A stretch of 64,000 nucleotides of DNA. Origin: Thiovibrio frasassiensis (GTDB taxonomy: Bacteria > Desulfobacterota > Desulfobulbia > Desulfobulbales > Desulfurivibrionaceae). Where the stretch lies: contig NZ_JAPHEH010000001.1 of NCBI RefSeq assembly GCF_029607905.1, forward strand, positions 1 to 64,000, read 5' to 3'. Of the stretch, positions 1 through 64,000 are shown one piece after another. Position 1 is the first letter of the stretch; each line of letters opens with the position of its first letter. The notes beneath the pieces are model-generated. The model ran no database searches, was not told the origin of the DNA, and saw nothing but the letters and a program-made list of their open reading frames with translations. Made by a program: the position numbers and the translations under genes.

Positions 1-63
1 GACTTGCATGTGTTAAGCACGCCGCCAGCGTTCAATCTGAGCCAGGATCAAACTCTCCAGTTT
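1..63 (-). rRNA. rrs: 16S ribosomal RNA, 5' end only (partial)
   Basis: Read on the minus strand, these bases give the universal 16S start (GAGTTTGATCCTGGCTCAG) followed by the conserved GCTGGCGGCGTGCTTAACAC segment. The mature 5' end is placed near position 63 by comparison with the AAATTGAAGAG start of the E. coli molecule. The rest of the gene lies beyond the left edge of the window, so the rRNA operon is transcribed leftward and out of it. Confidence 0.97.
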
Positions 64-335
64 AATATCTGAACAGGTTCCGAAGAACCCACTCTTCTTT
101 ATACCGAGATCTTGATCTCTTTAATGCAATAAAACTCCCCGAAGCCGAAGCTCCGGTTTCTTGGGGCCCATCTTTTACTTTCTTCACTATTCAGTTTTCA
201 ATGATCGCTGCGCCCCGGAAACCGAGGCTACCCAACGAGTGGGAAAAAAACAAGATAACCGAAACACCAGAGCCCGTCAAGATGTTTTATGACGTTTTTC
301 TAACCCGCTCGTCTTGGTGTTGGGTTATCGTTCGG
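64..335 (-). other. 16S rRNA leader region
   Basis: This is the transcribed spacer between the rRNA promoter and the 16S 5' end. It has no open reading frame of note. On the minus strand it carries TGAAAACTGAATAG (about 187-200), a motif common in rRNA leaders, with several short GC-rich dyads that may serve rRNA processing. I see no tRNA gene in it. The assignment follows from position; the exact transcript start is inferred. Confidence 0.7.
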
Positions 336-340
336 GGGCC

Positions 341-369
341 AAAATAGCCGAAGAGCCACCCCTTGTCAA
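341..369 (-). promoter_or_regulatory. Sigma-70 type rRNA promoter
   Basis: On the minus strand a perfect -35 box TTGACA (364-369) is followed by a 17-base spacer and a -10 box TATTTT (341-346). Upstream of the -35, about positions 370-405, the sequence is A/T-rich with T runs and could act as an UP element. It lies some 280 bases before the 16S 5' end and points toward it, as expected for the rRNA operon promoter. Confidence 0.8.
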
Positions 370-538
370 CAGCAATAATGCGGAAATATTCAAAAAAACA
401 AACACCCAGAGAACATGCGCCGTAACTCCTTGATTTTCTGCGACGCCACCAAAAGCAAGCCGCAGGTCCTGCCGGGATTCTGGATGGCTGCGCAGTTATT
501 CAGGCACCCAGAATTCGGGTTATTGCCCAAAAAAAAGA

Positions 539-1324
539 TCATACCCCCCCGGAGTGCCCGTTGATTTGCTTACTGATACGTGAGGCCATGCACGCAGCGC
601 CAAAACCGTTATCAATATTAACAACCGCCACCCCAGGAGCACAGCTGTTGAGCATGCCCAAGAGCGCGGCAATACCTCCAAAACCTGTTCCATAGCCAAC
701 ACTGGTGGGCACCGCGATAATGGGTTTATCCACCAGCCCCCCAACTACACTGGGAAGAGCTCCTTCCATGCCGGCGACAACGATCAATATTCCTGCCTTC
801 TCGAGAAGGTCCCGCCGGGAAAGCAGCCGATGAATTCCGGCCACCCCGACATCATAGAACCGCTCAACCGTATTCCCCAAGCAACGCAAGGTTACATAGG
901 CCTCTTCCGCCACAGGGATATCTGAGGTTCCGGCGGTAAGCACCAAAACCAGGCCTGCCCCCCCATCACCCTCCGGCGGTATTGCTGCCAACTGCGCAGT
1001 CAACATCCGAGCGGCTTCATGATACACAAGCCCAGGAAGCTCCAGGCAAACCGCCGCCCCCTTAGCATGACTCACCCGCGTTGCCATAACCGCAGGAGAA
1101 AACTGGAGCAGTTTTTTTAATATATCCGCGATCTGACTGGCGTTCTTATTTTCACCATAAACTACTTCCGGCACCCCTGTCCGCAACCGCCGATGATGAT
1201 CGAGATGCGCACAGGAGAGCATCTCGGCAGGAAAATTCTTCAATTCCGCCAAGGCCTCGGCAACAGTGCTTCCCCCGCAACTCACCTTTTCAAGAAGTTC
1301 CTGTATCTTTTTTTCGTCCATCAC
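539..1324 (-). CDS. larB: Pyridinium-3,5-biscarboxylic acid mononucleotide synthase LarB
   Basis: The 261-residue product matches the LarB family, whose C-terminal half is related to PurE (AIR carboxylase). LarB carboxylates and hydrolyses nicotinic acid adenine dinucleotide as the first step in making the nickel-pincer cofactor of lactate racemase. Visible family features are the N-terminal helical region with an R-x-G-x-PE-x-VYGE-like stretch near residues 47-57, the nucleotide-binding TAGTSD segment near 130, and the glycine-rich GMEGALPSVVGGL segment near 185. No larA, larC or larE lies beside it. The gene is divergent from prmA and its 3' end faces the rRNA promoter region. Confidence 0.9.
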   Translation of the reverse strand: MMDEKKIQELLEKVSCGGSTVAEALAELKNFPAEMLSCAHLDHHRRLRTGVPEVVYGENKNASQIADILKKLLQFSPAVMATRVSHAKGAAVCLELPGLVYHEAARMLTAQLAAIPPEGDGGAGLVLVLTAGTSDIPVAEEAYVTLRCLGNTVERFYDVGVAGIHRLLSRRDLLEKAGILIVVAGMEGALPSVVGGLVDKPIIAVPTSVGYGTGFGGIAALLGMLNSCAPGVAVVNIDNGFGAACMASRISKQINGHSGGV

Positions 1325-1488
1325 GTCAAACCCGACACCTTATATAGATATGAAAGGGGCACAATCGTAATCCACGCCTGTACCGCAACTACCTCTTGCC
1401 TGAGCATACAGCATCCGGTACAGTAACGCACTTCGATACAGTCTCCGGCATATTTCCATACAATCGTCTATTCCCCATAGGATTCCTG

Positions 1489-2409
1489 ATGCCAGCAAAA
1501 AAACAAGCACATACCCCCTTAAAATCCTGGATCCGAATCACCATCACCGCCAGCGAGACCATCTCAGACCCCATTGCCGATTTCATCTGCGAGCAGACCG
1601 GCGGAGTGGAGCAGATTCCCATCGCGGCAACCAATCCGGCCCAGGAACAGATTGTCGGCTATCTGGAAAATACCCCCCAAGCCACCGAGGTGCTGAAAAC
1701 CATTACCGACTACCTCGCGGAACTCGCCTTCCTCAACCCTGGAGAGGAAAACACCCGCCTCGCGACAGAAATCGTTCCCGATGAAGACTGGAACAAAACC
1801 TGGAAGGAAGGCTTCAAACCCCTACCGATCACAGCCCACCTTGTCATCAAGCCCACCTGGGAATCATACCAGCCCGGCCCCGGCGAAAAGATTATCGAAA
1901 TGGATCCGGGCATGGCCTTTGGCACCGGCCATCATGCCAGCACCAAGCTGGCCCTTGAATTCATCGAGGCGCTTTTTCACGGCCATGAAACCGCCCCGAA
2001 AACCGTTCTCGATGTCGGCACCGGCACGGGCATCCTGGCCATGGCCGCCGCTCTTTTTGGCGCCCAGGAGGTGTTGGCCATCGACAATGACCCGGAAGCC
2101 GTGGCGGTTGCGGAGGAAAACATCCTCCGCAACAACCTGTTTCCCATCATTAAAGCAAACGATGTTACCCTGCAAGACATCCCACAACAATTCGATCTGG
2201 TCATCGCCAATATCATTCATGATACCCTCATTGAACTTGCCAACGCCCTTGCCGCGCATCTGGCCCCAAACGGAAGGCTGATCATGGCAGGGATCCTGAC
2301 CGGACCCCAGACGGACAATATCCGGGCCGCCTATACCGCTCTTGGCCTGACACATCAAGAAACCAAGGCAGAAGGGGAATGGAGCGCTCTTCTCTTCGCC
2401 CGGCCATAA
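1489..2409 (+). CDS. prmA: Ribosomal protein L11 methyltransferase PrmA
   Basis: PrmA trimethylates lysines and the N-terminus of ribosomal protein L11 using S-adenosylmethionine. The SAM-binding glycine motif is visible as VLDVGTGTGILAMAAA, followed by an acidic AIDNDP loop and the IANIIHD segment typical of this family. The reading frame extends upstream to 1396, but the start at 1489 is chosen because it has AGGA a few bases before it and gives 306 residues, close to the usual 290-300. It leads a compact plus-strand group with rsmE (6-base gap) and dtd. Confidence 0.93.
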   Translation: MPAKKQAHTPLKSWIRITITASETISDPIADFICEQTGGVEQIPIAATNPAQEQIVGYLENTPQATEVLKTITDYLAELAFLNPGEENTRLATEIVPDEDWNKTWKEGFKPLPITAHLVIKPTWESYQPGPGEKIIEMDPGMAFGTGHHASTKLALEFIEALFHGHETAPKTVLDVGTGTGILAMAAALFGAQEVLAIDNDPEAVAVAEENILRNNLFPIIKANDVTLQDIPQQFDLVIANIIHDTLIELANALAAHLAPNGRLIMAGILTGPQTDNIRAAYTALGLTHQETKAEGEWSALLFARP

Positions 2410-2415
2410 ACACCC

Positions 2416-3177
2416 ATGAGCCTCCGTCGCTTCTTCATAAACCCAGCAGATATCACCGGAGAAACCGCGCAGCTGACGGGGCCGGAAGCCCATCACCTCC
2501 GGAACGTCCTCAGGCTTTCCCCCGGCGATCCCATTACCTTTTTTGACGGAACCGGCGCACGCTACCAAGCGCTTATCAAACAGCTCCACAAAGATCGGGT
2601 GACCGCGACCATCATCGCGCAAAGTCATGATCTTCCGCCCAAGGTCCGGCTCCATCTGGGCCAAGCACTGCTCAAGGGCCAGAAAATGGAGCTCATCCTA
2701 CAAAAGACGACGGAGATGGGGGTTGATACCGTCTGGCCCTTTTACTCGGAACACGGAAGCCACAAACCGCAAAGAGAAACACAGGCGGAACGTTGGCAAC
2801 GCATCGTTCTTGAGGCCTGCAAGCAATGCAATCGGGCCAAACCACCGGAACTCCATGAACCCAGAGAATTACCCGATCTCATAAGCCACCCCCCGCCTTG
2901 TGACATACGACTGATCTTCTGGGAAGACGAAAGCAAGCACACATTGCATGAGGCGCTTGCCACTCCGAAAAACAATTACCGCTCGGTATTTTTCCTCCTC
3001 GGACCGGAGGGAGGGTTCAGCGAGGCAGAGGTTGCCTGCGCCCGACAAGAAGGTTTTACTCCGGTCTCCTTAGGACCGAGGATTCTGCGGGCCGAAACGG
3101 CAACCCTTGCGGCAACAGCCATCTTGCAGTTTACCCTGGGCAACCTCGACCCGGTTCCCTCCGGAAATCTGGAGTAG
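2416..3177 (+). CDS. rsmE: 16S rRNA (uracil-1498-N3)-methyltransferase RsmE
   Basis: This 253-residue protein has the RsmE layout: an N-terminal PUA-like domain (residues 1-70, with the [18 protein letters not shown] segment) and a C-terminal SPOUT methyltransferase fold. The SAM-binding knot is visible as LLGPEGGF and [12 protein letters not shown] near the C-terminus. RsmE methylates U1498 in the decoding region of 16S rRNA. It follows prmA after six bases and precedes dtd by five, so the three are probably co-transcribed translation-quality genes. Confidence 0.95.
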
Positions 3178-3182
3178 ACCTC

Positions 3183-3632
3183 ATGCGCGCCGTTGTCCAA
3201 AGGGTTAGCCAAGCCTCTGTTCATGTCGATGGAGAAATCTGCGGCGCCATCGGGCCGGGACTCCTTGTTCTTCTCGGCGTAGGGAAAAATGACGCGGAGC
3301 AAGATGCCGCGCTCCTGGCCGACAAGATTGCCAATCTCCGCATCTTTGAAGACACCCAAGGGCTCATGAACCTTTCGTTGCTTGAAGTGCAGGGCGAGAT
3401 ATTGGTGGTTTCCCAGTTCACCCTATTCGGCGACTGTCGCAAGGGAAGGCGCCCTTCCTACTCCACGGCCGCGCCACCCGCTGAGGCAGCGCATCTTTAC
3501 GAACAGTTTATCCGCGAAATCCGCACAAAAAAAATCACCGTGGCCACTGGCAAATTTCAGGCCATGATGGACGTAACCTTGGTAAACAACGGGCCGGTAA
3601 CCCTGCTCCTGGACACAGAGAAACAATTCTAG
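3183..3632 (+). CDS. dtd: D-aminoacyl-tRNA deacylase
   Basis: Dtd hydrolyses D-aminoacyl-tRNAs and mischarged glycyl-tRNA(Ala), recycling the tRNA. The 149-residue length and the start MRAVVQRV are typical. Both active-site signatures are seen: SQFTLFGD near residue 78 and the C-terminal NNGPVT, which stands in for the usual N-x-GP-x-T cross-subunit motif. It is the third gene of the prmA-rsmE-dtd group. Confidence 0.96.
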
Positions 3633-3676
3633 CCACAGGTGCTCATCCCCATCTCCCCATATTTTGTAACGCCTGC

Positions 3677-3705
3677 TTTACAAGCGATAGAAATATAGCT
3701 ATATA
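3677..3705 (+). promoter_or_regulatory. Candidate sigma-70 promoter upstream of the PilZ gene
   Basis: TTTACA (3677-3682) and TATATA (3700-3705) are separated by 17 bases, in the gap between dtd and the PilZ-domain gene. The downstream start codon is at 3786, giving a leader of about 75 bases. The call rests on the consensus match alone. Confidence 0.5.
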
Positions 3706-3785
3706 AGTTTACAAAAGACCAGCCAGACGCAAGACGCAATTCACGCCCGGACATTTTTTGGTTGTACAGCAGCAAGGAGTTTTAT

Positions 3786-4472
3786 ATGCAGGAGCTTTGG
3801 TCCGACGACCCAAAGGTCGTCGGAGAAGAAATAATCAGGATTGTCGGCCAGCGCATCCCGGTAACCCTTTTCCAAAAGGGGCTGAATCCGCAAAAACTCA
3901 CACCTTCCGAGATCTTCATCAAAGAGGGGGCGAGACTTCTTCTGCTTGCCAAAGAGAGTCCTTTTCAGTCTCCCCAAGACCCGTGCCTGCTCCTGTATCA
4001 ACACCAGAATCAGCCCATGCGAGGATTCCACACCTCTCCCATGCTGGAAACCAGCAGCGAACTGGGAGTACTCTTCCCCTCCTCAATTATCACCATCCAG
4101 CGGAGAAAATATCCCCGCTACGTGACAAGTCCCCGCTCCGTTGCCACCTTCACCCGCAAGGCAAGCCAGTATCTCAATCACGGCATCATAAAGAATATTT
4201 CCATTGAGGGGGCACGGGTGGTGGGGAAATTTTCCCAACACATCCAGAAGGGGGACAAACTCAGCCCGCTCAGCATGACCCTCCGCTTAAAATTTGGCGA
4301 TTTCGAAGAAAAAGCTACCGCACCGGAAGCCATTGTCCGACGAATCACCGAAATTGACCAGGAAACCCGGGAATTCGGCGTTCATTTCACGCTGAAGGGC
4401 ACTGATCGGGAAAACCTCGAACGCTACCTATCCATTTGCTCCATCGAAGATTCCCCGCCAAACGCGACCTGA
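3786..4472 (+). CDS. PilZ domain protein (YcgR-like two-domain layout)
   Basis: The 228-residue protein has an N-terminal beta-rich region and a C-terminal PilZ domain. The c-di-GMP-binding signature is complete: an R-R-K-Y-P-R-Y motif near residue 105 (the RxxxR element) and NISIEGARV some 45 residues later (the D/N-x-S-x-x-G element). YcgR-type proteins act as flagellar brakes or other c-di-GMP effectors, which would fit the chemotaxis genes at 16-37 kb, though no direct link is shown. ATG at 3786 is chosen over an in-frame TTG at 3762 because AAGGAG sits six bases before it. Confidence 0.85.
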   Translation: MQELWSDDPKVVGEEIIRIVGQRIPVTLFQKGLNPQKLTPSEIFIKEGARLLLLAKESPFQSPQDPCLLLYQHQNQPMRGFHTSPMLETSSELGVLFPSSIITIQRRKYPRYVTSPRSVATFTRKASQYLNHGIIKNISIEGARVVGKFSQHIQKGDKLSPLSMTLRLKFGDFEEKATAPEAIVRRITEIDQETREFGVHFTLKGTDRENLERYLSICSIEDSPPNAT

Positions 4473-4619
4473 GCCCCTCAGCTCCATCCTCTTCCTTGCA
4501 GTTGCGCATGCTCGGGATAGTCACTGCATACGCCCCCTGCGTGAAAGATTCCGCGTCCAAGAAGCTTACTGGAACGTCAATGTAAAACGATAAACAACAG
4601 CTTTCGCGCCCAATTTGCC

Positions 4620-5087
4620 TTACCTATGGGCTTTCCGCCAGAGGGCAAGCAGACGCGTGCGCAACTCCGCATCAACGATAGCCCCGATCAACCGCTCAAA
4701 ACCTTTCTGCTCCTCCGGGTCAACCGGCTGCGGAGAGGCAGGCGGCTGCGGGCTGCGAACAACCATCTTTTCCTCACCAAGGGCGGCGTCTATCTGAAAA
4801 CGGATATCGCTTATTTTCTCAGAGCCCCCCACCTTCGCATTAATATGCTCGAGCAGCATCTGCTTTTGCAGATGCAGCTGCTGCATCCAAACCGAGTCGG
4901 AAACCGCGATCCACAGCACCGTGCCGCGAATCACCTGCGGTGCGGTGCGTTCCGCAATCTCAGCACCGACAACCTCCGGCCAGTTCCGAAAAACGGCGTG
5001 CAGGGCCAAACGCTTGTCCCATTGCCTTTTCTTGAAAAGCTCGGCAAACAGCGAATCTATCCGGATGATTTTTTCTGGAACAGCCAT
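4620..5087 (-). CDS. DUF721 / DciA-like protein
   Basis: The product shows the DUF721 (DciA-like) pattern: an N-terminal helix region, then W-P-E-V-V-G-x-x-I-A near residue 33, a basic-hydrophobic G-T-V-L-W-I-A-V-S-D-S-x-W segment, and a helix with QLHLQKQMLLEHIN. DciA loads the replicative helicase in many bacteria, but other DUF721 proteins are uncharacterised. The C-terminal 60 residues are proline-rich and then helical. The frame is open to 5147; ATG at 5087 is chosen because family similarity begins just after it, but neither start has a strong ribosome binding site. Confidence 0.7.
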   Translation of the reverse strand: MAVPEKIIRIDSLFAELFKKRQWDKRLALHAVFRNWPEVVGAEIAERTAPQVIRGTVLWIAVSDSVWMQQLHLQKQMLLEHINAKVGGSEKISDIRFQIDAALGEEKMVVRSPQPPASPQPVDPEEQKGFERLIGAIVDAELRTRLLALWRKAHR

Positions 5088-5232
5088 GGTAATTGTGCCT
5101 GATTGTGTGTAATTTAGTTCCTTGATTGTAAACAACCCTTGCCGCATTGCAAAGAAATCATTATATACTGCTCACAAATTTCGGTCATCTCCTGACTACT
5201 CTTTTTATTGAACCATACAACAAGGACTTTCC

Positions 5233-6327
5233 ATGGGCTTTCGCTGTGGCATCGTCGGCCTGCCCAATGTCGGCAAATCGACCATCTTCAACGCTCTCAC
5301 CTCCGCAGGCATCGAATCGGCCAATTACCCGTTCTGCACCATCGAACCCAATGTGGGCATGGTGCCGGTACCCGACGCCCGACTCGATATCCTTGCCGAG
5401 ATGGCCAAAACCAAGGTCAAGGTCAACGCCCAGATGGAATTCGTCGATATCGCCGGTTTGGTGAGCGGAGCCAGCAAGGGCGAAGGGTTGGGCAACCAGT
5501 TCCTGGGCCATATCCGCCAGGTGGACGCCATTGCCCACGTGGTCCGCTGCTTTGAAGACGACAACATCGTGCATGTCGACGGCAGCGTCGATCCCCTGCG
5601 CGACCGAGAGGTGATCAACACCGAACTGATCCTCTGCGATCTGGACACCGTGAGCCGGCGGATGAACAAGACCGCCTCCCAGGCGAAATCCGGGGACGCA
5701 GCCTTCAAGGCGCAGCTGGTTGTTCTGGAAGGGCTGTACGGACTGCTCAATGACGGCAAACCGGCTCGGGCCGCCCAACTCGACGATACGGGCGAAAAAC
5801 TGATGAAGGAGCTCTGCCTCCTCACCGCCAAACCCGTTCTCTATGTGGCCAACGTCAGCGAGGCGGAGATCAACACCGGCAACCAGTGGGTGGATGCACT
5901 CCGCAAGGCAGCTGCGGCGGAAAACGCTTCCGTGGTCATGATCTCCGGGGCGATAGAAGAGGAACTGAGCGCCCTGAGCGTGGACGAGCGCCAGGATTTT
6001 CTGGCCGATCTCGGCCTTGAGGAACCCGGGCTGAACCGTTTGATTAAGGCCGGCTACGAACTGCTGGGCTTGATCAACTATTTCACCGTGGGCGAAAAGG
6101 AAACCCGGGCCTGGACCATCAAGCGCGGCACCAAGGCCCCGCAAGCCGCAGCAGTGATCCACACCGATTTCGAACGCGGTTTTATCCGGGCCGAGGTCAT
6201 CTCCTACGCGGATTTCGTCGCTTGCGGCGGCGAGGCCAAGGCGAGGGAAAAAGGGCTGCTGCGGTTGGAAGGCAAGGAGTATGTGGTTCAGGACGGCGAC
6301 TGCATGAATTTCCGCTTCAACGTGTAG
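5233..6327 (+). CDS. ychF: Redox-regulated ATPase YchF (Obg-family)
   Basis: YchF is a conserved ribosome-associated P-loop ATPase of the Obg group. The 364-residue length is standard. Visible motifs are G1 GLPNVGKST, the G3 region DIAGLVSGAS, and NVSE in place of the usual NKxD, which is the known reason the family prefers ATP. The C-terminal TGS domain follows (TVGEKETRAWTIKRGTKAP onward). AAGGAC precedes the ATG. Confidence 0.97.
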   Translation: MGFRCGIVGLPNVGKSTIFNALTSAGIESANYPFCTIEPNVGMVPVPDARLDILAEMAKTKVKVNAQMEFVDIAGLVSGASKGEGLGNQFLGHIRQVDAIAHVVRCFEDDNIVHVDGSVDPLRDREVINTELILCDLDTVSRRMNKTASQAKSGDAAFKAQLVVLEGLYGLLNDGKPARAAQLDDTGEKLMKELCLLTAKPVLYVANVSEAEINTGNQWVDALRKAAAAENASVVMISGAIEEELSALSVDERQDFLADLGLEEPGLNRLIKAGYELLGLINYFTVGEKETRAWTIKRGTKAPQAAAVIHTDFERGFIRAEVISYADFVACGGEAKAREKGLLRLEGKEYVVQDGDCMNFRFNV

Positions 6328-6343
6328 CTCGGGGCACAAGACT

Positions 6344-7228
6344 ATGATCAAAACCAATACGGAGCAGCTGGTCTGCCAGTCGGTGATCGGGGAAATCACC
6401 TCGCCCCAGAGCGGGATCAATCCCTACCGGATCAACCCGGACGGACATTCGGACGTGTACCCAGGGGTGGGCGGCATCACCTACAACCTGCGGATCGGGG
6501 ATCTGGCCGGGGAGAAATTCGGCGACCATGTGGAGCCCGCTGTTTCCATCAGCAACTTCACCCAGATCCAAGGACAGCCCGGACCCAACCGGGCCCTGAA
6601 CCAGTTTTCCTGCGTGGGCAATAGCGCCAAGGTGGTTTCCGGCGACGCCAAGGGCGAAACCGGCCGGGTAACCGGCAAGCATGGCGGCATCGAACATGTG
6701 CTGGTGGATTTTTCCCCGGAGATCCTGGAACGCCTCACCATCGGCGATAAGATCCAGATCAAGGCGTACGGTTGCGGCCTGAACCTGCCTGATTTCCCAG
6801 GGATCAAGGTAATGAACCTGGACCCGGGCCTAGTGGCGGCAATGCCCTTAAGGAAACTCAACAACTCCAGACTGCAGGTGCCGGTGACCCATACCATCCC
6901 CGCCAAGATCATGGGTTCGGGCATCGGCGCCTCCCACAGCCACAGCGGCGACTATGACATCCAGATGTTCGACCAGGGGATTGTTGAGGAATACGGCCTC
7001 TCCGACCTGCGTTTGGGGGATTTTGTCGCCATCCTGGATGCGGACGCCACCTATGGTCGGATCTACAAAACCGGCGGCGTGGTCATCGGCATTGTCGTCC
7101 ACGCCAGCTGCGTGCTGGCCGGGCACGGACCTGGAGTGATGATCGCCATGACCTCGAAAGAGGGGTTGTTGGTGCCGCAGATCAGCGCCAAGGCGAACCT
7201 GGTCACCTATTTTGCCAAGATGAAATAA
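6344..7228 (+). CDS. DUF4438 domain-containing protein
   Basis: This 294-residue protein resembles the DUF4438 family, whose function is unknown to me. It is rich in glycine and beta structure, with conserved-looking stretches VGGITYNLRIGD, GKHGGIEHVLVDF, IGDKIQIKAYGCGL, a histidine pair in GASHSHSGDYDIQ, and VVIGIVVHASCVLAGHGPGV. There is no signal peptide or membrane segment. It starts 16 bases after the ychF stop codon, so the two are probably co-transcribed. The histidines and acidic residues could bind metal, but that is only a guess. Confidence 0.75.
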   Translation: MIKTNTEQLVCQSVIGEITSPQSGINPYRINPDGHSDVYPGVGGITYNLRIGDLAGEKFGDHVEPAVSISNFTQIQGQPGPNRALNQFSCVGNSAKVVSGDAKGETGRVTGKHGGIEHVLVDFSPEILERLTIGDKIQIKAYGCGLNLPDFPGIKVMNLDPGLVAAMPLRKLNNSRLQVPVTHTIPAKIMGSGIGASHSHSGDYDIQMFDQGIVEEYGLSDLRLGDFVAILDADATYGRIYKTGGVVIGIVVHASCVLAGHGPGVMIAMTSKEGLLVPQISAKANLVTYFAKMK

Positions 7229-7302
7229 ACCCAAACACCAAGCAATAAGACAAAAAGTATATTTTGATCCGTGCAACTGCCACAAAAACAAGAGGATATC
7301 CC

Positions 7303-7854
7303 ATGAACAACACCGACCAACTCAAGCAGCTGCTGCTGGCCAAATCATACCGCCATGGGAAGTTCACGCTCTCTTCGGGCAGGGAATCGGATTTTTACAT
7401 CGACGGCAAACAGACCACTCTGTCTGCGGAAGGCGCCTATCTTTGCGGCAAGCTGATCTTCGAGATCATCCGCAACAACCCGCAAAAGATCGATGCGGTG
7501 GGCGGCATGACCCTGGGCGCCGATCCTCTAGTCACGGCGGTTTCGGTGGTAAGCCATCTGGAGCAGGCCCCCATTCCCGCCTTTATCGTCAGAAAGGAAT
7601 CCAAGGGCCATGGCACCGGGCAGTACATTGAGGGGTTGAGCAACATGGTTCCGGGCTGCACCGTTGCCCTGCTGGAGGATGTGGTCACCACCGGCGGTAC
7701 CCTGCTCACGGTAATCGAGCGGGTGGAGGCGGCTGGGTTTAAGGTCGGCTTGGTGGTGACCGTGGTGGACCGACTGGAAGGCGGGGCCGAGGCATTGGCC
7801 GAGAAGGGCTACCGGCTGGAAGCCATCTTCACCCGGCACACCCTGCTGCAATAG
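7303..7854 (+). CDS. pyrE: Orotate phosphoribosyltransferase
   Basis: PyrE converts orotate and PRPP to orotidine 5'-monophosphate in pyrimidine synthesis. The 183-residue product begins near the F-T-L-S-S-G-R-x-S-x-F-Y-I-D-G-K signature and carries the PRPP-binding motif ALLEDVVTTGGT near residue 126. ATG at 7303 is chosen over an upstream in-frame codon because AGAGGA lies six bases before it and the length then matches the family. Confidence 0.95.
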   Translation: MNNTDQLKQLLLAKSYRHGKFTLSSGRESDFYIDGKQTTLSAEGAYLCGKLIFEIIRNNPQKIDAVGGMTLGADPLVTAVSVVSHLEQAPIPAFIVRKESKGHGTGQYIEGLSNMVPGCTVALLEDVVTTGGTLLTVIERVEAAGFKVGLVVTVVDRLEGGAEALAEKGYRLEAIFTRHTLLQ

Positions 7855-7863
7855 GACTGAAAA

Positions 7864-8040
7864 ATGGCAATGCAGTGCAAGCAATGCAAGGGCAGGCTGG
7901 AAGTGTCCCGGTCCTGCCGGAGGATCCGGATGCGGTGCCAAAAATGCGGCCACGAATACCAAGTCCACGAGGTGGCCGACCAACTGGACGAGGAGACCGA
8001 AGAGATCCTCTCCCGCTGGACCTGCATCATCTACGACTGA
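7864..8040 (+). CDS. Dual-CXXC small zinc-ribbon-like protein
   Basis: This 58-residue ORF starts nine bases after the pyrE stop. It encodes two CxxC knuckles, CKQC at residues 5-8 and CQKC at 25-28, separated by a basic stretch, then an acidic helix and a C-terminus ending WTCIIYD. The layout recalls the 'dual CXXC motif small (seleno)protein' group found in sulfate-reducer relatives, where a cysteine can be replaced by selenocysteine; here all positions are cysteine. It may bind zinc or act in redox chemistry. Recognition is from memory of the pattern, so the family name is tentative. Confidence 0.7.
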   Translation: MAMQCKQCKGRLEVSRSCRRIRMRCQKCGHEYQVHEVADQLDEETEEILSRWTCIIYD

Positions 8041-8088
8041 AAGGCAAGCATTACACCTTTTGCCTTTCAGCTCTCACCTTTCCCTCGG

Positions 8089-10080
8089 TTACCACTCCAA
8101 GCGCAGCACATTATCCAAGGCGTCGACCTTGGCCACCCGCACGGTCGTGACATCCCCAGGCTTTGCCGACACGGACTGACTCGGCGGCATGTCCGCATCC
8201 AAGAGACAATCAAGCAAGGTCAGGTTGATCCGTTTCGGCCCCTTATTAACCAGCAACGCCTCAATCCTCCCCCCGACCTTCTGCTCCAGATACCTGAGCA
8301 GCCAGTAACGGTGCCGCGTGCGCCGCACCTGATTGACCTTGGAGAGCACCTTACTGATATCCCCGGCAACCCCTGCAAGTTCGTCCGCGGAAAACATCGC
8401 GCCCCGGCCACTGAGCAACTGTTTGATCTGATGCTGCATGACCAGATCGAGAAACCTCCGGATAGGGGAAGTAACCGTGGTGTACTGCATGGCGCCGACC
8501 CCGCTGTGGGGCTTGGGATAGACCAGGAGCTCGCCTGGTTTCAACTGCTTGCGCTGCCGGAAAATGGAGAAGAGATCCTTCTCCCCCCCACCGATCAATC
8601 GCTGATGGGGCTCGTCCTGAGCCCGGAAAAGGCCGGGCGCTTGACGATCCGCGACAAATTGGGCGGAGAGGGTGTTGGCCAGGACCATGAACTCCGCCAC
8701 CAGACTGCGGGAGATGGTATCCACCGGGGAGAGGGCCACCGCAACCTTCCCTTCCGCATCAATACTGATATTCACATCCGGCACCGGCAGGAGCAGCGCC
8801 CCTTTTTCAATGCGCCGCTGCTTGAGCTGTTCGCTGAGCCGGGCAAGCGTTTGCAACTCCCAGTCGCCGCCCGCCACCAATCTTTCCGCCTCGGGGTAGC
8901 TCAACTGCCGCTTCACCGTAACCAGACTCGGGATTAGATCGAACTCCACCACCTCGCCCTGGGGGGAGAGCAGAACCATGGCACTAACAGCCGCCCGTGC
9001 TTTTCCGGCGACCAGACTGCACACCCCCTCCGAGAGCGATCTCGGCAGCATGGGGATCTGGGTCTCGGGAAAATAGAGGGAGGTCATCCGCCGGGCCGCT
9101 TCTTCGTAAATGGGGGTCCCAGGCGCAACGTAATGGGCCACGTCGGAGATATGGATACCCACCAGAAAATTATCGCCGCGCCGCTCGATATGCAGGGCAT
9201 CGTCATAATCACGGGTTGACTCGCCATCGATGGTGAGCAGAGGCAGCTCCCGAAAATCCCGCCGGTTCCTGCCGACCAGTTCCTCGGCCACGGGCTCGGA
9301 CACTTGGGCGGCAGCGGCAATTTCCTCGGAAAAGTCAACCGGAATGCGATACCGGAGCAAGGCCACATTCTCATGGGCTTGCCAGACTCCGGCCTTGATC
9401 AAAAGATGGTAGACATCATGCGGACCGGTGAGCCCGGCTTTTTTCAAAAGCTCCCTGGCAAGCTCGCTCTCTTCGGCCTCGCTGCCAAAAAGATAGTAGT
9501 CCCCCAATAGGCTGAGGCAGCGATCGCGCTCCTCCCATACCGCTGTGCTCTCCCCCTCCCAAAGATGCTTGAGCCCCATGGCCCCGGTGCTCATTAGGGC
9601 CTCCTGCTCCCTTTCCCTTTCCTGTTTCAGACGGAGCGCAGCAACAGCCTCCGGGCTATGGGCAAGGACCAAACCTTCCTTGTATTTAAAATAAAGACGA
9701 TCCACAAAGATGGAACGGAGAAAGGCGGCGACATGATTATCCGTGGCATCCTCGCCAAAGGCCAGTTCGGCAAGGAACGCAGGGCTGAAATTGCCCCCTT
9801 CCTCTTCGCTGGCCAATTGCCAGATCTCGGCCAAATCGATCTGACCCACCATGGCTTGGCGGACCTGGTCCGCCTCCTTGAGCAGCCGGAGCTGTTCATC
9901 CCGGTTGAGGGAAAGAGCATGGCGTTTTGCGGATTGGTGCAGCACGCGCGACAGGGGGAGATTCACCTCCCTGCCGTTTTGATTGATAAGGCGCAACCGC
10001 TTGCTGTCCTCGTCAAGAACCATGGCACAGATAAACCTGCCCTGCTCCATATATTCAATAATTGCGCCCAGCAAAGCCAT
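8089..10080 (-). CDS. RNB-domain exoribonuclease (RNase II/R family)
   Basis: The 663-residue product has the RNB catalytic domain of RNase II/RNase R, enzymes that degrade RNA 3' to 5'. The metal-binding acidic cluster is visible as LLTIDGESTRDYDDALHIE near residue 285, with VGIHISDVAHYV, the SLYFPETQIPMLPRSLSEG segment, and later the YTTVTSPIRRFLDLVMQHQ motif. A C-terminal S1-like region may be present but is short. The N-terminal 250 residues are not the usual cold-shock domains of RNase R, being mostly helical, and resemble the longer RNB proteins of cyanobacteria and delta-proteobacteria. AAGGAA precedes the start. Confidence 0.88.
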   Translation of the reverse strand: MALLGAIIEYMEQGRFICAMVLDEDSKRLRLINQNGREVNLPLSRVLHQSAKRHALSLNRDEQLRLLKEADQVRQAMVGQIDLAEIWQLASEEEGGNFSPAFLAELAFGEDATDNHVAAFLRSIFVDRLYFKYKEGLVLAHSPEAVAALRLKQEREREQEALMSTGAMGLKHLWEGESTAVWEERDRCLSLLGDYYLFGSEAEESELARELLKKAGLTGPHDVYHLLIKAGVWQAHENVALLRYRIPVDFSEEIAAAAQVSEPVAEELVGRNRRDFRELPLLTIDGESTRDYDDALHIERRGDNFLVGIHISDVAHYVAPGTPIYEEAARRMTSLYFPETQIPMLPRSLSEGVCSLVAGKARAAVSAMVLLSPQGEVVEFDLIPSLVTVKRQLSYPEAERLVAGGDWELQTLARLSEQLKQRRIEKGALLLPVPDVNISIDAEGKVAVALSPVDTISRSLVAEFMVLANTLSAQFVADRQAPGLFRAQDEPHQRLIGGGEKDLFSIFRQRKQLKPGELLVYPKPHSGVGAMQYTTVTSPIRRFLDLVMQHQIKQLLSGRGAMFSADELAGVAGDISKVLSKVNQVRRTRHRYWLLRYLEQKVGGRIEALLVNKGPKRINLTLLDCLLDADMPPSQSVSAKPGDVTTVRVAKVDALDNVLRLEW

Positions 10081-10321
10081 GTACTATTTCCTTGTAATAT
10101 TAAGAACGCGCGCCGAACTTTTATCCGAAATTCATTGGGAAAAATTCGAGGTGCACTGTTGATTGATAGCGGGGAGAAACTGGCCAATGTGTACCAGCTA
10201 TTCCGGGGGTTGTCATCTTTTTCCGTGGCCGCAAATAAGAGAGAGGGTGCGGAAAATCAGGAAAACTGGTATGTAATTATGTGTTTTTCCCCTATCAACA
10301 CACACGAGCGCAACCGCACCC

Positions 10322-11221
10322 ATGAACAGCTCCCCAGAACAAGTCAAATCAGGCGTTGTCGCCCTCATCGGGCCGCCCAACGTGGGCAAATCCACCCTAC
10401 TGAACAGCCTGCTCGGCCAGAAGATCTCCATTGTCTCGCCCAAGCCCCAGACCACCCGCAACCGGATCCTCGGCATCGTCAATGGCCCGGACTACCAGAT
10501 CGTTATGCTGGACACCCCCGGCATCCACAGGGCGAGAAGCCCCTTAAACCTTGAGATGGTAAAGATTGCCCTCGGCAGCTTGGCCGATGTGGACGCCATT
10601 ATTTTCATGGTTGACGTTACCATGCCCTTGCCGCATACGGGCAATACCCCGACCAGCTGCCTGGATGGCATCGACAAACCGGTACTGTTGCTGCTCAATA
10701 AGATGGACCTCATCGACAAGGAAAAGCTGCTGCCCATCATCTCCACCTACAAGGAGCTGTACCCTTTCCATACCATCCTGCCCCTCTCGGCCAAGGCGAG
10801 CGACGGCATCGACTTGGTGATCCAGGAGCTCTGCCCCCTGCTTCCCACCGGGCCGCGTCTCTATCCCGAGGACATCCCCACCGATGCCACCGAACGGTTC
10901 ATTGTCGCGGAGATTATCCGGGAAAAGATCTTTTTACAAACCGGCCAGGAAATCCCCTATTCAACCGCGGTGACGATCGAGAGCTTCAAGGAAAACACGG
11001 CCAAACAATTGATCACGATCCATGCCACCATCTACGTGGAAAAGGATTCGCAAAAAGGGATCATCATCGGCAAGCACGGCAGCAAACTCAAGCAGCTCGG
11101 CCAGGCCGCCCGAAAAGACATCGAGATCCTCCTTGACCAGCACGTGCTGCTCAAACTTTGGGTGAAGGTGCAAAAAGATTGGACCAGCGACCCGCGATTC
11201 CTGAGGGAGCTTGGTTTTTAA
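10322..11221 (+). CDS. era: GTPase Era
   Basis: Era is a GTPase that binds 16S rRNA during 30S assembly. The 299-residue length is typical. G1 GPPNVGKST, G3 DTPG, G4 NKMD and a C-terminal KH domain with GIIIGKHGSKLKQLG are all visible. The gene is divergent from the RNB exonuclease, with a 240-base gap in which no clear promoter was found. The hairpin at 11236-11261 follows its stop codon. Confidence 0.97.
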   Translation: MNSSPEQVKSGVVALIGPPNVGKSTLLNSLLGQKISIVSPKPQTTRNRILGIVNGPDYQIVMLDTPGIHRARSPLNLEMVKIALGSLADVDAIIFMVDVTMPLPHTGNTPTSCLDGIDKPVLLLLNKMDLIDKEKLLPIISTYKELYPFHTILPLSAKASDGIDLVIQELCPLLPTGPRLYPEDIPTDATERFIVAEIIREKIFLQTGQEIPYSTAVTIESFKENTAKQLITIHATIYVEKDSQKGIIIGKHGSKLKQLGQAARKDIEILLDQHVLLKLWVKVQKDWTSDPRFLRELGF

Positions 11222-11227
11222 CAGCGC

Positions 11228-11261
11228 AAAAAAAAGGGGGCGATTCCTGAGAATCGCCCCC
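11228..11261 (-). terminator. Rho-independent terminator between convergent genes
   Basis: A perfect 11-bp stem (GGGGGCGATTC, loop CTGA) spans 11236-11261. On the minus strand it is followed directly by eight T residues, so it ends the transcript of the 111-residue gene to the right. It may also stop era transcription, although no T run follows at once on the plus strand. Confidence 0.9.
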
Positions 11262-11287
11262 GTGCAACCTTTCTATTTTTTTACAGT

Positions 11288-11623
11288 TCAGACAACCACG
11301 TTTATCCCGCGTGAGCGCTGTTCCGTCCGGGCTCTTTGTTCCTGGGGCTGTCTTGCCTGGGGCTCCCGCCTTTCCGACTCGCGCACCGATTCTTCCGGCC
11401 CGGCCTGGTCCGCGGCTTGCCCTGCCTGGGTAAGAGCCCTGGAGGCCTGTAGGGCGGCAGCGGAAATCCTGGCAACGACATCGGGAGAGGCCTGACTGGT
11501 CTGACCGGACTCCGAGCGGTTGTTTTTTGATTTCTTTTCTCCTTCCGATCCGGCGTACGGAGAAACAGGCCGCTCTGTCCTTACATTGGTCTGTACTGAA
11601 GTGGCGCTGGGATCTATAGGCAT
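11288..11623 (-). CDS. Hypothetical low-complexity protein, 111 residues
   Basis: I do not recognise this protein. It is rich in Ser, Thr, Gln, Ala, Glu and Arg, and looks largely disordered, with one likely amphipathic helix (ASPDVVARISAAALQASRALTQ) in the middle and a short hydrophobic tail GINVVV. ATG at 11623 is preferred over upstream in-frame starts because GGGAGG precedes it at good spacing. It stands alone, with its own consensus promoter and a strong terminator, which supports it being a real expressed gene. Confidence 0.65.
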   Translation of the reverse strand: MPIDPSATSVQTNVRTERPVSPYAGSEGEKKSKNNRSESGQTSQASPDVVARISAAALQASRALTQAGQAADQAGPEESVRESERREPQARQPQEQRARTEQRSRGINVVV

Positions 11624-11701
11624 TGTTCTTCCTCCCGTGTGCATAAACAACTCTTTCTTTGTAACGGCGCGGACAAAGTGCCAGCGGATAGTTACATTTA
11701 T

Positions 11702-11730
11702 ATTATACAATAATTATTATTAAAGGTAAA
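11702..11730 (-). promoter_or_regulatory. Sigma-70 promoter for the 111-residue gene
   Basis: On the minus strand TTTACC (11725-11730) and a perfect TATAAT (11702-11707) are 17 bases apart. The surrounding region is very A/T-rich. It points to the gene starting at 11623. Confidence 0.65.
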
Positions 11731-11807
11731 GCAATCCATCATGGGCAAATAAGACAATCCCGCCCACCACCCAGCCTGAATTCTCGTGCTTTTTCCCAAG
11801 CATCCTC

Positions 11808-11836
11808 TTGAATAACCCTGTAAAACGATATATAAA
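11808..11836 (+). promoter_or_regulatory. Sigma-70 promoter for gltX
   Basis: TTGAAT (11808-11813) and TATAAA (11831-11836) are separated by 17 bases. It lies about 75 bases before the gltX start and is divergent from the promoter at 11702-11730. Confidence 0.6.
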
Positions 11837-11912
11837 ACACAGCTTGAATACGATCTGTCCGCAATGCAAAGCCTGTTCCGCGTTGCTCATTTTTTTTTGC
11901 AAGGAGAATATC

Positions 11913-13391
11913 ATGACCGAGGTCCGAGTACGCTTTCCACCCAGCCCGACCGGCTATCTCCATATCGGCGGAGCCAGGACCGCCATCTACAACTGGCTGT
12001 TTGCCCGCAAACACGGGGGAAAGCTGGTCTTGCGCATCGAAGATACGGACACGGAACGCTCCACCCAAGAGTCCATCCAAGGAATCCTCGACGGCCTGGA
12101 GTGGCTCGGGGTAACTTGGGATGAAGGCCCCTACTTTCAGTCGGAATATGCCAAGGAACATGTGGCTGCAGCGCAAAGACTCCTGGCCGACGGCAATGCC
12201 TACAAGTGTTTTTGCAGCAAGGAAACACTCGAGGCCAAACGGGAAGCCGCCGCCGCAGCCAAGGGTGACTACCGATACGACGGCACCTGCCGCAAACTCA
12301 GCGCCGAAGAGGTTAAGGGAAAAGAAGCACAGGGTCTCCCCTATGTTATTCGCTTCAAGGTGCCGCAGGAACCGGGCAAGGTCGGGTTTGACGATCAGGT
12401 CTATGGCCGGGTTGAACGAGCCTATGAGGATATCGAGGATTTCGTCATCGTCCGCTCCAATGGGTTGCCCCTCTATCTGCTCTGCAACGTGGTGGACGAT
12501 ATCCGTGACCGCATCACCCATGTTATCCGCGGCCAGGACGGCTTAAGCAACACCCCGCGCCAGATCCTGCTTTACCGGGCCTTGGGCGCAGAGTTGCCGA
12601 TCTTCGCCCACATGCCGCTCACCCTTGACCTGAACAAGGCAAAGATCTCCAAGCGCAGCCACGGCGAGATTGTCTCGGTGCAGTTTTACCGGGAACAGGG
12701 GTTTCTTCCTTGGGCTTTGGCAAATTTTCTTGTCCTGCTCGGCTGGTCCACCCCTGACGACCGCGAGATCTTTTCGCGGGAAGAGCTCATCGAGGCCTTC
12801 GATCTTTCCGGCATCACCCGCTCCAACTCCATCTTCAACTACCGCAAGGACGATCCCAAGTTTTTCACCGATCCCAAGGCGATCAACATCAATGGTCATT
12901 ACCTGCGTACCATGCCCATCGAGGAGATCGGCGCCCTGGTCAAGGTGGAGTTCCAAAAAGAAGGGCTGTGGGATGCGGCCTACGATGGCGAGAAAAGAGC
13001 CTGGTTCCTGAAAACCCTGGACATGACCAGGGAGCGATTCCACACCTTGAAGGATTTTGCCTCCCTGGGCCGGGCCTGGTTTGCCGATGATTTTGTCATG
13101 GATGAAACAGCCCTTGCTAAAAATGTCCTGAAGCACCCGGACCTCAAGGAATGGCTGCCCAAGCTGGCCGACCGCTTCGAAGCCCTGCCGGAACTCAGCC
13201 ACGACGAGACGGAACGGGTCTGCCGGGAGTTTGCCGAGGAACTCGGCGTTAAGGTGGGGGTGCTGGTCAACGGCGCTCGGGCGGTGATCACCGGCCAGGT
13301 AAAGGGCCCGAGTATGTTCGAGGTCTTTGCCCAGATCGGCAAGCAACGGGTTGTGTCCCGACTGCGAGATGTGGCAAAATACTTCGTATAA
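11913..13391 (+). CDS. gltX: Glutamate-tRNA ligase
   Basis: GltX charges tRNA(Glu) with glutamate. The 492-residue product starts with the class I signature PSPTGYLHIGGAR and has the KMSKS-type loop as KISKRSHG near residue 247. CFCSKE near residue 104 and GTC near 125 are in the zinc-binding region of bacterial GluRS. ATG at 11913 follows AAGGAG by six bases; the frame is open upstream but lacks family similarity there. It is followed by glnS, an adjacency discussed in the findings. Confidence 0.97.
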   Translation: MTEVRVRFPPSPTGYLHIGGARTAIYNWLFARKHGGKLVLRIEDTDTERSTQESIQGILDGLEWLGVTWDEGPYFQSEYAKEHVAAAQRLLADGNAYKCFCSKETLEAKREAAAAAKGDYRYDGTCRKLSAEEVKGKEAQGLPYVIRFKVPQEPGKVGFDDQVYGRVERAYEDIEDFVIVRSNGLPLYLLCNVVDDIRDRITHVIRGQDGLSNTPRQILLYRALGAELPIFAHMPLTLDLNKAKISKRSHGEIVSVQFYREQGFLPWALANFLVLLGWSTPDDREIFSREELIEAFDLSGITRSNSIFNYRKDDPKFFTDPKAININGHYLRTMPIEEIGALVKVEFQKEGLWDAAYDGEKRAWFLKTLDMTRERFHTLKDFASLGRAWFADDFVMDETALAKNVLKHPDLKEWLPKLADRFEALPELSHDETERVCREFAEELGVKVGVLVNGARAVITGQVKGPSMFEVFAQIGKQRVVSRLRDVAKYFV

Positions 13392-13396
13392 AACAG

Positions 13397-13440
13397 CCAC
13401 GGCAGAACAAAAAAAATGCTTCTTTCCTCTTCTGCCGTGG
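13397..13440 (+). repeat. Inverted repeat between gltX and glnS
   Basis: CCACGGCAGAA (13397-13407) pairs perfectly with TTCTGCCGTGG (13430-13440) across a 22-base A- and T-rich loop. It sits six bases after the gltX stop. There is no T run after it, so it may be an attenuating or mRNA-stabilising hairpin rather than a full terminator. Confidence 0.6.
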
Positions 13441-13501
13441 ATTTATCGGCACTGCTGCCGATGACTGACACGTGACCAAAAACTATACGGGAAATAAACA
13501 C

Positions 13502-15187
13502 ATGACAAGCGACGAAATTCAGTCAAAGGACTTCATTCGCACCATCATCGCCGACGACCTTGCCACCGGCAAGCACGACCAGATCGTCACCCGCTTCCCG
13601 CCGGAACCCAACGGCTATCTCCACATCGGCCATGCCAAATCCATCTGCCTCAACTTCGGCATCGCCAAGGAAAACACAGGGGCCCGCTGTCATCTCCGCT
13701 TCGATGACACCAATCCGACCAAGGAAGAGCAGGAGTATGTCGAGTCCATCAAGGACAATGTCCGCTGGCTGGGCTTTGACTGGGGAGAGCATCTCTACTT
13801 CGCCTCGGATTATTTCGGCCAACTCTACGAATACGCCGAGCATCTGATCACCACCGGCAAGGCCTATATCTGCGATCTTTCCGCCGAAGAAACCCGCAGC
13901 TACCGCGGCACCCTCACCGAACCAGGCAAGAACAGCCCATACCGGGATCGGCCGGTTGCCGAAAACCTCGATCTGTTCCGTCGCATGCGGGCCGGCGAAT
14001 TCCCCGATGGCACCCGGGTGCTCCGGGCAAAAATCGATATGGCCTCGGGCAACATGAACATGCGCGATCCGGTGCTTTACCGCATCCTGCATGCCAGCCA
14101 CCACCGGACCGGCAACACCTGGTGCATCTACCCGATGTACGATTACACCCATCCCATTTCCGATGCGCTGGAAGGGGTTACCCACTCGCTCTGCACCCTG
14201 GAGTTTGCCGACCACCGACCGCTCTACGACTGGACCCTCGACAACCTGCCTGCCCCTTGCCACCCGCGGCAGATCGAATTCGCCCGCTTAAACCTGAGCT
14301 ACACCGTGGTCAGCAAACGCAAGCTCCTGCAGCTGGTCAACGACGGGCATGTTTCCGGCTGGGACGACCCCCGGATGCCGACCCTCTCGGGCATCCGCCG
14401 CCGCGGCTATACCCCGGCAGCCCTGCGCAGCTTCTGCGATAAGATCGGCGTTGCCAAAAAGGACAGCGTGGTGGATATGGCCCTGCTGGAGCACTGTGTC
14501 CGTGAGGATCTCAACGAAAGCGCCGTCCGGGTCATGGGGGTGCTGGCTCCGCTCAAGGTGGTGATCACCAACTATCCGGAAGGAGACACGCAAAATCTCA
14601 CGGCCCAGAACCACCCGCAGAAGCCGGAGCTGGGGGAACGCCAGGTACCCTTCGGCAGGGAGGTGTATATCGAACGGGAAGATTTCATGGAGGAGCCGGC
14701 GAAGAAATTCTTCCGCCTGGCTCCCGGACGGGAGGTGCGGTTGCGCTATGCCTATTTCATCAAATGCGAAAAGGTGGTCAAGGACGAGGCCACCGGCGAG
14801 ATCCTCGAACTGCATTGCACCTATGACCCCGAGACCCTGGGAGGCTCCGCCCCGGATGGCCGCAAGGTCAAGGGCACCATCCACTGGGTCTCTGTTGCCC
14901 ATGGAGTGCCTGCGGAGGTGCGCCTCTACGACCGGCTCTTTACCGAAGAAAGCCCGGATGCCGGGGAGGCCGACTTCAAAACCTTTGTCAATCCGGAATC
15001 CCTGGTAGTCCTGAACAATTGTCTGGTCGAACCAAGCCTGGCCAAGGCCCAGCCCGGCAGCCATTACCAATTCGAACGGCAGGGCTATTTCTGCGTGGAC
15101 AGCAAAGATTCCAAGGATGGCCGCCCCGTGTTCAACCGGACCGTCACCTTGCGTGACACCTGGGAAAAAGAGAAGGCGAAAGGATAA
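13502..15187 (+). CDS. glnS: Glutamine-tRNA ligase
   Basis: GlnS charges tRNA(Gln) directly. The 561-residue product has the class I HIGH motif as [14 protein letters not shown] near residue 35, the GlnRS-specific TRFPPEPNG context, the KMSKS equivalent VVSKRKL near 266, and a C-terminal anticodon-binding beta-barrel region. ATG at 13502 is chosen; an in-frame GTG ten codons upstream is possible. GlnRS is uneven among bacteria outside gamma-proteobacteria and is generally held to have entered bacteria by transfer from eukaryotes. Confidence 0.97.
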
Positions 15188-15211
15188 AGACAATCGGTTC
15201 AAGGGGGGAAA

Positions 15212-15255
15212 AAAACGGCTGACGCGGGAATTCCCCCCTGCGTCAGCCGTTTTTT
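15212..15255. terminator. Bidirectional terminator between glnS and fbp
   Basis: AAAACGGCTGACGC and GCGTCAGCCGTTTT form a 14-bp stem around a 14-base loop, with a T run on the plus strand and an A run at the left side that gives a T run on the minus strand. It lies between the convergent glnS and fbp genes and can end both transcripts. Confidence 0.93.
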
Positions 15256-15292
15256 CGTTCAGCCTTGAGCGAGACGGTACAACTCGAAAATT

Positions 15293-16318
15293 TCAGCGTG
15301 TCCCCGCGACAAATTCTTCGTACAAATCCACTTCATGGCGGGAGCCGATGACCAGCGGCACTCGCTGGTGCAAAGATGTTGGCTCAATATCCATGATATT
15401 CATCCCTTCATCGGTAATGGCACGTCCTCCGGCCTGTTCCACCAAAAACGCCAAGGGCGCTGCCTCGTAGAGCAACCGCAGCTTGCCATGTGGCTTGGCC
15501 GGATTCCGGTTATCGCGCGGATAGAGAAAAATTCCGCCGGCAATGAGATTGCGGTGAAAATCCGCGACCAGGGAACCGATATACCGGGCACTGTAAGGCC
15601 GCCCGGTTTCCTTATCATTTTCCTTCAGATAATCGACAAACCTTTGCACCCCATTATCCCAAAAGTTGTAATTCCCCTCGTTGACACTGAAATACCTGCT
15701 CCGCTCGGGGATCCGGATATCAGGATGCGACAGGTAGAATTCACCCACGCTGGGATCCAGAGTAAAGCCGTGCACCCCCTCTCCGGTGGTAAAGACCATC
15801 ATGGTACTGGAACCGTAGATGATATACCCGGCAGCTACCTGCTCCCTCCCTTTTTGCAAGAGATCGGCTTCATCGCCCTGGGGGGTGAGATCGTTGGCGG
15901 ATATGCGCCGATGGATGGAAAAGATGGTGCCGATGCTCACATTGACATCGATATTGGATGAGCCGTCCAGCGGATCAAAGGCCAGGGTATATTTACCCGC
16001 GCTCCCCTCGGCCACCGGAATGATATCCGCCTCCTCCTCGGAGGTCATCACACAGACATACCCGCACCGGGCCATACGGCGCTTGATGGTATTATTGGCC
16101 AGATCATCAAGCTTCTGGACATGTTCGCCCTGGATGTTCGTCTTCCCGGCCATCCCCAAAACATCCGCCAAGCCAGCCATATTGACTTCGGCGTTGATCG
16201 TTTTGGCAGCCACGATCAATTCACTGAGCAGACCGGAGAGATCACCGGTTGCCTCGGGATGCAGGCGCTGGCTGTCCATAATATGTCGGCTTACGGTAAT
16301 TCCATACGGCTTACTCAT
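15293..16318 (-). CDS. fbp: Fructose-1,6-bisphosphatase, class I
   Basis: Class I FBPase removes the 1-phosphate of fructose 1,6-bisphosphate in gluconeogenesis. The metal-binding signature DPLDGSSNIDVN is visible near residue 118, with SEEE near residue 95, and the length of 341 residues is normal. ATG at 16318 is preferred to a GTG four codons upstream because GGGAG then sits at proper spacing. It lies between two terminators and seems to be a single-gene transcription unit. Confidence 0.96.
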   Translation of the reverse strand: MSKPYGITVSRHIMDSQRLHPEATGDLSGLLSELIVAAKTINAEVNMAGLADVLGMAGKTNIQGEHVQKLDDLANNTIKRRMARCGYVCVMTSEEEADIIPVAEGSAGKYTLAFDPLDGSSNIDVNVSIGTIFSIHRRISANDLTPQGDEADLLQKGREQVAAGYIIYGSSTMMVFTTGEGVHGFTLDPSVGEFYLSHPDIRIPERSRYFSVNEGNYNFWDNGVQRFVDYLKENDKETGRPYSARYIGSLVADFHRNLIAGGIFLYPRDNRNPAKPHGKLRLLYEAAPLAFLVEQAGGRAITDEGMNIMDIEPTSLHQRVPLVIGSRHEVDLYEEFVAGTR

Positions 16319-16390
16319 TTTGCTCCCCACACAGGATCAGATAAAAGGTTCAGCACGGTGGCTGGGTTGGTTGGGCGCATGCCCAGTGGA

Positions 16391-16419
16391 ATACTACGGA
16401 AGAAACCCTTCCGGGTCAA
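16391..16419 (-). promoter_or_regulatory. Candidate fbp promoter with a dyad in its spacer
   Basis: On the minus strand TTGACC (16414-16419) and TAGTAT (16391-16396) are 17 bases apart. The spacer begins CGGAA and ends TTCCG, forming an inverted repeat with a 7-base centre. It lies just downstream of the terminator of the preceding gene, about 75 bases before fbp. Confidence 0.5.
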
Positions 16420-16421
16420 AC

Positions 16422-16453
16422 AAAAAGAGTCTGCCCGGGGGCAGACTCTTTTT
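16422..16453 (-). terminator. Terminator at the end of the chemotaxis operon
   Basis: AAAAAGAGTCTGCCC and GGGCAGACTCTTTTT form a long perfect stem with almost no loop, flanked by A and T runs. It lies 24 bases after the stop codon of the HEAT-receiver gene on the minus strand. Confidence 0.93.
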
Positions 16454-16476
16454 GTTTTGAACTCCTGAGACAAATA

Positions 16477-18063
16477 TCAGGCAAACATCTGGCCGACCTT
16501 CGCCTTAAAATCATCCTTGGAAAAAGGCTTGGTGATAAAATCCGTCACCCCTGCCTGCCGGGCCAGTTCCGCCTGGGTTTTTTCCGATTCGGTGGTTGCC
16601 ATCAGCACCGGAATCGCGGCCCATTCCGCCTTTTTTCTGATCTCCCGGGTCAGTTCAATGCCATCCATATTGGGCATGTTCATATCGGTGATGATCAGGT
16701 CAAACTCGCTATCTATCTGGAGATAATCAAAGGCCTTTTTCCCATCTTCCACCGTGACCAATTCCATGCCGAGATCAGCAGCAACACCCTTATAGAAAAA
16801 CAACATGGCCTTGGAGTCATCCGCGGCAAGAATGCGTTTCTCTTTGGCTCCGACATCAGCGAGGCTCAAGAACTGAATGTCCTTGGCAGCTTGCTCCCCG
16901 CCGATCTTGGCAAGTTCCGCCCGAAAAGCGCCGATGGCCTCATGATCGCCGGATTTCCGCACGGCGGAAAGCAATGTGCCACGCTGCCCACCATCTTTAT
17001 AGAGAGCGGCAAAGAGCTGTCGGGCGTGGGAGGTAATAAGGGCGGAAAGCACTCGCCCGCTTTGGGCGTCACCCCTGGCAATGGTCTCGTTCAAAACCTT
17101 AACGACCCCGGGGTTGCATTGATGATCAAGGGCGGTCATCACGGCAATGAGCACAAGATCGTCCCCTTCGGCAAGACCATCGGTCAAACCGATCACACTG
17201 CGCATGGAGCTGATCCGGCCCAACGCCTCATAAATGGCAAATTTCAGATTGGCGTCCCCGGCACTTTCCAGATGGGCAACCAGGATGTCGGCGCCCCGTT
17301 TTTTCCCGGTCATGCCGATAACATTGGCCGCCATGATTTTTTCGTCTTTATCCCCGGTTTCAAGACATTTTTCCAGATCGGGCAGGATGTCTTCCCCCAT
17401 TCCGGCAAGGGTGGAGATGACAACCCGCCGAAACGAAGGATTGCCATGATGGATAAAGCCGATGAGAAACCCGGAGGTGGTCTCGACGGGGAAACTGGCG
17501 AGGTTTTCCACCGCCAAGGCGGTACGTAAATCGCATCCGACATCAACGCTCTGAACCTCCCTGCTCTCGGAAACCAGAGTCATCAAAGCATCACAGACTT
17601 TTGGGTCATGCGTACCGGTAAGACCGCGCATGGCCCAGGCAACAACGGAATAATCCTCATGTTTGAGATAAGGCAGCAAAATTTCCGTTAAACCGCCTTC
17701 CTTATAGTTGACCAAAGCCCGAATGACCTCGGAGATCACCTCGCTGTCCGTTGCGGAACCAAGAAGCTTTACCAGGGCATCCTTAAGAAGGTAAGAGCCG
17801 CCGTCGGCAGCCCGACGAATACAAAGAAGACGGACAGCCTCTGATTCATGGGCCAAGCCAGCGATAATCTCCTGCTCCCGCCCGGCAAGCAAATCAAAAA
17901 GGGTATGATACACCATCTCATCAACCGCCTGATCACCAAGGGGGTTGGCATACATATTCAACAGGGCCGGGATGGCTTCCACCAACCTGGACTCCTTGAT
18001 CTCATCCAGACAGATGATCTGTTCGATCATATCTTTTTGAGCAAAATCATTTAAGAGATCCAT
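16477..18063 (-). CDS. HEAT-repeat protein with C-terminal response-regulator receiver domain
   Basis: Residues 1 to about 400 form a helical repeat region of HEAT/PBS-lyase type, with repeating units of about 30 residues such as SATDSEVISEVIRALVNY and LPYLKHEDYSVVAWAMRGL. Residues 407-528 are a CheY-like receiver: acidic pair in AADDS, phospho-acceptor Asp in IITDMNMPNMDG, Thr in MATTE, and Lys in TKPF, so it should be phosphorylatable. It is the last gene of the che operon, preceded by AAGGAG. It may receive phosphate from CheA and act through protein contacts of the HEAT part; output and partner are unknown. Confidence 0.88.
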   Translation of the reverse strand: MDLLNDFAQKDMIEQIICLDEIKESRLVEAIPALLNMYANPLGDQAVDEMVYHTLFDLLAGREQEIIAGLAHESEAVRLLCIRRAADGGSYLLKDALVKLLGSATDSEVISEVIRALVNYKEGGLTEILLPYLKHEDYSVVAWAMRGLTGTHDPKVCDALMTLVSESREVQSVDVGCDLRTALAVENLASFPVETTSGFLIGFIHHGNPSFRRVVISTLAGMGEDILPDLEKCLETGDKDEKIMAANVIGMTGKKRGADILVAHLESAGDANLKFAIYEALGRISSMRSVIGLTDGLAEGDDLVLIAVMTALDHQCNPGVVKVLNETIARGDAQSGRVLSALITSHARQLFAALYKDGGQRGTLLSAVRKSGDHEAIGAFRAELAKIGGEQAAKDIQFLSLADVGAKEKRILAADDSKAMLFFYKGVAADLGMELVTVEDGKKAFDYLQIDSEFDLIITDMNMPNMDGIELTREIRKKAEWAAIPVLMATTESEKTQAELARQAGVTDFITKPFSKDDFKAKVGQMFA

Positions 18064-18178
18064 GGTGCTCCTTCTCGCACGTTATCTTTAGGTCGCTTGC
18101 CCAGACCGTCCAAATAAAAACTGTCTGTTTGCTTCATTGATATACTATTACACCGGGTCTCATTTTAGAATCTTTTTT

Positions 18179-19249
<1,071 letters not shown>

Positions 19250-19756
19250 CTAATCAAATGATCGTGGGATACGTCTCAGCAAAACGTCTCCGGTATGGGT
19301 ATAGAAAAACAGCTTGCAGCCATGCACGCCGCCCACCTTTTCCACCGAGACGGGAACGTGGTAGCGTGCCAAAGCCTCCCGTGCCGCCGTGATATTCATC
19401 GAACCAATGCTCCTGCCATCGGTCATCGGGCCGAAACGGACATCAAGAACATCCGCGCCGCCAAAGATCTTAGCCACCAACCCGGCGTTGGGACACAAAA
19501 CATCGCCGTGGGTGAGAATCTCAACCATGTACCGCACCGAAGTGTCCACAAAGCGAAAGCTGTCCTCGATCTTCAGATCAGAGCGGACCGGCATCACCCC
19601 ATGGCACATGGCGCCGGTTTTCTGTTTGGGACAAAACAGGCACACCGAGACACAGGAGCCAAGAAGGGTGGTGATCAGGGTCGGCTCCTGGGCGACAAAG
19701 AGCTCGCCGGGATGCAGGTTCACCACAGGAAGATCCGTATCCAGAAGGTTCTTCAT
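19250..19756 (-). CDS. cheD: Chemoreceptor glutamine deamidase CheD
   Basis: CheD deamidates receptor glutamines and in some species interacts with CheC. The 168-residue product has the catalytic cysteine in LLGSCVSVC and a histidine in MCHGVMP, with the NAGLVAKIFGGADVL and IGSMN family stretches. Its start codon overlaps the cheR stop by four bases, which suggests coupled translation. No cheC or cheX is seen in the window. Confidence 0.95.
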   Translation of the reverse strand: MKNLLDTDLPVVNLHPGELFVAQEPTLITTLLGSCVSVCLFCPKQKTGAMCHGVMPVRSDLKIEDSFRFVDTSVRYMVEILTHGDVLCPNAGLVAKIFGGADVLDVRFGPMTDGRSIGSMNITAAREALARYHVPVSVEKVGGVHGCKLFFYTHTGDVLLRRIPRSFD

Positions 19757-20637
19757 TTACAACACCGATACACCGCCGCCGCAACCCGTTCCATTCGGTC
19801 GCCTATGCCTTCCAGGGTTTCCGAATGCCCGGTGAAGAGATACCCTTTGGGAGAAAGCTGCCGATAAAATTTTTCAAACAGTGCACACTGGGTTTTCCGG
19901 TCAAAATAGATGATTACGTTGCGGCAAAAGATGAGATCCATCTTCTGCTCAATGCCGAAATCGCGGTCCATAAAATTAAGCCGCTTGAACTTTACCTTGC
20001 GCCGGAGCTCCGGGACAACCCGATGAAATCCCTTGTGCGAACCTTTTCCCCGCATCAAATACTTGTTGCGCAGCATCAGGGAAACCGGGGCCACCACTTC
20101 ATCGGTATAGACCGCCTCTTCCGCCTTGGCAAGCACCTCGGTGCAGATATCCGTTGCCAAAATGGAATAATCAAGGCCCGGATATTTGGAAAAAAATTCC
20201 TCCAGGACCATGGCCAGGGTGTAGGGCTCCTCTCCGCTGGAACAGCCAGCGCTCCAGACCCGAAGGATTTTGTGGGATTGATGGGTCATCCGCTGCACAT
20301 AGTCGGGGAGGGTAATGGTGTTCATCACATCAAAATGCTTTGCCTCCCGAAAAAAATCGGTCTTATTGGTGCTGACCACATCGATCATATGGCACAGCTC
20401 CTGGGCCTGACCATCGGGGCTTAGTACGTAATCGAGATAGGCGGAGAAGGAATCCAGGTGCAGCTGCCGTAACCGCTTCTGCAACCGGGCGGAAAGCATG
20501 GTCTTTTTGATGGGAGGCAGCTTGATGCCGCAGGTTTCGTAAATGAAGGCACTGAAGCGATTAAAATCCCGATCGGACAAGACCGGCGAATGCACGGCCC
20601 TGTCCCCCGCTATCCCCTGATTTCCAAATAATGTCAT
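19753..20637 (-). CDS. cheR: Chemotaxis protein methyltransferase CheR
   Basis: CheR methylates receptor glutamates with S-adenosylmethionine. The 294-residue product has the N-terminal helical domain, the SAM motif VWSAGCSSGEEPYTLAM near residue 125, NLMD-like NFMDRDFG, and FCRNVIIYFD. ATG at 20637 has GGGGAA upstream and is preferred over an extended frame that overlaps cheW. The five MCPs upstream with x-F-E-R-Y tails make this CheR a candidate for pentapeptide-tethered methylation. Confidence 0.96.
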   Translation of the reverse strand: MTLFGNQGIAGDRAVHSPVLSDRDFNRFSAFIYETCGIKLPPIKKTMLSARLQKRLRQLHLDSFSAYLDYVLSPDGQAQELCHMIDVVSTNKTDFFREAKHFDVMNTITLPDYVQRMTHQSHKILRVWSAGCSSGEEPYTLAMVLEEFFSKYPGLDYSILATDICTEVLAKAEEAVYTDEVVAPVSLMLRNKYLMRGKGSHKGFHRVVPELRRKVKFKRLNFMDRDFGIEQKMDLIFCRNVIIYFDRKTQCALFEKFYRQLSPKGYLFTGHSETLEGIGDRMERVAAAVYRCCK

Positions 20638-20665
20638 GCGTTCCCCAGATTCAGCTTTCTGACGG

Positions 20666-21220
20666 CTATGCTTCCGCGCCGACAGATTCTTCGGGGTTGG
20701 CGGCAACGGAGTGGGTCGAAGCGATGCTGTCTATTTCCCGCAGGGCTGCTTCGCCCTCACTGGCCAAAACTTTGTCGATATCGAGAATGATCAAAAATTT
20801 CTCCTCGCTCTGCCGTCCCATGCCCTTGATAAACTCAGTGTTCAGGTTGGTTCCCATTTTGGGAACAGACTCGATGTCTTCCGGATTCAGATCAAGAACC
20901 ATCTGCACGGAGTCGGTCAGCACCCCCATCTCCACCAGGTTGGCATCCACCTCCAGCTCCACGATCATGATGCAGGTGTTCTTGCAATACTCAATGCTGC
21001 CCATTCCCAGCTTCAAGCCGAGATCCATAACCGGCACCACATTGCCGCGCAGGTTGATAACTCCACTCAGATACTCGGGCATCCGAGGAATCCTGGTCAT
21101 GGTGGTGACATCAAGCACCTCCCTGACCTTGGAAATTTCTATGGCAAACCCCTCCTCCCGAAGCATGAAGGTGAGATATTGCGTGGCCTGCGACTGAACC
21201 GTTTCCTTTTTTGCACTCAT
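20666..21220 (-). CDS. cheW: Chemotaxis coupling protein CheW
   Basis: CheW links receptors to CheA. The 184-residue protein covers the CheW SH3-like double barrel with FAIEISKVREVL, SGVINLRGNVVPVMDL and FLIILDIDKVL. It has a C-terminal extension of about 25 residues rich in acidic and small residues. GGGAG precedes the start. It lies between cheA and cheR. Confidence 0.96.
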   Translation of the reverse strand: MSAKKETVQSQATQYLTFMLREEGFAIEISKVREVLDVTTMTRIPRMPEYLSGVINLRGNVVPVMDLGLKLGMGSIEYCKNTCIMIVELEVDANLVEMGVLTDSVQMVLDLNPEDIESVPKMGTNLNTEFIKGMGRQSEEKFLIILDIDKVLASEGEAALREIDSIASTHSVAANPEESVGAEA

Positions 21221-21300
21221 GTTTTCTCTCCCATGTGCTTTTTATCCGCCAGATCCAGCCCCAGCCCAACAACGGAATCCGACAGCCTAATATCATTTCT

Positions 21301-23391
21301 TCAGTTGATAAGAGTGTTATGCTCTTCCTGACGAGCGCATTGCATCACATTGGTCACGTCAAGGATCAGGGCAACATGCCCGTTGCCCAAAATTGTCGAG
21401 CCGGAAAGCCCGGTGGCATGCCGGTACACCCAGCCAAGTGATTTCAAAACCGTCTGGTGCTCTCCCACCACACCGTCAAGCACCAGTCCGAATCGCTCGC
21501 CGTTGATTCGGCTGATCACCATCTGTTCCCGCACAGGTCTTTCTCCGGGAATGGCAAAGAAGTCCCGCAGCCGCACATAGGGCACAAGCTGATCCCGCAC
21601 CGGCAGCATCCGCCGATTATGGAACCTGGCGATATCCTCCATGGTAAGCTCCACACACTCCTCCACCTGGGAAAGGGGCAGAACAAAATGCGTTTCCCCG
21701 GCCTTTACCAGCAGACCGTCAATAATGGCAAGGGTCAGAGGCAACATGATGGTGATCGTGGTGCCCTGCCCCTTAATGCTGTGGGTCACGGAAACTGATC
21801 CCTTGAGGGCGTCAACCGTGCTTTTCACCACGTCCATGCCCACCCCGCGACCGGAGACGCTGGTAACGGTCTTGGCCGTGGACAATCCCGGCATAAAAAT
21901 GGTATTCCATATCTCCTGTTCGCTCGGTTCCGTGTCGGCACGGAACAGCCCTTTTTCCATCGCCTTCTGCCGAATTCTTTCCGCATCAAGCCCCTTACCG
22001 TCATCGGTAACGGTGATGACGACATTGGCCCCGGAATGGTGCGCAGCAAGAGAAATCGTGCCCTTGCGCGGCTTTCCTGCCCGCTCCCGCTCCTCCGGCA
22101 ACTCGATCCCATGGTCGATGCTGTTCCTAATCAAATGGACCATGGGGTCGCCCAGTTGGTCTATCACATTCTTGTCAAGCTCGGTCTCGGCCCCCGCAGT
22201 GACCATGACCACTTCCTTGCCAAGCTCGGCGGAAAGATCCCTGACCAGCCGCTTGAATTTCACAAAGGTGGTACCGATGGGCAGCATGCGGATGTTGAGC
22301 ACACAATCCCGCAGTTCGGCGGTAAGCCGCTCCACCTCTTCCACCGGCTCGACAAGCTCGGATTCCTTGTGCTGACTGGCAACCTGGGTAAGTCGGGCCT
22401 GGGTGACAACCAATTCACCCACCAGATTGATGAGCTGATCCAGTTTTTCCGAGGCAACCCGGATACTTTCCGCACCCTTGGCAACCGTCGCCTTTTCCTT
22501 GGATTCCCGCACCAGTTTCTGTTCGGCAAGCGCTGCGTCGACACTGGTGCGCGAGACAAGCTTCTCTCCAACCAGCAGTTCCCCCAGAGGCTTCTGCCGG
22601 TCAAGCACCGTTTTCAAATCCTCGGCGGAGATTTCCCCCTGTTCCAAGAGGATCTCGCCAAGCTTCTTGTGCTCTTCCAGCTCCTCCTCCCCTTCCACGG
22701 CAAGGACCGTCACCGTAACCCTACAGCTGGACTCGGCAAACACCAGCACATCCTCGATGGCGTTGACTCCCTTGTCGGTGGTAAGGAGGATGAGAGCGCC
22801 GCCATCCTCCTGCTCCGCATCCATAAAGGCCGTGCTTTCCCCGAGCGTGTCAAGCTCGGCAAGCAACGCTTCCATGGTACTGCCGCCGACAAAAAACTCA
22901 GGGGTCGGCTTAACGGAAATGCGATAATGGCTGCGCCTTCCCAGGGTGGGATCTTTTTCCTCTTCAGAAACCTGCGGAGCAGAAGCCGCTTGCTTGGCAA
23001 GCGGCATGCCGCCGCCGACCAGAACCTGCAATGCAACAATGATCCGCTCCCCCTCGGTGGGGTCCGCTTCTCCACCGCCGGTCGCGGCATCGAGCAGGGC
23101 ACGGATATGATCCCTGGAGGCCAGGGTCAAATCGATCAACTCCGTGCTCACCGGCACCGACCCGTCCCGAACCTTGTCCAGCGCAGTTTCCACATGATGG
23201 GTGAATCCTGCAATGTCATCAAAGCCGAACATCGCCCCAGAGCCTTTGATCGTGTGCATCGCCCGAAAAACGCGGCTCACTATCTTGAGATCGGCCGGAT
23301 CCTTCTCCAACTCCAGCAGAGAGGTTTCCAGCTCCTCAAGGAGTTCACCCGCCTCTTCTCGAAAAATTTCAGCGTATTCAGAATCCGCCAT
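21301..23391 (-). CDS. cheA: Chemotaxis histidine kinase CheA
   Basis: CheA is the receptor-controlled kinase. The 696 residues contain an HPt domain with phospho-acceptor His46 (AMHTIKGSG), a P2-like region near 150-230, then an unusual segment near 242-295 that looks like two degenerate MshEN-type repeats (KKLGEILLEQGEIS and LGELLVGEKLVS). These are followed by the dimerisation helices, the ATP-binding domain (N-box LIRNSIDHGIE, G-box SGRGVGMDVV) and a C-terminal CheW-like domain. It lies directly after the six MCP genes and before cheW. Confidence 0.96.
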   Translation of the reverse strand: MADSEYAEIFREEAGELLEELETSLLELEKDPADLKIVSRVFRAMHTIKGSGAMFGFDDIAGFTHHVETALDKVRDGSVPVSTELIDLTLASRDHIRALLDAATGGGEADPTEGERIIVALQVLVGGGMPLAKQAASAPQVSEEEKDPTLGRRSHYRISVKPTPEFFVGGSTMEALLAELDTLGESTAFMDAEQEDGGALILLTTDKGVNAIEDVLVFAESSCRVTVTVLAVEGEEELEEHKKLGEILLEQGEISAEDLKTVLDRQKPLGELLVGEKLVSRTSVDAALAEQKLVRESKEKATVAKGAESIRVASEKLDQLINLVGELVVTQARLTQVASQHKESELVEPVEEVERLTAELRDCVLNIRMLPIGTTFVKFKRLVRDLSAELGKEVVMVTAGAETELDKNVIDQLGDPMVHLIRNSIDHGIELPEERERAGKPRKGTISLAAHHSGANVVITVTDDGKGLDAERIRQKAMEKGLFRADTEPSEQEIWNTIFMPGLSTAKTVTSVSGRGVGMDVVKSTVDALKGSVSVTHSIKGQGTTITIMLPLTLAIIDGLLVKAGETHFVLPLSQVEECVELTMEDIARFHNRRMLPVRDQLVPYVRLRDFFAIPGERPVREQMVISRINGERFGLVLDGVVGEHQTVLKSLGWVYRHATGLSGSTILGNGHVALILDVTNVMQCARQEEHNTLIN

Positions 23392-23435
23392 GGTCTACCC
23401 CTTTCCTGTTCAGCAGTATTTCACAAACATCGCGG

Positions 23436-25103
23436 TTAATAACGTTCAAATTCATTGGAATCATCCAGGGAGATTTTCTTCCCACCCTCTTTCCTGCTGC
23501 CGGCTTTCTCCTCATGGTAGCCTGCTCTTTTGCCAGCGGGCAGGGCCAGGGCGACGCGTCCAGGCTTCCGGTAGCCGCTAGCCCCCCCGGCGGCAATATG
23601 CGTTTTCACCCCGGCTTCATCCACCTTAAAGAAACCAATGGCATCCTGAAGCTGAGCTGCTTGGGCGGTCAATTCCTCGCTGGTTGAGGCCATCTCCTCG
23701 GCAGCCGCACTGTTGGACTGGATAACCTGATCAAACTGGTCGATGGCCTTGGTATTTTCCTCAATCCCCCGAGCCTGCTCATTGGAGGCGCCATCTATCT
23801 CTTGGACCAATTCGGCGGTTTTCTGGATCTGGGGGATAATATCGTTGATCAGCCTGCCGGCGTTGGTAGCGGTGGCCACACTGGCCGAAGCAACCCCCTT
23901 GATCTCCTGGGCCGAAACCTGACTGCGTTCCGCAAGCTTGCGCACCTCGGCGGCGACCACAGCAAAACCCTTGCCATGTTCCCCGGCCCGGGCCGCCTCG
24001 ATGGCGGCATTCAAAGCCAACAGATTGGTCTGGCGGGCTATCTCCTCAATAAGCTCGATCTTCTCGGCGATATGCTGCATGGCTTTTACGGTTTCTGCGA
24101 CCACCTGGCCACCGGCCTCGGCATCAATCGCGGTCTTACTGGCAATGGCAGAGGTTTGCCGGGCATTGTCGGCGGTCTGGGCAACAGTGCTGGCAAGTTC
24201 CTCCATGGAAGAGGATATCTCCTCGACCGAGGCCGCCTGCTCGCTGGCGCCCTGGGAAACCTGTTCCGAGCTGCTGCTCAACTCCTGGCTGCCCGCCGCG
24301 ACCTGATCCGCCGCACTACGCACATTCTGGATAATCTCCCGGAGTTTCAGTACCATGGCTTCCAAGGCCTCGGCCAACTGCCCTATCTCATCCTCCTTGT
24401 TGCCTTCCATCTTGGTATGGGACAAATCGCCATCGGCAATCCGCTGGGCAATGCCGACCATCTTGCCAAGGGCCGAAGCGATCCTGCCGGAAAAAACAAA
24501 AGCCAGGATTATGGTAAAAACAATAATGGCGCTGCCCAAAATAATACTGACAATATTGGCCAGCTTGATGGTGGAAAGCGCATTGGCAATACCGTTTGTC
24601 GCCTCATTCTCCATCTCCTCCTCAATCCGGTCCACCCGCTTGCCAAGCTCCTCGGCTGCTGCGTCGAACTCATCCATCGCCTTGGTAGCCAGAGCCAAAT
24701 CCCCTTTCACATAGAGCTCTGCGGTGCGCTTGCCTTTTTCAAAAAGTTCCCCGAACCACTTCTCGGCCTCCTCAATCTCGCTGCGATTTTCAGGATGAAG
24801 CGCCTTCAGCGCTTCGGCATGTTCCCGAAAGCGGACGGCATGCTCCGCGGCATCCTTGTGGGCTTCGGCCAGCGACTCGGCGCTGCGCACCGCGCTGGCG
24901 TCGGTGAATATTTCCTGCACCAGGAGCATCTCAAGCTTGATGTTCATGGCCAACTCGTTGCCGCCATACCCCTTGTCCCTGGCCTCTTCCACGCTGCTGG
25001 TCACCCTGCCCTGAAAAAAGCCGTTCACCAAGAGCTGGATCACCAGAACCAGACAAACCCCGCCAAAAGCGAACAGCATCTTGTTTCTGATATTCTTTTT
25101 CAT
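23436..25103 (-). CDS. Methyl-accepting chemotaxis protein, one HAMP, four-helix-type sensor
   Basis: This 555-residue receptor has an N-terminal membrane segment, a periplasmic helical region of about 150 residues (4HB-like), a second membrane segment near 190-210, one HAMP domain and a full cytoplasmic hairpin with the tip [21 protein letters not shown] flexible basic linker leads to the C-terminal tail NEFERY, which fits the x-[FYW]-x-x-[FYW] tether consensus. Its first 17 residues are identical to those of the MCP at 34355-36760, showing a shared origin. It is the receptor gene nearest to cheA; AAAGGAG precedes the start. Confidence 0.96.
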
Positions 25104-25139
25104 TTACGCTCCTTTAGGGTGTAAAATTTTACCCCCTAC

Positions 25140-26783
25140 CTAATAACGCTCAAAATCCTTGTGATCATCCAAGGCTATGCTCGCTCCTGCAGGAGAAGTC
25201 TGCTTGCCACCGCCTGAATATCCCTGCTTCGCTTTCTTTATATGAGACAAGGCCAAAGGAGCTTTCGCTAATCTCTGGCCCCCCGAACCGGAGACAATTG
25301 CCTGATGCCTTTGCCCTCCTGCCTCATCCAACTTGAAAAAGGCGATTGTTTCCAACATCTGAGATGCTTGCGCGGTCAATTCTTCGCTGGTGGAGGCCAT
25401 TTCCTCGGCCGCCGCACTGTTGGACTGAATAACCGAATCAAACTGCTCGATGGCCTTGGAATTCTCCTCGATTCCTCTGGCCTGCTCGTTGCTGGCCGCA
25501 TCGATCTCCTGCACCAGCTCGGCGGTTCTCTGGATCTGGGGAAGTATTTCGTTGATCAGCCTACCGGCATTCATGGCAGTGGCCACGCTGGCGGTGGCTA
25601 CGCCCTTGATCTCTTGGGCCGACACCTGGCTCCGCTCTGCAAGCTTGCGCACCTCGGCAGCCACCACAGCAAAGCCCTTGCCGTGCTCCCCGGCCCGAGC
25701 CGCCTCAATGGCGGCGTTCAAGGCCAGCAGGTTGGTCTGGCGTGCAATCTCTTCGATGAGTTCGATTTTTTCCGCGATATGCTGCATGGCTTCCACGGTT
25801 TCCGCCACCGCCTTGCCACCGGCTCCGGCATCGGTCGCGGTCTTGGTGGCAATGGCTGAGGTTTGCCGGGCATTGTCAGCGGTTTGGGCCACGGTACTGG
25901 CAAGTTCTTCCATGGACGAGGAGATCTCTTCCACGGAAGCGGCCTGCTCGCTGGCCCCCTGGGAAACCTGCTTAGCGTTGACGGTGATGCGAGCAAGGGC
26001 ATCGACCATTGTCTTCATAGCGGCCATGACGCTGCTGGTATCGCCGGTGGCAAGGGTAAGGTTGCTGGAAAAATCGCCGATCGCCACCATATTGGCGACG
26101 TCACGGACATCCTTGGGATCGGCGCCAAGCTGGCGCAGAATCGAACGGGTGAGGAATAGAGCAATGCCGATACTCAACAGAAGCGCACCCCCGCCCAGGC
26201 CGAACATGAGATTACGGGAGGTGTGGAAAACATTGGTACCCTCCTCGTAACGAGCGGCATTACGATCCAGATTGTGCGCTATCAGGTTGTCAAAATACCC
26301 CTGCACGGCGCGTTCCGCCGGGCCGCCCTCCTTGGTGCGTATCTGCTCTGCCTCGGCATCCTTGCCGGTGGTGGCAAGCTCGATGATCTTGTCATTCAGG
26401 CCCCGCAAGGTCTTATTGGCTTCCTTAATCTTGACTATCAGTTCATGGCCCTTGGTATCGTTGGCACTGGTCAGCTCCTCCATCTTTTTCAGGCTCTTTT
26501 CATACCCTTCACGAAACTTGGCGATCCGCCCCTGGTACTCCTTTTGTTTTTCCGGACTGGAGGTCAGGATAATGTTACGGACATTGATGGCGATATTGGC
26601 GATTTCCTTGTCCGCGCTGCTGAGTTCCGTTATCCGCACCGAATTGACTTCAACAAGCACCCTCATCTCGCCCATAATCTTGGCCATCCCGGTGGCGCCG
26701 ATCCAGATCAGGACCGCCATGATCACCACCAACACCGAGAAGCCAAAGCTCAATCGCTTGCTAAGATTCATGTCTTGTAACAT
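25140..26783 (-). CDS. Methyl-accepting chemotaxis protein, one HAMP, shortened HAMP-signalling junction
   Basis: The 547-residue receptor has two membrane segments (near 12-32 and 190-210), a four-helix sensor, one HAMP domain and the signalling hairpin. Compared with its neighbours it lacks about 18 residues between the HAMP and the QVSQGASEQ segment. The C-terminal tail is DFERY. ATG at 26783 is chosen since AGGAG precedes it; the frame is open upstream. Confidence 0.95.
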
Positions 26784-26897
26784 TTTCCACTCTCCTGTCC
26801 CTATGGTTTCCTGCTTTGCAAATTTGTCCCCGTGACGACAAAGCGACAATGGATTCCCCCCCGGATCATATTGTGCTCAGATGGAAACATATTTCCC

Positions 26898-29090
26898 TTA
26901 ATAACGCTCGAAGTCTCCCTCGTTGCCCTCAGGCAAGGTAAGCTTTACCCCCGTCCGCGTTTGCTGTGCCCCGCCCTTCTTCGCATGTGTGCCGGACTGC
27001 GGCAAAGGACGGCGTTCTTGCACCTGCGGTTTGCTTTGTGCTCTTACTCTCTCAGTCTTGAAAAAAGCGATGGCTTCCTGCATCTGCGCTGCCTGGGCAG
27101 TCAGTTCCTCGCTTGTGGAAGCCATCTCCTCGGCCGCGGCACTGTTGGACTGGATCACCTGATCAAACTGCTGGATGGCGCGGGCATTTTCATCAATGCC
27201 ACGGGCCTGTTCGTTGCTGGCCGCATCGATCTCATGCACCAATTCGGCGGTTTTCTGGATCTGGGGCAGGATATCGTTGATCAAATTGCCCGCATTGGTG
27301 GCGGTTTCCACGCTAATCGAAGCCACCCCCTTGATCTCTTGGGCCGACACCTGGCTGCGTTCGGCAAGCTTGCGCACCTCGGCGGCGACCACGGCGAAGC
27401 CCTTGCCGTGCTCGCCGGCCCTGGCCGCCTCGATTGCGGCGTTCAAAGCGAGAAGATTCGTCTGCCGGGCAATCTCTTCAATCAACTCAATCTTTTCGGC
27501 AATATGCCGCATGGCAGAAACGGTTTCCGCCACCGCCTTTCCGCCCTCAACGGCATCAGCGGCCGTCCTGTTGGAAATAGCCGCGGTCTGTCGGGCATGA
27601 TCGGCAGTCTGGGCCACAGTGCTGGCCAATTCCTCCATGGAAGCGGAAATCTCCTCCACCGAAGCGGCCTGCTCGCTGGCTCCCTGAGAGACCTGCTCCG
27701 AGCTGGAACTCAACTCCTGACTGCCGGAGGCGACCTGATCGGCCGCTGCCCGCACATCGCTGATAACCTGCCGCAATTTTTGTATCATCGCGGCCAGTGA
27801 CCTGCCCAGGGCGTCTTTGTCGGAAAGGAGTTTGACATCAACCATGAGGTTCCCGTTAGCTATCATTTCCGCGTTGGCTGCGGTCAGCTTCAGGTTCTCG
27901 ACCATCTTGGCAAGAGATTTCCCCAGAACGTCTTTGTCGGACAGCACGGTCACCTTGACATCAAGATCACCCAAGGCAATTTGCTCGGCCATCTGCGCGG
28001 TCTTCTGGAGGTTTGCCACCATGTTTTTCATGGCCACCAACATCTGCGAAACCTCATCTTGCCTATCCACCTTTATATCTACGGTCAGATCGCCCTCGGC
28101 AATCCGATCAAAAGTGACGACGGCGCCATTAATGGGGAGAAACGCTTTGCGAATAAAGAAAAAGAGAGCTGCAAGGATGATGGCCGCAATCATGAGATTG
28201 ATGCCCAGATTCGCGATTAATTTTTTTTGCAAATCGTCCACAATATCCTGCACGTCGTCCATGACCAGAATAGAGCCGATTTCCTGTCCCTGATAATCCG
28301 TCAACTGCAACGGGTAGGTAATAAAGAGCTTCCCGTTGATCTTATATTCATCTTTACCGGCCATATAGGTGCCGATGATGCTCTTGGCAAGCTCAGAGGA
28401 AGTTACATAAAAAACCAGATTGTCGGCGAGGACATCGGTCTCCTTCTTCTCTGGACGTTGTGCTTTTTTAAATACCTCGGGGCGGATGCCTATGCCATAT
28501 TCTATGCCAAATGTTTCTTTGAGATTGTTCAGTAAGCCACTGATTGAGCCGCCGAATTCAACCGTACCGACATAGTTGTTTTCATAGGAAACAGGAAAGA
28601 CCACACGTAAGCCAGGGCCACCGACACCGACTTCGAGGCCGACAACGTTTTTTTTGCTCTGATTGGCCTCGACAACCGTACTGCGAAAAGCGGAAAGATC
28701 ATCCCCGAATTTTTCGGGCTTGTGCAGCCTTAAAAAACTGGTGGCCGGGGGGGTGTGGAATTGGAACTGGGCAATATCGTATTCCTTCTTGAGCTTTTCA
28801 TTATATTTCGCCAAATCCTGAACCAAGGCTTCTCTATTGCCTTCGGCAAACAAACGGACGACCTCTTTGTTCATCGTCAAGGTTTCCATGGCCAGAGAAA
28901 GATTCTGGAGTTGCTGCGCAAGAGAATTATTAAAGGTAGCCCTTACCCTGGCTGCCCGGGTCTTTTTTGCCGAAGCCAAGGTCTTGTCGAAATCGACATA
29001 CTGCTTGCCCATATTAAACAGAGTCATCAGCAAAATTCCGCTCAGGACGAGAACTAAGATTTTCGCTTTTATGCTGATATTTTTAAACAT
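26898..29090 (-). CDS. Methyl-accepting chemotaxis protein with dCache-like sensor and three HAMP repeats
   Basis: The 730-residue receptor has a large periplasmic domain (about 35-300) with the [20 protein letters not shown] segment, typical of the dCache_3 group of sensors. After the second membrane helix come three HAMP-like units spaced 41 and 39 residues apart ([24 protein letters not shown]), then the signalling hairpin. The tail ends GDFERY, preceded by a GVKLTLP segment shared with two other receptors here. GGAGGG precedes the start. Confidence 0.95.
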
Positions 29091-29207
29091 GCAGCCCTCC
29101 AGGAATAGCTTTGGGAAATTCTTCGCGCAAAGATCTTTGCTTATAGAACCAGCTCATTTGTCCCCACACCCCAACAACCATTTAACTCAGAGAAATCACA
29201 GAACAAA

Positions 29208-31007
29208 TCAGTGTTCCAGCATATACTTCTCATCGCAGATCTCATCATCCTGCTCCGGCAAAACATTCTCCCCTTCATTGTGTAATTTGAAAAATGAGAT
29301 TGAGTCCTGAAGATGTGAAGCCTGAGCGGCCAACTCCTCGCTGGTCGAGGCCATTTCCTCGGCAGCCGCGCTGTTGGCCTGGATTACCTGATCAAACTGT
29401 TGGATGGCGCGGGCGTTCTCATCGATGCCCCGAGCCTGTTCGTTGCTGGCCGCATCGATTTCATGAACCAGTTCCGCGGTTTTCTGGATCTGCGGCACGA
29501 TCTCATTGATCAGCCTGCCCGCATTCCCGGCGGTTTCCACACTGGCATTGGCAACCCCCTTGATCTCTTGGGCCGAAGCCTGACTCCGTTCGGCAAGCTT
29601 TCTTACCTCCGCGGAAACAACGGCAAAGCCCTTGCCGTGCTCTCCAGCCCGGGCCGCCTCGATGGCCGCGTTCAAGGCCAGCAGGTTGGTCTGGCGGGCG
29701 ATCTCTTCAATAAATCCAATTTTTTCCGCAATATGCTGCATGGCAGAAACGGTCTCCAACACTACTTTCCCGCCCTCAACCGCATCGGCAGAGGCTTTGG
29801 TGGCGATAGCCGCGGTCTGGCGGGCATGATCGGCGGTCTGGGCCACGGTGCTGGCCAACTCTTCCATGGAGGCGGAAATCTGTTCCACCGCTGCAGCCTG
29901 TCGGCTGGTCCCCTGCGAAACCTGCTGCGCGCTGCTGCTCAGTTCCTGACTGCCGGAGACAACCTGATCGGCCGCACTCTGCACCTCCCCGATAATCTGG
30001 CGGAGCTTTTGAAATAAAGCGGACAGCGACTTACCAAACATATCATTCTCAGAAAGGAGCTCCACCTTTGAACCAAGATCTCCTTTTTCGATTTGCTCTG
30101 CCTTGACCCGTAAATTTTCCACCATCTTGGCCAAGGATTTACCCATAAGATCTTTCTCGGAAAGAATATTCACCTGCACATCCAAATTGCCCAAGGCGAT
30201 CTGCCCGGCCATTGCCGCCGTTGCCCTGAGATTTTGCACCATACTGCTCATGGCCACACACATCTGGCCAATTTCATCCCCGCTGGTACTGACGATTTGC
30301 ACATCAAGATCTCCCTTGGCGACCCGCCGCACATTGGCGACCGCCTGCTTTAGGGGCTTGATCATGCGACGAACGGCGTAATAAACGATAGCGCCAATAA
30401 GCAGAACCACTACGGCGGCGAATCCGACGATGCTCATGCCAATGCGCAACAGAGAATCCTTTTGCCTCTGCTGAGCCGCTGCGATCACCTGATTGCCGTG
30501 GGCAACAGTCTTCTCGATGTTTTTCTCAACCGCCGCGTAATCCAGACCGATGACCACGGAGCCAACCTTTTGCTCTCCGGCCACAATTTCTTTTTCCAAG
30601 ATATTTTTGGCAGAAAAAGCTTCAGGCCTGACACTTGAGGTGGTGATAGGCTTCCCGTCCTTGTCATGGAAGACGATGAAGGCAACATCCGGATCATTGG
30701 CCGCGCTCTGGACGATTTTCTCGAGAAAGGCGTACTCATAGTTGAGGATAAGATCCTGGCCAACCCTGGCCAGCATGTCGGCAAAGGATTTCCCTTTCAG
30801 AACAAGATTCTGCCGCAACAATTCTTCTTGTTCTTTCTGCTGCTCTTTCAGGGTGTTGACAAAGGCATCCCCCTGAACAGTCAAAGCGTTATGCACCGAA
30901 GCATTGATCGCCACGGTCATGCCGAGCATGAGCAGCAGTACCACTGCGACAATGGCAAGATTTAATTTTGCCGCGATTCCCATATTCCCAAATCTTGCTT
31001 TCAACAT
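29208..31007 (-). CDS. Methyl-accepting chemotaxis protein with single-Cache-like sensor, three HAMP units, no tether tail
   Basis: The 599-residue receptor has a periplasmic region of about 165 residues with [15 protein letters not shown], resembling a single Cache domain, then three HAMP-like units ([24 protein letters not shown], the last about three residues shorter in spacing) and the signalling hairpin. Unlike the other five receptors it ends in an acidic tail (EKYMLEH) with no x-F-E-R-Y motif. GGAGTG precedes the start. Confidence 0.94.
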
Positions 31008-31300
31008 GCGCCACTCCTAGTCCGTCCTGCACCATCGAATATAACTTCCTACAACTACCGACATTAAATAATTATACGCATGGGAAAGAAATCAGGTCAA
31101 AGGATAAAAAGCAGAGCACTCGCTCGGTCGCCTTGAATCAAAAAAACAAAAAACATCACTATAAGCGATCTCAACTCAAGAGCGCTTATAGAACAACCAG
31201 AGACGTTTGGGACGACAATGCGAGACCGAATCAGAACCGTACAAAAAAATGCCCTCACGAGGAGGGCATCTCGAATAACACTTCAAAACAACAGAAGAGA
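31008..31300. other. Intergenic gap between two MCP genes
   Basis: This 293-base gap holds the terminator at 31243-31269 for the upstream receptor gene and should hold the promoter for the MCP that starts at 31007. I found no convincing promoter consensus and no gene. Confidence 0.6.
31243..31269 (-). terminator. Terminator after the poly-HAMP MCP gene
   Basis: On the minus strand ATGCCCT and AGGGCAT form a 7-bp stem around a 7-base loop, followed by a run of T residues. It is 32 bases past the stop codon of the gene at 31301-33424. Confidence 0.85.
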
Positions 31301-33424
31301 TCAATAACGCTCGAAATCGCCATCATTGCCGCCGATTGGCAGGGAGAGTTTCACCCCTTTCCCCTTGGGGGCTGCTATTTTTGCCCCAGCCGGACTAGCA
31401 GTAACCGACATGGGCCGCCCCTGCGGACGGGGACTGCCTTCACCATCCACCTTGAAAAAACTAATGCTCTCCTGCAACTGAGCCGCCTGTGCCGTAAGTT
31501 GCTCGCTGGTGGAGGCCATCTCTTCGGCAGCCGCGCTATTGGCCTGGATCACTTGGTCAAACTGCTGGATGGCGCGGGCATTTTCGTCAATGCCCCTGGC
31601 CTGCTCGTTACTGGCTGCGTCTATTTCATGGACCAGCTCCGCCGTTTTCTGGATCTGCGGCACGATCTCATTGATGAGCCTTCCGGCACCGGAAGCCGTT
31701 GCCACACTGGCACTGGCAACCCCCTTGATCTCTTGGGCGGAATGCTGACTGCGTTCGGCAAGCTTCCGTACCTCGGCGGCGACTACGGCAAAACCCTTGC
31801 CGTGTTCTCCGGCCCGGGCCGCTTCGATGGCGGCGTTCAAGGCCAGCAGGTTGGTTTGCCGAGCGATCTCCTCAATCAACTCGATCTTTTCGGCAATATG
31901 TTGCATCGCCACCACGGTTTCCTCCACCGCCTTGCCGCCCTCCACGGCATCGGCTGCAGCCTTGGTGGAAATGGCTGCGGTCTGCCGAGCGTGATCAGCG
32001 GTTTGGGATACGGTACTGGCCAGTTCTTCCATGGCGGAAGAGATCTCCTCCACCGCAGCCGCCTGTTCACTCGCTCCCTGGGAAACCTGCTGAGAACTTC
32101 CACTCAATTCCTGACTGCCCGCTGCAACCTGATCCGCAGCCATTCGCACATCATGGATGATAGCCTTAACCTTTTCAACCATGGCGGACAGAGCCAGACC
32201 AAAGGCATCCTTGTCGGAATGCACTCGGATCTTCACGGTCAAATCGCCGCCGGCAATTTTCTCGATATCGTCCGCCATGTGCCTGAGGTTATCGATCATT
32301 TTAACCAGGGCCTTGCCCAGCACGTCTTTTTCTCCAGGAGTAAAATCAAGGGAAAGATCCCCGAGGGCAATCTCCTCCGCAAACCTGACCTTGGCCCGCA
32401 GACTTTGCAGCATCTTCTGATGGGCCTGGCCCAAGACATCCTTATCCGATAACAGCTCCACCTCGAAATTGAGATTGCCGAGAGCAACCTCTTCTGCCTC
32501 TTTGGCTGTATTCCTCAGGCTCTCCACCATTTTGGCCAGTGCCTTGCCCAACTCGTCCTTCTCGGAAAGGGTCTGGACCTTAACCTCCAGATCACCCAGG
32601 GCGATCTGCCCGGCCACCCGGGCTGTGGCCTTAAAGTTTTCCACCACCTTAGCCATGGCGCCTAGCATGGCACCCACCTCATCCTTCCGATCCACCTGAA
32701 TCTGCAGTTCCGTATCACCAAGGGCAAGACGCTCATTCACCTCCAACGCCCTAGCCAGAGGAACGGTTATATTTCTGCTGACCAGCAGGGCGAGCAGGAT
32801 TGCAATACAGGCGCCACCGCCGATCACAGACGCCAGCATGATCACCGCCACATTATAGGTCCGGACAGCATCCGCCTGTGCCTTCTCGATATAGGTACCA
32901 TTGAGGTCCTGCAGTTTGTCGATGATGCCCCGCATCTCCTCGAACCGAGCTTTTGCCTGCCCCAAGGTCAGATCCAAGGCAAGGTTTCGCCCCTCGCGGG
33001 TATCCTCCACCCTGCCGTTGACAACCTGACGGGAAATAGTCTGCCAAACGGCAAAAGACTTATCAAATTGAGCCAGCAGCTCCTTTTCCTTGGGCGTCTG
33101 GGCAAGCGCCTTGTACTTACCCATCCGTTGGACGACCTGGCCGAGATTTTCCTCATACTCCTTAACCAGCTGCTTAAAAACATCCGTTTCGGTACTGGCA
33201 AAAATCATTGACCGTTCGGCCACGAGAAGCTGCTGCAGATCCCGGTCAGCCGAAAGCAGATAATTATTGGCGGGCATCCTCTTTTCAGAGATATCAAGGA
33301 GATTTTTATCGAGTTGGCTCAGGCCAACATAGCCTCCTCCACCGATAACGGCCATGAACAGGATCATTACGGTAAAACAAAGAGTAAGCTTGGACGCGAC
33401 CTTCATATCAGACAAGCGGATCAT
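31301..33424 (-). CDS. Methyl-accepting chemotaxis protein with five HAMP repeats
   Basis: The 707-residue receptor has a four-helix-type periplasmic sensor (about 35-190), a second membrane segment near 193-215, then five HAMP-like units whose conserved G-[DN]-[TL] motifs fall near residues 236, 277, 316, 355 and 393, a period of 39-41. The signalling hairpin follows. The C-terminus ends GDFERY after a basic linker with GVKLSLP. GAGG precedes the ATG at 33424. It appears to have its own terminator, so it may be transcribed with the small secreted protein upstream. Confidence 0.95.
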
Positions 33425-33481
33425 TACAGAAACCTCGCAAAATGTTGATTAGCAGTGGGGGCACCATACTCGGCCGACCAG

Positions 33482-34045
33482 TTATTTCAGCTTGTCCATG
33501 TCAATACCGATGGTCATGGCACCGATCACTGCTGCGCCATCCTTGACAGGCACGGATACCTGAACAGTATAGGCCTGGGTGCTGTCATCGAACTTAACGT
33601 CGCCAACATGCACCGCCCCCTTGCCCCCTTTGTAGGATTCAGTGAACTTCGGCTCGTCACCCTGCCAATAGTCGGATGTTTTATCGCTCATGCAGACATT
33701 GGCGCCAAGGTTATCCATGACAAAAAGCTCCGCATAATAAGGCGCCGATTTCCGAATCTCCTTAAGCCGTTTGCCGCAAGGATTGTCCATCAGAGCCTTC
33801 ATGTAGTCTACGACCCCAGGAGTAGCCATCCATTTGACATCCTTCTCCTTAATTTGGGCAAGGGTCTTACCCTTGGCATTTTCCGCCTTCACCGCCTGAA
33901 CAATTGCCGGATCCGAGCCCAATTTCACCAACTCTGTGTTGGCCAGATCAATAACCTTCTGCGGAGCTTTTTCCGCGGCAAAAACGCTTCCGGCAGTCAA
34001 CATCACAGCAATCCCGAACACACTTGCAACGATTATTTTTTTCAT
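33482..34045 (-). CDS. Secreted PDC/Cache-like sensor domain protein
   Basis: This 187-residue protein begins with a clear signal peptide (MKKIIVASVFGIAVMLTAGSVFA, cleavage after AxA) and has no other membrane segment. The rest resembles a single PDC/Cache sensor: YYAELFVMDNLGANVCMSDKTSDYWQGDE and a later beta strand region with YTVQVSVPVKDGAAVIGAMTIGIDMDKL. Such a free periplasmic Cache domain among MCP genes could act as a ligand-binding partner for a receptor, but this is inference. ATG at 34045 has AGAGGAAG upstream. Confidence 0.82.
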   Translation of the reverse strand: MKKIIVASVFGIAVMLTAGSVFAAEKAPQKVIDLANTELVKLGSDPAIVQAVKAENAKGKTLAQIKEKDVKWMATPGVVDYMKALMDNPCGKRLKEIRKSAPYYAELFVMDNLGANVCMSDKTSDYWQGDEPKFTESYKGGKGAVHVGDVKFDDSTQAYTVQVSVPVKDGAAVIGAMTIGIDMDKLK

Positions 34046-34354
34046 GACATCTTCCTCTTTTTCAATAAGGGTTAGAAAGAAAAAACGTTTCACCAACGGC
34101 AGCAAGCCCCCCTGCAACCAAACAGCCTTGCCTACGATTCACAATCCGCCAAAACAAGACAACGGATAGCGATCCATAAAACAACGAAGACATCTGCTAA
34201 TTTTCTACAAAAACATCAGAGAACAACAATGATGGAATTGACTATTCGTTAGTATAGGCTGGGAGAAAAAAGAAAGTCAAAAAAAAAAGAGGGGCAACAC
34301 CATAGAGTGCACCCCTCCCTTGCAACCAACCTTTATTTTGAAAAACAAAAAAAC
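34046..34354. other. Intergenic gap upstream of the secreted Cache protein
   Basis: This 309-base stretch has the terminator of the upstream MCP gene at its right side (34279-34318). The left part should contain the promoter of the secreted Cache-like gene, but I see no convincing -35/-10 pair. No gene is apparent. Confidence 0.6.
34279..34318 (-). terminator. Terminator after the PAS-containing MCP gene
   Basis: On the minus strand GAGGGGTGCAC and GTGTTGCCCCTC form an imperfect stem, followed by ten T residues (34279-34288 read as A on the plus strand). It lies about 37 bases past the stop codon of the MCP gene. Confidence 0.85.
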
Positions 34355-36760
34355 CTAATACCGCTCAAAATCCCCTTCCCCGCCAGCAGGCAGGGAGAGC
34401 TTGACACCTTTACCTTGCAAAGAGGTCTTTTTCGCTCGCGGGGCCGGCAAAGGCAGAGATCTCCCCGGCTGACGCACCTTGACCTCGGTATCCACCTTGA
34501 AAAAAGCAATGGTTTCCTGCAGATGGGCGGCCTGTGCGGTCAACTCCTCGCTGGTGGAGGCCATCTCCTCAGCGGCCGCGCTATTGGATTGAATCACCTG
34601 GTCAAACTGCTGAATGGCCCGGGCGTTCTCATCAATGCCCCGAGCCTGCTCGTTACTGGCGGCATCGATCTCATGGACCAGCTCCGCGGTTTTCTGGATC
34701 TGCGGCACGATCTCGTTGATAAGCTTGCCGGCATTGGAAGCGGTTTCCACACTGGCACTTGCAACCCCCTTGATCTCCTGGGCGGAATACTGACTTCTCT
34801 CCGCAAGTTTCCTCACCTCGGCGGCAACCACCGCAAAGCCCTTGCCATGTTCCCCGGCCCGGGCCGCCTCAATGGCGGCATTCAGTGCCAGCAGGTTGGT
34901 CTGCCGTGCAATCTCCTCAATCAGCTCGATCTTATTAGCAATGAGCTGCATGGCTGCCACGGTTTCCACCACTGCCTTGCCTCCATCCACGGCATCGGCA
35001 GCGGCCTTATTGGAAAGCGACGCCGTCTGCCGGGCATGGTCCGCAGTCTGCGCCACGGTACTGGCTAACTCTTCCATGGAAGAAGAAATCTCCTCCACCG
35101 AGGCCGCCTGTTCGCTGGCCCCCTGTGAGACCTGCTGGGAACTGCTGCTCAATTCTTGACTGCCAGAGGCAACCTGATCCGCGGCGCCGCGTACATCGGT
35201 GATAATCTCTTTGAGTTTTTCAACCATGTCCTGCAAGGCCTGAATCAAATCATCCTGGGCGCCGCGCTTTTTCAGTTTTACCAGCAGATTCCCCTCTGCT
35301 ATCTCGCGAGCCGCGCCGGTGATCTCGTTCAAGGCGTCGATCAATGCGCCCACGGCCGAGCCTATGCCGTCAAAAATCTGTTTCACCGGCGCGGTATCGG
35401 AATCAGCAGGCTCGGTATCAATTGCCAGCGAGATATCGCCTTCGGCGATCTTTTTGAGACTTTCGACCAGCTTCTGTGTTTCGATGGATTGATAATTCGC
35501 AATTTTTTCCGCCACCCGCGCAGCTTTCTTAACCGCGGTCTGATCAGTCACCACCTCAAAGGCGCCAATGATTTTACCTTCTTCATCACGAAGAGGCGTG
35601 GCACTGTAAGTAATATCAAGATCCAAGTTTCCTGGATGGGCATCTGTTTCAGAAGTAGCATCCTGGGCACTCCTCATCGCCTGGCCGCAAGCACAACGCT
35701 CGGTCTTGCAATCCGAGGTTTTGAAGTGATCAAAACATTTGGTCCCGACCAACTGGGCCTGAGTCTTGGCGCCGACCTTAGCGCCCAGTTCGTTCATGTA
35801 CTGGACATTAAAATCATTATCGATGATCATGGCCGGAGTTGGCATACTGTCCAGCAGTCCCACCAACCTGGACATGGTATTGTTGATTCCTTCGACGATC
35901 TTTTTAAAATCGCCCTGGTGTTGGGCCGCATCGGCGCGGATGCTGAGCTTGCCTTCCATTGCCGCCCGGGAAACCACGGCAACCTCCTTGGACACAGAAT
36001 TAATCGCCGCCACCATTTTTGCCATGGCGCCCTGAAGGACACCAAACTCATCGGTGGCAGTGGTATCGATCCGAACCCCGGTGTTCCCGGCCGCGATTTG
36101 CTGGGCAACACCAATCAGCGTCCCGAGTGCCGAAGCGATCCTCCCGGAAAAAAGCCAAGCAAGAATCAAAGTGAAGAGGATAACCCCAAGCGAAAGCCCC
36201 CCCCCGATCATATTATTCATCTGGATCGCATCCATGGCTCCCTGCATGGCCGCGACGGATTCAGCCTCCATCTTCCTCTCGATTTCGCTGATGCGGCTAT
36301 GAATTTCATCGGCGTAGGCATCTACCTCGGCCATGGACTTGTTTCCGAGTTCCGGCCCCCCTTTGATATACTGCCCTGCCATCCAGACATTTTTTTCATA
36401 AAATTTACTGAAAGAGTGGTCCACCTCCTCCAATTGTTTTTTCTCGCCGGGATATAGCTCCATCAATTCCTGAATATGCTTATGAAAAAGATTGGCCGAA
36501 TGTTCAGCCTTTTTGAGACCGTCATTTAATCCGTCAAGCCCCCGAGTCGCCGAAATGTCGGTAATCCACAAGGCCACATCCGACAAGTCGTACTTAAGGT
36601 TCATGGTTAACTCATTTCCGGCATAGCCCACATCTCGGGCATAGGTCACGGAGCGAACCACTCTGGCCTGAAGAAAAATATTCAGGACCAACTGGAACAA
36701 CAGCAAAACACAGACCCCGCCAAAGGCGAACAGCATTTTATTTCTAATGTTTTTTTTCAT
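34355..36760 (-). CDS. Methyl-accepting chemotaxis protein with cysteine-containing PAS domain
   Basis: The 801-residue receptor has an N-terminal membrane segment identical at its first 17 residues to the MCP at 23436-25103, a four-helix-type sensor, a second membrane segment near 185-205, a HAMP and HAMP-like units, a PAS domain at about 300-410, further HAMP-like units ([16 protein letters not shown]) and the signalling hairpin. The PAS region holds four cysteines at 342, 351, 356 and 358 that may bind metal or sense redox state. The tail is GDFERY after GVKLSLP. It is the first gene of the receptor series. Confidence 0.95.
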
Positions 36761-36990
36761 TTTCCATCCATAACACTCTAATCTTGATGTGAGACAGCCG
36801 CGCCAGTCATCCCTTTAGTCGGCCGCCGTTAATTTGCGATTCAATGCGAGGACTTGATTTTTTCTTAGACCATAGAAGCAACCGCCCATTGAACGAAGGA
36901 GCCGCCCCTTTCTCTGCTTTGCGAAAGCGAAGCCCATATCAGGCCTCGTCTGGACGAACATATCCGTATAAGTACAAAGACCTATGCCTC

Positions 36991-37020
36991 ATGCTATGGT
37001 AATTTAAGCGGGAAAGTCAA
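36991..37020 (-). promoter_or_regulatory. Candidate promoter upstream of the first MCP gene
   Basis: On the minus strand TTGACT (37015-37020) and TAGCAT (36991-36996) are 18 bases apart, in the 291-base gap before the MCP gene that starts at 36760. The -10 match is weak, and no sigma-28 flagellar-type promoter was found in the same gap. Confidence 0.35.
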
Positions 37021-37051
37021 ACACAAAAGATGCAGCAAAAAGATAGGAAAA

Positions 37052-37897
37052 TTATACGAGGGGAGAATACCGCGCGGCAAGAGCACGGGCGCGGTGCCCT
37101 TCTTCAGAGCGGCCATGCTTGAGGCAACCATTTCCGTATAGCACGGCCTTGCGGACCAGCTCTTCACTCGCCAGGCGAAATTGCGCCGAGGTGAGAGGGC
37201 TGGAAGAAAGAAGCTTTTCGATGGCCCGGAGACGAAAACGGTCCATACCGGTTCGAAACTGCATCGAAACCTGATCTTGCCTGCCGCCATGTTTGACGGT
37301 CAGGGGCGCTTCAACCAAAAGAAAAGAGTGGCCGACACTGGCCCTGAGCCACAGTTCGTAATCCTCGCAGCAGGGAAAGCTTTCATCCAACAGGCCGATT
37401 CGCTCGAACAATTCCCGCCTGACCATGACTGTGGACATGCCCACCACACACAGCTCCAGACTGCGGGCAAAGATATCGCCGCCCTCCTTGGCGTGCCGCT
37501 TTTTCTGATTGCGATGCTGGCCGTTGCAAAACCAGGTTTCCTGGGTATGGGAGATGAGCAGATCCGGCTGCGCCTCCATGGCCGCGGCCTGGAGAAAGAG
37601 CTTGTTGCGGGTGAACTGGTCGTCGGAATCGAGAAAGGCGAGCAGGGAATGACGAGCCGCCCTGATCCCGGCGTTTCTGGCCGCAGCCGGACCCCGGTTT
37701 TCCTGACGCAGAGTTACAAGAGCCTTGCCGTAAGAAGCGAGCAAGGCCTGGGTTGCGTCGGTGGAGCCATCGTCCACCACAATGAGTTCAAAATTACTAT
37801 AGGTTTGAGCAAGGACCGAATCAATGGCCCGGGATAGAAAGCCGGCCCGATTATGGGTGGGGATGATGACGGAGACTGGGGTGCTTGGAGAGGCCAT
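37052..37897 (-). CDS. Family 2 glycosyltransferase
   Basis: The 281-residue protein is a GT-A fold glycosyltransferase: VSVIIPTHNR start, VDDGSTDAT near residue 43, and the metal-binding DxD as FLDSDDQF near 90. An acceptor-region motif CEDYELWLRA follows near 180. It has no membrane segment. Its ATG overlaps the birA stop (TAATG), so it is translated in the same operon, though a role in carboxylase function is not evident. Donor and acceptor are unknown. Confidence 0.9.
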   Translation of the reverse strand: MASPSTPVSVIIPTHNRAGFLSRAIDSVLAQTYSNFELIVVDDGSTDATQALLASYGKALVTLRQENRGPAAARNAGIRAARHSLLAFLDSDDQFTRNKLFLQAAAMEAQPDLLISHTQETWFCNGQHRNQKKRHAKEGGDIFARSLELCVVGMSTVMVRRELFERIGLLDESFPCCEDYELWLRASVGHSFLLVEAPLTVKHGGRQDQVSMQFRTGMDRFRLRAIEKLLSSSPLTSAQFRLASEELVRKAVLYGNGCLKHGRSEEGHRARALAARYSPLV

Positions 37898-38823
37898 TAA
37901 TCAATATACAACAATTCCCCGGAATGTTCGACGATCTCCCCCCCGCTCTCCAAATGACGAAGAACGATCCCTCCATCCGGGGCAAGGCCCAGCACCTCCG
38001 CCTGATACTGGGGCTGCCGCTGCACATCAAAGCCAAACCAGACCTTGCGCCCCACGCTGTCGCTCAGTTCACGCCAACCAGCAAGGAGCAGGCTATCGGG
38101 GAGTTGCGCCCCGGACCCGTCGTCCGCAGCCAGACGTTGCGCCTCGTCATGGCAGAGCAGCCCGAAAGACCAGGAAAACTTGGCCAACAGCCGGGCGGCA
38201 AAAGAAGTCAGCTCGGTGTCGCAACCAAGAATCTCCTTCATGGAAACGGCCGTTGCCCCCAACTCGGCGGGAAAGGGCAGGTTGTTGACGTTAAGCCCCA
38301 CCCCGATCAGCACATATTCTTCGGCAAAGGTGGAGCTGGTAAAGGATTCGCACAGCACCCCGCAAATCTTTCGCCCGGACACATGCACATCATTGACCCA
38401 CTTGACCCGCGCATCAATGCCATAACTCCGGATCGCCTCGCAACAGGCCATGCCGGCGGCAAGGGGGTAGAGACGCATGCTTTCAGGCAGGAGGGTGTTG
38501 GCCATGACCAGAGTCAGCCAGAGCCCCCCGGGCGGAGCATACCAGGACCGCTGAAACCGGCCCCGGCTCCCGGTGAGTTCATCGGCGAGAAAGGCCATGC
38601 CGCTGGGACAGGAGTGGCCGCGGGTTTCATCCTCGTTGATCCGCTGCCGGGCAAGAGGCATCAGCCGATCGGCCTGGGGCAGATGCAGAATGGTGCTGCC
38701 CACCGGGGCACCATACCGGTACACGGCCTGGACGAGCTCGGCGGGATAGTGACCCAAGCGGGAAGGAATCTCCACGTCGGAGATAAGCTGGCGGATGGTT
38801 TGAAAGGAAAGAGGCGCAACCAT
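37897..38823 (-). CDS. birA: Biotin-[acetyl-CoA-carboxylase] ligase BirA (catalytic type)
   Basis: BirA attaches biotin to the carrier protein. The 308-residue product has a divergent BPL catalytic domain: GSTILHL near 42, the SRGRFQRSWYAPPGGLWLTLVM stretch in place of the GRGRRGRxW motif, KWVNDV (usual KWPNDV) and GRKICGVLCE, then GVGLNVNN. A short C-terminal beta domain follows. There is no N-terminal DNA-binding helix-turn-helix, so it should not be a repressor. It lies downstream of the carboxylase genes, which supports the function. Confidence 0.87.
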   Translation of the reverse strand: MVAPLSFQTIRQLISDVEIPSRLGHYPAELVQAVYRYGAPVGSTILHLPQADRLMPLARQRINEDETRGHSCPSGMAFLADELTGSRGRFQRSWYAPPGGLWLTLVMANTLLPESMRLYPLAAGMACCEAIRSYGIDARVKWVNDVHVSGRKICGVLCESFTSSTFAEEYVLIGVGLNVNNLPFPAELGATAVSMKEILGCDTELTSFAARLLAKFSWSFGLLCHDEAQRLAADDGSGAQLPDSLLLAGWRELSDSVGRKVWFGFDVQRQPQYQAEVLGLAPDGGIVLRHLESGGEIVEHSGELLYID

Positions 38824-38870
38824 AATATCTAGTTAGCTGACATAAAAAACAGGCTTAAGCATCTCCGAAA

Positions 38871-38994
38871 GAGTAACCTTTCAGCAGCGCCGCTTCGCTG
38901 CTGCCGCAGATGCGCGGAAGAGGCCTGCGAAGTGTGCTATTGCACACGAGCAGGCCGATGACAAGGCAGATGTGGTGCTGCTGGACGGTTACTC
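38871..38994. repeat. MITE/REP-like element with terminal inverted repeats
   Basis: An 18-base end GAGTAACCTTTCAGCAGC (38871-38888) is matched as an inverted copy at 38977-38994 with only two or three differences. Inside is a second, nested hairpin made of GGCCTG...CAGGCC around GTGTGC-TATT-GCACAC (about 38921-38955). The right end overlaps the TAA stop codon of the carrier-protein gene. No transposase is present, so it looks like a non-autonomous or extragenic palindromic element. Confidence 0.7.
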
Positions 38995-39636
38995 CCATTC
39001 AGCCTTGACGCGGGTGATGATCTTCTGGATCATGGGCAATTTCTCTTGGGAACAAATGCCCAGCAACGGCTCGCCCTGGGAGACACTGACCCCGGGCTGA
39101 AAATAAACGGAATGGATAATCCCCGGCTCCCCAGCATAATAGACCGGGGTGTCGCGTTTCATCAGGGACATGGTGAGGATCTCGTCGCCGGGCTTAATGG
39201 AAACCCCCCGCTGGCCGTGCTTGTCTATCTTGGCCTGCAGCTCGAGGGAAAAGAAATACTTGGCCCGCTCAGGAGCGTTAAAAGGCTCCAAGACCTGACG
39301 GAGGATATTCTCTATGATTTCACGTTTTTTTAACGGATGGCGGATGGTGAGAATCTTCTCGCCCGCTTCGACAAACTGCCCTTCCAAGTCATCGCGGATA
39401 AAAGAAACCACCCCGTTGCTCGAAGAAAAAATCTTTTTCTGATTCCCCTCCCGCGTCATTTCATAGAGAAGGGTCCCCCGGATATGGTGCCACTCTCCGG
39501 ACGGTCCCTCCACCGCGGCATCTTGCCGTACCCGGAATCGAACCTGACCGGTATGGATGGTACACACGTCCATATAGTCAAAAGGATCGGAACGATACTT
39601 GCCAATTATTGCGTCGAAATCTATTTCGTGAGTCAT
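38989..39636 (-). CDS. Biotin/lipoyl carrier-like protein of an acyl-CoA carboxylase
   Basis: The 215-residue protein has two barrel-sandwich half motifs. The second, near 155-200, aligns with a biotinyl domain: PGDEILTMSLMKRDTPVYYAGEP and then VSQGEPLLGI, placing a lysine (SLMKR) where AMKM normally carries biotin. The first half motif is NGVVSFIRDDLEGQFVEAGE. It lies between the carboxyltransferase and birA genes, so it is probably the biotin carrier, though the motif is atypical. The 3' end lies inside the repeat element at 38871-38994. Confidence 0.75.
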   Translation of the reverse strand: MTHEIDFDAIIGKYRSDPFDYMDVCTIHTGQVRFRVRQDAAVEGPSGEWHHIRGTLLYEMTREGNQKKIFSSSNGVVSFIRDDLEGQFVEAGEKILTIRHPLKKREIIENILRQVLEPFNAPERAKYFFSLELQAKIDKHGQRGVSIKPGDEILTMSLMKRDTPVYYAGEPGIIHSVYFQPGVSVSQGEPLLGICSQEKLPMIQKIITRVKAEWE

Positions 39637-39707
39637 CGCAAACCGTTATGAAACTGTTTGATTGAACATCTCTCAGCTGCCGGCCGGAGCCTGCAGCTGA
39701 GAGTGCA

Positions 39708-41963
39708 TCACCTGTAGTACAGATTACCGCCGCCCATGGTCAGCAGGGACTTATGCAGGTTACGCCGGAACTCCCGACGATCCCAGATACCTTGGATATG
39801 GCCACGCTGCAAAGCGTTGCGGGCGTTATGGTAATCGGGCGGAATGTCCTCACCTGTGGTATCGCGGATAACCCGAGGCCCGGCAAACCCAACCCGGCTT
39901 GAGCGGATGGCAAACTGATACGGTGAACAGCCGAGAAAACTCGCCACCGGACCGGCGTAGGAATTGTTATCGTACACCACAATATACAAGCCACCGGAGT
40001 CGATGTATTCCCGCACCGCCATGGTACACTTGGGCATTTGCACCACACCCAGAGTTCCCTCGTGGATGCGGATGCCGCCGGTGGTGTGCACATAGGAAAG
40101 CAGGGGCCGCCGCTTCAGCTTGGCCGATTCACAGGCGCGCACGAATTTTTCGCCTTCGGCGGCGCCTACGGTCCCGTTTCGAAAATCGCTGTAGAGCATG
40201 GCCACCACCAGATCAACGCCCATGACCCTGGCGTCGAAGGTGATAATACCACTTTTCCGCCCTGTTTTGGCAATGGCGGCCTGCAATCGCTTTTCAAAAC
40301 CCGGATACACCAAGGGATTGCCCGCGCAGACCCCGGAATTGAACTCCCGAATGGAATCCGGATCAAAGAGATGCTTGAGATACCACTGATATTCCAAGGG
40401 GAAATGGTGCCCGCAATTTTCGCAAACTCCGCCGAATTCGCCGTAGAGGTCGGGGACCCAGAGATCCTTGCACCCTTGTTTTTCGGTATTGGGACAGGTC
40501 ACCGTCCGATCCTCATTGGCCAGCGGACTGGTATAGACATCTCCGAATTCGATGGGATCTTCACCGCTACCGCTGGCTGCGGCCGGAGGTTTGCCCGGAC
40601 GTACGCCTGGTTTTCGTGCAATAAAATCATAGGCCGCGGTGATCGGTGAGGAAACCTGCTTGAGCAACACAGATCCTTCTCCGGACACATCCTGGAACAC
40701 CTTTTTCACCTGCTTCTGCTGACTCTTCAGCAGATCATAGCGGAAGCTGTAGTACAGCTTGGCGATACTTTTTTTCGCCTTCTGGCAGAAGGCGGAACAG
40801 GCCGAGCCCTCTTCGGAATAAGCCTTACAGGACATGGCCCGGTATTTCTTCGAGCGGTAGCTGAGCAGCCGCTTGACTTCATCCTCGTTGAGATCCCAGG
40901 AAATCTCGATATGGGGTTCTTCAACAACCTGATCCCCCGCCTTCTTCATCGTCAATTCATAGGCACGAAAAGCCCTGAGGCTCTTGGTTTTCAAAACCAC
41001 CTCGTCGGTGGCCCGGATGATCTCGCTCTTGAGCTGTCGGAAAAAGCCGAAATCGTCCCGTTTTGCCCCCAGGGGCGGCTCGTAGACAATCCGGTCGATG
41101 GTTCCGAGCTTGAGGTTTTCCGCCGCGGTAATGTGCAGATTTTCGGCACAGGCCTCCACCAGTTCCTTGGGCATCTTCTCGCCCTCGCGGATCTTGCCTT
41201 CGATGGCTGCCGCACCTTCCGGGGAGATAACCGAGTAGTAGCCATGGGAAAACATCAGCCGAACATCGGCCATGCCCACCGCCTCGGCCCCGCCGGAACC
41301 GCCTTCCGAGGTAACGGAAATCATCGGCACCCGCAGCTTGGCCATGGCGTAGAGATTCCGCGCAATCTGCTGGCCGGCGCCGGGATAATCCTCCACCGGA
41401 AAAGAGCCGGGGGTGAAGATATAAAAATGGATGGGGATGCCTTCGGTCTCGGCCACCCGCATGTAGCGGAGGGCCTTTTCGTTGCCCCAGGGCTTGGAAC
41501 AACCGCCGTTACGGTATTCCTCGCCATGCCCCTTCTCGTGGCCGATGACCATGACCTGCTGCATGACCGACTTGTTTTTCACCCGCCGCATGATACTCGC
41601 CCGGGCCGCGACCATGGAGGGATCGATGCTGACCTCCTCGGCGCCGCCAAGTTCGGTGTAATCCTCATAGACATTCTCAAGGATGTCTTTCAGGGAAAAG
41701 CGGTGCGGGTTCCGGACAATGCGCACCCGATCCATGGAGGTCAGGGTCTCTTCGCAGCGGGCTTCCAGAAAGCAGAGAGACTCCTCTAACAGTCCGATCT
41801 CCTTGGACAACTCCTCTTCCGTGTAGTCATAGAACCTGTCCCGCAGAGTGACAAATTTTTCACGCAGGCCGGAGAGATTCCCCCACTCAACACCATCCTT
41901 GATCTGACTCAGGTAGTTGGTGCGTTCTTCCGTCTTAAGCAGCCGCTTTCGTAAATCTTCCAT
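39708..41963 (-). CDS. Acyl-CoA carboxylase carboxyltransferase, fused alpha-beta subunits
   Basis: The 751 residues join an AccA-like N-terminal half (about 60-340, with IGHEKGHG, SEGGSGGAEAVGMAD and SPEGAAAIEG) to an AccD-like C-terminal half (about 470-751). The C-terminal half has a zinc site (CPNTEKQGC and CENCGHHFP) and the carboxyltransferase stretches THTTGGIRI-like VHTTGGIRIHEG and GRVGFAGPRVI-like. The order is alpha then beta. It would transfer CO2 from carboxybiotin to an acyl-CoA, most likely acetyl-CoA, given the partners. It lies between the biotin carboxylase and carrier genes. Confidence 0.88.
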   Translation of the reverse strand: MEDLRKRLLKTEERTNYLSQIKDGVEWGNLSGLREKFVTLRDRFYDYTEEELSKEIGLLEESLCFLEARCEETLTSMDRVRIVRNPHRFSLKDILENVYEDYTELGGAEEVSIDPSMVAARASIMRRVKNKSVMQQVMVIGHEKGHGEEYRNGGCSKPWGNEKALRYMRVAETEGIPIHFYIFTPGSFPVEDYPGAGQQIARNLYAMAKLRVPMISVTSEGGSGGAEAVGMADVRLMFSHGYYSVISPEGAAAIEGKIREGEKMPKELVEACAENLHITAAENLKLGTIDRIVYEPPLGAKRDDFGFFRQLKSEIIRATDEVVLKTKSLRAFRAYELTMKKAGDQVVEEPHIEISWDLNEDEVKRLLSYRSKKYRAMSCKAYSEEGSACSAFCQKAKKSIAKLYYSFRYDLLKSQQKQVKKVFQDVSGEGSVLLKQVSSPITAAYDFIARKPGVRPGKPPAAASGSGEDPIEFGDVYTSPLANEDRTVTCPNTEKQGCKDLWVPDLYGEFGGVCENCGHHFPLEYQWYLKHLFDPDSIREFNSGVCAGNPLVYPGFEKRLQAAIAKTGRKSGIITFDARVMGVDLVVAMLYSDFRNGTVGAAEGEKFVRACESAKLKRRPLLSYVHTTGGIRIHEGTLGVVQMPKCTMAVREYIDSGGLYIVVYDNNSYAGPVASFLGCSPYQFAIRSSRVGFAGPRVIRDTTGEDIPPDYHNARNALQRGHIQGIWDRREFRRNLHKSLLTMGGGNLYYR

Positions 41964-41999
41964 AAAGTAATTACCTGCGCCGTTTAAACTGCTGGCTCA

Positions 42000-43442
42000 T
42001 CAAAAGGTGAGCAATCGGGCTATGTTTTCTTGAAGATAGGGAAGGTTGGTCATGATCTGGCCACCGGCGGCATTGCTGCCTTCGATGGCCACCTCCGCCA
42101 GAAATTTCCGCCCCCTTTCCTTTGCCTCCTCCATGGTATCGCCCCAGACCAGGGCCAAGGCCAGGTTGGGATCATACTCGCTGGGGATCGCATAGGAGCG
42201 GTCGGTGGGCACATGGCTGTATACTGCAGACCAATCGTACTTCGGATAGGAAAATCGGGAGATTGTCCCGATCCAGGGGGCGAACCCACGGGCGGTGTCT
42301 TCCGCGACGATCCGGAACTCGATACTCGCACCGCGGGAGGCGATATCCTTCTGGCTATAGCCCATCTTGTCGCCGAGGGCCAGTCTGATCTGCTCGCGGA
42401 TGAGATTGGGATGTTTGTTGTTGATATAGCTCACCCGGGCGGAGACATCGTTTTCCACCTGGATTCGGGTGTTGACTTCAAGGAGATAGGGCTGGCCGTC
42501 CCGGGTGACGATCCACTCCCAGGTGCCGACATTATCGTAGCGAACATGGGCGGCAAGCTTGAGCGAGTATTCAACGACCTTGTCCAACACCTCTTGGCCG
42601 TCAAAATCGTAGTTGAAGCAGGAGTTGTCGAATCCGGGCGCGGCCTCAAGCCGCTTCTGGCGACCGGTGCTCTGGATGGTACAGTTCCGGGTGCCGAAAT
42701 GCACCCGCTCACCGTGCCGGCTGCAGACCAGCTGCACCTCAAGATGGTTGAAGTCGCGGATCCGCTGTTCGATGAGCACCCCGCCATCGCCGAACTGCCG
42801 TTTGGCATAGTTCTGAACCTGACGGTAGATGCGGCGGAACTGCTCGATCTGGTAGACCTCTTCGATGCCCATACCGCCGCCGCCGGCTGCGGCCTTGACC
42901 AGGATGGAGGGATTCTTGATCTTCTCGCCGTCCTGGGTTTCCAGGAGATGGAGGGCAATGTCCTCGGCCTCCATCTCATTATAGATGGGCCCGTCGGTCC
43001 CGGGAATGGTAGGGATTCCCAAACGGTTGGCAACCCGCTTGGTATTGATCTTGTCGCCAAGATCCTTGACCACCTCCCATTTCGGACCGATGAAGGTCAG
43101 GGGCCGGTTGCGGATCGTGACCCGCCGGGCAAAACGGAAGTCCTCGGAGAAAAAGCCGTAACCGGGATGGATGGCGGTGCAATTGGTGTGATCCGCCACG
43201 GAAAGAATATCGTTGGGATCGGTATAGGCGGATACCCGCCAGGCCCGGCGGATATTGCTCTGGCTGTCCAGGTTGCGGCGCACATGTTCGGACTCCTCGT
43301 CCGCCGCGGTATAGATCACGGTATAATCAAGGCCCAGATCCTTACAGGCCTCCATGATCCGCAGGGCAATCTCGCCCCGATTTGCAATCAAAACCTTGTC
43401 TTTCAAGCGAACCCTCGATATCGGTTGCGGGGCAGGCTGCAC
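42000..43442 (-). CDS. Biotin carboxylase (acyl-CoA carboxylase subunit)
   Basis: The 480-residue protein has the biotin carboxylase layout: ATP-grasp fold, start VLIANRGEIALRIMEAC, HPGYGFFSED, the glycine-rich KAAAGGGGMGIEEV, and the catalytic EVNTRIQVENDVSARVS. It carboxylates biotin with bicarbonate and ATP. The start is uncertain: GTG at 43442 is used, but a TTG at 43406 preceded by GAGGG is possible. It is the first gene of the carboxylase cluster, with no carrier domain of its own. Confidence 0.93.
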   Translation of the reverse strand: MQPAPQPISRVRLKDKVLIANRGEIALRIMEACKDLGLDYTVIYTAADEESEHVRRNLDSQSNIRRAWRVSAYTDPNDILSVADHTNCTAIHPGYGFFSEDFRFARRVTIRNRPLTFIGPKWEVVKDLGDKINTKRVANRLGIPTIPGTDGPIYNEMEAEDIALHLLETQDGEKIKNPSILVKAAAGGGGMGIEEVYQIEQFRRIYRQVQNYAKRQFGDGGVLIEQRIRDFNHLEVQLVCSRHGERVHFGTRNCTIQSTGRQKRLEAAPGFDNSCFNYDFDGQEVLDKVVEYSLKLAAHVRYDNVGTWEWIVTRDGQPYLLEVNTRIQVENDVSARVSYINNKHPNLIREQIRLALGDKMGYSQKDIASRGASIEFRIVAEDTARGFAPWIGTISRFSYPKYDWSAVYSHVPTDRSYAIPSEYDPNLALALVWGDTMEEAKERGRKFLAEVAIEGSNAAGGQIMTNLPYLQENIARLLTF

Positions 43443-43670
43443 CGGTCACCATATCCCCATAAAACAAAAAGGAAATAAAAGAGAACGATCATTCCGCCGT
43501 TTCCGTTGTTTCCATTTTTCTAGTTCTTACTAATTTTCAGGGCAAATGAAAAGGATGAATTCCGATGATCTCATAACAAGGAAAGGCACCGGCAAGGCCA
43601 ATGGGCCTTGTTGCGACTGCCTCAATTCTCCTCTGGAGAAAAAGCCCTCCATCTCGTGAAGCGCAATCTG

Positions 43671-43700
43671 TTGAAACAGCATGGTGTTCTATGGTATAGT
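43671..43700 (+). promoter_or_regulatory. Candidate sigma-70 promoter for corC-lnt
   Basis: TTGAAA (43671-43676) and TATAGT (43695-43700) are separated by 18 bases. It lies about 240 bases before corC, with a dyad between. Confidence 0.5.
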
Positions 43701-43721
43701 GAACCTGTTTTTGAATTCTGC

Positions 43722-43747
43722 ACCATGGAAGGCATACATTCCATGGT
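43722..43747. promoter_or_regulatory. Perfect 9-bp inverted repeat (possible operator)
   Basis: ACCATGGAA (43722-43730) and TTCCATGGT (43739-43747) are perfect inverted copies around an 8-base centre. It begins about 20 bases downstream of the -10 box, where a repressor or a 5' leader hairpin could act. Confidence 0.45.
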
Positions 43748-43939
43748 CAAAGTGTGGCTCTTATACCGATTTTAAAGCTAAACGTCAATTTTTTTTCTTG
43801 ACACCCCTGGCCATTTCCTTTAGCCAGAGCGTGTTACCGCTGATTATACGAACATTTTCTCCCGGACGAACCCGCCGGACTCACCGACAACGATGCGCCT
43901 GCTCCGTTGTCATACCCCCCAGAGGATTCTTACCCCCAC

Positions 43940-44788
43940 ATGGACACATCCGCCCCGGACTCCGGCGACTCACCGTTCAAGCGCATCCTCAATTTCTTTG
44001 GCATCAACCGCGCACCCGACACCACAGAAGACATTGAACATGAAATACAGGAACTTCTCGATGACGGGGAAGAACAGGGACTGATCACCCGAGAAGAAGG
44101 GGAGATGATCTCCAGTATCCTTGAGTTTCGGGATACCTTGGTCCGCGAGATCATGACCCCGAGAAGCGACATGGTCAGCGCCGAGGCTCAGGTCTCGGCC
44201 GCCGACCTCATCCAACTGATCACCGATGAGGGGTATACGAGAATCCCCATCTACCAGGATTCTCCGGACAACATCATCGGCATCCTCCATGCCAAGGATC
44301 TGCTGCCCTTCTGCCTCAACGCTGCCAAGATGCCGGCGGCCTCGGAACTGGTCAAACCGGCTTTTTTCGTGCTCGACACCCGCAAGATCGTCAACCTGCT
44401 CAAGGATTTCCAGAGCCAAAAAGGCCATCTCGCCGTGGTTACCGATGAATTCGGCAGCGTCCGCGGCCTGGTGACCCTGGAAGACGTGCTGGAAGAAATC
44501 GTCGGCGAGATCCGCGACGAATACGATAAGGCGGAAAAACGCTGGAAGGTGGTGAACGAACACATGCTGCTCACCGATGCCAAGGTCAATCTCGAAGAAG
44601 TGGAGGACTTTTTTGGCATTACCCTGCCGGAGGGCCCTTACGAATCGGTGGGCGGATTGATCATCCACCAGCTTGACCGGGTGCCGCCGGTGGGAGCCAC
44701 CATGCTCATCAACTCCCTGGTTTTTGAAGTAGTCTCCGCCGACCGGCGGCGCATCCACACCGTAAAAATCCAGAACAAACTCGACTGA
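43940..44788 (+). CDS. corC: CBS-domain protein CorC (HlyC/CorC family)
   Basis: The roughly 282-residue protein has the soluble CorC layout: an N-terminal region, paired CBS domains with REIMTPRSDMV and GLVTLEDVLEEIVGEI, and a C-terminal CorC_HlyC (transporter-associated) domain with YESVGGLIIHQL. The family is linked to Mg2+/Co2+ export, and here as in many genomes it precedes lnt with overlapping codons. The start is uncertain: ATG at 43940 is chosen, a TTG at 43907 is possible, and neither has a strong ribosome binding site. Confidence 0.9.
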   Translation: MDTSAPDSGDSPFKRILNFFGINRAPDTTEDIEHEIQELLDDGEEQGLITREEGEMISSILEFRDTLVREIMTPRSDMVSAEAQVSAADLIQLITDEGYTRIPIYQDSPDNIIGILHAKDLLPFCLNAAKMPAASELVKPAFFVLDTRKIVNLLKDFQSQKGHLAVVTDEFGSVRGLVTLEDVLEEIVGEIRDEYDKAEKRWKVVNEHMLLTDAKVNLEEVEDFFGITLPEGPYESVGGLIIHQLDRVPPVGATMLINSLVFEVVSADRRRIHTVKIQNKLD

Positions 44789-46350
44789 TGGTTTCCTTGC
44801 TCCCACGCTCCGAAAGCCAGGGCCATTTGGGCAAGGGTGCCCTGCTGGCGTTGCTCTCCAGCGCTCTGTTATTTTTGGCCTCGCCGGGACCCTTTGCCCT
44901 TCCCCAGCTCGCCTGGCTAGCACTGGCTCCCCTTTTCTGGGCCCTTGACAGCCAAACGCCGCGCCGCGCCGCCCTGCTCGGCCTTATCTGCGGCCTGGCG
45001 TATTACCTGCCCCTTCTTTATTGGATCGTCATTGTCCTGGCCACCTATGGTCAGGTGCCTCTGCCCATCGCGGTGCTGGCCCTGATCTTTCTTGCCCTGT
45101 ATATGAGCTGCTATCTGGCCGCATTCGCCTTTTTCTGTGCCAAGACAGAAGCACGCGTCCCGTTACTGTTTTTCGCCCCGGCATGCTGGGTAGCGCTCGA
45201 CCTGATCCGCGCCCGGTTGTTCACCGGCTTCCCCTGGATGGACCTGGCCTATACCCAGTACAATCTTACCCCGGTTATCCAGGTGGCCGACCTTGCCGGC
45301 CATTATGGCCTCACCTTTCTCCTGGTCCTGGCAAACGTGCTGCTTGCTACCCTTGCCAAGTCCTTCCTCCGCCGCAAAATGAGCTGTCATCCGGCGTTTA
45401 TCGCTGTTGCTGCGGTCCTGTTAGTGATGGCCTCGGGGTACAGCTTCTGGCGGATGCAGTCCCTGCCGACCATCCTGGCCCAGGCGGAACAGATGGAGGT
45501 GGCGGCGATCCAAGGCAATATCCCCCAGGATCAAAAATGGCAGCCAGACTTTCAGCGCGAAACCATTGATACCTACCTCCGCTTGAGCCAGGAGGTTTTT
45601 TCCACCAGAAAACCGCAACTGATCGTCTGGCCGGAAACAGCCCTGCCATTTTATCCGTATGAGCACCCGCTTTTTCTCCGGCTGCACAGCGAACTCACCC
45701 GGCCATATCAAACGTATCTGCTCACCGGAGCGCCCCACCGGGAAAAGGTCTCGGCCGCAGGTCCGCTCACCTATGCCAACAGCGCCTTCCTGCTTTCCCC
45801 GGACGGACGGGTCGCCGGCCGCTACGACAAACAGCATCTTGTCCCCTTTGGCGAATATATCCCCTTCCGCCGCATCTTGAGTTTTGCCTCGCCGCTGGTG
45901 GAAACCCTGGGCGCCTTTTCCCCCGGTATTTCGAACACACCATTATCTTGCCAGAATAGCCGGATCGGGGTATTGATCTGCTTTGAAGGCATATTCCCGG
46001 AGATTTCCCGCCAACAGGCGGCGGCCGGTGCGAATCTATTGGTCACTATCACCAACGATGCCTGGTTCGGCCGGTCGAGCGCCCCATGGCAGCATTTGGC
46101 CATGGGGGTATTCCGGGCGGTGGAGACACGAAAAACCCTGGTACGCGCAGCCAACACCGGCATCAGCGCCTTCATCGACCCCATGGGCCGGATAGAGGGC
46201 GCTTCGCCCCTCTTTAGCGAATATGCCCGCAGCCAGCCGGTCGCCCTGCTGAGCGGGCAAACCTCCTATGTCCGCTGGGGATATCTTTTCCCGTGGGCAT
46301 GTCTCTTCCTTGCCATCATCGGTCTTTGGCGGAGCAGGAAACACGGTTGA
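44788..46350 (+). CDS. lnt: Apolipoprotein N-acyltransferase Lnt
   Basis: Lnt adds the third acyl chain to lipoproteins in the inner membrane. The 520-residue protein has at least six N-terminal membrane segments, a nitrilase-fold catalytic domain, and a final membrane segment near the C-terminus. The catalytic triad is visible as WPETALPF (Glu), YDKQHLVPFGE (Lys) and ICFEGIFPE (Cys). The ATG overlaps the corC stop (TGATG). It confirms a Gram-negative envelope. Confidence 0.95.
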   Translation: MVSLLPRSESQGHLGKGALLALLSSALLFLASPGPFALPQLAWLALAPLFWALDSQTPRRAALLGLICGLAYYLPLLYWIVIVLATYGQVPLPIAVLALIFLALYMSCYLAAFAFFCAKTEARVPLLFFAPACWVALDLIRARLFTGFPWMDLAYTQYNLTPVIQVADLAGHYGLTFLLVLANVLLATLAKSFLRRKMSCHPAFIAVAAVLLVMASGYSFWRMQSLPTILAQAEQMEVAAIQGNIPQDQKWQPDFQRETIDTYLRLSQEVFSTRKPQLIVWPETALPFYPYEHPLFLRLHSELTRPYQTYLLTGAPHREKVSAAGPLTYANSAFLLSPDGRVAGRYDKQHLVPFGEYIPFRRILSFASPLVETLGAFSPGISNTPLSCQNSRIGVLICFEGIFPEISRQQAAAGANLLVTITNDAWFGRSSAPWQHLAMGVFRAVETRKTLVRAANTGISAFIDPMGRIEGASPLFSEYARSQPVALLSGQTSYVRWGYLFPWACLFLAIIGLWRSRKHG

Positions 46351-46437
46351 AGATTCAAGGATAACGGGGCAATCCCCCCCCTTTTCCTCGGATCTTGAGC
46401 CTCATAACACCAACATTCAGCGTCAGGAGAACACACC

Positions 46438-47533
46438 ATGTCTGCGGAACTCAAACAAAAGATCCAGAACCTCAAGGGGCGCCTCATCTCCCTGAAGGAG
46501 CATCTTTGAGGTAGATCACAAGAGAGAACGATTGCAGGAACTGGAACAGCTCACGCTTGCCCCGGCTTTCTGGGACAACCAGGAAAACGCCCAGAAGGTA
46601 CAGCGGGAACAAGGCGGTATCCAGAATATTGTTGAAGAATGGGACGCCTCCCAGGCAGAGCTGGAAGAAGCGGAACTCCTGCTCGAAATGGGCATGGCCG
46701 AAGGCGACGAGGAGACCCTCACCGAGGTTGGTCAGGCTCTGGATGCGCTCATTGAGCGGGTCGAGACCGTGGAGCTTGAGTGCATGTTCACCGGCGAGCA
46801 CGATGCGAGCAACGCCATGATCACCATCCACGCAGGCGCAGGCGGCACCGAGGCCCAGGACTGGGTGAGCATCCTCCTGCGCATGTATCTGCGTTGGGCC
46901 GAGGCCAAGAAATTCCCCACCGAGATCCTCGACCTGCTGCCCGGCGATGAGGCCGGGGTCAAGGGCGTGACCATCATGGTCACCGGCCATAACGCCTATG
47001 GCTTGCTCCGCTCGGAGATGGGCATCCACCGGCTGGTGCGGATCTCCCCCTTTGACGCCAGCGGGAGGCGGCACACCTCCTTTGCCTCGGTCTTCATTTT
47101 TCCGGAACTGGACGACAGCATCCAGGTGGACATCAACGACAAGGATCTGCGCATCGACACCTACCGGGCCAGCGGCGCAGGCGGCCAGCACGTCAACAAG
47201 ACCAGCTCGGCCATCCGTATCACCCATCTGCCCACCGGCATCGTGGTCCAGTGCCAGAACGAACGCAGCCAGCACCGCAACAAGGACACGGCCATGAAGA
47301 TGCTCAAGGCCAGATTGTACGAAAAGGAACGTGAGGCGCAAAAGGAACAGCACCAGGATATCGCCGGCGAGAAAAAGGAGATCGCCTGGGGCAGCCAGAT
47401 CCGCTCCTATGTGATGCAGCCCTACCGGTTGATCAAGGACCACCGCACCAATTTTGAGGTGGGCAACGTGGACAGCACCTTGGACGGCAACCTTGATCCG
47501 TTCATCAAGGCCTATCTCTTGTGGCAACGATAG
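46438..47533 (+). CDS. prfB: Peptide chain release factor 2 with programmed +1 frameshift
   Basis: RF2 ends translation at UGA and UAA. The first 23 codons (46438-46506) end at an in-frame TGA (46507-46509). Reading then continues in the +1 frame from GAG at 46508, giving the usual VDHKRERLQELE start of the main domain. The full product is 364 residues and contains the GGQHVNKTSSAIRITHLPTG motif with the GGQ catalytic loop. The SPF-type stop-recognition region (RISPFDASGRRHTSFASV) is also visible. CTT-TGA with an upstream AAGGAG is the classic autoregulatory signal. It follows lnt. Confidence 0.97.
46495..46510 (+). promoter_or_regulatory. RF2 programmed frameshift site
   Basis: AAGGAG (46495-46500), a three-base CAT spacer, then the slippery CTT and stop TGA. 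The internal Shine-Dalgarno-like AAGGAG at this close spacing promotes +1 slippage when RF2 is scarce. Known mechanism; sequence elements seen directly. Confidence 0.95.
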
Positions 47534-47564
47534 GAAGCGGCTTGAAAAAAACGGGATATACGCC

Positions 47565-48767
47565 ATGACGGATTCCCCCGGCCAGTGCGCAAAATGCGGC
47601 GCCTGCACCGTGGTCTGCCCGGTCTTTCAGGCCGGCAGGCGGGAATCGCTCTCGGCCCGCGGCAGGCTGCATCTCCTGGAACGGCTGGATCCGGCCCAAG
47701 CCTCCACCGCCTACGCGGAGATTCTCTCGCAATGCCTGCTCTGCGGGGCCTGTCGCTCGGTGTGCGCAAGGGCGCTTGATCCTCCCGCCCGTTTTATTGG
47801 AGCCCGAGAACGGTTGGAGAAAACAGCCGGGCAACAGCTGCTGCTCAGGACCATCACCCGCAAGGCCCTGAGCAGCCCAACTCTGCTGGCGGCAATCGCC
47901 AGCCTGGGCCGCCCTCTGCTTGACCGGTTACCCGCCGACAGCGGCCTGCGGTTACGCCTCGGCCTGCCGCAAGTGAGGGCACATCTCCCCGCTGTTTTGC
48001 CAGAATCCCCAAGGGAAACAACCACCCCGCCGACTCTGGCCTTTTTCCCCGGTTGTTACGCCACCCATCTGCACAGAGAAATTATCGAAGCAACGGAACG
48101 GCTCGCCGCAATCTTCAGCACCAATCGGCCGATCGCGCCAAAGCAGCAATGCTGTTGCGGACTTGCCGCGGAAAGCGGTGGAGAGATCACTGCGGCCAAG
48201 CGGCTTGCCAAGCAAAATATCCTTGCCTTTAGCGGCAACACCCTGCCCATCCTGACCTCCTGCGCCTCCTGCTACAGCCAACTGCGCCGCTATCCGCAGC
48301 TTTTTGCGGATGAGCCCGAATGGCAGGCAAGGTCCCGGGCCTTTGCCGGGCGGCTCCTTGAATTTTCAACCTTTGTCGCGCAGGGAATAACGGGTGATCC
48401 GACTTTCCGCTTTGCCGAGCCGGGCAAATCCCGCACCGTGGTCTATCACGATCCCTGCCATCTGAGGTTTCAGCCCGAATTCACCGCTCCGCCCCGGGAA
48501 ATCCTCCGGTCCATCCCCGGCCTACGCCTGGCCGAACTCGCCAACGGCCCGCAATGCTGCGGCCAGGGCGGCCTGTTTCATCTGGCCCAGCCGGAACTGG
48601 CGGCGACAATCAGGGACCGTCTGCTCAATCAGCTGGCCCTGGCCCAGCCGGACTTGGTGACCACCACCTGCTCCGGCTGCCTCACCCAGATCCAGCAGGG
48701 GTTGGGGCAAGATCCGACACGACCCGAGGTTCGACACCTGGCCATTCTCCTGGCAGAGCTTCTCTAA
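47565..48767 (+). CDS. GlcF-like iron-sulfur (CCG-domain) oxidoreductase subunit
   Basis: The 400-residue protein has two 4Fe-4S motifs near its N-terminus (CAKCGACTVVCPVF and CLLCGACRSVCARA) and two CCG domains (QCCCGLAAESGG near 200 and QCCGQGGLF near 335). This is the layout of the Fe-S subunit of glycolate or lactate oxidase (GlcF-like). No flavoprotein GlcD-like subunit lies next to it, so the substrate is unknown. ATG at 47565 gives the first cysteines close to the start, as usual. It follows prfB after 31 bases. Confidence 0.87.
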   Translation: MTDSPGQCAKCGACTVVCPVFQAGRRESLSARGRLHLLERLDPAQASTAYAEILSQCLLCGACRSVCARALDPPARFIGARERLEKTAGQQLLLRTITRKALSSPTLLAAIASLGRPLLDRLPADSGLRLRLGLPQVRAHLPAVLPESPRETTTPPTLAFFPGCYATHLHREIIEATERLAAIFSTNRPIAPKQQCCCGLAAESGGEITAAKRLAKQNILAFSGNTLPILTSCASCYSQLRRYPQLFADEPEWQARSRAFAGRLLEFSTFVAQGITGDPTFRFAEPGKSRTVVYHDPCHLRFQPEFTAPPREILRSIPGLRLAELANGPQCCGQGGLFHLAQPELAATIRDRLLNQLALAQPDLVTTTCSGCLTQIQQGLGQDPTRPEVRHLAILLAELL

Positions 48768-48933
48768 AGAGAGATTGCGGCTAAAAATTTCTTCTCCTGC
48801 CCCTGCTGATCCTTGCGTAATTTTTCCGCGCATTATAATGTAGTTCCCTGACAGGCTTTCCATTTCAGCCAAAGTATACAGACGGGTGGTTCGGCTGCCC
48901 ATATTGTGATTCCCACAAAAGGAGATACAAACA

Positions 48934-49821
48934 ATGGCTTTGAAAGCACCACGCCTTTTCGGTTGTTTCCCGATAATCTTCGCGGCTCTGATTCTCGCCA
49001 CACCCTGCCAGGCAGGGGTTGACGCCGAGGTAAGCACCGCCTTGAAGACCCCTGCCGCGCCCTTGGATATTGCCGCCTCCCTGGACGGGAAATGGACCTA
49101 TGTTTTGGCCGAAGGCGGCAAGCTTTTCATCTATTCCGACAAGGGTACCCTGGAAGACACGGTTACCGTTGACCCGGCCATGGACCACATCGCCTCCTCC
49201 GGCCTGCAGGCGGCCAACATTCCCGACCGGGTCTATCTCGCCAGCAGCAAAAATAAAACCATTCAAACCGTTGCCCTGGATTTCTCCGTGCCGATCAACA
49301 TCCAGGGTGCCCCGTTTCTCGGGCCGGAAAACGCACCGGTGGTGGTGGTCGCGTTCAGCGATTTTGAGTGCCCCTATTGCGGCACCGTGGGTGGACTGTT
49401 TGGAGAGATCCTGGCCAAACACCCCAAGGAGGTCAAGGTCGTTTTCAAGCAGTTCCCCCTGGCCATGCACAAACAGGCACAGTCCGCCGCCCTGGCCTCC
49501 CTGGCGGCGCACCGCCAGGGCAAGTTCTGGCAATACCATGATCTGCTCTTTGAGAACCAGAAGTCCCTTTCCGATGCCAAATACAATGAGCTTGCCAAGA
49601 AACTCGGCCTGGACCTGGATCGATTCAACAAGGATTACAAGGCCCCGGTCAGCCGGCAGGCTCTTGAACGCGACATGGCGGACGCACAAATTGCCGGGGT
49701 TCGTGGCACCCCGACCATCTTCGTCAATGGCCGCCGCCTGAAAGAACGCAACATCAGGGACCTGCAACAGATGGTCACCCAGGAGCTGAGCAAGCGCAGC
49801 AAAGGCGGAGCCTCCCGTTGA
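48934..49821 (+). CDS. Secreted DsbA-family thiol:disulfide oxidoreductase
   Basis: The 295-residue product has a signal peptide ending near residue 27, then an extra domain of about 80 residues with YVLAEGGKLFIYSDKG that looks like one or two beta-propeller blades. A thioredoxin fold follows with the active-site CPYC (FSDFECPYCG near 145) and cis-proline TPTIFVNG near 268. It probably oxidises or isomerises disulfides in periplasmic proteins. AAGGAGATAC precedes the ATG. Its stop overlaps the phoH start. Confidence 0.88.
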   Translation: MALKAPRLFGCFPIIFAALILATPCQAGVDAEVSTALKTPAAPLDIAASLDGKWTYVLAEGGKLFIYSDKGTLEDTVTVDPAMDHIASSGLQAANIPDRVYLASSKNKTIQTVALDFSVPINIQGAPFLGPENAPVVVVAFSDFECPYCGTVGGLFGEILAKHPKEVKVVFKQFPLAMHKQAQSAALASLAAHRQGKFWQYHDLLFENQKSLSDAKYNELAKKLGLDLDRFNKDYKAPVSRQALERDMADAQIAGVRGTPTIFVNGRRLKERNIRDLQQMVTQELSKRSKGGASR

Positions 49822-50804
49822 TCAAACGCGAGATAGCCCTTGCCGACAACAATACCGCCCTGCTTCTTTACGGTGATTTGAACAAAAACCTCACCGCCAT
49901 CGAGAAAGGAAGCGGGGTCACCATCCAGGTCCGGGGCAGCCAGCTCACCGTCAGCGGCCCAAAACACGAGGTGGAGCTGGCGGCCTCGGCAATCAACAAG
50001 CTCCAGGAGCTGATCCGCTCCGGCTACCCGGTATATCCCTCGGATGTTGCCTATGCCCTGCGGATCCTCCAGGCCTCGCCCAAGGCGAACCTCAAGGAAA
50101 TCTTCCTCGACAAGGTGTATATCACCGCCGAGCAGAAGGTGGTCTCGCCCAAGAGCATCAACCAGAAACTCTATATCGACAGTATCCGGAACAACGATAT
50201 TGTTTTCGGCATCGGTCCGGCAGGCACCGGCAAAACCTATCTCGCCGTGGCCATGGCGGTTTCCGCCTTTGTCTCCAAACAGGTCCGTTCCATCATCCTG
50301 GCCCGTCCGGCGGTGGAGGCCGGTGAGCGGCTGGGCTTTCTCCCCGGCGACCTGGCCCAGAAGGTCAACCCCTATCTGCGCCCCCTGCACGATGCCTTGA
50401 ACTCCATGCTGGGGAGGGGTAAGGTCGCGGATCTGATCGAAGAAGGGTCCATCGAGATCGCTCCCCTGGCCTTCATGCGCGGCCGCACCTTGAGCAACGC
50501 CTTTGTCATCCTCGACGAGGCCCAGAACACCACGCACGAACAGATGAAGATGTTCCTCACCCGGCTGGGCTTCAACTCCCAGGCCGTGATCACCGGGGAT
50601 ATCACCCAGATCGACCTGCCGGACCATAGACAGTCAGGGCTCATCGAGGCCGCCAAAATTTTACAGAATATCAAGGGGATCGCCTTCAACCATTTTTCCG
50701 AGGTGGACGTGGTCCGCCACCATCTGGTGCAGGAGATCATCCTCGCCTATGCGGCCAAGGAAACACTTCCCCCGCCCCGCCGGCCAACACCGAGAAAACA
50801 CTGA
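49818..50804 (+). CDS. ybeZ: PhoH-family ATPase (PhoL/YbeZ type)
   Basis: The 328-residue protein has an N-terminal KH-like region ([23 protein letters not shown]) and a P-loop ATPase domain with GPAGTGKT near 134 and the Walker B DEAQNTT near 233. YbeZ acts with YbeY in rRNA maturation, and the two genes are adjacent here. The likely start is TTG at 49818, overlapping the upstream stop. Confidence 0.93.
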
Positions 50805-50811
50805 GGCCGTC

Positions 50812-51987
50812 ATGCCCGTACTCATCACCAGCCAGACAGCTACGCCCCCTCCCATCAGCCTGGAACAACTCCGGCAGCGGGGTGAACGACTGCTCGCCTT
50901 CTGCAACTGCGCTCGGAGCGAACTGAGCATCCTGCTTCTCGATGACCCGGAGATGGCACAGCTCAACGCGCAGTACCGCAATAAGTCGGGGCCGACCAAT
51001 GTCCTGGCCTTTGCCATCCAGGAGGGAGGGGGGGAGCATCTTCCGGCAGAGCTCCTCGGCGATGTGATCATCTCCTTGGACACCGCAGCCCGCGAAGCTT
51101 TGACCGATGGGGTGACCCTCCATCAGCGGGTCACGATCCTGCTGATCCACGGCCTGTTGCACCTGCTGGGGTTTGACCACGAACGCTCCCGCGATGAGGC
51201 TTTAGCCATGGCCGCACGGGAAGAACAGCTTTTGCGCCAATTGTTAACCGAAGAAAGGAGAGGAAAAATGGTCAGTCTCGCCATCAATGTCGATCACGTC
51301 GCCACCCTGCGTCAGGCCAGGGGCATCAGCGAACCGGATCCGGTTTTCGCCGCATCCCTCTGCGAACTGGCCGGAGCCCAAGGGATTGTCGTCCATCTCC
51401 GGGAAGACCGGCGGCACATCCAGGACCGGGACGTGCGGCTGCTCCGGCAGACCATAAAAACCAAGCTCAACCTGGAAATGGGGGCAACCGAGGAGATCAT
51501 CGGTATTGCCCTGGAGATCAAACCGGACATGATCACCCTGGTTCCGGAAAAACGCAAGGAACTGACCACCGAAGGCGGGCTCAATGTTGCCGGCCAGAAG
51601 AAAAAGCTGCAGGAAGTCATCGCCCGCATGGATAAGGCCGGGATTCCGGTGAGCCTGTTCATCGACCCGGATTCCAAGCAGATCAACGCGGCGCATGAGG
51701 TGGGCGCTACCTTTGTCGAGATCCACACGGGACGGTACTGTGACGCCGCCACGGAAGCGCTGCGGGACAAGGAATTCGGACTCATCGCCACGGCGGCGGA
51801 AGAGGCTTACGAAATGGGGCTCCGGGTCAATGCCGGACACGGCCTCAATTACCTCAACACCCGACGGGTGGCCTCTCTGGGCACCATCGAGGAGTTGAGC
51901 ATCGGCCATGCGGTGATGGCCCGGGCAATCTTTGTTGGCCTTGATCAGGCGGTGCGGGAGATGCTGGCCCTGCTACCCGCGGGCTAG
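50812..51987 (+). CDS. ybeY-pdxJ: In-frame fusion of endoribonuclease YbeY and pyridoxine 5'-phosphate synthase PdxJ
   Basis: The 391-residue frame has residues 1-152 matching YbeY, with the zinc-binding [12 protein letters not shown] motif near 120, and residues 153-391 matching PdxJ with its [17 protein letters not shown] start and a C-terminal GLNY-x-N-T-R region. YbeY processes rRNA; PdxJ condenses 1-deoxyxylulose 5-phosphate with aminoacetone phosphate to give pyridoxine 5'-phosphate. Both halves have the full length of free proteins and no stop codon separates them. An internal start at 51268 could also give free PdxJ. It follows phoH. Confidence 0.9.
51254..51270 (+). promoter_or_regulatory. 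Internal ribosome binding site and start for PdxJ
   Basis: AAAGGAG (51254-51260) is followed by AGGAAAA and then ATG (51268-51270) in the frame of the fusion. Translation from here gives 239 residues, the usual PdxJ length. It is one of the strongest Shine-Dalgarno sequences in the window and suggests that free PdxJ is made as well as, or instead of, the fused protein. Confidence 0.8.
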
Positions 51988-52011
51988 CACAAAAACCATC
52001 GGGATGGCTGC

Positions 52012-54012
52012 ATGGGCATAGCGGCGGATATTGTTATTATTGTGGTTGCGGCCCTGTTGGGAGCGCTTCTTGCCCAACGGCTCAAACAACCGCTGATCCT
52101 GGGCTACATCCTCGCCGGCATCGTGGTGGGACCGTACACCGGGGGGATCACGGTCGGCGGCATCCATGAAATCGAGCTGCTGGCCGAGATCGGCGTCGCC
52201 CTGCTGCTCTTTGCCCTGGGACTGGAATTTTCCTTAAGCGAACTCAAACCCGTCCGCAACATCGCCCTGCTCGGCACGCCCATCCAGATCCTGCTCAGCA
52301 TCGCTTTCGGCTTTGCCCTTGGCAGATTTTTCGGCTGGTCTCCGACCCAATCCCTCTGGCTCGGCGCCCTGATTTCCCTGTCCAGCACCATGGTGACCCT
52401 CAAAACCCTGACCGGCAGAGGGTTGATGGGCACCCTTTCCAGCCGGGTAATGATCGGCATCCTGATCGTCCAGGATCTGGCGGTCATTCCGATGATGATT
52501 ATCCTGCCGCAGCTGGGGAATCCCGAGGTAGGCTTGCCCCTGCTGGCAATGGCGGTGGGCAAATCCATAATCTTTCTCGTGCTGATGCTCTATCTGGGCA
52601 CGAAGCTCCTCCCCTGGCTGCTGGCCACGGTCGCCCAATGGAACTCCAGAGAGCTCTTCATCCTCTCCACAACGGCAATCGGCCTGGGCATCGGATACGC
52701 GACCCATCTCTTCGGGCTTTCCTTCGCCTTCGGCGCCTTTATCGCCGGCATGGTGCTCAGCGAATCCGATTACGGCCACCAGGCATTGAGCGACATCATT
52801 CCCCTCCGGGACATCTTCGGGTTGCTGTTTTTCACCTCGGTGGGCATGCTCCTCGATCCGGCATTCGTCTTTGCCCACTGGGATCAAATTCTTTCCCTGC
52901 TTCTGGTGCTTGCCCTTGCCAAGGGATTGATCTTTTTCATCCTGACCCACCTTTTCGGCTATGGCAACATCGTTCCCCTGGCGGTGGGATTCGGGCTCTT
53001 TCAGGTGGGAGAGTTTTCCTTTGTCCTTGCCAGAGTCGGCCTTGAAAGTGGCGCCATTGACCAGAATCTTTATTCCCTGGTTCTGTCCGTATCGGTGCTC
53101 AGCATGATGGCAACCCCCCTGGTCTCAATCCTGGTCGCCCCCGCCTACGCCTTTACCAGAAGGTTCTCCAGCCCAGAACCGTTGCAAACGGAGAACCTCC
53201 CCAGCCACGGCCTCGCAAACCATGTGATCATCGCCGGCGGCGGCAGAGTCGGCCAGCATATCGCCCGAATCCTCACGGAACTCTCCGTCCCCTGTGTCCT
53301 CGTCGAATTGAACCATCAACGGATGCTTGAATGCAAGGCCGCCAATTTCCCGGTAATATACGGAGACATGAGTCAACTTACGGCAATCGAGGCCTCGCAC
53401 ATGACCTCGGCCAGACTTTTGCTCATCACCACTCCCTCGGTGGTGGTCAGCCAGGCCATCGTCAAACAGGCCCACCGCCTGAATCCCGGCCTGCATATCG
53501 TTGCCAGGGCCGAGGGGGTGGCGCAAACCCGGACTCTTTACGAAAACGGGGTTTACATGGTTGTGTTGCCGGAGATGGAAGCGGGCCTCGAAATCGCGAG
53601 ACAGGCCCTTTTGCACCTGGAAATTCCCGTGCCGGTTATCCAGCAATACACCGACGAAGTGCGGCAGCAGATGTACGCACCGATGTATTCCCAGCAGAAC
53701 TACCACCTCCTCACCAAGCTGAACACCATCAAAAACCTGCTGGAGATTTCCTGGGTGGAGATCAACCCGCAAAGCACTCTGATCGGCGAAAGCATCAAGG
53801 GGGCGGCTGTCCGGAGCAAAACGGGCGCTACGGTGGTGGGGGTGATGCACAAGAAAGAATTTCACTCCAACCCCAAAGCGGATTACTGTTTTACAGCAGA
53901 AGATTTGGTCGCGGTCGTGGGGAATCAGCAGGAACGGCTCGCATTCAAGAAGATGGCGGACACCTTTAGGCAACAACTGCCGTCAAACACCGACCTGGAG
54001 AAGAAACTATGA
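52012..54012 (+). CDS. KefB-type monovalent cation:proton antiporter with TrkA-N and TrkA-C domains
   Basis: The 666-residue CPA2 transporter has about 12 membrane segments (residues 1-385), a Rossmann-type TrkA-N domain with [17 protein letters not shown] near 405, and a C-terminal TrkA-C domain. Such proteins exchange K+ or Na+ for H+ and are gated by nucleotides. The final codons overlap the start of the next gene. A K+ channel with related TrkA domains lies 2 kb away. Confidence 0.92.
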
Positions 54013-54491
54013 AAAAGTCACGCGGCCTGTCTTTCCTGGCTCTGGTTGCGCTCGTGCTTCTTGCCCCCATGATCGGCCATGCCGAAGGGGGCACGGATCT
54101 CTCAGAAGGACAAACTATTTATGTCCCGGCCTATTCCCATATCTATGTAGGCAACAGAGAAAATCCTTTTTTGCTGACCGTGACTCTCAGCATCCGAAAC
54201 ATAGACACCAAACACCCCGTCACCATAACCGCTGCGGATTATTACGATACCAAGGGGAAACGCATCAGAAAATATCTGGAGCAGCCTGTCTCCCTTGGCC
54301 CGTTGGAATCAATCCGATATGTTGTGCCGCAGAAAGATAAAAGCGGCGGTTCCGGAGCCAACTTCATAGTTGAATGGACTTCGACAAAGGCTGTCAATCC
54401 ATTATTCGTCGAGACCATCATGATCGGGGCGGAATCGCAGCAGGGAATCTCTTTCACCTCCAGCGGCAAGGCTATCAGCACCGAAAATTGA
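54009..54491 (+). CDS. DUF3124 domain secreted protein
   Basis: The 160-residue protein has a signal peptide ([25 protein letters not shown]) and a beta-rich domain that fits DUF3124, with [16 protein letters not shown] near residue 34 and FIVEWTS near 121. Function is unknown. It starts inside the last codons of the antiporter gene, so the two are translated together. Confidence 0.78.
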
Positions 54492-54505
54492 CTCTGCCGC
54501 AGCAG

Positions 54506-54517
54506 GGGGGGGGGGGA
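54506..54517. repeat. Homopolymer tract of 12 G
   Basis: Twelve consecutive G residues lie between the stop codons of the DUF3124 gene and the convergent fapA-like gene. It is a potential slippage site, but it lies outside both coding frames. Confidence 0.95.
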
Positions 54518-54520
54518 CAC

Positions 54521-55963
54521 TCAGGCGGGCATGGCGTCCCGCTCATCTCGGCTCATCTTCCGCACCAGAATCTGGCGGGTTTCCTTGTCGAAATAAACAA
54601 CCGACAGCTCTTCCTCAAGGGTGATGGTCCGAACCAGACTGCCTATCTTGACCACCACGCCCGGAAAAAGATGGCCATAGACATACACCACCTCGTTGAC
54701 CATCTGCTCCAACTCCAACTCCAGAGCCTGGCTTTCTTCGGTCAGGAGGGTGACCTTGTCCATGGCCTTGGGCATGAACCCCTTGCACTTGGCCAGCAGG
54801 GTGCTTTTTTCTGCAGGAAATTGCGCCCCCGCTTCCTTCTTAATCTTCTCAAGGGCACTGATGTTCTTGATGACCTCGTTCAACCGGTCCGACCAGAGGG
54901 TAAGCTCCTCTTCTATTTTCTGTTTCTTCATCTGCAGGGAAGGAACCAATCCGACACAGACCTCGGTGACCACCTCGGCTTCACACCCCAGCTCCTTCAC
55001 ATGCACCGAGCCCGCGGCAATAATCTTGCCGCCGATGATCGTCCCATTCCCCTGGGTGGCGATCACATCCTTGCCGACACTGGCGTGCGCCTGCAGGAGC
55101 ACATCATTGACCCGAAGATAGCTTGCGGTTTCTAGCTTGGGGCCATTTTCCACAAAATCAACGGTGATGTCGCCCTTGGCCCGCAGTTTCGATTCTTCCC
55201 CGACAACCCCACCTATAACAGTCAAGGAACCGCCAGCCATAACAGAGGAATTGTTAACCCCCTGGCCGATCCAGATATCGCCGCGGCATTTAACGCTGAA
55301 GCCGGGGAGAACCTCCCCGCTGATCACCAGCTTGGCGCCGCCGAAGACGATATTTCCCACCTTCATATCCACATCGCCGGCAATGGCATGTTCGCCAAAA
55401 ACCGTGGGCCGGCCCTCGGCCATGACGAACTTGCCGTCCAAGGCGGCAAATATCTTCATCTCGTCAGGCGAGAGGGTCACGCCTTTTCCATACTTGAGCT
55501 TGCTGTCTTTTCCCGCCTTGGCCGAAATACCGACCCCGAAAACATCCTGGCCGGCCTTGCCCTGACTGGGTGCTATTTTTTCCAGCAACAGCCGATCCTT
55601 GGCGACATTGACAATGGTGCCGAGTTCGCGGAAATCCACCTGATCCTTATCCGGATCCGCTCGTTGCGGTCCGGGGGTGGCGGGCTTGACATGCATTTTC
55701 ACTCTGGCATTTTCGCCGGGAACCGGGGGCGACCCTTTGGCCACGATAAACGATCCTCCTCCTGCCGACTCCGGGGTTGGCAGGATCCCGCTGATAATTC
55801 CATTCTCGGCAAGTTCCTTCTGGAGCAGATCGAGGACCAATTGCGCACCCGCTTTGGCATCTTTCATGGTAACAACAGCCTGGAGGCGATCCTTGGTGAC
55901 CCTCAGAATAAAAGCGCCATTCTGAATCTCCACCCCGCCTTTGAAAAGTTTTTCACTTGCCAT
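54521..55963 (-). CDS. FapA family protein (DUF342)
   Basis: The roughly 480-residue protein has the FapA/DUF342 layout: an N-terminal domain, then a right-handed beta-helix-like region with repeated GDVDMKVGNIVF, GEVLPGFSVKCRGDIWIGQGV and GGSLTVIGGVVGEESKLRAKGDI. A coiled coil near 350-440 and a short C-terminal domain follow. FapA-type proteins are cytoplasmic and of unclear role; the bactofilin-like repeats suggest polymer or scaffold behaviour. ATG at 55963 is preferred over a GTG four codons upstream. Confidence 0.82.
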   Translation of the reverse strand: MASEKLFKGGVEIQNGAFILRVTKDRLQAVVTMKDAKAGAQLVLDLLQKELAENGIISGILPTPESAGGGSFIVAKGSPPVPGENARVKMHVKPATPGPQRADPDKDQVDFRELGTIVNVAKDRLLLEKIAPSQGKAGQDVFGVGISAKAGKDSKLKYGKGVTLSPDEMKIFAALDGKFVMAEGRPTVFGEHAIAGDVDMKVGNIVFGGAKLVISGEVLPGFSVKCRGDIWIGQGVNNSSVMAGGSLTVIGGVVGEESKLRAKGDITVDFVENGPKLETASYLRVNDVLLQAHASVGKDVIATQGNGTIIGGKIIAAGSVHVKELGCEAEVVTEVCVGLVPSLQMKKQKIEEELTLWSDRLNEVIKNISALEKIKKEAGAQFPAEKSTLLAKCKGFMPKAMDKVTLLTEESQALELELEQMVNEVVYVYGHLFPGVVVKIGSLVRTITLEEELSVVYFDKETRQILVRKMSRDERDAMPA

Positions 55964-56093
55964 TGCGCCTGCCACCTACGAAAGAATAAAAAATCAGCTT
56001 ACGTCCCTTTCTCGTATCCTATCGGCCAGTAGAGAAAAATCTTCAACCTTGGCCAGATTCACAACGGGTATAATATATCACACCCGCGAGATA

Positions 56094-57080
56094 TTAGAGT
56101 TGTTTTTCCAATGCCGCAATATGTGCATGCTCACCAAGCACGACCAGAATGTCTTGAGGGAGGATCAACGTTTGCGGCTGGGGATTGAAGTGCATCTCCC
56201 CGTGTTCCCTCTTGATGGCGACGACAATGAGATCATACTCCTTGCGAAGGCCGGAATCCATCAGCCGCTTACCGGCCAGAGGTGAATTCGCGGAAACCCG
56301 CAACTCTTCGAGGCGCAAGCCCAGCTCACCGCCAGGCACGGTGAGATCGAGAAAATCCACCACCGTCGGCCGGACAACAAGCTGGGCCATGCGCTGGGCT
56401 CCGATCGAATACGGAGAGATAACCTTATCGGCGCCGGCCCGCAGCAGCTTGATCTCCGAGCCTTCCGCCCCGCTGGATCGGGCCATGATAAAGAGATTGG
56501 CATTGAGCCCTCGAGCGGAGAGAATGATATAGACATTTTCCGCATCGGAGGAGACCACGGCGATCAAGCCCTTGGCCTCTTTTATCCCGGCTTTCAGCAG
56601 CATCTCGTCGCTGGAGGCGTTGCCAGGCAGGGCCAGATACCCGAGTTCATCGATCTTCTGCACCTCCTGCGGGTCACTTTCCACGATAACAAAGGGGAAT
56701 TTACTTTCTTTAAGATTCTTGCAGATCACCTTGCCGATCCGGCCAAAACCGCAGACGATATAGTGGTTTTTCAAAGCCGCCGCCCGCTTTTCCATGTTGT
56801 TTCTCCCCATGATCTTGCGCAACCCACCTTCAACCATGGACTCGGTGACCTCGCCCACCAGATAGAGGACAAAACCAACCCCGACCAGAATAAGACAGAT
56901 GGTGAAATACTTTCCCGCCGGGCTCAGGGGGATAATCTCCCCATAGCCCACCGTGGTGATGGTGATCACCGACATATACAGGCTGTCGAGAAAAGAACCG
57001 TTTTCGATCAGCATGTATCCGGACGTGCCGATACATAGAATCAAAACCAACATGAAAACGGCGAAAAAAATTTTTTGCAT
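56094..57080 (-). CDS. Potassium channel with RCK (TrkA-N/TrkA-C) domain
   Basis: The product of about 328 residues has two membrane helices around a pore with the selectivity filter TTVGYGE near residue 44, then a cytoplasmic RCK unit: TrkA-N with GFGRIGKVICKNL near 110 and a TrkA-C domain near 240-328. This is the MthK/Kch-like layout. ATG at 57080 is chosen since GAGGGG precedes it; the frame is open upstream. Confidence 0.93.
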   Translation of the reverse strand: MQKIFFAVFMLVLILCIGTSGYMLIENGSFLDSLYMSVITITTVGYGEIIPLSPAGKYFTICLILVGVGFVLYLVGEVTESMVEGGLRKIMGRNNMEKRAAALKNHYIVCGFGRIGKVICKNLKESKFPFVIVESDPQEVQKIDELGYLALPGNASSDEMLLKAGIKEAKGLIAVVSSDAENVYIILSARGLNANLFIMARSSGAEGSEIKLLRAGADKVISPYSIGAQRMAQLVVRPTVVDFLDLTVPGGELGLRLEELRVSANSPLAGKRLMDSGLRKEYDLIVVAIKREHGEMHFNPQPQTLILPQDILVVLGEHAHIAALEKQL

Positions 57081-57460
57081 GCACCCCTCGAAGATTTCCG
57101 GCCTTGCCAATCCTGAAGTGAGGTCCCGGCACAAACTCAGTTCGTTGAGGCCATCCCCTTACCAATTGCAAGCCGCGGACACGACCTTCCTGCCATTTTA
57201 TCCAGCCCGATGACACCAATAGTTTACCTCGGACGGCATACTCCCCTTCAGGCACAGTACCATCGTATACATATTATGCTGCATTTTTCCAATGGTATCA
57301 ATTAGTAAGAAACGACAATCCACAGAATGGCCTTTTTTTCATGCCGCGCTCTTCCCCGCTCCCGCGTTTCCCAATCAAGTTTTCAGGGAAAACCTCCGAT
57401 GAGATAAGCAAATGACACTGCAGAGGGGAGAAAAAGCCAATGCAGTAAAAGGAGAGTGCC
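57081..57460. other. Intergenic region upstream of the K+ channel
   Basis: This 380-base stretch contains the putative promoter of the channel gene (57273-57301) and the leader of the small ORF at 57461. No other gene is supported. Confidence 0.6.
57273..57301 (-). promoter_or_regulatory. Candidate sigma-70 promoter for the K+ channel
   Basis: On the minus strand TTGATA (57296-57301) and CATAAT (57273-57278) are 17 bases apart, each matching five of six consensus bases. The start codon is about 185 bases downstream. Confidence 0.5.
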
Positions 57461-57577
57461 ATGACCCCGCAAAAAGCCATCCAAATCCTCATGCAAAGCC
57501 CTTTCTATTTCAAACTGGAACTGTCTGCCAGAAAACTGTTGATCAAAGAGTTCTGCGCCCTGCATAACGCAAGCTGA
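57461..57577 (+). CDS. Small 38-residue hypothetical protein
   Basis: ATG at 57461 is preceded by AAAGGAGAG, a very strong Shine-Dalgarno sequence. The product is mainly helical, with QILMQSPFYFKLELSARKLLI and KEFCALHNAS; no signal peptide or metal motif is seen. I do not recognise it firmly, though short proteins with an S-P-F-Y and L-x-K-E-F pattern recur in delta-proteobacteria as I recall. It lies alone upstream of adk. Confidence 0.55.
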   Translation: MTPQKAIQILMQSPFYFKLELSARKLLIKEFCALHNAS

Positions 57578-57828
57578 ACCGTCGGCCGCACATCTCCTTT
57601 TTCCCTCTGCAAATCTTCTTGCAACCCCTTGCAGCGCCTCGACCTATCCACCTCGTCGCCCATGCCTCTCCCTCTTCCTTATGAAAATATTTTTTCTGGC
57701 CTCAATCCATTTTTTGGTATATAGTCAGCACCTATTTCTTCCTTGAGTGAATCATCATTCATGTCCATGGAGCGGGCCGCATTCGGCGTTCCCGCCAACA
57801 TACACTGTATTGATAAAGGAGAATCGTC

Positions 57829-58509
57829 ATGGCGGTAAACATTCTGGCTTTCGGGCCAAATGGAAGCGGCAAGGGCACCCAGGGCGCCATTGTCAAAGAA
57901 AAGTACAATATCGATCATATTGAATCAGGCGCCATCTTCCGCGAGCACATCAAGGGCGGCACCGAATTGGGCATGAAGGCCAAAGCGTTCATCGAGCGCG
58001 GCGACTTGGTTCCCGACGAGATCACCATCCCCATGGTTCTTGAGACCCTTAAAAAATCCAAAGCCAAAGGCTGGCTCCTGGACGGTTTCCCCCGCTCTCT
58101 CGCCCAGGCCGAAGCGCTGGACAAGGCCCTAAAAGAAGCGGACATGCCCCTGAACTATGTCATAGAGATCCTCCTTGACCGGCAGATCGCCAAAGACAGG
58201 ATCATGGGCCGTCGTCTCTGCGCCAATGACAACAACCATCCCAACCACATCGCTTTCGAAGCCATCAAGCCCGTGGAAAAAGACGGCAAGCTGGTATGTC
58301 GGGTATGCGGCGGCGACTTGAGTGCCCGGGCCGATGACCAGGACGAAGACGCCATCGGCAAGCGTCATGATATCTACTACGACGAGAAGACCGGTACCAT
58401 GGCCGCGGTCAATTACTTCAAAAAAGCCGGCGGCGCCAAGGTGATCTCCGTGGATGGCTCCACATCCATCAAGGCGGTAACCGAGACCATCATGAGCCAG
58501 TTGGCCTAA
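57829..58509 (+). CDS. adk: Adenylate kinase
   Basis: Adk interconverts 2 ADP with ATP and AMP. The 226-residue product has the P-loop GPNGSGKGTQ, DGFPRS, and a long LID region with cysteines in RRLCAND and CRVCGGD that may bind zinc. The AMP-binding loop reads SGAIFREHI in place of the usual STGDMLR, so this is a divergent branch of the family. AAAGGAG precedes the start. A strong terminator follows. Confidence 0.93.
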   Translation: MAVNILAFGPNGSGKGTQGAIVKEKYNIDHIESGAIFREHIKGGTELGMKAKAFIERGDLVPDEITIPMVLETLKKSKAKGWLLDGFPRSLAQAEALDKALKEADMPLNYVIEILLDRQIAKDRIMGRRLCANDNNHPNHIAFEAIKPVEKDGKLVCRVCGGDLSARADDQDEDAIGKRHDIYYDEKTGTMAAVNYFKKAGGAKVISVDGSTSIKAVTETIMSQLA

Positions 58510-58542
58510 CCGATAGCCTCAACCGTTTAGCGCGTTATACAT

Positions 58543-58590
58543 AAAAAGGAATGGGGTGAGGACAGGTGTCCTCACCCCATTCCTTTTTTT
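58543..58590. terminator. Bidirectional terminator after adk
   Basis: AAAAAGGAATGGGGTGAGG pairs with CCTCACCCCATTCCTTTTT in a perfect stem of more than 20 bp. T runs lie on both strands, so it ends adk and the convergent acyltransferase gene. Confidence 0.95.
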
Positions 58591-58637
58591 ATTCTTCCTG
58601 GCACAACCGGCAGATGTCTCTTGGCCAAAAACAGCCT

Positions 58638-59330
58638 CTACGCGCCGTCATGACTCTCCTTGCCAAACTCGCCCCACGCTTGCGCATACAAGCCGTTGAG
58701 CCGATGCTCCATCTCCAGGCGACATTGCTCGATCTCTTCCGAACCGGCTTTTTCCGGCACGCTCAGGGGTTCGCCATACCAGAGATGCAGCTGGGCAAAC
58801 GGCTTTGGCAACAGAGTACGATCCCAACTGCCAAAGGCCCAAAAGCGGTCCGCCGCCACCGCCAGAGGCAGGATCGGGGCACCGCTTTTGCTTGCCAGCA
58901 AAAGAGCACCGGCCTGCATTACCCGGGGTGGCCCCTGGGAGCCATCACCAACGATGGCCGCGTTGTTGCCCTGGTCCAGTAAAGCAATCAAGCCCTTAAG
59001 CGCACCAAGCCCGCCCCGGCTCCGTGAGCCGCGCACGGGAACAACCCCTTGCCGGGCAAGAATCCGGGCGACAAATTCGGCATCCTTGCTGGCACTGACC
59101 ATGGCGGCCCAACCCCGGCCGCGCCCTGAGATTAAGGCTACCGCGACAAACACGCTGTAATGCCAGAACAGCCCGACAAAGGGCTTGGCCTGCACCTCGC
59201 ACCGGTCCAGGTTTTCCCGCCCATGCACCCGAACCCGGCAGGTGGCGAAGAGCAACCGGCTCAGCCCACCATAAAGCCACGGCACGACAACCAGCAAGAG
59301 TCTGTAGACAAAACCGTTTTTCACAGCCAT
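58638..59330 (-). CDS. DUF374 family lysophospholipid acyltransferase-like protein
   Basis: The 230-residue protein has an N-terminal membrane helix and the acyltransferase HxxxxD-like element [13 protein letters not shown], then [28 protein letters not shown] and VGDGSQGPP. These fit DUF374, a group related to LpxL-type and PlsC acyltransferases. Its start overlaps the end of uvrB by ten bases. The lipid acceptor is unknown. Confidence 0.85.
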
Positions 59331-61315
59331 GCAAGCTCCATTTCCTTCAATTTTTTGAGCTGATCACGCAGGGCGGCCGCATCCTCAAAGGCAAGCTCCT
59401 TGGCTGCGGCAAGCATCTCCTTTTCCAGCGCCTTCATCTCCCGCCGCAGTTCAACCAGGCTTGCATACGCCGGCCCTGTCTCGCCGGTGGCCACCGCAAC
59501 GGTCACATAATCCTTCTCATACACCGTCTCCATGAGATCCTTGATCCGTGACTGCACGCTCTCCGGGGTAATCCCGTGGGCTTCGTTGTAGGCCGCCTGA
59601 ATAACCCGCCGCCGCTCTGTCTCCTCCATGGTCTGGCGCATGGAGTCGGTGATCCTGTCCCCATAAAGAATCACCAACCCTTTGACATTCCGGGCGGCCC
59701 GGCCGCAGGTCTGGATTAGCGAGCGGGCGCTGCGCAAGAAACCCTCCTTGTCGGCGTCGAGAATCGCCACCAGAGAGACCTCGGGGATATCCAGCCCCTC
59801 GCGGAGCAGGTTGATCCCCACCAGCACCTGATACTCACCCAAGCGGAGATCGCGGATCAATTCCATCCGCTCCATGGTTTTGATATCGGAATGGAGATAG
59901 CGCACCCGCACCCCGAGCTTCTCGTAATATTCGGTAAGATCCTCGGCCATCCGCTTGGTCAGAGTGGTGATAAGGACTCTCTCCCCGCGTTCCTCCCGCA
60001 CCCTGACCTCTTCCAGCAGATCATCCACCTGATTGGTTGCCGGCCGCACCAGAATCCGCGGGTCGAGAAGCCCGGTGGGCCGGATCAGCTGCTCCACCAC
60101 CCTTCCCTCGGCCTTTTCCAGCTCAAAATCACCGGGGGTGGCCGAGACATAGACCGCCTGGGCTATCCGGCTGGCGAACTCATCGAACATCAGGGGTCGG
60201 TTATCCAGGGCGGAGGGAAGGCGGAAGCCGAACTCGGTCAGGGTTTCCTTGCGGGAACGATCCCCCCGGTACATGCCCCGAACCTGGGGGAGGGTCACAT
60301 GGGATTCGTCGGCAAAAAGAATAAAGTCAGGGGGAAAATAGTCCAGCAGGGTGGGCGGCGGTTCTCCCGGCGCCAACCCGGTAAAATGACGGCTGTAATT
60401 CTCGATGCCATGACAATACCCCAGTTCCTGAAGCATCTCCAGGTCGAACATGGTGCGCTGCTCAAGACGCTGCGCCTCAACCAGCCGATTATTTTTATAA
60501 AAAAAGACAAGCCGCTCCTGCAGCTCCTCCTTGATTGTGGCCGTGGCCCGCTGCAGCCGATCCTTCGAGGTGACGAAATGGCTGCCCGGAAAAACAGTCA
60601 TTTCGGAAAACCGCTCCAGCACCTTGCCGCGCAGGGGATCGATGATACTGATCGCCTCAATGGTCTCGCCAAAAAATTCCACCCGGACGGCGCGATCCTC
60701 CTCGTAGGCCGGGAATATCTCCAGCACATCGCCCCGCACCCGGAAGGTCCCGCGATGAAAGGAAAGGTCGTTGCGCTCATAGAGCATGTGCACCAGCCTG
60801 CGCCGCATCTCCTCAAGGGGGAATTCCTCCCCTGCCTTGAGAAAAAGATGCATGCTCTTATACTCCTCCGGGGAGCCCAGGCCGTAGATGCAGGAAACCG
60901 AAGCGACGATGATCACATCCCGCCGGGTGAGCAGCGCCCGGGTCGCGGAGTGGCGCATCTTATCGATGGCCTCGTTGATGGCGGAATCCTTTTCGATATA
61001 GGTGTCCGACGAGGGGATGTACGCCTCGGGCTGATAGTAATCGTAGTAGCTGACAAAATACTCCACCGCGTTATTGGGAAACAACTCCTTGAACTCGGAA
61101 TAGAGCTGGGCGGCCAGGGTCTTGTTGGGAGCCATGACCAGGGCCGGACGGCCGGTTTTGGCAATAACCTGCGCCATGGTGAAGGTCTTGCCCGAGCCGG
61201 TCACCCCGAGGAGAACCTGATGGGGCAACCCTGCCGCCAGGCCGCGGCAGAGCAAGTCGATGGCTACCGGCTGGTCTCCGGCAGGGGCATAGGTGGTTTC
61301 AATCTGAAAGGACAT
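59321..61315 (-). CDS. uvrB: Excinuclease ABC subunit B
   Basis: UvrB is the damage-verification helicase of nucleotide excision repair. The 664-residue product has [12 protein letters not shown] (Walker A) near 36, the beta-hairpin [15 protein letters not shown] (Walker B) near 335, and a C-terminal UVR motif ([14 protein letters not shown]). ATG at 61315 is chosen over an upstream start because GGAG precedes it and the family begins at SFQIE-like residues. Confidence 0.97.
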
Positions 61316-61744
61316 CAAACATATCTCCAAGGGCAGACAGCATCAGGGGCAAACCCCGATAATATACCATATTTCCTCTCTTCCCGAAGAAGAATACCAA
61401 AAGCCCCCCAAGTTATGGGGGGGTGAGCACATTCTTTGCCCCCTGAAACAAACGTTTTTTGCAAATACCCGGAGAACGCCGGAACAGCAGGGGAAAAAAC
61501 ATTTATTTGCCATGAACAAGGATTGACAAGCACCATCCTTCAGACGTATAAGAGTTAGTATTCATGGGGTAATTTCCAGTACTTTCCCCCCCATCGGCCT
61601 ATTCAAAAAAATGGGTTCAGCCCCGCACATTTTCAAACAAACGAGATAAGAAGCCTGGCCGCGGAAAAATCCATTTTCACTGCGGTCCTTGCTTCGGACG
61701 CAGCCTGTGCGCCGACAACAACGTTTCCCCAAAAAGAGAGCCAT
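61316..61744. other. Divergent intergenic region between uvrB and the glucan synthase gene
   Basis: The 429 bases contain a plus-strand promoter (61523-61552) and a CCCCCC/GGGGGG dyad (61404-61422) near the uvrB start. No gene is supported. Confidence 0.6.
61523..61552 (+). promoter_or_regulatory. Sigma-70 promoter for the GH17-GT2 gene
   Basis: TTGACA (61523-61528, perfect) and TATAAG (61547-61552) are 18 bases apart. It is about 190 bases before the ATG at 61745. Confidence 0.6.
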
Positions 61745-64000
61745 ATGACCAGGGCAAACCTTCTCATTGCCATAGCGATCGCGGTTATTTCCAGCAGCAT
61801 CTGGGCCTTTGTCAACCAGCCCGAGCAGGAGCCGCGCTGGCCCAACCGCATCCAGGGTTTTTCCTTTTCCCCGTTCCGCGCGTGGCAAAGTGCCATTGAC
61901 CACGTCCTGCCCACGGAAGAAGAAATCGACGAGGATCTGGCCTTGCTGGCCAAAAGAACCCACGCGGTGAGAACCTACACCCAGGAAGGCTCCTTGGCCG
62001 AGATTCCCCGTCTGGCCAGGAAATACGGGCTCAACGTAACCCTCGGCGCCTGGCTGACCAACGACCTGGAACGAAACGAGGTGGAAATCGCAACCGCCAT
62101 CCGGGTCGCCCAGGAGAACTACCAGAACGTGGTCCGGATCATCATCGGCAACGAGGCGCTCCTCCGCGGCGACCTGACCCCGGAACAGCTCATCGCCTAT
62201 CTCGACCGGGTGCAGGAGGCGGTGGAAATTCCGGTGAGCACCGCCGAACCGTGGCATATCTGGATGAAATATCCGGAGCTCGGAGAACACGTGGACTACA
62301 TCGCCACCCACATGCTGCCCTACTGGGAAGGCATAGAAATGGCCCAGTCCATTGATTACATTGTTAAGCACATGAACATGCTGAAGCAAAAATTCCCGGC
62401 CAAAGAGGTGATCATCGGCGAGGTGGGCTGGCCCAGCAACGGGAGAACGCGCCAGCTGGCAGTGGCTTCTCCGGCCAACGAAGCCATCTTTCTCCGCCGT
62501 TTTCTGGCCAAGGCCGAACAGGAAAAATACACCTACTATGTCATGGAGGCCTTTGACCAGCCTTGGAAACAAGGGAGTGAAGGCTCGGTGGGTGCGTACT
62601 GGGGCGTGTACGATGTCAACCGCGAACCCAAGTTCCCCTTTACCGAACCCATTGTCAAGATTCCGGAATGGCGGACCCTGGCAGGGATCTCGGCCATCAT
62701 CGCCATCATCACCTTCGCCTTTCTCCTCATCGACAGCAAAACCCTGCGCACCAGGGGGCGAAGCTTTCTTGCCACCATCGCTTTCGGTGCCTCCACCGGA
62801 GCGGTGTGGATTGTTTACACCTACACCAGACAGTACCTGAACCCGACCACCATCCTCATCGGCATCCTCATGGTGATCGGCATGATCGGGGTGGTGGTGG
62901 TGCTCCTGGCCGAAGCCCACGAATGGGCCGAGGCAACCTGGCTCTCCCAGTGGCGGCGGCCATTTACCCCGCAGCATCTGGACGATGACCAACTGCCCAT
63001 GGTCTGCGTCCAGGTGCCGGCTTACAACGAACCGCCCGAGATGATGATCGAAACCCTAAACGCCTTGGCCAAGCTGGACTATCCCCGCTACGAGGTCCTG
63101 GTCATCGACAACAACACCAAGGATCCCGCAATCTGGCAACCGGTGGAGGAACACTGCCTCAAACTCGGGCCCAAGTTCCGCTTCTTTCATGTGGCTCCGC
63201 TGGCCGGATTCAAGGCCGGAGCGCTGAACTTCGCCCTGGAAAAAACCGCGCCGGAAGCAGAGCTTCTGGCGGTCATTGACAGCGATTACATTGTCACCCC
63301 GGACTGGCTCAAGGACATGGCCCCCCAGTTTGCCAAGCCCTCCCTGGCCATTGCCCAGGCACCCCAGGATTACCGGGACGATGAAGAAAACCTCTTCAAG
63401 GCCATGTGTTATGCGGAATACAAGGGATTTTTCTATATCGGCATGCTGACCCGCAATGAACGCAACGCCATCATCCAGCACGGCACCATGACCATGGTCC
63501 GCAAATCCGTACTGCAAGAGGTTGGAGGCTGGGCGGAGTGGTGCATCACCGAGGATGCGGAACTGGGTCTAAAAATCTTTGAACGCGGCTATGAGGCCAC
63601 CTACATTTCCAAAAGTTATGGCAAGGGGTTGATGCCGGACACCTTTGTCGATTTCAAGAAACAACGGTTCCGCTGGGCTTACGGGGCGGTGCAGATCCTG
63701 CGGCGGCATGCCAAAGCCCTGCTCTTCGGCAGGCAGACTGCCCTCACCAGGGGCCAGCGGTATCATTTTGTCGCCGGCTGGATACCCTGGCTGGCCGACA
63801 GCCTGAACATGTTCTTCACCGTGGCCGCCCTGGGCTGGTCCACGGGCATGGTCTATTTTCCGCTCCAGATTGACCCGCCTCTGGTGATCCTCTCGATCAT
63901 GCCGCTGACCCTCTTTGTTTTCAAGGTGGGCAAGATGATTTACCTCTACCGGACCCGGGTCGGCGCCACCGCCGGACAGACCCTGGCCTCGGCCCTGGCA
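61745..64000 (+). CDS. GH17-GT2 bifunctional glucan synthase, NdvB-like (partial, runs off the right edge)
   Basis: At least 752 residues are encoded with no stop before the window end. An N-terminal membrane anchor is followed by a GH17 domain with the acid/base Glu137 (GNE) and nucleophile Glu226 (GEVGWP). Three membrane segments (about 315-400) follow, then a processive GT2 domain with VPAYNEP, IDSDY (Asp512), ITEDAEL (Asp604) and QRFRW (Gln640), and further membrane helices. This matches NdvB of Pseudomonas, which makes beta-1,3-linked glucans. AGAGAG precedes the ATG. It opens a divergent unit to uvrB. Confidence 0.92.
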   Translation, partial: MTRANLLIAIAIAVISSSIWAFVNQPEQEPRWPNRIQGFSFSPFRAWQSAIDHVLPTEEEIDEDLALLAKRTHAVRTYTQEGSLAEIPRLARKYGLNVTLGAWLTNDLERNEVEIATAIRVAQENYQNVVRIIIGNEALLRGDLTPEQLIAYLDRVQEAVEIPVSTAEPWHIWMKYPELGEHVDYIATHMLPYWEGIEMAQSIDYIVKHMNMLKQKFPAKEVIIGEVGWPSNGRTRQLAVASPANEAIFLRRFLAKAEQEKYTYYVMEAFDQPWKQGSEGSVGAYWGVYDVNREPKFPFTEPIVKIPEWRTLAGISAIIAIITFAFLLIDSKTLRTRGRSFLATIAFGASTGAVWIVYTYTRQYLNPTTILIGILMVIGMIGVVVVLLAEAHEWAEATWLSQWRRPFTPQHLDDDQLPMVCVQVPAYNEPPEMMIETLNALAKLDYPRYEVLVIDNNTKDPAIWQPVEEHCLKLGPKFRFFHVAPLAGFKAGALNFALEKTAPEAELLAVIDSDYIVTPDWLKDMAPQFAKPSLAIAQAPQDYRDDEENLFKAMCYAEYKGFFYIGMLTRNERNAIIQHGTMTMVRKSVLQEVGGWAEWCITEDAELGLKIFERGYEATYISKSYGKGLMPDTFVDFKKQRFRWAYGAVQILRRHAKALLFGRQTALTRGQRYHFVAGWIPWLADSLNMFFTVAALGWSTGMVYFPLQIDPPLVILSIMPLTLFVFKVGKMIYLYRTRVGATAGQTLASALA

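Follow-up and report, generated by a model that had tools for sequence, protein, structure and literature searches.

We propose, at a probability of roughly 0.7, that class 34H chemoreceptors (MCPs) of Thiovibrio frasassiensis carry a two-part docking segment on their C-terminal linkers, made of a terminal pentapeptide for the CheR of their own cluster and an independent second site, that a residue code in the tail insulates pathways, and that a receptor without the tail is assisted by the others. By homology with NWETF-CheR binding, x-F-E-R-Y would be the ligand of the beta-subdomain in the cluster's own CheR, and the tethered enzyme would be kept close to the methylation sites of its own receptor and of its array neighbours. 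A second element, G-h-x-[LI]-x-[LM], which in most cases precedes the pentapeptide by 5 to 15 residues, would act as an independently kept docking site, most likely for a Che protein from the same pathway. The residue preceding the terminal aromatic (R/K in 34H; D/N in this genome's 36H receptors), with differences between the beta-loops of the two CheRs, would help separate the two pathways, and the tail-less receptor would probably be modified by the enzyme tethered on its tailed neighbours. Sequences, classes, conservation and the sorting of tail type by class are direct observations; binding, a role for the second motif, insulation and assistance are inferred from them. The genome bears on how adaptation enzymes are matched to the right receptors in bacteria with several chemosensory pathways: a single cell has two sets of tail and CheR, one receptor lacks the tail that its five neighbours carry, and the tails contain a second motif short enough to be studied as a peptide.

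The window, 64,000 nucleotides of contig NZ_JAPHEH010000001.1 (positions 1 to 64,000), was analysed by open reading frames and Pfam. Six clustered MCP genes, all on the minus strand, were found beside cheA-cheW-cheR-cheD-cheB on the same strand (Table 1). Alignment of the six placed all of them in class 34H, with one heptad less per arm than the 36H receptor Tsr; MCP 31301..33424, for example, has a 7-residue gap per arm relative to Tsr. The sequence-only reading had reported x-F-E-R-Y ends on five of the six MCPs, with a cheR and a cheB nearby, and both observations were borne out: the ends are NEFERY, KDFERY and three times GDFERY, the exception being MCP 29208-31007, and cheB (18179-19240) and the cheR frame (19753-20706, with an alternative in-frame TTG start at 20706) lie on the same strand. 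The same five satisfy x-[FWY]-x-x-[FWY], the pattern for pentapeptide-bearing receptors in the available text of PMC7390727, and MCP 29208-31007 does not.

Table 1. Positions of the receptor and che genes, and of tail and CheR elements, in the window.
Feature	Position	Strand	Evidence
MCP, HAMP + PAS_4, class 34H, C-term GDFERY	34355..36760	-	ORF, Pfam, alignment
MCP, 4HB_MCP_1 sensor, class 34H, C-term GDFERY	31301..33424	-	ORF, Pfam, alignment to Tsr
MCP without pentapeptide or pre-tail motif, class 34H, C-term EKYMLEH	29208..31007	-	ORF, alignment
MCP, dCache_3 sensor, class 34H, C-term GDFERY	26898..29090	-	ORF, Pfam, alignment
MCP, 4HB_MCP_1 sensor, class 34H, C-term KDFERY	25140..26849	-	ORF, Pfam, alignment
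MCP with HAMP, class 34H, C-term NEFERY	23436..25103	-	ORF, Pfam, alignment
CheA: Hpt, dimerisation, HATPase, CheW-like domains	21301..23391	-	Pfam
CheW	20666..21220	-	PF01584, 118.9 bits
CheR, 294 aa from ATG at 20637	19753..20637	-	Pfam
CheR beta-subdomain loop NKYLMRGKGSHKGFHRV	20017..20067	-	aligned to NWETF-binding segment of Salmonella CheR
CheD	19250..19756	-	PF03975, 61.4 bits
CheB, receiver + methylesterase	18179..19240	-	PF01339, 231.3 bits
Terminal pentapeptide DFERY of MCP 34355..36760	34358..34372	-	
Terminal pentapeptide DFERY of MCP 31301..33424	31304..31318	-	
Terminal pentapeptide DFERY of MCP 26898..29090	26901..26915	-	
Terminal pentapeptide DFERY of MCP 25140..26849	25143..25157	-	
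Terminal pentapeptide EFERY of MCP 23436..25103	23439..23453	-	
Pre-tail motif GVKLSLP of MCP 34355..36760	34388..34408	-	
Pre-tail motif GVKLSLP of MCP 31301..33424	31337..31357	-	
Pre-tail motif GVKLTLP of MCP 26898..29090	26931..26951	-	
Diverged pre-tail motif GASIALD of MCP 25140..26849	25167..25187	-	
Diverged pre-tail motif GKKISLD of MCP 23436..25103	23463..23483	-	

Among non-MCP frames, ends of the form x-[HFYW]-x-x-[HFYW] occurred in 14 of 1231 (1.1%), and in 0 of 62 within the window; this chance set consisted of stop-to-stop frames of at least 250 aa from the loci analysed, and many of these frames are not genes. Five tails in six are far above this rate, though the six MCPs are paralogues and hence non-independent. 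The likeness of the tails could be due solely to recent paralogue copying or gene conversion, and the signalling domains of the five other MCPs are indeed 79-88% identical to that of MCP 29208-31007. However, the tail codons vary synonymously (TTT/TTC, GAA/GAG, CGT/CGG) and are followed by three different stops, the linkers vary both in sequence and in how long they are, no stretch of identical DNA spans linker and tail, and tails of this kind are met again in other families of the phylum, which makes this origin very improbable; the synonymous codons and divergent linkers point to selection acting on the peptide. When the DNA of 58 related genomes was scanned with a loose tail pattern, which also allowed S at the R position and W where the stop should be, there were 57 matches in 23 genomes (3 with TGG instead of a stop), compared with 7 matches for the reversed pattern and 7 for scrambled codon order.

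A counterpart in sequence of the tether site in the CheR beta-subdomain, which the sequence-only reading had named as a thing to look for, was found. The window CheR aligned with Salmonella CheR (1af7/1bc5) at E 1.2e-50, the match spanning the NWETF-binding beta-subdomain, and retained five of the six contact residues listed in the available text of PMC2577667 (Q182, R187, G188, G190, G194 and R197, numbering placed on the alignment by us), Q182 being replaced by N. Where the window CheR has R187, 12 of the 14 genomes with an NKYLM[RK]GKG loop have K, and many 34H-type CheRs beside FEKF/FERY tails carry [KR]-S-[KR]-D in place of G-x-G, so that the contact residues fail as a simple rule. An AlphaFold2 model of the window CheR from a 12-sequence alignment (mean pLDDT 52, beta-subdomain below 40) was set aside. 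Since the tail fits the consensus, the adjoining CheR has a pentapeptide-type beta-subdomain, and the type of tail follows receptor class and, at loci with both, CheR clade, there is good inferential support for tethering of CheR; the terminal tag probably holds this receptor-resetting enzyme, a device already known. For CheB binding to such tails, no sequence signature is known according to the available text of PMC7698151.

Scattered 36H receptors of the same genome have another tail code, F-x-[DN]-F, and the genome also encodes a second CheR, which is adjoined by a CheD. The arm from the methylation helix to the hairpin was 64 residues long in all 79 distinct R/K tails for which it was determined and 71 residues, as in Tsr, in 25/25 D/N tails, with zero cross-over. 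A CheR tree of 73 sequences, rooted at its midpoint, split into sides of 27 (including Salmonella) and 46. On the smaller side four members lie in a locus with an MCP, and the tails there are F[EA]DF; on the larger side 31 share their locus with 34H MCPs, and in 29 of these at least one tail is F-[EQ]-[RKN]-[YF]. Thus, in every case with a measured class the tail code follows that class, and at loci with both it follows CheR clade. Most loci beyond the own genome were picked by scanning for the tail pattern, which biases residue frequencies at the positions used for selection but leaves class and pre-tail motif, neither of which was a criterion, unaffected. Within the genus, tail matches occurred in 13 of 17 genomes, exactly those with a window-type CheR, a co-occurrence that is confounded because both sit in one cluster and go together. 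Outside it the match of tail and CheR is inexact: one genome (G057, 83% complete) has two FERY receptors and a best CheR match of 47% identity, and another (G017) has a 51% CheR match without a tail match.

The segment G-V-K-L-[ST]-L-P, described in the sequence-only reading as shared by three receptors, is present in those three but is no peculiarity of them: GVKLSLP is one form of a class-wide motif, G-x-x-[LI]-x-[LM], just upstream of the pentapeptide, and the remaining two tailed MCPs carry the diverged forms GKKISLD and GASIALD. This pattern, which has the weakness of having been fixed after inspection of the data, was found in 54/54 tail-bearing 34H receptors of Desulfurivibrionaceae (shuffle mean 2.2) and in 44/47 from other Desulfobacterota families (shuffle mean 1.3), with one receptor interrupted by an assembly gap (G053) and two DFERM tails entered as 'no tail', here as in the arm comparison and in the counts with a wider pattern below. 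It occurred in 0/25 36H receptors with arm-measured class; 2/35 receptors classed as 36H by score matched, and the arm-based figure is the cleaner one because scoring also puts some truncated 34H ends, such as that at locus L078, among the 36H receptors. With a wider pattern used before, the count was 97/101 compared with 4.4 in shuffles, and 0/30 for 36H. A more stringent matrix, for which only the own family supplied the training set, reached p<=0.05 in 24/47 held-out tails (2.4 expected) and in 3/18 alphaproteobacterial tails (0.9 expected), and was dropped as a motif detector for being too narrow; its score of p=0.03 for a tail-less orthologue (G003) is a chance-like match. An apparent tail-less MCP-CheW fusion in G053 (loci L080, L159) was rejected, as it reflects the assembly gap, a run of N beyond which a different frame reads GVKLAI...EFERY.

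Pseudomonadota separate the two elements. Among alphaproteobacterial 34H receptors the motif was present in 11/18 (shuffle 0.3), ten of these 11 lacking the second aromatic, and among Gammaproteobacteria it was present in 0/6, all six with the aromatic pair. The latter, together with the agreement of all pentapeptide features with the available text of PMC2577667, would suit simple tethering by the pentapeptide, as in the 34H clusters of Geobacter, with the upstream motif a functionless inherited linker. We consider this unlikely: the motif persists in the other families of the phylum and in the alphaproteobacterial receptors even though linkers change in length and composition, which is unexpected for an unselected linker. 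Alternatively, both motifs could form a single extended CheR-binding element, in which the pentapeptide, bound as a strand on the beta-sheet of CheR, has the upstream segment paired alongside it. The alternating hydrophobics would suit a strand, and the motifs are jointly present in nearly all sampled tail-bearing Desulfobacterota 34H receptors and jointly absent in five tail-less orthologues; yet they are separable both ways in Pseudomonadota and the distance between them is not fixed (5 for two receptors of the window, 6 to 15 for 42/44 held-out tails), which leaves this reading doubtful, though less so than the plain tether.

Presence of the motif in alphaproteobacterial 34H receptors without the final aromatic suggests that it may be a separate docking site. 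It might dock another partner, namely CheB, CheD, or a localisation or proteolysis factor, a serious possibility that we place somewhat short of probable. Besides separability from the pentapeptide, AA or SA is the ending of several tails from Alphaproteobacteria, and alphaproteobacterial Caulobacter McpA is listed as a ClpXP substrate in the available text of PMC8973945. Among 33 loci (a few overlapping) with CheR, a 34H MCP and CheB, a profile search found CheD in 25 and in none of the other 8, which makes CheD a weaker candidate, although it might be encoded elsewhere in the eight genomes. Returning to the two-part segment, we regard it as an even call that in 34H receptors of at least two phyla an undescribed motif, G-h-x-[LIF]-x-[LM], forms a docking site apart from the pentapeptide and, with the R/K-versus-D/N code, marks receptors for their pathway's enzymes.

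MCP 29208-31007, which ends in EKYMLEH, does lack both the pentapeptide and the GVKL segment, as had been claimed. Frameshift loss of its tail was rejected, as no remnant was found in any frame downstream and its orthologues in four relatives are also tail-less. It retains methylation-like sites and the 34H class of its tailed neighbours, the sequence features expected of an assisted receptor. Adaptational assistance by the neighbours is therefore plausible; the earlier wording that it 'would depend' on them overstates the evidence.

Judged from the available text of PMC2577667, the tethering tag is of a known kind, that of the Geobacter 34H clusters, and the additions are the second tail motif, the second tail code with its CheR, and the conserved tail-less receptor; searches of the open-licence literature, including one with a few spellings of the motif, found no published description of such a motif. 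Geobacter 'Type 2' che clusters hold class 34H MCPs ending in EFEKF and a group B CheR, and the window resembles them in class, in several tailed MCPs beside cheR with a basic residue before the terminal aromatic, in a CheR distinct from the 36H-associated one, and in having some untailed MCPs. It differs in the FERY ending, in the second 36H code (DFEDF type here, DWKEF there), and in the pre-tail motif, of which that text makes no mention. Escherichia coli and Salmonella Tar and Tsr, with NWETF (available text of PMC7390727), share the C-terminal x-aromatic-x-x-aromatic past a flexible linker and a homologous CheR, but are class 36H with W at position 2 and T before the last aromatic. In Pseudomonas aeruginosa McpB/CheR2/CheB2, as described in the available text of PMC7698151, the tail likewise pairs a receptor with its own pathway's enzymes; there a single receptor with a W-type tail has measured binding, whereas binding in the window is predicted.

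The chemosensory cluster occupies the minus strand from 16 to 37 kb of the window and comprises six MCP genes and a small sensor-like protein, followed by cheA, cheW, cheR, cheD, cheB and a HEAT-repeat/receiver protein. The claim of the sequence-only reading that five of the six MCPs end in x-F-E-R-Y was correct in coordinates and sequences; the C-termini read NEFERY, KDFERY, GDFERY, GDFERY and GDFERY. The sixth MCP, which the same reading had described as lacking both the tail and the linker segment, ends EKYMLEH and has no G-x-x-[LI]-x-[LM] match. An aromatic pair closed 14 of 1231 non-MCP frames (stop-to-stop, at least 250 aa) and none of the 62 such frames within the window, and the five FERY ends are more than chance. 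As paralogues the tailed receptors are not independent, but they show synonymous differences in the tail codons, use different stop codons and have linkers that have diverged. A scan of 58 related genomes with the tail pattern, in which S may replace R and W may replace the stop, gave 57 matches in 23 of them, compared with 7 for the backward and 7 for the scrambled control. Among the 30 loci fetched for FERY-type matches, 26 close a recognised MCP frame, L079 and L100 are not MCPs, and the MCP at L080 is interrupted by a gap in the assembly. At L089 (G015:C15) no MCP frame was recognised, and a short frame resembling an MCP end carries motif and tail, GTKIALDNEKDFERY; this is perhaps a broken MCP gene.

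Features of the cluster and of its own genome
Feature	Position	Description
HEAT-repeat/receiver protein	16477-18063	HEAT repeats and C-terminal receiver domain in one protein; end of cluster
First MCP of the N-terminal pair	23436-25103	
Tail-less receptor	29208-31007	
MCP aligned with Tsr	31301-33424	
Small protein	33482-34117	211 aa; signal peptide by eye; between two MCP genes
Second MCP of the N-terminal pair	34355-36760	
MCP fragment, own genome (G000)	L058:11077-11619, at about 316 kb	180 aa; without hairpin; intact EEFADF tail; adjoins second cheA

We class the six cluster MCPs as 34H by alignment, because one of them has seven residues fewer than Tsr in each arm and all six align alike. 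The arm, measured between the first methylation helix and the hairpin, is 64 residues long in MCPs of the cluster type, and 71 in Tsr and the dispersed type, one of whose members in the same genome aligns gap-free with Tsr (class 36H). The genome has 18 MCP places (19 matches, two within one frame), those outside the cluster being 11 full MCPs and a fragment. Among these full MCPs, five end DEFENF, DDFEDF, ENFTDF, EEFENF and DDFEDF, one ends DFVDFGAAA, and five are without such a tail. We then sorted 149 distinct C-termini by the residue before the last aromatic. All 79 R/K tails with a measured arm had arm 64 and all 25 such D/N tails had arm 71, with no cross-over among measured C-termini; the arm was unmeasured in 29, including 16 R/K and 6 D/N tails. 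Most loci from other genomes were chosen by tail pattern, so that class is tested against tail type and not tail frequency. For F[EDA][DN]F, 26 of 30 fetched loci close a recognised MCP frame; L112 and L134 are short frames resembling MCP ends, L123 is without assignment, and at L109 (G032:C13) a protein PilT-like by eye ends PSEFEDF, like 36H receptor tails, which may be chance. Flagellin-domain matches lie at 288, 1399 and 1938 kb of the genome, and since the second che cluster lies about 20 kb from one of them, it may be the flagellar cluster.

The genome encodes two CheRs. In the window CheR, which aligns with Salmonella CheR (E 1.2e-50), the sequence-only reading had proposed a search for a tether site in the beta-subdomain. 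The loop NKYLMRGKGSHKGFHRV keeps R187, G188, G190, G194 and R197 and has N for Q182, thus five of the six contact residues listed in PMC2577667 (numbering assigned here). The second loop reads KKYFQKGVGSSDGYVKV. Because K takes the place of R187 in 12 of the 14 genomes that have the window-type loop, K for R separates the two CheRs less well, and L-M versus F-Q before the 187 site and H-R-V versus V-K-V after the loop are steadier. A midpoint-rooted tree of 73 CheRs placed the Salmonella and second CheRs among 27 sequences on a first side and the window CheR among 46 on a second, with local supports of 0.94 and 0.86. On the first side, the four CheRs with an MCP in the locus all lie beside F[EA]DF tails. 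On the second, 29 of 31 with 34H MCPs in the locus are accompanied by one or more F-[EQ]-[RKN]-[YF] tails, the exceptions being L159, which has the assembly gap, and L167, whose MCP ends GRVEG but keeps GVELDL. At L164 there is also a receptor ending EFTDF, encoded on the opposite strand. However, in many second-side CheRs [KR]-S-[KR]-D replaces G-x-G (34H-type CheRs of L197, L205, L211, L217, L221, L239 and others lack the two glycines), yet they adjoin FEKF or FERY receptors, which is at odds with a simple loop rule for pentapeptide binding.

Window-type CheR was found in 13 of 17 genomes of the genus, in G016 split into two pieces at contig ends. Exactly the same 13 gave FERY matches, whereas F[EDA][DN]F matches, some without MCP confirmation, were in all 17. 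Since CheR and FERY receptors share one cluster, this co-occurrence shows that the whole cluster is lost together and does not show binding. Agreement is looser outside the genus: tails read FEKY in G028 and G041, FKEY in G039 and G049, and GFERY, outside the scan pattern, in G052; G017 has a 51% CheR match and no tail seen by the pattern scan, and G057 (83% complete) has two FERY receptors and a CheR match of only 47%.

The segment GVKL[ST]LP, described earlier in three receptors, is indeed there, but it is not special to them, since it is a variant of a wider motif, G-x-x-[LI]-x-[LM]. In the 30 residues preceding the tail, this motif was present in all 54 tail-bearing 34H receptors from the own family (shuffled sequences: mean 2.2, maximum 10) and in 44 of 47 from other families (shuffled sequences: mean 1.3, maximum 7); the three without it read IHLNM, VHLDM and VDLIL. 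It lies 6 to 15 residues from the pentapeptide aromatic in 42 of 44 held-out tails, and 5 in two window receptors. It is carried by 2 of the 35 tail-bearing receptors that the score placed in 36H, and by none of the 25 D/N-tailed 36H receptors with a measured arm; 36H tails often have [IVL][IVLF]P[FMLT] instead (22/30, versus 0/101 tail-bearing 34H). We also sampled 12 of 1641 plasmid records with a match, ten of them searched whole for MCPs. In eight alphaproteobacterial records, six sampled receptors show the seven-residue gaps. The motif occurs in 11 of 18 alphaproteobacterial 34H-like receptors from six records (e.g. GFALDMSMGGPDADDADFRESA), ten of which miss the second aromatic; four of the other seven read GFEFSL, GFQFDL, GFDFQL or GFEMML, and the remaining three show no form of it. 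Alphaproteobacterial plasmid 34H receptors of L254, L256, L257, L259, L268, L284, L290 and L304 have GF[AV]LD[LM] and end SA, AA or RG without a second aromatic. The six gammaproteobacterial receptors, taken from four records, carry the aromatic pair but lack the motif, which is also absent from 25 low-scoring plasmid receptors. As each element occurs without the other, motif and pentapeptide can be lost separately. The motif is a candidate second docking motif, with slightly better than even odds of being functional.

A fresh frameshift as the source of the missing tail was rejected, because the tail-less state is conserved: counterparts with 78-79% identical sensor parts in G003, G007, G011 and G016 showed neither tail nor G-x-x-[LI]-x-[LM]. 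All these receptors have three methylation-like decapeptides. Among seven receptors filed as having no tail, the two motif matches are DFERM variants. Mixed receptor arrays need members of one class, and the tail-less receptor and its neighbours are both 34H. Adaptational assistance by a tethered enzyme is established in E. coli, and by analogy its natural reading here would be that neighbours' tethered enzyme adapts the tail-less receptor.

CheRs of L001-L009 and L011 are 85-91% identical to the window CheR and come from MAGs named Desulfobulbaceae, Desulfurivibrio and Deltaproteobacteria, to which the organism is related. CheB is present in all 33 loci that hold CheR and a 34H MCP and extend to CheB, and CheD in 25 of these. 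Near relatives of the HEAT-repeat/receiver protein follow CheB in L001-L007, L009 and L011; as no free CheY was seen among the listed minus-strand frames of the cluster, it may be the output protein. The small protein scored 24.3 bits against the MCP-like PDC sensor domain PF22673, below the cut-off of 27, and is possibly a free periplasmic sensor module. The N-terminal pair of MCPs share a common N-terminus and one has an additional PAS domain, perhaps through duplication with domain gain.

Taken together, CheR tethering by the FERY tails is likely, and we put the explanation as a whole, tethering with a two-part tail, at about 0.7. The open-licence literature searched, including the accessible parts of PMC2577667 and PMC7390727, gave no description of the pre-tail motif. 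Pentapeptides occur on about 10% of chemoreceptors and on 17.66% in Desulfobacterales, according to PMC7390727. The FERY-tail finding as first given is ordinary and already known in kind, because PMC2577667 describes a like system, in which Geobacter 34H receptors pair class-specifically with their own CheR group; the Geobacter tails there read EFEKF, whereas those of the present 34H cluster read FERY.
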